A stretch of 21,784 nucleotides of DNA from IMG/VR virus record IMGVR_UViG_3300028831_000818, positions 1-21,784 of that record; one strand, written 5' to 3'. Origin of the DNA: a virus. Shown here piece after piece: positions 1-21,784 of this stretch (positions are counted from its first letter, which is position 1; every line of letters starts with the position of its first letter). Under the pieces are notes generated by a model. That model ran no database searches, was not told the origin of the DNA, and saw nothing but the letters and a program-made list of their open reading frames with translations. A program made the position numbers and the translations under genes.

Positions 1-204
1 CTACTTCGCGGACGGCTTTGGCGCGACGATCGCCAAGAGCGCGGGCGCTGCCGCGCGCATTCCCATCATGACCTGGTCAACGGCCCAGGAGGCGCCCATC
101 GCCGCCTTCTGCCGCACGTCCATCGGCTGTGTTTCATCGGTTGCGACGGCGTACAGCTCCTTGAGATGTTCGAAATGCGCATCGACGTTGCCGGGTAGCG
201 GCAT
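1..204 (-). CDS. Small phage protein of unknown function, last gene of the window
   Basis: This 67-residue protein begins MPLPGNVDAHFEHLKEL and ends at a TAG that forms the first three bases of the window. The ATG at 202-204 follows a strong Shine-Dalgarno (AGAGGAGG, 5 nt away), which supports translation. The protein is soluble and helical in its first half, with an alanine- and methionine-rich hydrophobic stretch near residues 40-60 that is too weak to call a membrane segment with confidence. I do not recognise a family. It lies 17 bases after the fibre-associated gene and continues the same operon, so a role in the tail fibre region or the start of a lysis or accessory module is possible. 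What follows it lies outside the window. Confidence 0.7.
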   Translation of the reverse strand: MPLPGNVDAHFEHLKELYAVATDETQPMDVRQKAAMGASWAVDQVMMGMRAAAPALLAIVAPKPSAK

Positions 205-221
205 GAGAACCTCCTCTGGTG

Positions 222-626
222 TCAGCTCGGAATGCCGAGCGCTGTTGCGATGGCGGACGCGCGAGCCGAGCCAAGTGCGGCCGCAAGGCCGGACCAGCCT
301 TGCGCAAAGTCGGGCGATGACGTGTCAACCGGCTTATCGCCGCGCGAGCGCAGCCTGATCCACAGCAGTCGCATCGGGGCGCTCTGCTGCACGGCGGTCT
401 CGATCGCAACGAGATCGTCCGTGGTGAGCTGGTCGATCAAATCCCGTGCCAGAAACGACGGCGCGGGCGCGGGCGGCGGCACATAGGGCGCGGGCGCGTT
501 ACCGGCAGCAAGCCATGCCTCGTAGGCGATGCGGTCGAAGTTCGCCGGATCGTTTGGGATGCTTGCGCCATCATCAACGCGGATGACGACATCGGTCGCC
601 GTCAGTCGGTAGGGTGCTGCCGCCAT
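222..626 (-). CDS. Tail-fibre-associated small protein
   Basis: This 134-residue protein lies 15 bases after the fibre gene. The ATG at 624-626 is set by a strong Shine-Dalgarno (AAGGAGGAG, 7 nt upstream). The N-terminal part resembles small proteins found next to phage fibres: a short beta-rich stretch, then [11 protein letters not shown] and a proline/alanine linker at about residues 38-56. The C-terminal part is helical, with LLARD/FLARD-like and [15 protein letters not shown] motifs that I recall from proteins encoded just downstream of phage fibres. Its likely role is as a fibre-associated or fibre-assembly factor, inferred from position and remembered resemblance. No catalytic motif is visible. 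Confidence 0.75.
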
Positions 627-641
627 TTTCCATCTCCTCCT

Positions 642-3347
642 TCAGGACAGACGCGCGTCGAAGTTGATCAAGCCGCTGCCCGTTGTCCCGCAAATCCAGT
701 AGGCATTGCGCGACACGAATGGACCGGCGTTGACCTGGACGTGAATCTGCACTCGCGTGGCATTGAACGGGGTGGCGTCGATGGCGTCGGCGTTGGTTCG
801 CGCGAAGGCGTCCTCGAACCCGAAGTCCGAGGCGTTCGAAAAGCTCACCGTCGGGTCGGCCCGCTTGGCGCGATGGAATACCACTCCATAAATGTGGACG
901 CTGTTCTGTGCCTGGCCGAGGCAGATCAGCGCGCTGACACTGGTTGCCCAACGCTCGTAATAGCGGGCTGCGTGCTCTTCCCCGGCCTCGACATTGAACG
1001 GCCGCATGATGAACGGCGCGCGATCGGAAGAAGGCAGCTCGACGCCCGGCACGCTGATGATGTTGGAGATGTAGAACACGTCGGTCGTGGCGGCGACGCC
1101 GTTGGTCGACCCGCTGACACCTGAGTAGTCCGCGCCGGCCCAGGCATTCGCGGCGCCCAGCCGGGACGTGCCGCCAGCAAGGCAGATCGTGACGTACTGT
1201 CCGACGCCGGTATCGTTCAGCCACGCGCCCGCGGTGTCGCCGGGAATCGAATTGTCGACGCCGCGCACCTTCGAGAGCGGCACCCATTGCGGCGTGTCGG
1301 CGGCCGTGATGGTGAAGCTGAAGGGATAGGAGCGGTTCTTCGCACTGTTGCGGATCGATCCCGAATAGGTGCCGGCTCGGTGAGCAGAAATCCAGAAGCC
1401 GAGCGCCTGCCGCGCCGCGAGCGCCGTGCCCATCAGTAGTCGCGATGCCCGCACGCCCTCGATTGGCAGCACGATCGACAGTTCGTCGTTCGTCCCGAGT
1501 GCATTCTGGGCGGTCGCGACCGTCAGCTTCAGCGCCTTCACGGCCGGCATGCCCGCGGGCGCAGCCACCTGCTGGGCCGCCGCAATGAACGTGCCGCGCA
1601 TGTGCGCGAGCACGCCGTCGATGAGCTGCTTAACCTGCAGCGAGCCGGTTGCGGTCAACGTGATGCTGTTGGTGCCGTTCTCCTGGCTCACCTCCATCGC
1701 GCCGTTGACCTGCATGCCCGAAAAGGCGAGCGCATCGCTCGGCGCGGCATGGATTGCCTCGCGCGCGTTCGAGCGCGTCGGCGTGGTGTAGCCGTGGATC
1801 GTGACGTTGCCGGCGCCATCCGACACGGCCCAGAACGTCGCGCCGCTCTCGCCGGTGAAGGACTCTCCCTGTGGACAGACCAGCGAGGCAGCCTGCGTGA
1901 AGGCGACGGCGCCGGACAGCCGGCAATAACGGTAACGGTTCGGAGCCGATCCGAGCGAGGTGACGTTGCCGGCGCTGATCGCGCAGCGGACTGTCGCCGC
2001 GCCCATCACATCGGCGATGCCGGCAGCCGGCGCGACCGCAGTCTCGATGCCGGTATAGCCCGCGTGCATCCTGGTGAAGTCGCCGGCGCGTAACATTTCG
2101 ATGAAGAAGTCGGGCACCTCGTAGGCCGGGGCGGTGCCGCCGGCGATCAGTTCCACGTCGCTGATCTTGTAGGCCGCGGCAGCGTTGCCGATGAAGTTGA
2201 ACTGGTTGGCCGTGCGCGTGTAGAGCCCGCCCGACCAGGTGTTCGCCGTCGTCTGAAAATTCGAGCCGGAGCCAAGGTCGATGCAGAAGATCAAGGCATT
2301 GCTGTCGTCGGTTGGCCAGACGCCTGCCGTGTCGCCCGCGAAGGTGACGGTCTTGGTGACATTTGTTCCCGCCTCGCCGGCCGAGATCGCAAACTCGGCA
2401 ACACGCGAGCGATTGCCCGCCGCGTTGCGCGCCGAGGCGCAATAGGTGCCTGCCAGCGAGATGTTGCATGCGAACTGCACCGTGAGCTGCGCCGCAGCTG
2501 CGGTGCCCCACTTGAAGTCCGCGATTTCGCGCCCCGAGAAACTCTGCTCGAAACGGTAGTTATCTCCGGCTGCCACCGAGCCATCCGGCGTCTGCACCGT
2601 GAGCTGCTCCCAGGCCGAGGAGCCGCCGGGCGTCGGACCGGCGACCTGCGCGGCGCGGATCACGCCGCCGCCCGATGTCGTGACCTTCCACTCGTCGATC
2701 GTCTCGGTGGTCGTGCCGTTCACATCGACGTTCGACGTGCCGTTGACTCGGCTGAGGCGCATCGCGCCGTTGCGCGCGCGGTTGCGCGGCAGCGTCGCGC
2801 TGGTGATGGCGCCAGACGCGAAGGTGAACACGCCGGTGCCAACGTCCACCGTGAACACCTGGGTCCACACGCCGCCCGACTTGCGGAACAGCGCGAAGTT
2901 ATCGTCGCCGAAGGAGCCCCATCGCCAGCGATCGGTATCCGCCGACTGCAGCACGATGCCGGCATTGTCCGCCGTGGCGGTCTTGTCGAGCGTCGCAACC
3001 TTGTCGTTGGCCACGATGTTGCTGAGGATTTTGTTGAACAGGTCGGTGAAGTAGGAGAACTGCTGGCTCACGAAGCTGGTCGAACCGCGCTGCCCGGACA
3101 GCGGGATGATCTCATACGCCTGCACGGTGTAGGTCGTGCCGCCCGGATCGCCCGCATTCCCGATATAGGGCGCCGCTAACGTCAGGTGCGTGTCGTCGGC
3201 GATCGCCAGAATTTCATAGAGGGGCTGGTCGGCGCCCAACTTGCGCATGCCGTCCGATTGCTGGAACGCCGTGAAGTTCGTCGTCACGCCGACGACGACG
3301 GCCGAGCCTTTGGTGAACGTGACGGTGCCGGCGCGTTGCCAGGACAT
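642..3347 (-). CDS. Tail fibre / receptor-binding protein with duplicated binding module
   Basis: This 901-residue protein starts 11 bases after the tip gene's stop, with GAGGG as ribosome binding site. Residues 1-80 form a small beta domain (GTVTFTKGSAVVVGV, then LYEILAIADDTHLTLAAPY) common at the N-terminus of phage fibres, followed by a short helical segment (SYFTDLFNKILSNIV). Two related modules follow at about residues 187-416 and 540-787. Both open with an NGAM motif and NGT, and both carry a GTY..S.RN...NRS strand pair and a GDTAG.W motif. Such modules look like beta-sandwich carbohydrate-binding domains of fibres. The C-terminus (HAARYYERW and onward) is a separate beta-rich domain. 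It is expected to bind host surface glycans; the ligand cannot be read from the sequence. Confidence 0.85.
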   Translation of the reverse strand: MSWQRAGTVTFTKGSAVVVGVTTNFTAFQQSDGMRKLGADQPLYEILAIADDTHLTLAAPYIGNAGDPGGTTYTVQAYEIIPLSGQRGSTSFVSQQFSYFTDLFNKILSNIVANDKVATLDKTATADNAGIVLQSADTDRWRWGSFGDDNFALFRKSGGVWTQVFTVDVGTGVFTFASGAITSATLPRNRARNGAMRLSRVNGTSNVDVNGTTTETIDEWKVTTSGGGVIRAAQVAGPTPGGSSAWEQLTVQTPDGSVAAGDNYRFEQSFSGREIADFKWGTAAAAQLTVQFACNISLAGTYCASARNAAGNRSRVAEFAISAGEAGTNVTKTVTFAGDTAGVWPTDDSNALIFCIDLGSGSNFQTTANTWSGGLYTRTANQFNFIGNAAAAYKISDVELIAGGTAPAYEVPDFFIEMLRAGDFTRMHAGYTGIETAVAPAAGIADVMGAATVRCAISAGNVTSLGSAPNRYRYCRLSGAVAFTQAASLVCPQGESFTGESGATFWAVSDGAGNVTIHGYTTPTRSNAREAIHAAPSDALAFSGMQVNGAMEVSQENGTNSITLTATGSLQVKQLIDGVLAHMRGTFIAAAQQVAAPAGMPAVKALKLTVATAQNALGTNDELSIVLPIEGVRASRLLMGTALAARQALGFWISAHRAGTYSGSIRNSAKNRSYPFSFTITAADTPQWVPLSKVRGVDNSIPGDTAGAWLNDTGVGQYVTICLAGGTSRLGAANAWAGADYSGVSGSTNGVAATTDVFYISNIISVPGVELPSSDRAPFIMRPFNVEAGEEHAARYYERWATSVSALICLGQAQNSVHIYGVVFHRAKRADPTVSFSNASDFGFEDAFARTNADAIDATPFNATRVQIHVQVNAGPFVSRNAYWICGTTGSGLINFDARLS

Positions 3348-3358
3348 GCGTTAAGCCC

Positions 3359-6300
3359 TCATGCAAGTCGAATGTCGAGATCGGTGGCTGCGATGATGGT
3401 CGAGGCGAGACTGCCCGGCGTGACCCTGATGTGGACCTCGTAGCCGTGCGCGCTGCCCGTCCCCGCCGTGTTCGCCGAGCCCTGCAGCACGTAGCGTTTG
3501 ACCTCGCCCGCTGCGAAACCGTCCGTGAACGAGTCGACGACGTTGCCGTCCGCGACGAGCTGCATCGTGATGCTTTGAGCGAAGGTCTCGGCCTTGACGA
3601 CAACAACCCCATTCGCCTTGAGCCTGATGCCTCTGCCACTCTGCACCGTGATCGTTTTGGTGTCGCTGGCGACGTTGAACGCCCCCGCGATTGGGCCGGC
3701 CGGACCCTGAGTGGCGCCCGCGAACGCCGAGACCGAGCCATTGACCAGCTGGAGCGTGTCGATGATCGCCACGCCAGCAGTCAAGAGCGCTGCGCGCGCG
3801 CTTGTTACGTCCAGCTGATCTGCCCCAATCGAATGGGCCGTCACGATCGCGGCGCGGAAGTCCGCAATATCCGCCTTGGCGGCTGTGAGCGTGCCGTCGA
3901 GCATGACATCGCCGTGCATGAACAGATTGAACGTCGCTCCGGTCGCGTTGCCTTTCACGCCGGTCAGCACAAGCCCGCCAAGCGCGCCGTCGATGTTGCC
4001 CAGCAGCGACCAGCGCACGGACTGTCCGCCGCCATCGACCTCCATCAAATTACTGAGACTGGTCGTGTGCCCGCCGACCGTGCTGCTCAGACTATTGAGG
4101 TCATGGACCAGGCCCGAAGAGCTGTTGCCGACGACAGAGATGACGGCGCCAAGGTCGTGAACGATCCCCGCGCTGTTGTCGCCCACCGTGACGAAGAGGC
4201 TGTTGATGTCATGCACGAGGCCAGACGAGCTGTTGCCGACGACAGAAACGACAGCCGCGAGATCATGCACGATGCCGGCGCTGTTGTTGCCGACCGCCAC
4301 ACTGAGGCTGTTCACGTCATGCACCAGCCCGGCGCTGTTGTTGCCGACCGTCACAACCAGCGCGGCCGTGTCGTGCACCAGGCCGGCGCTGCTGTTGCCG
4401 ACCGTGACGTTCAGGCTGTTCACGTCGTGGACCAGACCGACCGTGCCGTTACCGACAGTCCCGATCAGGTCGTTGAGATCGTGAACGATGCCGCTGCCGG
4501 CATCGCCCACCGTGCTGACCACGCCGTTGAGCGTGTGGATAATGCCGCTCGAATTATCGCCGACCAGCCCGACCAGCACCTGCGTATCGTGCACCAGGCC
4601 GGCGCTGGCATCGCCCACGACGCCGGCAAGCGCGGTGTGCCGCGAGAGCGATGCCGCGGTCTCCTCGGCGCGGATGCGGACCTCATCGGTGAAGGAGACG
4701 AGATTCGCGTTGAATTGCGCCGTCAGGTCGAGGCGCGCGGCGGCCTCAGCGGCGAGCTGGCTTGCGAGCGTCTGGAATGTCTGCTGCAGCGTCGACTTGG
4801 CATCGGCGACCTGCGCCTCAAGCGACTCCCTCACCTTGGCGAAGAATGCACCTGCCTGGTCGATGCCACTCTGCAGTTCGGTCTGCGCGCGCGAGATCAG
4901 CCGGATGCTCTTGGCATCGTCGAGCCACCGCTGGCGCAACGCCATCAACTCGGCCGAGCCCGCGGCTTCGGCTTGACTCACGCCTGAGGACTCGACCAGC
5001 AGGTGGATATTGCCGAGCGCCGCATTGATGGTGACCTCGGCGTTCGTGACGCGGTCGGATACCGCGTCGAGATCATCGAGCGTGGCGCGCAGGTTGATCG
5101 CCGAATTGGCCGCGTCGATCGACAGCTCGGCGGCCGAGACCCGCGCCGTGAGGTTCGAAACCGTGGTGACGCTCGCCTTCGCGTCGATCGCGCCTTGCAT
5201 GCCGTCGATCGCGATCTCGGCGGCCGCGACCCGCGCCTCGACCTGCGGCAGCAGCAGGTCTTGCAGGCGCGAATTGCCCAGCTCGACATAGTCGATCTCG
5301 AATTCATCGGAGACGGCGAGGCCGAGCCCGATGCGAAGCGACGTGAGCGTTCCGGTCCAGGCCGGCTCGTCGCGCATGTCGAGCGCCACTTCGTTCCAGC
5401 TGTCCGGCGCGGTCGGCACCGCGAACGTCTTGCTGCTCGCGTAGGCCGCGCCCCACTGCAGCTGTACGCCCCAATTCGTGCCGGCGCGGCGCCTGACCTG
5501 CACCTTCACGATGCGATTGCTGTCTGCATCGAGCGCGATCACCGGCGATTGAATCGCGGGCGCTGCGCTGGTTGATACGACGTCGATGGTCGCCGCCCCG
5601 GCCGTCGCCGTCGCCCCGACTCCGGCCCAACCCTCGACCGTCCCGTTGAACTCCCAGCGATAGGCCGGCACGAAACCCTGGATGATCGCCTGCGCGACAT
5701 CGTTCAGCTGCGTGGTCGAGGCCTTGAGTGCGATGTTCGCGTTGACCACGTCGAGGATGACGGACACTTGCGACTGGAAGTCGGAGTTGCCCTTGCGCAG
5801 GCTCTCAATGCCTTCGATCGTGTATCGACCGTTGGCCGTGTGAGTGCCGAACCCGGCCTCAACCAGCTTGTGCTCCAGCTCGGTGAGCCGGCGCAGCGAT
5901 GTGAGCGCGGCCTGGCCAACGCTCTCTATGCGCTCGAACAGCACGGGCGGAATGACGCCGGCGACAATCGGATCATTGCGCAAGGGCGCGAGCGGCTGCA
6001 GCGCCTTGACGATGATGTTCGCTTGCTCAAGCGTCGGCTCGACCAGCGCGAGCTTCGCATTGATCTCGTCGGCAAGCTCGCTCCCACTGATGCGGACATC
6101 CGGCGTAGTCACGTCGCGCCAGCCCGACCATGCGGCTTCGCGCGGCGATGCCGGCCGGTACTGGATTTGACCCTGGTATTGCGTGTTCGGAACGAGGTTC
6201 TGGCTCACCGCCAGCGCGGCCGCCTCGAACACCCGCTTGCCTTCCTCGGTATCGAGCTGCAACACCCCCGACGCTTTTAAGCGGACTTGAACGCGGATGC

Positions 6301-8032
6301 CGTCAACGTCGTCTTGTTCGTTGTCCCAGCCGAAGCGCACGCCCGCGCGCTCGACACCGCCAATATTGAAAATGTACGGCTCGACGAACCAGTCGACGAT
6401 CGTCTGCGGCGCGGGCCGCACGATCGCGAGGCCGCCGTCGACGATCGGCTTCTGGTTGGCGGGCGACCAGTTGTAGGCGTTGCCATCCAGCTCCTTGATG
6501 CCGACGCCCATGTTGAGGCTCGGCAGATCGTCCGCGGTCGTGATGTCGAACGTTTTGTTGACATAGCCGTTGCGCGCCGAGGTCCACGAGATCACGTCGA
6601 GCGGTTCGAGCACGAAGGCGTCGGGCGGCAGCGGCAGCACGTGCCGGCGCCACGCGCGCGACGTGTCGCGCTCCGAACGCATCAGGCGTTGCACTTGGTT
6701 CGGCCACGAGACAAAGCCGTAATCGACCGACGTGGGCAGCCGTCGCCCATCAAGCGCCTCAAGGGCGTCGTCCGCGAGCGGCGGCGCATCCTTGAGCGCC
6801 CAGCCTTCGGCCGGGCTGAGATAGCGCGCCGTCACATAGTTGATCGTCGCGTCCTGCCCGACAAACGGATCGCACGTCTGCGCGTCCTTGGTGCGGATGT
6901 CCGCGTCGGTGATGGAGAACACCGCCGCGCCTGCCGCGCCCGATCGCGTCTTGTAGACGCCGCCGATCTCCGCGAGTTTCCCGTTGTCGGCCTTGAGCAG
7001 CTCGGTGAGCACTTCGGCGGGCAGCTGGCCGTAGAGGATTTCACCGCCCGCGCGGAATTGCGGCTCGGTGCCGCCTCCTGCCAGCGCGATCGGCGCGTCG
7101 CATTCGTTCGCGGCTGCGACCCACGAACCGGCCGGCAGCTGCGCCGCCGTGACCGTCTGCGCGCCCCACTGCCACACGCCATCGTAGCGGATGCCGCGCA
7201 GGATGTTTTCCCGGATCACCGCCACGTTTTCGGTGAACGCCCACGTATCGGGATCGTTGAGGCGCTGCGCGCCGCTGCCGCCGTTCGTGCTGTCGTGGCG
7301 ACGGTCGTAGAGCGAGATGCCGCGTAGCGCGAACTTGTATTGCGGGAAGCCCTGAAACACCTCGGGGCGCACGCGGGCGGTCATCACCACCTTTGCGACG
7401 CCGAAGCCGACGCGGCGGTTCGAATAGGGCCGGTCGGCGTCTGCCTCGAACAGCGCGAGCATCCGCGCGTCGGCTTCGGTCTGCGTGCCGTCGAAGAAGC
7501 GCGCCCACAGGAACGTCTGGCCCGCGAAGGTGTATTCCGGGATCGGCACGCCATCGGCGTCCTGTGCTGCATTCGGGTCGAAGGTGACCGGCGTGCCGTT
7601 GACGATGATCTGCACCAAGCCGTTCGAGGGCAGATCGGCAAGCGCAATCTCCTGCACGTAGTAGGCGTTCGGCGTCTTGCCGTCCTGCCCGAAGGTGTTG
7701 TGATAGGTGAGCGAGCCGCCCGTCATGTAGGTGCCGACGCCGAACGCGCGCGGCACGACGCCGCCCGCGGCGAGCTTCCCACTTGACCCGCCGACCGGCG
7801 TGTCGGGTGCTTGCTGGCCGGCCATCGCGGCCTTGAGATAGCTCACGCCGATGCTGAGTGCCGTGCTCGCCACTGCGGTGAGCGCGACGGTGGTCACCGC
7901 CACAGCGGTCGCGGTCGCCTCGATCGACAGTGCCGTCAGGATGGAAATCGAGATCGGCTCCGCGCGCGCCGGCGTCTGCGCGCCCGCAAGCATCCACAAG
8001 GCCAGCAGGACGCAGAGCGCGAGGCGCATCAT
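3359..8032 (-). CDS. Tail tip/central fibre protein (lambda J / GTA megatron-like)
   Basis: This 1557-residue protein is the largest in the window. I chose the ATG at 8030-8032 because it overlaps the previous stop as ATGA. The open frame runs about 300 bases further upstream, but only as antisense-like low-complexity sequence. Residues 1-24 look like a Sec signal peptide (MMRLALCVLLALWML, ending ARA before EP), and a second hydrophobic stretch follows. The J-like tip core spans roughly residues 80-540. A fibronectin-III-like segment (about 545-650), coiled coil, a jelly-roll-like domain (about 790-915, FNGTVEGWAGVG to EIDYVELG), coiled-coil repeats (about 920-1000), helical stalk, ten 18-residue repeats (about 1139-1318) and a beta-rich C-terminal domain come next. 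It should form the tail tip, contact the host and close the tail channel. Its position after an NlpC/P60-like gene matches lambda K-I-J and GTA gp14-gp15. Confidence 0.9.
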   Translation of the reverse strand: MMRLALCVLLALWMLAGAQTPARAEPISISILTALSIEATATAVAVTTVALTAVASTALSIGVSYLKAAMAGQQAPDTPVGGSSGKLAAGGVVPRAFGVGTYMTGGSLTYHNTFGQDGKTPNAYYVQEIALADLPSNGLVQIIVNGTPVTFDPNAAQDADGVPIPEYTFAGQTFLWARFFDGTQTEADARMLALFEADADRPYSNRRVGFGVAKVVMTARVRPEVFQGFPQYKFALRGISLYDRRHDSTNGGSGAQRLNDPDTWAFTENVAVIRENILRGIRYDGVWQWGAQTVTAAQLPAGSWVAAANECDAPIALAGGGTEPQFRAGGEILYGQLPAEVLTELLKADNGKLAEIGGVYKTRSGAAGAAVFSITDADIRTKDAQTCDPFVGQDATINYVTARYLSPAEGWALKDAPPLADDALEALDGRRLPTSVDYGFVSWPNQVQRLMRSERDTSRAWRRHVLPLPPDAFVLEPLDVISWTSARNGYVNKTFDITTADDLPSLNMGVGIKELDGNAYNWSPANQKPIVDGGLAIVRPAPQTIVDWFVEPYIFNIGGVERAGVRFGWDNEQDDVDGIRVQVRLKASGVLQLDTEEGKRVFEAAALAVSQNLVPNTQYQGQIQYRPASPREAAWSGWRDVTTPDVRISGSELADEINAKLALVEPTLEQANIIVKALQPLAPLRNDPIVAGVIPPVLFERIESVGQAALTSLRRLTELEHKLVEAGFGTHTANGRYTIEGIESLRKGNSDFQSQVSVILDVVNANIALKASTTQLNDVAQAIIQGFVPAYRWEFNGTVEGWAGVGATATAGAATIDVVSTSAAPAIQSPVIALDADSNRIVKVQVRRRAGTNWGVQLQWGAAYASSKTFAVPTAPDSWNEVALDMRDEPAWTGTLTSLRIGLGLAVSDEFEIDYVELGNSRLQDLLLPQVEARVAAAEIAIDGMQGAIDAKASVTTVSNLTARVSAAELSIDAANSAINLRATLDDLDAVSDRVTNAEVTINAALGNIHLLVESSGVSQAEAAGSAELMALRQRWLDDAKSIRLISRAQTELQSGIDQAGAFFAKVRESLEAQVADAKSTLQQTFQTLASQLAAEAAARLDLTAQFNANLVSFTDEVRIRAEETAASLSRHTALAGVVGDASAGLVHDTQVLVGLVGDNSSGIIHTLNGVVSTVGDAGSGIVHDLNDLIGTVGNGTVGLVHDVNSLNVTVGNSSAGLVHDTAALVVTVGNNSAGLVHDVNSLSVAVGNNSAGIVHDLAAVVSVVGNSSSGLVHDINSLFVTVGDNSAGIVHDLGAVISVVGNSSSGLVHDLNSLSSTVGGHTTSLSNLMEVDGGGQSVRWSLLGNIDGALGGLVLTGVKGNATGATFNLFMHGDVMLDGTLTAAKADIADFRAAIVTAHSIGADQLDVTSARAALLTAGVAIIDTLQLVNGSVSAFAGATQGPAGPIAGAFNVASDTKTITVQSGRGIRLKANGVVVVKAETFAQSITMQLVADGNVVDSFTDGFAAGEVKRYVLQGSANTAGTGSAHGYEVHIRVTPGSLASTIIAATDLDIRLA
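4079..4618 (-). repeat. Ten tandem 54-bp units encoding 18-residue repeats in the tip fibre
   Basis: Ten consecutive in-frame units of exactly 54 bp encode the pattern V-G-x-x-x-x-G-[LI]-[VI]-H-[DT]-x-x-x-[LV]-x-x-x. For example, one unit reads VGNNSAGLVHDVNSLSVA. The first unit starts at 4618 and units step every 54 bases to 4079. A degenerate eleventh (VGGHTTSLSNLMEV) follows at about 4025-4078. Histidine is kept in all ten units and Asp follows it in nine. The array is diverged at the DNA level, so it is an old expansion rather than an assembly artefact. It probably forms a trimeric stalk (coiled coil or beta structure) whose length can vary by unit gain or loss. Confidence 0.9.
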
Positions 8033-8433
8033 CCCGGCACCTCGAAGGCACGCGTCGCGAGGTCGCGCGCGACGGTCCCGAGGCCATTGCCGCGCGGCAC
8101 CGTCACTCGTTCCCCGTTGACGACGCCAAGCCCCCATCCCGTGGCGTCGTTTGGAAAAGCCATGATGTCGCCAGCCCGCGCCCGCGACGGATGGATTTCT
8201 GACAGATGGCGGCCGATGAAGTCGCACACGTCGGCGTAGCCATCGGCACGCAGCAGCTCGACACCCTGCGCTACGCTGGCATAGCGGCCGCGGTAGCGCT
8301 CCGCGAGATCGTCGCCTGTCATCGCCAGCACGCAATCAGCGGCGAACAGGCCGCAGTCCGGCACCGATGCGCGCCGCTTCTCTTCGATCGCGGCGGACAG
8401 CCGCGCGCGCCAGTCCGGCAAGCGGCGGATCAT
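8029..8433 (-). CDS. NlpC/P60-like tail tip protein (DUF6950-like), possibly degenerate
   Basis: This 134-residue protein is read from the ATG at 8431-8433, which overlaps the preceding stop as ATGA. The open frame extends upstream to 8505, but those codons lie inside the previous gene. The start MIRRLPDWRARL and the DCGLFAADCVLAMTGDD block (Cys27 after Asp26) match a phage family I know as DUF6950, related to NlpC/P60 cysteine peptidases. GDIMAF is the second conserved block. The place where active peptidases carry the catalytic His (GHVGI-type) here reads GWGLGVVNGE, without His. By position it equals lambda K and GTA gp14, which open peptidoglycan during entry. Cys27 may still be functional, but the missing His suggests a structural role or a different catalytic residue. 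Confidence 0.8.
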   Translation of the reverse strand: MIRRLPDWRARLSAAIEEKRRASVPDCGLFAADCVLAMTGDDLAERYRGRYASVAQGVELLRADGYADVCDFIGRHLSEIHPSRARAGDIMAFPNDATGWGLGVVNGERVTVPRGNGLGTVARDLATRAFEVPG

Positions 8434-9098
8434 CGCCCAAGCCCTCCCGCGAAGCCGCCGCCAACGTTGCCGCCCTTGCCGGCCTGGCCCCAGAAGATTT
8501 CCCAATTCGCGACCACGGCCGTGTCGATGTAGAAGTCATCGGCGCCGCCCGTGCGCGCGAGCTGGCTTTCGTGACTGCGCACGTCAGGGTTCGCGCGTGT
8601 CAGCTCGCGCGTCGTCGAGACGCATGTGATGCGCGCGCGGCCGCTGCCGCCCGCGGCAGGCGTCTCGATTGGCGCCCCGTCGATGTAACCGACGAACCGC
8701 GGTTTTGCCGGCGCGAGCTGGTTGTGGGTGTCGGGATCAAGGTAGACGCGGTGGATCTGTATCGGTGCCCCACGCACGTCATAGCCGCGCAGCATGTTGG
8801 CGACATTCGCGTCGATCGCGGGCAGCTCGATGTCGATGGCGCGCACCGCGATGTCTGCGGTGAGCGGGATTGAAGGCACCTTGAAAGCGCCTCCAATGCC
8901 GACGAACACGCGGTCGCTCACGAGAGCGCCAGTGCGCCCGTCGATCACCGGAATGGTGAGGTTGCGCACCAGATTGGAGAAGCCATAAGCGACGGGCGCG
9001 CCGCCGCCGAACGGCCGCGCAATGACATAACCAAGGACGCGCGCGACAACCGAGCGCTGCTGAATGCCCGCTAGTTCCGCGGCGTCGAGCGATCGCAT
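8430..9098 (-). CDS. Tail hub / tip protein (lambda L or GTA gp13 position)
   Basis: This 222-residue protein starts at an ATG overlapping the previous stop (TGATG). It is beta-rich through about residue 150 (DGRTGALVSDRVFVG, IDIELPAIDANVANML, PRFVGYIDGAPIETP). It then has the signature RELTRANPDVRSHESQ followed by aromatic residues (FYIDTAVVANWEIFWG) and a glycine-rich C-terminus (GQAGKGGNVGGGFAGG). The motif of Arg-Ser-His-Glu-Ser-Gln ahead of a W.I.WG ending is familiar from phage tail hub proteins in Mu-like siphoviruses and relatives. Its likely role is as a ring at the tail tip joining the distal tail protein to the tip fibre. This assignment rests on gene order and recalled motifs rather than on a defined domain. 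Confidence 0.75.
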   Translation of the reverse strand: MRSLDAAELAGIQQRSVVARVLGYVIARPFGGGAPVAYGFSNLVRNLTIPVIDGRTGALVSDRVFVGIGGAFKVPSIPLTADIAVRAIDIELPAIDANVANMLRGYDVRGAPIQIHRVYLDPDTHNQLAPAKPRFVGYIDGAPIETPAAGGSGRARITCVSTTRELTRANPDVRSHESQLARTGGADDFYIDTAVVANWEIFWGQAGKGGNVGGGFAGGLGR

Positions 9099-9733
9099 CA
9101 GGGCACCTGCAGGGCTTGGAAGGCAACCGAACCCAGCGGCCCCTTCAGCGATCGCGGATCAAATGTGCCGGGCAGGATGAACATCTCGGCCGCGGGCTTC
9201 TTCAACGTCACGACAAGTCCGGTTGCGACGCCAGCGCGGAGGTGCGGCCGCACGGCGAGCAGCGGCGTGCGGCCCGCGCCATCCGCCGCGCCCGAGGCTG
9301 CGAACCGATGGAAGCAGCGGCGCAGGTTCGGCGCGACTCCCGTGTCGAAGCAAAAGAAGTCGCCGATCGTGATCTGATAGCCGATAGGCAGGCCGGCGAG
9401 ACGCAAGGACTTGTTGTCGCCGCCGAGCGCGTCGATCGTGACAACACTCGCACCGAGGATTGTGCCGTTCGGATCGGCAAAAGGATAAGGCCGGCGCGGG
9501 TTGGACAGATAGAACGTGCCGATCGCGCCATCGAGCGCGTCGATGGTCGCCTCGATTGCGCCGGACTCATAATCCGTCGTTACGTCGCACGTGATGGTCG
9601 CGGCCCACAGCTCCTCACCGAGATCGGCCGCGCGCGGCGTGCCGCCGCCCGTCGGGCTCACCTCCTGCTGCCGCTGCAGCAGAAAGGCGGCCTGAGTGAT
9701 CGGCAGCATGTTCATGAGGTCCGTGTTCGGCAT
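9098..9733 (-). CDS. Distal-tail-like protein (lambda M / GTA gp12 position)
   Basis: This 211-residue protein directly follows the tape measure. I chose the ATG at 9731-9733, which overlaps the tape measure stop as TGATG and has GGGAC upstream. A GTG four codons earlier (9745) is the alternative. The N-terminal helix (NTDLMNMLPITQAAFLLQRQQEVS) is followed by a beta-rich body: LWAATITCDVTTDYESGAIEA, FYLSNPRRPYPFADPNG, GYQITIGDFFCFD and LVVTLKKPAAEMF. The AxLW plus beta-strand layout and the position between tape measure and hub fit a distal tail protein that caps the tail tube and starts the tip. No fold can be proven by eye, so the function is inferred mainly from synteny. Confidence 0.75.
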   Translation of the reverse strand: MPNTDLMNMLPITQAAFLLQRQQEVSPTGGGTPRAADLGEELWAATITCDVTTDYESGAIEATIDALDGAIGTFYLSNPRRPYPFADPNGTILGASVVTIDALGGDNKSLRLAGLPIGYQITIGDFFCFDTGVAPNLRRCFHRFAASGAADGAGRTPLLAVRPHLRAGVATGLVVTLKKPAAEMFILPGTFDPRSLKGPLGSVAFQALQVP

Positions 9734-12168
9734 CAGCGGTCCCACGGCCTCTTGACGATATCGTGCACGCGCGTCGGCAGATGCTTGCGCGAGAACACGT
9801 CGAGCTTCTCGTCGATCATCCGGCCGACTAGCATCAGCGAGCCATCCGGGCCCTCCTGCGCGTCGAAGGTCTCTCCCTTTGCCGCCGGGTGAACGTGCAC
9901 GATCGGCGCGCCGCCGCTGCCGAGAGCAGAGCGCAGCGAGGGCGGCATGCCAACGTAGCCGCCGCTCTCATACCCATCGAGCTTGCCCTCGTAGATCGCC
10001 TGCAACAGCGGGAGGTGACGGGCGGTCGTGTCCGCATCCATCACAAATTCCTCACCGTGCACGACGCCTGCGATCTTCTTCTTCCCGATCTTGCCCGTGT
10101 ACCCGCCTTCGTCGAACGTCGCGGCGGCCGCGCTCACACCGGGAAGTGAGAAACCGCCGAACGTCGGATCGGCAACGGTCGCGCCGCTTTTCCCGAAGAT
10201 GCCAATCAGATTGAACAGCCCGCCGCTTCCGCTCGTGCCGCCGAGCGCCGCTTCCCACAACTTCTTCGACGCCATGTCTGAGAGCTTGTCGGCGATCGTG
10301 CCGAGCGAGTTGAGGCCCGCCGTGCGCAACGCCTCGAATCCCTTGGCGCCACTCGACAGCTCGGTGCGCAGGTCGCGGAAGAATGACGACGTGACCTCAG
10401 CGCCGCTGTCTTTGAACGCCTTGGCGGCAGAATTGATGCGCAGCTGCGCGGCTTCCGTGCTCGCCATCGCGGCGGGAATGTTATTGCCGTAGAGGTCGCG
10501 CAGCTTCGTCGCGATCGCCACGTCCTCTTCGCTCATGAACAGCGTTTTGCGCTCGAACGTGATGTCGCTCTGCAGCTTCATGCGCGCGGCAGCGTCGGCA
10601 AGGCCACCGTAGGCAAGGGCCTCCTCATGAAGTTTTGCGCGCCGCGCATCGCTCAACGTGATGCCTTCCGCTTCGGCGCGCGCGAGCAGCTCTTGCTCTT
10701 TGCGATATGCCTCGGCCGGCGCGAGCGCCATACCGGCAGTCGCCGCCTGCGCACGCAATGCGGAGTTTTGCGCGATGAACTGTTCAGTCACCTGCCGCAT
10801 GAACCCGCGAGCAGCGATCTCGTTGACGGCGCCCGCAACCTTTCCGGCCGCGGCGGCGTATTGTTCGTTGTCGCGAACGCCTGCCTTGGTTTGCTCGTTG
10901 TAGATTTTCTGCGCCGTGGCCGACATGCCCGCCGTGCGCGCCTCGACTTCGAGCGCGTTCACCACCTCGTTGATGGTTTCGGCCTTGCGCTTGTTCTCTG
11001 CGGTACTTGCCTGCTGTCTGGCGATGTCGCCCTGCATTTCGTCGAACGCAGAGCCGAACCCGCCAGAGAACGCGCGCCCGGCGCGCGGCGTCGGAGCAGG
11101 AGGCGGCGCGGGCGTCGTTCCTGTGATTGATTGCCCGATGTAAGTGCCAATTGCGGAGCCGACCTTGAAGGGCCACAGCGGCGATGCGAGCGCCTTGACG
11201 TCAGGCGAATTCTCGCGCGCCTTCCTCAGTCGCTCCGCAGCATCGGCCGCACCGTTGAGAACATCCTTAAGCCGAAGCGCCTCGCTGATATCCCTTCCGA
11301 GGTCCGCGAAGAACGAGCCGCTCGATGTCGTGAGCCGGCCGAAGGCGCCACCGAGTGTGTCGGCCGCGCGCGCATCCGCGCCCGAGAACTGCTTCGAGAC
11401 AGAGTCAAGGATAAGCTTCTGCGCCGCCGCCGCGTTCCCGGTCGCGACAAGGTCTTTGGCGAGCTGCTGTTGCCGGACAGAGAGCGACGCGCTGATCTCT
11501 TTCAGATGATCGGATGCATTGGCCGGATCGCTCAACGCCTGCGCCAGCGCAACCGTCGCATCCTTGAGCGGCGCTATGCCAGTCGCCGCCACATCGCGCG
11601 CGGTCTTGAGCACCGCGCCGAATGCGTCCGTGCCCACCGCCTTGTACCGAAGCAGCGCAAGCTGCGCCTGCTGCACGTCGTCGAGCGTTTGCGTGCCGGT
11701 GCTCGCGAGCTGCCGGGCCATTGTGTCGAGGCCCTGCACGGTTTGCCCGGATGCGCTCTTGGTGACCGCGAGCAGACTCGCGACCCTGACTTGGTGTTGC
11801 TCCAGCTCGCTGAACGCGGTCACCGCCTTGTAGACCGTCGCAACCGCTGCGGCCACCGCGATGGTTACGCCAACGACGCCCACGCCGAGCCGGCCCATGC
11901 CAACGGTGAGTGTGCCGGTTTGGCCGATCACGCCCGCAAGCGGGCCGCCCATCAGCGCCGCCTCGCGCGCCAACGTTTTGAAGACTGTGCGTAGCGACGT
12001 GCCCGCGCCGGCCGCCCTCTGCCCGCCGTCCTCGATTGGCGTGAACGGGTTGTTGCTCGGCTGCTTCGCTTCGTCCTTCGCCTGCTTCACCGCGTCGCGC
12101 ACTTGCGCGATCGCCTTCTTGGCGTTGTCGGCCGAGCCGTCGATGATGAGCGAGACGCGCAGCGTCAT
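9733..12168 (-). CDS. Tail tape measure protein
   Basis: This 811-residue protein starts 6 nt after the frameshift product's stop. It is long, alanine-rich and helical. A hydrophobic glycine/alanine stretch lies at about residues 74-116 (GGPLAGVIGQTG to AAAVATVYKAVTAF), expected to insert into or cross the inner membrane during DNA delivery. Heptad-rich helices follow, with a proline-rich break near residue 355 (TTPAPPPAPTPRAGRAF). The C-terminus contains FDEGGYTGKIGKKKIAGVVHG and HGEEFVMDADTT, which is the standard ending of lambda-type tape measures. The protein sets tail length during assembly. At the usual about 0.15 nm per residue, the tail would be roughly 120 nm. Its ribosome binding site is weak, which fits coupling to upstream translation. 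Confidence 0.95.
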   Translation of the reverse strand: MTLRVSLIIDGSADNAKKAIAQVRDAVKQAKDEAKQPSNNPFTPIEDGGQRAAGAGTSLRTVFKTLAREAALMGGPLAGVIGQTGTLTVGMGRLGVGVVGVTIAVAAAVATVYKAVTAFSELEQHQVRVASLLAVTKSASGQTVQGLDTMARQLASTGTQTLDDVQQAQLALLRYKAVGTDAFGAVLKTARDVAATGIAPLKDATVALAQALSDPANASDHLKEISASLSVRQQQLAKDLVATGNAAAAQKLILDSVSKQFSGADARAADTLGGAFGRLTTSSGSFFADLGRDISEALRLKDVLNGAADAAERLRKARENSPDVKALASPLWPFKVGSAIGTYIGQSITGTTPAPPPAPTPRAGRAFSGGFGSAFDEMQGDIARQQASTAENKRKAETINEVVNALEVEARTAGMSATAQKIYNEQTKAGVRDNEQYAAAAGKVAGAVNEIAARGFMRQVTEQFIAQNSALRAQAATAGMALAPAEAYRKEQELLARAEAEGITLSDARRAKLHEEALAYGGLADAAARMKLQSDITFERKTLFMSEEDVAIATKLRDLYGNNIPAAMASTEAAQLRINSAAKAFKDSGAEVTSSFFRDLRTELSSGAKGFEALRTAGLNSLGTIADKLSDMASKKLWEAALGGTSGSGGLFNLIGIFGKSGATVADPTFGGFSLPGVSAAAATFDEGGYTGKIGKKKIAGVVHGEEFVMDADTTARHLPLLQAIYEGKLDGYESGGYVGMPPSLRSALGSGGAPIVHVHPAAKGETFDAQEGPDGSLMLVGRMIDEKLDVFSRKHLPTRVHDIVKRPWDR

Positions 12169-12174
12169 TTAGCG

Positions 12175-12549
12175 TTACTCATTGAGTGCCGCGCGCGCGG
12201 CCTCTTCCATGATACATACGTCCGCCCACAACGATGGCGTAAGGCTGATGCCGCTTGCTTCGATGCCCGCCCGCGCGCCCGCATAGTCGAAGCCGAGATA
12301 GACCAGGCGCGCCTTTGTCATGGTGTTGAGCGAGGCGACGCGCCATTGCGTGGAGGCGGCGAGGAAAGCGGCGAGCGCCTCGACGTTCTCCGGCCAGACC
12401 TCGAAGGCCGGCTGCGCGGCGGTGAGGCAGGCGCGCAGCGCTTCTATCTGCTCCTCCGAGCAGCCCTCGCGCCGCGCGTCGTTCAATGCTTCCGGTTCGT
12501 CCTCGGGCCGCTCTTCCCCGCGCGCCCAGCGCCGCGCGGCCCATTTCAG
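12175..12549 (-). CDS. Tail assembly chaperone extension (DUF1799), made by -1 frameshift
   Basis: This frame is open from the frameshift site at 12549 to TAA at 12175-12177, adding 124 residues to the upstream protein. It contains FEVWPENVEALAAFLAAST, QWRVASLNTMTKARLVYLGFDY and a WADVCIMEEAA ending, the pattern of DUF1799, the counterpart of the lambda T part of GT. There is no ATG start in frame; the only candidate I see is a TTG at 12484-12486 that would drop the first 21 residues and lacks a clear ribosome binding site. The ATG at 12544 is in a different, non-coding frame. Expression as a fusion of about 233 residues through the GGGAAAC site is therefore most likely. The fusion should bind tail tube subunits and the tape measure during assembly. 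Confidence 0.85.
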   Translation of the reverse strand: MKWAARRWARGEERPEDEPEALNDARREGCSEEQIEALRACLTAAQPAFEVWPENVEALAAFLAASTQWRVASLNTMTKARLVYLGFDYAGARAGIEASGISLTPSLWADVCIMEEAARAALNE

Positions 12550-12555
12550 TTTCCC
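12505..12555 (-). promoter_or_regulatory. Programmed -1 ribosomal frameshift signal
   Basis: On the minus strand the heptamer G GGA AAC (12555-12549) sits in the X XXY YYZ register of the chaperone frame, one codon before its TGA. A 6-nt spacer follows, then a stem: GGGCCGC at 12542-12536 pairs perfectly with GCGGCCC at 12511-12505, enclosing a 24-nt GC-rich loop. Slipping back one base leads into the open DUF1799 frame (CTG AAA TGG). Heptamer, register, spacing and downstream frame all agree with the lambda G/GT type of signal. Confidence 0.88.
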
Positions 12556-12875
12556 CGTGCGGCCTTCTTGATGGCCTCGCGGTACGTTCTCCCCAATGCG
12601 AGGGATACGTAGGGATTGCCGATCAGCTGATCGCGCAATGCATCCGAATAGGGGAGAGGCTTCTCTTGCTCATCGACGAGATCGTCGAGCTTGACAATGA
12701 CTGCGACCAGGAAGTCGCGCGACCCCTCGACTGTGTTGAGGTCGAAGCTGTCGAGTTTCGCGTTATCGATAACCCGAAACGTCGCTTTGAACGTCTGCTC
12801 GACGTGCCCCCCATCGACCGGCACCTGCACGGCAACAGGATGCGTGAAATGAGGCTCCCGGCTCACCACAAACAT
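12546..12875 (-). CDS. Tail assembly chaperone (lambda gpG-like, zero frame)
   Basis: This 109-residue protein starts at an ATG preceded by GGAGGTT at about 8 nt. The N-terminal half is beta-rich (FVVSREPHFTHPVAVQVPVD, FKATFRVID), and the C-terminal half is helical (SRDFLVAVIVKLDDLVD, DALRDQLIGNPYVSLALGRTY). This layout is common for phage tail assembly chaperones that sit between tail tube and tape measure. It ends ARGN-stop exactly on a slippery heptamer, giving both the short form and a longer fusion with the next frame. The short form is expected to outnumber the fusion. It does not remain in the mature particle if it behaves like lambda gpG. Confidence 0.85.
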   Translation of the reverse strand: MFVVSREPHFTHPVAVQVPVDGGHVEQTFKATFRVIDNAKLDSFDLNTVEGSRDFLVAVIVKLDDLVDEQEKPLPYSDALRDQLIGNPYVSLALGRTYREAIKKAARGN

Positions 12876-12904
12876 AGCGTTTCAACCTCCGTTAAAAGTG
12901 CGGC

Positions 12905-13840
12905 TCAGAAGATCGTGACCTTGAACTGGTCGTTGCCAGCATCGGTCGGGTTGGGGACCAGCTTGAGCGGCCACATCAGCGTGCCGTCCTCATTCTGGTA
13001 CGCGTCGAGCATCTTCACTTGGCACTGCGCGGCCTCGACCTTCACCTTGTAGCCGGCGCGCGTGTCCTGCTGGACGACGAACGGAACGAGGTTTGCCGGT
13101 GATGCAGCAAGCGCGAACGGATTAAGCGTCGCTAGCGGCACCGCCTCGACCAGCAGGTCGATACCTTCGTTGGAGTCGTCGATGATGATCTCATTGCGGC
13201 CGATCAGCAGCCGGTGCTTGACGTCGTTGTTGAGATTGAACGCCATCGAGCGCATGACAAGCGAGACGCCATTGAGCGTCATCACCGGCGTGTTCGCAGT
13301 CGTCGACACCAACGGCGCCTTGAACGCCGAGAGGTCGATTGAGGGGACAGCGGTGGCCGTAGGTTCCGCATATAGCCCGGTGAATTCGCAGCGGATGAAC
13401 GGAATGCCCTGCGCAACGATGTTGAACGTTGCATTGCCGCGGCATCCAAGAATTTTCTGCCGGTTGTCGCCGATCCAGAAATAATGCGCTAGCGCGTCAT
13501 AGTTCTCCGAGACCGGCGTATATTGCGCGTCGACGCCGGCCGAGAGGACCTCGGCCATGCCAAGCGCGCGCAGCACCGGGCTGATCGGCGACGCCGTGCC
13601 CGCCGCACCGCCGCCCACCATCTCCACGTCATACTTGAGCGTCGTACGCAGCCCGACCGGGAAAATCTGTTGAGCGCCGCGGAACGGACGCTCAATGTCG
13701 CGCGTGACCTCCTCGCCCTGCATCGGGCTGCACTCGACGTTCTTGGCGAGGATCGCTTGCGTCGGCACCGGGTCGACGCCGTAGCTGCTTTCGATCTTCG
13801 CGCGGATCAGCTTGGACTTCCAGCGCAGAGCTTCCGCCAT
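12905..13840 (-). CDS. Major tail tube protein
   Basis: This 311-residue protein is read from an ATG with an AAGGAG site 9 nt upstream, which overlaps the stop of the 55-residue gene. The start (ALRWKSKLIRAKIESSYGVDP) and the block IERPFRGAQQIFPVGLRTTLKYDVEMVGGG are typical of siphovirus tail tube proteins. Two beta-sandwich-like halves follow, the first with YTPVSENYDALAHYFWIGD and the second with MTLNGVSLVMRSMAFNLNND. The C-terminus (DGTLMWPLKLVPNPTDAGND) is a separate beta stretch. Many copies would stack as rings to form the tail tube. No sheath gene is present beside it, so the tail should be non-contractile. Its position immediately before the chaperone pair is the standard siphovirus arrangement. 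Confidence 0.88.
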   Translation of the reverse strand: MAEALRWKSKLIRAKIESSYGVDPVPTQAILAKNVECSPMQGEEVTRDIERPFRGAQQIFPVGLRTTLKYDVEMVGGGAAGTASPISPVLRALGMAEVLSAGVDAQYTPVSENYDALAHYFWIGDNRQKILGCRGNATFNIVAQGIPFIRCEFTGLYAEPTATAVPSIDLSAFKAPLVSTTANTPVMTLNGVSLVMRSMAFNLNNDVKHRLLIGRNEIIIDDSNEGIDLLVEAVPLATLNPFALAASPANLVPFVVQQDTRAGYKVKVEAAQCQVKMLDAYQNEDGTLMWPLKLVPNPTDAGNDQFKVTIF

Positions 13841-13846
13841 AGTGGG

Positions 13847-14014
13847 CTACTCCTTCGGCGCCGCGGGAGTGGACGCGGGTTGTTGTTCGGGCGGCATGGG
13901 AACGGCCGCGACGCCCTCATGATCCGGACTGCCGAGCTGCGCGGTCTGATCGACCAGCTCCAGCGATCCATCGGACTTGCGGCGATAGCTGCCGCCTTGT
14001 GTCGGGTTGCTCAT
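13847..14014 (-). CDS. 55-residue hydrophilic protein between tail terminator and tail tube
   Basis: This short gene begins at an ATG overlapping the gp37-like stop as ATGA and ends at a TAG located inside the ribosome binding site of the tail tube gene. The protein starts MSNPTQGGSYRRKSDGSLEL, runs through VDQTAQLGSPDHEGVAAVPM and ends in a proline/alanine/glutamine tail. It is polar and probably disordered. The GGSY-RRK-DGSL block resembles small proteins I recall at this place in Mu-like phages, but I cannot name a domain. Overlap on both sides and the strong link to the tail tube start support it as a real coupled gene. It could help in tail joining; that is inference from position. Confidence 0.75.
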   Translation of the reverse strand: MSNPTQGGSYRRKSDGSLELVDQTAQLGSPDHEGVAAVPMPPEQQPASTPAAPKE

Positions 14015-14451
14015 GCGACGGCGATCCTCAGTTGGTTTTGGACCTCAAAATCGATCTGGTAGATGACCACGCCGTTTTGAACCGACACGAGGCGGCCGCG
14101 GCGCGCATTGACATCGCCCGACGCGCCTTCCGGTACCCAGCCGCACACGGCGTGGCACACGAGCGGCTCCAGCTCGTCGATCTTTTCGAGGGCGCGCTTG
14201 GCCTTCGGGTCCCCCTTCGCGCTGATCACAAGCACGACGGCGATGCCGTCAACGCGCTTCTGGACATAGAGTCCCGCCGCGTCCTCCGGGGTTCGTCCGT
14301 CGAAGCCGAGCGGCACGACGAAGCCGGCCGGTGAGCGCTGCGGGAGCGCGCCCTGGTCGATGAGCTCGGCGAGGTCCATTACCTCATCGAGCTTGCCGAG
14401 CGCGGTCACTCTCGGCTCAATGCGCTCCTTGAATTGCGAGACGAGCGTCAC
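14011..14451 (-). CDS. Mu gp37-like protein, probable tail terminator
   Basis: This 146-residue protein is read from a GTG at 14449-14451 that overlaps the gpG-like stop (GTGA). The frame is open far upstream inside other genes, so a longer call starting near 15156 would be wrong. It starts VTLVSQFKERIEPRVTALGKL and has the blocks GFVVPLGFDGRTPED, VDGIAVVLVISAKGDP, LEPLVCHAVCGWVPEG, RGRLVSVQNGVVIYQIDF. These match the Mu gp37 / DUF1834-type family, small alpha-beta proteins at the head-tail junction that act as tail terminators in siphoviruses. It lies after the gp36- and gpG-like genes and before the tail tube, as expected for a tail terminator. Confidence 0.82.
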   Translation of the reverse strand: MTLVSQFKERIEPRVTALGKLDEVMDLAELIDQGALPQRSPAGFVVPLGFDGRTPEDAAGLYVQKRVDGIAVVLVISAKGDPKAKRALEKIDELEPLVCHAVCGWVPEGASGDVNARRGRLVSVQNGVVIYQIDFEVQNQLRIAVA

Positions 14452-15002
14452 TGCCGCTGCTCCTTCGCAATCCAGTCCTCGGCGATCGCGATGATTTCGC
14501 GATTGTCGTCGTCGTCGAGCCCAAGGAACGGCCGCGCCGGCATTGTGATGGTGCGCGCGCCGATCTCCACCTTCTTGGCGTAATTCGCCTTGCTGTTCGC
14601 TTTCGCAAAGCGCGTTCGTCCAGTGCGGGCGTTGTGCTTGAAGTGCAGGACAGCCTCGCGCGCGGCCTGCCGAATGATGCCGCCGAACTGATGGATCGCC
14701 GCATAGACGGCGTTGCTGCCAACCTCGACGCCCTGATCGGAGGCGATAAAGGTTTGCGATCGCATCAGCCGACCGGAGAGCACGAGCGTCTTGCCGCCGT
14801 GCGCAAGCACGCGCAGCGAAGGCGGCCAGGGCGAGCCATCCGGGCCGATGCCGGTTTCGAAGCGATGCTGCGTCGACGCGACGAGCGAGGCGCCGATGCG
14901 CTCGTACATGCCGCGCGGGTGCTCGATGCGCTGCAGGTAGCCGGCGAGCTGGTCGAGCGCATCGGATGCGTTGACGGAAATGCTCACGCCAGGCGCGGCC
15001 AT
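14448..15002 (-). CDS. Mu gpG-like virion morphogenesis / tail completion protein
   Basis: This 184-residue protein starts with TGATG overlap. The order of motifs is characteristic of the phage virion morphogenesis family (PF05069, Mu gpG): an N-terminal helix region (SDALDQLAGYLQRIEHP, YERIGASLVASTQHRF), then ETGIGPDGSPWPPSL, KTLVLSGRLMRSQTF, VEVGSNAVYAAIHQFGG and a C-terminal PARPFLGLDDDD block. The family functions in completing the tail or joining it to the head. In Mu, G lies between F and I; here it follows the gp36-like gene. A basic insertion between HQFGG and PARPFLG (FKHNARTGRTRFAKANSKANYAKK) is somewhat longer than I would expect. Confidence 0.88.
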   Translation of the reverse strand: MAAPGVSISVNASDALDQLAGYLQRIEHPRGMYERIGASLVASTQHRFETGIGPDGSPWPPSLRVLAHGGKTLVLSGRLMRSQTFIASDQGVEVGSNAVYAAIHQFGGIIRQAAREAVLHFKHNARTGRTRFAKANSKANYAKKVEIGARTITMPARPFLGLDDDDNREIIAIAEDWIAKEQRQ

Positions 15003-15430
15003 CAGAGGAAGCCTCGCAGGTTGTCGGGCGTGAGATCGCGCTCGCGATCGGTGACGCGCACGCCGGTTGCGCCGCTGGCGGCCGGCTCAACGCCCGCCAC
15101 GTCAAGGCGCACCAGGCCATTCGCGATCTGGGTGAGCGTGCGCAGCGCGTCGTCATAATCCTTGCGGATTTTGTCGCCCGCGCTGCCCGCGTGCATCTTG
15201 TAGATCGCGATCGTGAGCGCGAGGTCGCGCAGCAGCGGCGGCGTGTCGGCGATCGGCAGCGCGTAACGGCCCTTCAGATAGCCGTCGATCAGCGCGCTTG
15301 CGTCGTCGATTGCGCGGGCCACCGCCGCGGCGTCGATCGCATTCGTCGGCGGGTCGGCGCGATCGGTCAGCTCGATCAGCATGCCCGCGCCGTAGCGGTC
15401 GGCCAGCTCGGCTTGTGTGCAGTAGCTCAC
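15002..15430 (-). CDS. Mu gp36-like head-tail connector (DUF1320)
   Basis: This 142-residue protein begins at a GTG overlapping the previous stop (GTGA), with GAGG 9 nt upstream. The start SYCTQAELADRYGAGMLIELTDR and the central ARAIDDASALIDGYLKGRY, LPIADTPPLLRDLALTIAIY and IRKDYDDALRTLTQIANG are textbook DUF1320 (Mu gp36). Proteins of this family form a helical adaptor ring below the portal. The C-terminus ends in a short polar tail (VRVTDRERDLTPDNLRGFL), as is usual. It is well supported by motif order and by its neighbours. Confidence 0.93.
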   Translation of the reverse strand: MSYCTQAELADRYGAGMLIELTDRADPPTNAIDAAAVARAIDDASALIDGYLKGRYALPIADTPPLLRDLALTIAIYKMHAGSAGDKIRKDYDDALRTLTQIANGLVRLDVAGVEPAASGATGVRVTDRERDLTPDNLRGFL

Positions 15431-15615
15431 CGCTCGATGCCTCGCAGCTTGTCGAACGCAGCGTCGAGAAACCCCAGACCCAAGCTGATCGCTTCCTGCT
15501 CGGAGGCAACACCACCATCAGCGGCGAACCGCTCGATGAGCAAACGAAGGGATGCGCCGGCTTTGAAGGCGGCACGCCCGTTCTCGTAGCTCTCGTTTAG
15601 AACTTTTGGGTCCAT
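15427..15615 (-). CDS. Small helical phage protein of unknown function
   Basis: This 62-residue protein starts MDPKVLNESYENGRAAFKAG. It is predicted to be mostly helical, with two amphipathic helices (ASLRLLIERFAAD and EQEAISLGLGFLDAAFDKLR) joined by a GG turn. Its ATG directly abuts the TAG of the 28-residue membrane peptide upstream (TAGATG), and its own stop overlaps the GTG of the gp36-like gene, so it is coupled on both sides. I do not recognise a named family, although small proteins with an ENGRAA-like start occur at this place in related phages. A role in head assembly is possible from position only. Confidence 0.75.
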   Translation of the reverse strand: MDPKVLNESYENGRAAFKAGASLRLLIERFAADGGVASEQEAISLGLGFLDAAFDKLRGIER

Positions 15616-15702
15616 CTAGCGCCGCCCCTTCGAGATGGCCGCCATCGCGGCGACGAACAGCAGGAACGCGACCAGGATCAGAAGGGGAGCAGCGTCTTTC
15701 AT
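15616..15702 (-). CDS. 28-residue single-pass membrane peptide
   Basis: This short gene encodes a peptide that starts MKDAAPLLILVAFLLF and ends AISKGRR. One hydrophobic segment of about 17-18 residues is flanked by an acidic/lysine N-terminus and a basic C-terminus, which favours C-inside orientation. It ends in TAG exactly at the ATG of the next gene, so translation can restart directly. The upstream region has only a modest GGGACG/AAGAAG site. Function is unknown; in a late operon it could be a holin-like or membrane-targeting peptide, but 28 residues is shorter than typical holins. The coupling and the hydrophobic pattern make chance less likely. Confidence 0.6.
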   Translation of the reverse strand: MKDAAPLLILVAFLLFVAAMAAISKGRR

Positions 15703-15740
15703 CGTCCCGGACTTCTTCCCCCGGTTTGGCGTTTAAGGCC

Positions 15741-15776
15741 CAGCCGCGCCGCACGCGTGACAGAGCGGCGCGGCTG
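15741..15776 (-). terminator. Perfect 12-bp stem-loop in the gap before the membrane peptide gene
   Basis: CAGCCGCGCCGC (15741-15752) and GCGGCGCGGCTG (15765-15776) are exact inverse complements around a 12-nt loop. No T-run follows on either strand. The region 15703-15827 (125 bases) holds no other feature I can see. The hairpin could be a partial terminator or an RNA processing or stability element separating the capsid genes from the connector genes. Confidence 0.45.
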
Positions 15777-15827
15777 GTGCGCGATGCGGCCAGGCCGGGA
15801 ACCGGCCGCAACCCGCAATCCGTGAAG

Positions 15828-16016
15828 TCAGCGCCTCTGCTTTGCGGCCGCAGGCGGCGTGTCGGGCTCAGCCTGCTCGGCTGCCGATACGTCGACCGCG
15901 CCGGAGGCGCGTAGCGCGTCGTCGACCAGCGACGCGTCGATCGAGGAGCCAATCTCGTAGAGCTTGCCGTCGTGGCGGATGGACGAAAGCACCGGAAGTT
16001 TTTTTGGATCGGCCAT
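15828..16016 (-). CDS. Small head protein after the capsid gene (DUF7210-like)
   Basis: This 62-residue protein starts 12 bases after the capsid stop. The N-terminal part reads LPVLSSIRHDGKLYEIGSSI followed by DASLVDDALRASGAVDV. The HDGKLY..G..I...L...L...GAV pattern matches a small family of phage head proteins that I associate with DUF7210. The C-terminus is a polar alanine/proline/lysine tail (PDTPPAAAKQRR). The ribosome binding site is weak (GGGGG). The role is unknown; the constant location right after major capsid genes suggests a head accessory function. Confidence 0.75.
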   Translation of the reverse strand: MADPKKLPVLSSIRHDGKLYEIGSSIDASLVDDALRASGAVDVSAAEQAEPDTPPAAAKQRR

Positions 16017-16028
16017 TGCGCGCCCCCG

Positions 16029-17003
16029 TTATGCGACGGCGTTCTGGATGAAGTAGCCGGTGTCTTTTGCGACCACCAACTCCTTCACCCGCTCGCCGGT
16101 GCGGATGCGCACGCCGCCTTGCAGGCCCACGTCGCGGTCTTCAATGCGGCCGGCGATCTTGGTGCCGTACTGCGCCGTGAAGCCGAACGTGATGCCGCCG
16201 CCCTGCGGGTTGGCGATCGAGTTCACGTAGGTGAGCGAGATGTGCTTGCCCCAGGCGCGCGCGAGGTTCGTCGCCTGGCCAGGACGCGCCGTGTTGTAGA
16301 ACGCGTCGCCGACCAGCACCCTCTTGATGCCGTAGTCGGCGAACATCTCCTGGAATTGCTGGATCGTGATGATGCCCGCATTGGTGAGATTGCCCTTGAC
16401 GGCATTCACCACCTTCGGATGGCTGGAGAGCTTCGACCACACCGCGCGGCCCATCGTCATGGTGTTGGGCGGGAACACCAGCGTAGACTCGCAGCCGACC
16501 TTGATCACGCCGATCGGATCGGAGTTGGTGTAGTCGGAGAACTGGTCGGTGCCGGAGAGCGTAACGCGCCGCGAGGCCGCGTAGGTGTTGAGGTTGTGCA
16601 CCAGATTCGCGACGCGCACCTCGCGGATGTTCGCCATCGTGTCGGCGAGCATCATGGTGGCGTGGCCTTCCGGATCGTAGGTCGAGACCTTGCGGTCGCG
16701 CGCTTCCTGCGCCGCCTCGATATCCGAATAGGGGATCGGCGACTCCAGGCCCCAGTCGTCGACCGCATCATTGCGCTCGGTGCCGCCAAATTCGAGCTGC
16801 TGCACGCGGCCACGGCGGCCGACGCGCGCATCCGGCGCGCTGAAGGCCTCTTCAAGCGGATACTCGGTCCACTTGAACCGCTCGGCGCCGACCGGCACGC
16901 GCGGCAGCACATCGTCGGCGATCATCACCGCGTCTGGATTGCGATAGCCAACCGCGATCGCGGTGAGGATCGGGTCGACGACAAAGGGACGAATGGGGGC
17001 CAT
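16029..17003 (-). CDS. Major capsid protein
   Basis: This 324-residue protein follows a strong ribosome binding site (AGGAG, 5 nt from ATG). Conserved blocks include YRNPDAVMIADDVLPRVPVG, KWTEYPLEEAFSAPDARVGR, DDWGLESPIPYSDIEAAQE, IREVRVANLVHNLNTYA and GRAVWSKLSSHPKVVNAVKG. These match a capsid family of phages with HK97-fold heads; it is not the Mu gpT type. No separate N-terminal delta domain is visible, consistent with the separate scaffold encoded inside the protease gene. It lies directly after a small decoration protein, the usual order. Hundreds of copies would build the icosahedral shell. Confidence 0.92.
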   Translation of the reverse strand: MAPIRPFVVDPILTAIAVGYRNPDAVMIADDVLPRVPVGAERFKWTEYPLEEAFSAPDARVGRRGRVQQLEFGGTERNDAVDDWGLESPIPYSDIEAAQEARDRKVSTYDPEGHATMMLADTMANIREVRVANLVHNLNTYAASRRVTLSGTDQFSDYTNSDPIGVIKVGCESTLVFPPNTMTMGRAVWSKLSSHPKVVNAVKGNLTNAGIITIQQFQEMFADYGIKRVLVGDAFYNTARPGQATNLARAWGKHISLTYVNSIANPQGGGITFGFTAQYGTKIAGRIEDRDVGLQGGVRIRTGERVKELVVAKDTGYFIQNAVA

Positions 17004-17029
17004 GCAAGCTCCTGTTGGTCAGCCGCGCG

Positions 17030-17416
17030 TTACGCCGGCAGCTGGATGACGCCGCGCTCGACGAGGCACGGAATGATGTCGCCGGCGACGCCCGGCAGCA
17101 GCGCCGAGGCGACGTACTCGCGGCGGGCGCCGGCGGCGCCGACGCACTTCACCGCGGCGCCGTTCGCGTCGCTGGTGAGCTTGTCGCCGGCAGCGACCGT
17201 GCCGCCGAGCGTCACTTCGCCAAGGCCGCCAAGGATGATATCGGCCATGCCGCCGCTCACCGCGCCCATCGCGTCGGAGACGCCGAGCAGCGGATCAGTT
17301 GCCGCGGCGGCCGGCGCGATCTTCGCGGTGTTCGCCGCGTCGGAGAACTTCACGATGCGCTTCGCGCCGATATCGGCGGACGCCTCGTAGGAAACGATCA
17401 GGATCGGGATGCTCAC
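17030..17416 (-). CDS. Head decoration / capsid cement protein (DUF2190-like)
   Basis: This 128-residue protein starts at a GTG overlapping the protease stop (GTGA), with AGGAG 8 nt upstream. It is glycine- and alanine-rich with short beta strands: IPILIVSYEASADIGAKRIV, LLGVSDAMGAVSGGMADIIL, GLGEVTLGGTVAAGDKLTSD and YVASALLPGVAGDIIPCLVE. The G.V..GD.LT.D..G pattern and the ASALLPGVAGD-type ending are common in capsid cement proteins placed just before or after the major capsid gene. Its likely role is to bind the outer capsid surface and stabilise the expanded shell. Confidence 0.82.
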   Translation of the reverse strand: MSIPILIVSYEASADIGAKRIVKFSDAANTAKIAPAAAATDPLLGVSDAMGAVSGGMADIILGGLGEVTLGGTVAAGDKLTSDANGAAVKCVGAAGARREYVASALLPGVAGDIIPCLVERGVIQLPA

Positions 17417-18051
17417 TGCTTCTGCTCCTGCTGCTGGGTGACGGCGTGCACGGCGGCCGCGATGTCGACGACCTGACCCTGGTCGCTCATCTTCTTCTGG
17501 TAGGCCCGCGCCTGGGCGGCGATCGCGACGGGGTCGGCGTCAGCGCCCGCTGAATGCGTCGCGCCGCGCGGCGGCAGCGGGCCGGGATCGACTTTCGCGA
17601 ACGCGTTCAGTTCTTTTTCGACGCGCGCCGGGTCTTTGGCGTGCTGCTCGATGTAGTGCTCGCGCAGCGGCTTCACGCCGATGCGACCCTCCGCGATCTT
17701 CGCGTCGACAAAGGCGGTCGCGCGATCCCGCGCCACCTGGCTCTGCAGCGCGGTGAACTGCGTGGTGACGTTCGTCAGCTCGCTCTGCAGCGCGGTGACG
17801 CGCGCATCGCCGTCCTTGCCCTGAGTGGCCGCGAGCGAGGTGGCGGTGTGAACGACCAGCGCGGTCTCGGCATCCTCCTTGAGGCCGAGCGCCCTCGCGA
17901 TCTGCGATTGCGCGGCGGTACCGCTCGCGGCCTTCGCCTTGTCGGCGGCCGCGGCGCTCATCACGGCGCTCACCGCAGAATAGATCGCATCATTCTCCGC
18001 GTCGTCCGGCAGGCCCAACAGGGTGCGGAGTTTCTTCAGCAGCTCTTCCAT
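17413..18051 (-). CDS. Scaffold protein from an internal in-frame start (Mu gpZ-like)
   Basis: Within the protease gene, an in-frame ATG at 18049-18051 is preceded by GAAGGAG at 18063-18057, 5 nt away. This is a far better ribosome binding site than the one at the protease start. The 212-residue product begins MEELLKKLRTLLGLPDDAEN and is almost entirely helical, with Ala-rich and coiled-coil stretches, as expected of a scaffold. Mu gene Z is nested in gene I in the same manner. Higher output from this start would give the excess of scaffold over protease needed for assembly. The nested product is inferred from the start signal and the family. Confidence 0.8.
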   Translation of the reverse strand: MEELLKKLRTLLGLPDDAENDAIYSAVSAVMSAAAADKAKAASGTAAQSQIARALGLKEDAETALVVHTATSLAATQGKDGDARVTALQSELTNVTTQFTALQSQVARDRATAFVDAKIAEGRIGVKPLREHYIEQHAKDPARVEKELNAFAKVDPGPLPPRGATHSAGADADPVAIAAQARAYQKKMSDQGQVVDIAAAVHAVTQQQEQKQ

Positions 18052-18522
18052 GTCGACTCCTTCGGCGTGAAGCGAAACCAGGTTGCGCAAATTCGGCGTG
18101 TTGGTGAGCGAGGCGCGCAGCACGCGCAGCACACGGTTGTTCTTGTCGTGCTCGAAGACCGGCGAAATGCCGCGGTACGCGTGATCGGCGATCAGCGCCT
18201 GTCCGGCCTTGCCCCACTGCACGCGGCCCCAAAGGCCATCGTTGCGCGCCTGCAGTTCGACGATCCATCCGAGCGCTGGCGACGGCGCGCCCTTCGGTGC
18301 CGCGAAGTCCGTGGCGTGATTTTCGTCGACGGGAAGCTTGCCGCCGGCGGCCGCAAGACTCTGCGCGGCGAGCGCCGCCATGTCGTTGACGGTATAGGGG
18401 CCGCGGCCGTCCTGCGTTTCGATCTTTCCGGCCGGCAGCAGGTTGATCCACTCGGGCGCGGAGCCGTCCGCAGCCGCGTGAAGCGCGACGAAAATGTTCG
18501 CTGTTGCCTTCGCCCCGGACAT
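17413..18522 (-). CDS. Prohead protease with scaffold domain (Mu gpI-like)
   Basis: This 369-residue protein matches the Mu-like I protein family (PF10123). The protease part, about residues 1-155, contains WINLLPAGKIETQDGRGPY, LPVDENHATD, LGWIVELQARNDGLWGRVQW, YRGISPVFEHDK and LRASLTNTPNLRNL. The scaffold part, about 157-369, is helical and charged with a coiled-coil segment (VTALQSELTNVTTQFTALQS). An ATG at 18049-18051 with a near-perfect Shine-Dalgarno starts the scaffold separately. The protease cleaves the scaffold, and probably itself, during prohead maturation. The annotated ATG at 18520-18522 has no clear ribosome binding site and lies at the end of a 9-bp inverted repeat. The plus-strand gene diverges from it. 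Confidence 0.93.
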   Translation of the reverse strand: MSGAKATANIFVALHAAADGSAPEWINLLPAGKIETQDGRGPYTVNDMAALAAQSLAAAGGKLPVDENHATDFAAPKGAPSPALGWIVELQARNDGLWGRVQWGKAGQALIADHAYRGISPVFEHDKNNRVLRVLRASLTNTPNLRNLVSLHAEGVDMEELLKKLRTLLGLPDDAENDAIYSAVSAVMSAAAADKAKAASGTAAQSQIARALGLKEDAETALVVHTATSLAATQGKDGDARVTALQSELTNVTTQFTALQSQVARDRATAFVDAKIAEGRIGVKPLREHYIEQHAKDPARVEKELNAFAKVDPGPLPPRGATHSAGADADPVAIAAQARAYQKKMSDQGQVVDIAAAVHAVTQQQEQKQ

Positions 18523-18541
18523 GCGGCGACAATCGCCGCAT
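18521..18541. promoter_or_regulatory. 9-bp perfect inverted repeat covering the protease start
   Basis: ATGCGGCGA and TCGCCGCAT are exact inverse complements around a 3-nt loop (CAA). The repeat occupies the space where the protease Shine-Dalgarno should be and reaches into its start codon. It also lies in the 72-bp region between the divergently read protease and zinc-ribbon genes. It could act as an RNA hairpin limiting protease translation or as a DNA operator. A weaker repeat, CTGAC-GCGT-GTCAG, lies at 18561-18574. I see no convincing -35/-10 pair. Confidence 0.5.
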
Positions 18542-18594
18542 CACGCCACGACTCGTAACCCTGACGCGTGTCAGCCCCCTCAACGGTAACGACG

Positions 18595-18969
18595 ATGGCC
18601 GATCGCGAGCAACGCGAGCCCGAGAAATATCACGAGGCGGCGCATCGCGCGCTCGCCGTCGAAGCCATCACGCGCTGGAACGCGCTGATGCAGCGAAGCC
18701 CCAAGCCGCGCTATTCGCCGCAGCTCGGCGTCGCGATCACGGCGGGGTTCTATTTTCTCGACGTTTGGTGTCCGGGCTGCCGGCAGCTGAAGCAGGTCGA
18801 CCTGCGCACGCTCGACCGCCACCCACAAACGACGCTCTTCGGCCTCATCCCTTCGCTGAGCTGCCGGAGCTGTCAGCCCCACCCGCCGTTCGCCCGGATC
18901 AGGTCGGTTTCGGCGGCCCGCTGGGAGAGCACGGACGACCCGCCTTCCCTGCCGTCAAGGCGGACCTGA
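18595..18969 (+). CDS. Four-cysteine zinc-ribbon accessory protein (moron-like)
   Basis: This is the only plus-strand gene I accept. The 124-residue protein from the ATG at 18595 (an in-frame GTG at 18568 is the alternative) has an N-terminal helix (EKYHEAAHRALAVEAITRWN), then SPKPRYSPQLGVAITAGFYF, then WCPGCRQLKQVDLRTLDRHP and LSCRSCQP. Cys59, Cys62, Cys90 and Cys93 form two CxxC pairs typical of a zinc ribbon. I recall closely similar small proteins with a W/V-CxxC..K.IDLR....HP..L..L...L.C..C pattern in many Hyphomicrobiales genomes and prophages. The function is unknown, perhaps nucleic-acid binding. It runs against the late operon, diverging from the protease gene and converging on gpF. 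No strong ribosome binding site is seen. Confidence 0.75.
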   Translation: MADREQREPEKYHEAAHRALAVEAITRWNALMQRSPKPRYSPQLGVAITAGFYFLDVWCPGCRQLKQVDLRTLDRHPQTTLFGLIPSLSCRSCQPHPPFARIRSVSAARWESTDDPPSLPSRRT

Positions 18970-19016
18970 CCCGAAACGGGGCGAATCCGCCCCTTCGGAC
19001 ACCCAACAGGTCCGCC
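18959..19016 (+). terminator. Long stem-loop overlapping the stop of the plus-strand gene
   Basis: GGCGGACCTG (18959-18968) pairs perfectly with CAGGTCCGCC (19007-19016). Inside it a second stem forms: CCGAA (18971-18975) with TTCGG (18994-18998), and GGGGCG (18978-18983) with CGCCCC (18988-18993), loop AATC. The TGA of the zinc-ribbon gene lies within the left arm. There is no T-run, so a classic intrinsic terminator is not certain. The position, exactly at the end of a gene that faces the late operon, suits a terminator or insulating structure. Confidence 0.5.
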
Positions 19017-19034
19017 GTTAAAGCGGCATTTAAC
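19017..19034. repeat. AT-rich 6-bp inverted repeat beside the long stem-loop
   Basis: GTTAAA and TTTAAC are exact inverse complements around GCGGCA, immediately after the long stem-loop. In this GC-rich region an AT-rich palindrome is notable and could be a protein binding site. The rest of the 18970-19124 gap shows GC-rich palindromes (CGGCCG twice, near 19080-19120) but no gene that I can support. Confidence 0.35.
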
Positions 19035-19124
19035 CTCTTACGTCGCCTCGGCCTTGCTTCCGGCTATCTGAGCCCGGGCCGCGGCCGTTTAAGGGGCTCG
19101 GCGGCCGAATCCGGTTTTTCATCG

Positions 19125-19913
19125 TCAGCCGGGTTCCAGGAGGGCCTGGATGGCCTCGGAGGGCGGCGCGCCGGGCCGATAGCCGAAGCCGGGGTCGATG
19201 CCATTCGGAACCCTGACAACGCGTGGACCGTCCGCGGTGTTGATGGTGCGCTCGACCATCTCGACCGGAGGCGCGGCCGGCGAGACGCTCAATCCGTACC
19301 GATCGAGATCGCGCTTGTTGAGGCTCTGCACCGTGCAGTGACAGAACCAGCCGTTCGGCGGGAAGTGTGTGAGCCACCATGGATCGTCGGCAGGCAGCAC
19401 CGTGCCGTGCCAGGCTTCGTGCTCCGGCCGCGGATGCTCCTGGCCTTCGAGATGCACGTAGCGCAGATAAGGCCGATCGTCCTTGACGCGCTGAATCTGC
19501 TCCCACTTACCGGCCGCATATGCGGTGCTGATGTTCGTCTCGAAGATCACGCGGCTTCGCCAGTTGCGCGAGCCTTTGTAGCTCCAGCCGTGATCCTCGA
19601 CGATCCGGTCGAAGTCCTTGCGGAAGTCGTCGAGCGTGCCGCCGTCCTTGATCGCGTCGTTTACCGCGTCGTGGAAGTCGCTGACCAGCGCCTCGCTCTG
19701 AGCGCCCGCGATCGTGAATGCGACGGAATGCTGCTCGTGCCACAGGTCGGTCCAGCGCGAGGTGGGCACGTTGAGCTTGCGGCGCAGGAAGTCGATCGCC
19801 TCGACCGGATCGACTGCGAACGGCTTTGCTGCATCGGCCGCCATCGCGACGATGCCGCCGCATGCGCCGCAGCCGCACGGCCGCAGACGACGGCTACGAC
19901 TGATGACCGGCAT
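19125..19913 (-). CDS. Mu gpF-like minor head protein (SPP1 gp7 family)
   Basis: This 262-residue protein overlaps the portal stop by 20 bases. After a Cys-rich start (RLRPCGCGACGG) it has FAVDPVEAIDFLRRKLNVPT, RWTDLWHEQHSVAFTIAGA, GTLDDFRKDFDRIVEDHGW and RNWRSRVIFETNISTAYAAG. The block RPEHEAWHGTVLPADDPWW followed by HFPPNGWFCHCTVQSLNKRD is the hallmark of the Mu F / phage head morphogenesis family (PF04233). A later ATG at 19844 is possible, but the CGCGACGG start is common in relatives. The protein is incorporated in small numbers near the portal and is needed for head assembly. It ends just before a gap that carries hairpins and the plus-strand gene. Confidence 0.94.
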   Translation of the reverse strand: MPVISRSRRLRPCGCGACGGIVAMAADAAKPFAVDPVEAIDFLRRKLNVPTSRWTDLWHEQHSVAFTIAGAQSEALVSDFHDAVNDAIKDGGTLDDFRKDFDRIVEDHGWSYKGSRNWRSRVIFETNISTAYAAGKWEQIQRVKDDRPYLRYVHLEGQEHPRPEHEAWHGTVLPADDPWWLTHFPPNGWFCHCTVQSLNKRDLDRYGLSVSPAAPPVEMVERTINTADGPRVVRVPNGIDPGFGYRPGAPPSEAIQALLEPG

Positions 19914-21459
19914 CGGCGATGTCGGCGCGGCCCGACAGCTGCGCCATCATCAGCGCGAGCTGCAGCGCGGAGGCGAGCTTCTCCTGCGGCAGCCGCAGCT
20001 TCGAGATGCGCGTGCGCAGATCTTCGAGGCTGCTCGCGTGATCGACCTCGTTGCGCACCGCGTCGATCATCTGATCGTTTGCCGGCTGTGCCAGCTTCTC
20101 GGCCGCAAGCGCGAGCCTCTCAATGTCGTCGGCGCTGAGGCGCGCCTGGCCGCCGCGCGATTGCGCCGCGATCGGCGCCGCCTCGCCCGGATTGAGCGCC
20201 TCACGAAACGTGACCGGCGCTTTGAGCAGCACTGCGCCAGGCTGCGGGTCGGAGAAGCCGTAGCGGTCGCGCACCTCGGACATCTGCACTTCGAGCCCGA
20301 GGGGGACCAGCTTGTCCAGATCGTCCGCGAGGCCTTCGGTGTCAGCCTCCTCGATATGACCGATCTTAACCTTGCAGTACGCCTTTTGCGGTCCGCGCTC
20401 GAGCTGCACCCACGGCCGCACCAGGTCGCGGTTGATGATCGCGGAGAGCGCCTTCGCGTCCGCGCGCTCGATGTCCTCCTGCACCTGACGGTGCTCGGTG
20501 CCCGAGCCGAGCTTGCCGGGCGTCGCGTCGGTGGTCGCGGTCTGACCGAGGACCGCCTTCGACATCTGCTTGTCGAGCCAGTCGGCGCGCTTCTCGTAGA
20601 GATCAGCGCCGGCGCCCACGTTCTTCGACTCGATGAAGTCGAGGTTCATCGACTCCGGAATGATCGCCGCGCAGTCGCCCGCGATGTTGGCGACTGCGTC
20701 GAACAGCGTGGCCTTGTCTGCCTCGCTCGCGCCTGGCGGATACTTGCCGACGCGCACGGGCTGGCCGAAGGTTTGCGCGAAAATCGCCCAGTCGCGCAGC
20801 GTGAACGCCTTGAACATCCACGACCAGGTCGCGAGCCGCGCGAGGCCGGACCGCACGGGCAGGCCGGACTTGGCGGCGATCGACGCGGTGATGAACTTGA
20901 ACGGCGGGAGCCGCTGGTCGCCCGCATTGTCGCGCAGGAACGGCGTGCGGCCGTCGATCGGGCTGAAGCGAAACCAGCGCGGGTCGCGCCATTCGAGACG
21001 CGCCGGCATGTACTGCTTTTCGCTGAAGTCCCAGATGATCTCCGTGTAGCTGATGCCCTTGCCGACCGCGTCGAGAATGTTGAACAGCTCGTCCTGCAGC
21101 TCGTCGCGCGTGAGCCAGGCGCGGACCATGTCGGCCTGCGCCACATCATCCGCACTGTCCGATGCTGCTTCGACCGTGATCGCGAGTTGCGTCACCGAGC
21201 GCTTGCGGGTGCCGAGGATGCCGACATAGTGCGGGTCGCGCTCTTCGATGACCTCCGCCAGCTCGAAGTAGCGCAGCGGATCGCCCATGTCGGCTTCGCG
21301 CAACAGCGCCGCGAGACTGCGCGGATTGAGCCCGACCACGGGATGCGCGGTGAACGGCGAGCGCATGCCGAGCATCGACGGCGCCGCGATCTCGCTGGTG
21401 AGCACCTCGCGCCGGATCGGCTGGCCATCGGGGCCGTAGAGGACGGGGGGTTCGGCCAC
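19894..21459 (-). CDS. Portal protein (Mu gp29-like, DUF935)
   Basis: This protein has 521 residues from the GTG at 21457-21459, which follows GAGGAA and begins VAEPPVLYGPDGQPIRREVL, the usual start of the family. A start 39 bases upstream (21498) would overlap the previous gene by 35 bases and is less likely. Motifs in order are NPRSLAALLREADMGDPLRY, ELAEVIEERDPHYVGILGTR, GKGISYTEIIWDF, WRDPRWFRFSPIDGRTPFLR, WSWMFKAFTLRDWAIFAQTF and GQPVRVGKYPPGASEADK, all typical of DUF935. A dodecamer at one capsid vertex would form the DNA channel and bind terminase. Terminase genes are expected to the right, outside the contig. Confidence 0.95.
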   Translation of the reverse strand: MAEPPVLYGPDGQPIRREVLTSEIAAPSMLGMRSPFTAHPVVGLNPRSLAALLREADMGDPLRYFELAEVIEERDPHYVGILGTRKRSVTQLAITVEAASDSADDVAQADMVRAWLTRDELQDELFNILDAVGKGISYTEIIWDFSEKQYMPARLEWRDPRWFRFSPIDGRTPFLRDNAGDQRLPPFKFITASIAAKSGLPVRSGLARLATWSWMFKAFTLRDWAIFAQTFGQPVRVGKYPPGASEADKATLFDAVANIAGDCAAIIPESMNLDFIESKNVGAGADLYEKRADWLDKQMSKAVLGQTATTDATPGKLGSGTEHRQVQEDIERADAKALSAIINRDLVRPWVQLERGPQKAYCKVKIGHIEEADTEGLADDLDKLVPLGLEVQMSEVRDRYGFSDPQPGAVLLKAPVTFREALNPGEAAPIAAQSRGGQARLSADDIERLALAAEKLAQPANDQMIDAVRNEVDHASSLEDLRTRISKLRLPQEKLASALQLALMMAQLSGRADIADAGHQS

Positions 21460-21463
21460 TGAC

Positions 21464-21734
21464 CTATTCCTCGTCGGCGTAATCGTCGTGGCTCGCATCC
21501 GCGATGCGTGGCCGATAGTCGACAGGGTTCACCGGACGCACGTCCGTCGAGCGCGCGACGTAGTCCCGCACCACCCGTTCAGAGCAAGGCCGCAACGCGT
21601 AGATGGCCGAGCATCCGTAGAATTCCGTGACTGTCGTGCCATCAGCGACAGGGATGTCGATGCGCAGCAGCTTGCCGCCGAAGATCTCCACGTCTTTGAC
21701 GAGTCCGCCGCGTTGCCGGTGACCCATCAGTTCG
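21464..21734 (-). CDS. Small phage protein, 5' end lost at the contig end
   Basis: An ATG at 21725-21727 gives 87 residues, but the frame stays open upstream to the adapter, reading E-L before MGHRQRGGLVKDVEIFGG. Similar phage proteins I recall carry an ELMGH motif inside the protein, not at its start, followed by a GRIDIP-like stretch (here KLLRIDIPVADG) and a FYG.SAIYAL/RP segment. The ATG is thus probably an internal Met and the true start lies beyond the contig. The function is unknown. The gene ends just before the portal start, with TAG inside the portal's leader. Confidence 0.7.
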
Positions 21735-21784
21735 AGATCGGAAGAGCGTCGTGTAGGGAAAGAGTGTAGATCTCGGTGGTCGCC
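21735..21784 (-). other. Illumina sequencing adapter, not biological
   Basis: From 21735 the window reads AGATCGGAAGAGCGTCGTGT, then AGGGAAAGAGTGTAGATCTC and GGTGGTCGCC to the end. This is the reverse complement of the Illumina TruSeq universal adapter. Translation of this stretch gives the well-known artefact peptide IGRASCRERV. Everything right of 21734 should be trimmed. Confidence 0.98.

Follow-up and report, generated by a model that had tools for sequence, protein, structure and literature searches.

The window analysed here is a 21,784-nucleotide stretch of viral DNA, and the tail genes considered below lie on its minus strand. Two overlapping open reading frames (12546-12875 and 12175-12549) are placed between the tail tube gene and the tape measure gene. 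The first (12546..12875) encodes a protein of 109 amino acids, designated a G-like tail assembly chaperone on the basis of its match to phrog_569 'tail' (E 3e-16) and its position between the tube and tape measure genes. No Pfam family is matched by the window chaperone itself, and Phage_TAC_4 (PF08748) matches 26 of 68 aligned homologues (best E 1e-7). The second, a T-like extension in the -1 frame, runs for 124 codons from CTG AAA TGG (12178..12549, stop at 12175-12177) and matches PF08809 (DUF1799) and phrog_680 (E 2e-16). A V-like tail tube protein is encoded upstream (12905..13840; Phage_tube_2, E 3e-8; phrog_290, E 1e-19) and an H-like tape measure protein downstream (9733..12168; TMP_2, E 5e-9; phrog_24, E 6e-11). 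The order tube, chaperone, DUF1799, tape measure is thus that of lambda V, G, T and H.

Several other features of the window were noted. A Mu-like head/connector module (Mu portal, Mu gp36 and Phage_tail_S virion morphogenesis, 14011-21498) is combined with a lambda-like tail module (Phage_tube_2, TMP_2). Within the long ORF 3359-8335, positions 4100-4456 form a tandem array that repeats every 54/108 bp, amounts to 3.3 copies of 108 bp and encodes degenerate repeats, for example VGNNSAGLVHDVNSLxVT. The right contig end (21735-21784) is Illumina TruSeq adapter, AGATCGGAAGAGCGTCGTGTAGGGAAAGAGTGTAGATCTCGGTGGTCGCC, which gives the translations SFPTRRSSDL and IGRASCRERV and needs trimming. In addition, PHROG families 569 and 680, to which the two chaperone halves belong, both carry the label 'tail length tape measure protein', a label that also appears in the records of RC1, RS1, PS-1 and Silvergun.

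The two frames meet where the minus strand reads, 5′ to 3′, GCC GCA CGG GGA AAC TGA AATGGGCCGC. The heptamer G GGA AAC (GGGAAAC, 12555-12549) lies there in the X XXY YYZ register, beginning at the last G of CGG, and is adjoined without a gap by the 0-frame chaperone stop TGA (12548-12546). Past the heptamer, a 6-nt spacer (TGAAAT) leads into a predicted stem, of which the 5′ arm GGGCCGC (12542-12536) and the 3′ arm GCGGCCC (12511-12505) form 7 bp and enclose 24 nt. Folding of a 60-nt segment gave pair probabilities of 0.91-0.97 for this stem. The first-pass annotation, made from the letters of the window, had described a slippery heptamer in this register one codon before the chaperone stop, followed by such a spacer and a perfect GC stem; all of these were found, the heptamer directly abutting TGA, a point that the annotation had not stressed. 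A compact hairpin, CCGCGCG/CGCGCGG, was considered as the true stem and rejected, with a probability of 0.02-0.04 in the window; such a form is used by related loci.

The open stretch of the -1 frame begins just past a stop at 12672 and extends down to 12175. As the first-pass annotation had also claimed, this frame leads into DUF1799 and is not opened by ATG: the product read from the heptamer, LKWAARRWARGEERPEDEPEALND..., matches Pfam DUF1799 (PF08809) with E 9e-11 and 42.3 bits against a gathering cut-off of 26, and the first ATG, GTG or TTG in the frame is TTG 12486, 21 codons beyond the heptamer. The ORF that an annotator would call from this TTG (12175..12486) is, as foreseen, a truncated DUF1799 extension without the conserved N-terminal L..AAR.W motif, and is probably not the real product. 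Across all CDSs of the window, in-frame XXXYYYZ heptamers occur at 9 of 6694 codon positions, and GGGAAACTGA occurs once, compared with 0.02 expected; a chance origin of the signal is untenable because of the family conservation data given below.

The predicted fusion would be 233 amino acids long (109 + 124). The AlphaFold2 model of the chaperone (pLDDT 90.9) ends in a long C-terminal helix, residues 88-108, and in the model of the extension (pLDDT 94.4) the first ten residues, which are reached only through the frameshift, are helical at pLDDT 95. A helical chaperone end and a helical extension start make a continuous joint plausible in these models. A PDB fold search with the AlphaFold models of both halves returned no significant match, and the fold is therefore no independent proof of function. 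The DUF1799 profile also weakly resembles ribosomal protein L20 (E 0.001-0.7); because this resemblance is confined to a short stretch and L20 is absent among the best fold matches, it was set aside as a chance one.

DUF1799 loci were collected from viral contigs, from prophages in bacterial genomes (Pfam model) and from named phages. Clustering at 80% identity gave 173 non-redundant loci, two of which are cut by a contig end before the site, leaving 171 usable. The results showed that 166 of the 173 carry GGGAAAC (87 loci) or AAAAAAC (79 loci, including L248, a very weak profile match of 18 bits with its stop 105 nt off, which may be no true case) in the register that leads -1 into DUF1799, so that the predicted conservation of the heptamer in homologous loci was borne out. 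Besides the two truncated loci, the remaining seven comprise two without a heptamer (Xanthomonas phage phiL7 and one contig locus) and three with other heptamers, one locus each: GGGAAAA (Xanthomonas phage CP1), AAAAAAG and GGGTTTG. In CP1 the GGGAAAA touches TAG, and in phiL7 only GTAAAATAA is present, where an A_AAA slip beside the stop is possible. On an approximate tree, GGGAAAC and AAAAAAC have been exchanged about 13 times, at least three of these switches being forced by well-supported branches. Switching between the two heptamers preserves slipperiness while the encoded residue changes from Gly to Lys.

Taken together with the gene arrangement, the sequence evidence makes it very probable that the proportions of two tail assembly chaperones are governed at this locus by programmed -1 ribosomal frameshifting. 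Most ribosomes would terminate at TGA and release the 109-amino acid G-like chaperone. A minority would be paused over GGGAAAC by the 3′ stem-loop, possibly also by the stop codon entering the A site, and in the slippage that we infer these ribosomes would move one base back, with re-pairing from GGA to GGG and from AAC to AAA. Translation would then continue as ...KKAARGN-LKWAARRWARG... through 124 codons, and the resulting G-T fusion of 233 amino acids would have DUF1799 as its last part. If lambda is a guide, the G part may coat the tape measure protein and the T part may recruit tube subunits. In the standard model, the Gly and Asn tRNAs slip in tandem, aided by the 3′ stem. The abutting stop would allow a second route, in which the slip occurs while AAC occupies the P site and the stop codon the A site; as both routes yield the identical peptide ARGN-LKWAAR, protein sequencing cannot tell them apart. 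A_AAC is much less shift-prone than A_AAG in Escherichia coli (review PMC5009743). With such a weak shift codon the shift rate may be low, and a helper such as the stop is plausible.

The position of the stop was compared across the family. The 0-frame stop lies at distance 0 from the site in 155 of the 173 clusters, and 154 of these have XXXAAAC (154 of the 171 usable), although an abutment of only 12.8% is expected from the CTN leucine codon usage of the same genes. The codon CTA accounts for 2.8% of background CTN codons but for 54 of the 155 site codons, and it is always followed by an A or G, which completes TAA or TAG. At many loci with a more distant stop, leucine persists at the site, encoded as CTC, indicating that leucine is constrained at the protein level and that the stop is a further constraint. 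These data would suit a reading in which the abutting stop contributes to the signal: termination would be slow when AAC fills the P site and the stop the A site, and the slip would compete with the release factor. This reading, which also fits the weaker A_AAC shift codon, is a refinement of the frameshift explanation and not a contradiction of it, and we put its chances at somewhat less than even. The stop may, however, be kept in place only so that the short chaperone terminates at a set residue. Moreover, all three stop codons (TGA, TAG and TAA) occur, followed by various fourth bases, so that no poor-termination context appears to be selected, which argues against selection for especially slow termination, and at least 11 clusters keep XXXAAAC with the stop 3-54 nt away. 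More tentatively still, the DUF1799 chaperones may share a distinct signal made up of (GGG/AAA)AAAC touching the stop plus a 3′ stem-loop, in which the A-site stop would actively stimulate the shift, termination would compete with -1 slippage and the fusion ratio would be set by release-factor supply.

The heptamer marks the exact point at which protein conservation leaves the 0 frame and continues in the -1 frame. In random locus pairs, the mean BLOSUM62 score upstream of the site was +0.59 for the 0 frame against -0.36 for the -1 frame, and just past the heptamer the -1 frame takes over, with mean scores of +4.0 for L, +3.2 for A, +2.9 for R and +6.7 for W. The conserved residues L, A, A/G, R and W all fall within the first nine -1 codons, and those that only a shift can supply are widespread (L1 in 165 of 169 loci, A4 in 148 and W8 in 135). 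Start codons are scarce around the site: no ATG, GTG or TTG occurs in the DUF1799 frame from -60 to +26 nt of the site in 131 of the 155 abutting loci, and none of the 155 has an ATG or GTG near the site with a Shine-Dalgarno-like 4-mer. A search for DUF1799 homologues started by ATG and devoid of the heptamer, named by the first-pass annotation as the case that would speak against a frameshift, found none; only 6 of the 155 have any ATG close to the site.

These data bear on whether DUF1799 could be a separate gene, translated by reinitiation from TTG 12486 after the chaperone stop, with the heptamer incidental. A TTG is indeed present at 12486, and the depositors of RC1, RS1, VarioGold, PS-1, S72 and others annotated two genes. 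However, the TTG product would be without the conserved L..AAR.W segment, most homologues offer no start near the junction from which such a product could begin, and reinitiation leaves both the near-invariant heptamer and the localised RNA structure described below unexplained. Furthermore, the 'two-gene' phages VarioGold, PS-1, S72, RC1 and RS1 too have the heptamer against the stop. A separate gene is therefore very improbable. Among relatives, the fusion is annotated in some and two genes in others.

RNA structure 3′ of the heptamer was assessed by comparing the 46 nt past it with synonymous recodings that follow each locus's own codon usage (n = 155). The result showed that the structure is stronger than coding demands (mean z -1.30, s.e.m. 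0.10), and control windows at +60, +120, +180 and +240 nt gave z values of -0.25, +0.03, -0.04 and -0.11, respectively. Codon choice thus favours 3′ RNA structure only beside the heptamer. The window's own stem stands modestly above its synonymous shuffles (z -1.47). Stems of at least 6 bp are found in 133 of the 155 loci, most of them starting 5-8 nt past the heptamer, with register and loop size varying. Among the tree neighbours L171, L184 and L140, an identical 5′ arm pairs with a distal 3′ arm, L140 having U-A instead of C-G. No consensus pairs emerged when ungapped family alignments were folded with RNAalifold, and the synonymous-shuffle test was used in its place because the register and loop length of the stem vary between lineages. 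Like the heptamer, its register, the missing start codon and the tail-gene synteny, a 3′ stem is found in very diverged phages. In frameshift chaperones of the lambda G/GT type, such downstream structure is frequent without being universal.

The spacing of these structures also bears on whether the fusion arises by transcriptional slippage and not by ribosomal frameshifting. In many homologues AAAAAAC is part of a run of 6-8 A, on which a polymerase can slip. By contrast, GGGAAAC is the heptamer of the window and of half the family, with no homopolymer longer than 4 at the site, and the structure lies at ribosome spacing, the best stems mostly starting 5-8 nt past the heptamer. Transcriptional slippage is accordingly at least as hard to credit as a separate gene, and we rate it slightly lower. 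An error of sequencing or a genuine inactivating indel as the source of the frame change, as the untrimmed adapter at the right contig end and the imperfect assembly quality might suggest, is refuted for practical purposes by the conservation across loci, since the heptamer and its frame relation recur in isolated phages and in over 150 non-redundant loci.

Ribosomal frameshifting thus stands as the preferred explanation. Its mechanism is known and the fusion is already annotated in some relatives; the part worth keeping is the rule, valid across the family, that XXXAAAC touches the chaperone stop. Gene callers split or truncate the DUF1799 chaperone fusion, and with this rule the probable true fusion was located in almost all DUF1799 phages examined. 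The rule also supports naming DUF1799 as the portion of a tail chaperone that the frameshift encodes. Should the abutting stop be a stimulator, the DUF1799 family would constitute a large natural series in which termination is set against -1 slippage at a weakly shifty Asn codon.

The best known system of this type is the programmed -1 frameshift of lambda gpG/gpGT, reportedly described by Levin in 1993 and Xu in 2004. The window resembles lambda in the order tube, G, T and tape measure, in a -1 shift on XXXAAAN near the end of the chaperone gene and in T being an extension of G. Unlike lambda, in which the heptamer is GGGAAAG and the stop lies 15 nt past it, the window has AAC as the shift codon instead of AAG and a stop that touches the heptamer. 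The DUF1799 profile gave no match to lambda T. As the extension shows no detectable homology to lambda T and the chaperone has no Pfam match, the locus is filed with lambda by mechanism and gene order and not as a homologue of lambda G/T; the lambda G/GT type assigned by the first-pass annotation stands in that sense, and does not extend to homology with T, to the shift codon or to the place of the stop. Closer relatives are Serratia phage Smarc2 and Stenotrophomonas phage Silvanus, in which the fusion is already annotated as a frameshift product (by homology to T1). Like the window, both have a DUF1799 extension and a heptamer (AAAAAAC) that abuts the stop; they differ in having AAA for GGG and in their hosts. 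The tail chaperones of Caulobacter phages phiCbK and Colossus and of haloarchaeal phages HCTV-1 and HCTV-2 have AAAAAAC or GGGAAAC slippery sites and are likened to the window by the heptamer alone.

In frameshifted genes of the SEA-PHAGES collection, the heptamer lies on average 26 nt from the stop (PMC10274946). No family-wide account of abutment between heptamer and stop was found in the literature covered, which lay largely outside subscription journals, and the arrangement has been noted in single papers. In Acinetobacter phage Loki, AAAAAAC immediately precedes the stop of gp12 in the gp12/gp13 pair (PMC5313236), and in Burkholderia phage KL1, GGGAAAC immediately precedes the TGA of gp18 in gp18/gp19 (PMC3483164). 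The KL1 site (L264:12430-12490) has GGGAAACTGA in the tail chaperone as in the window, and its extension is not detectably DUF1799, suggesting that the arrangement of a heptamer touching the chaperone stop may extend beyond the DUF1799 family.
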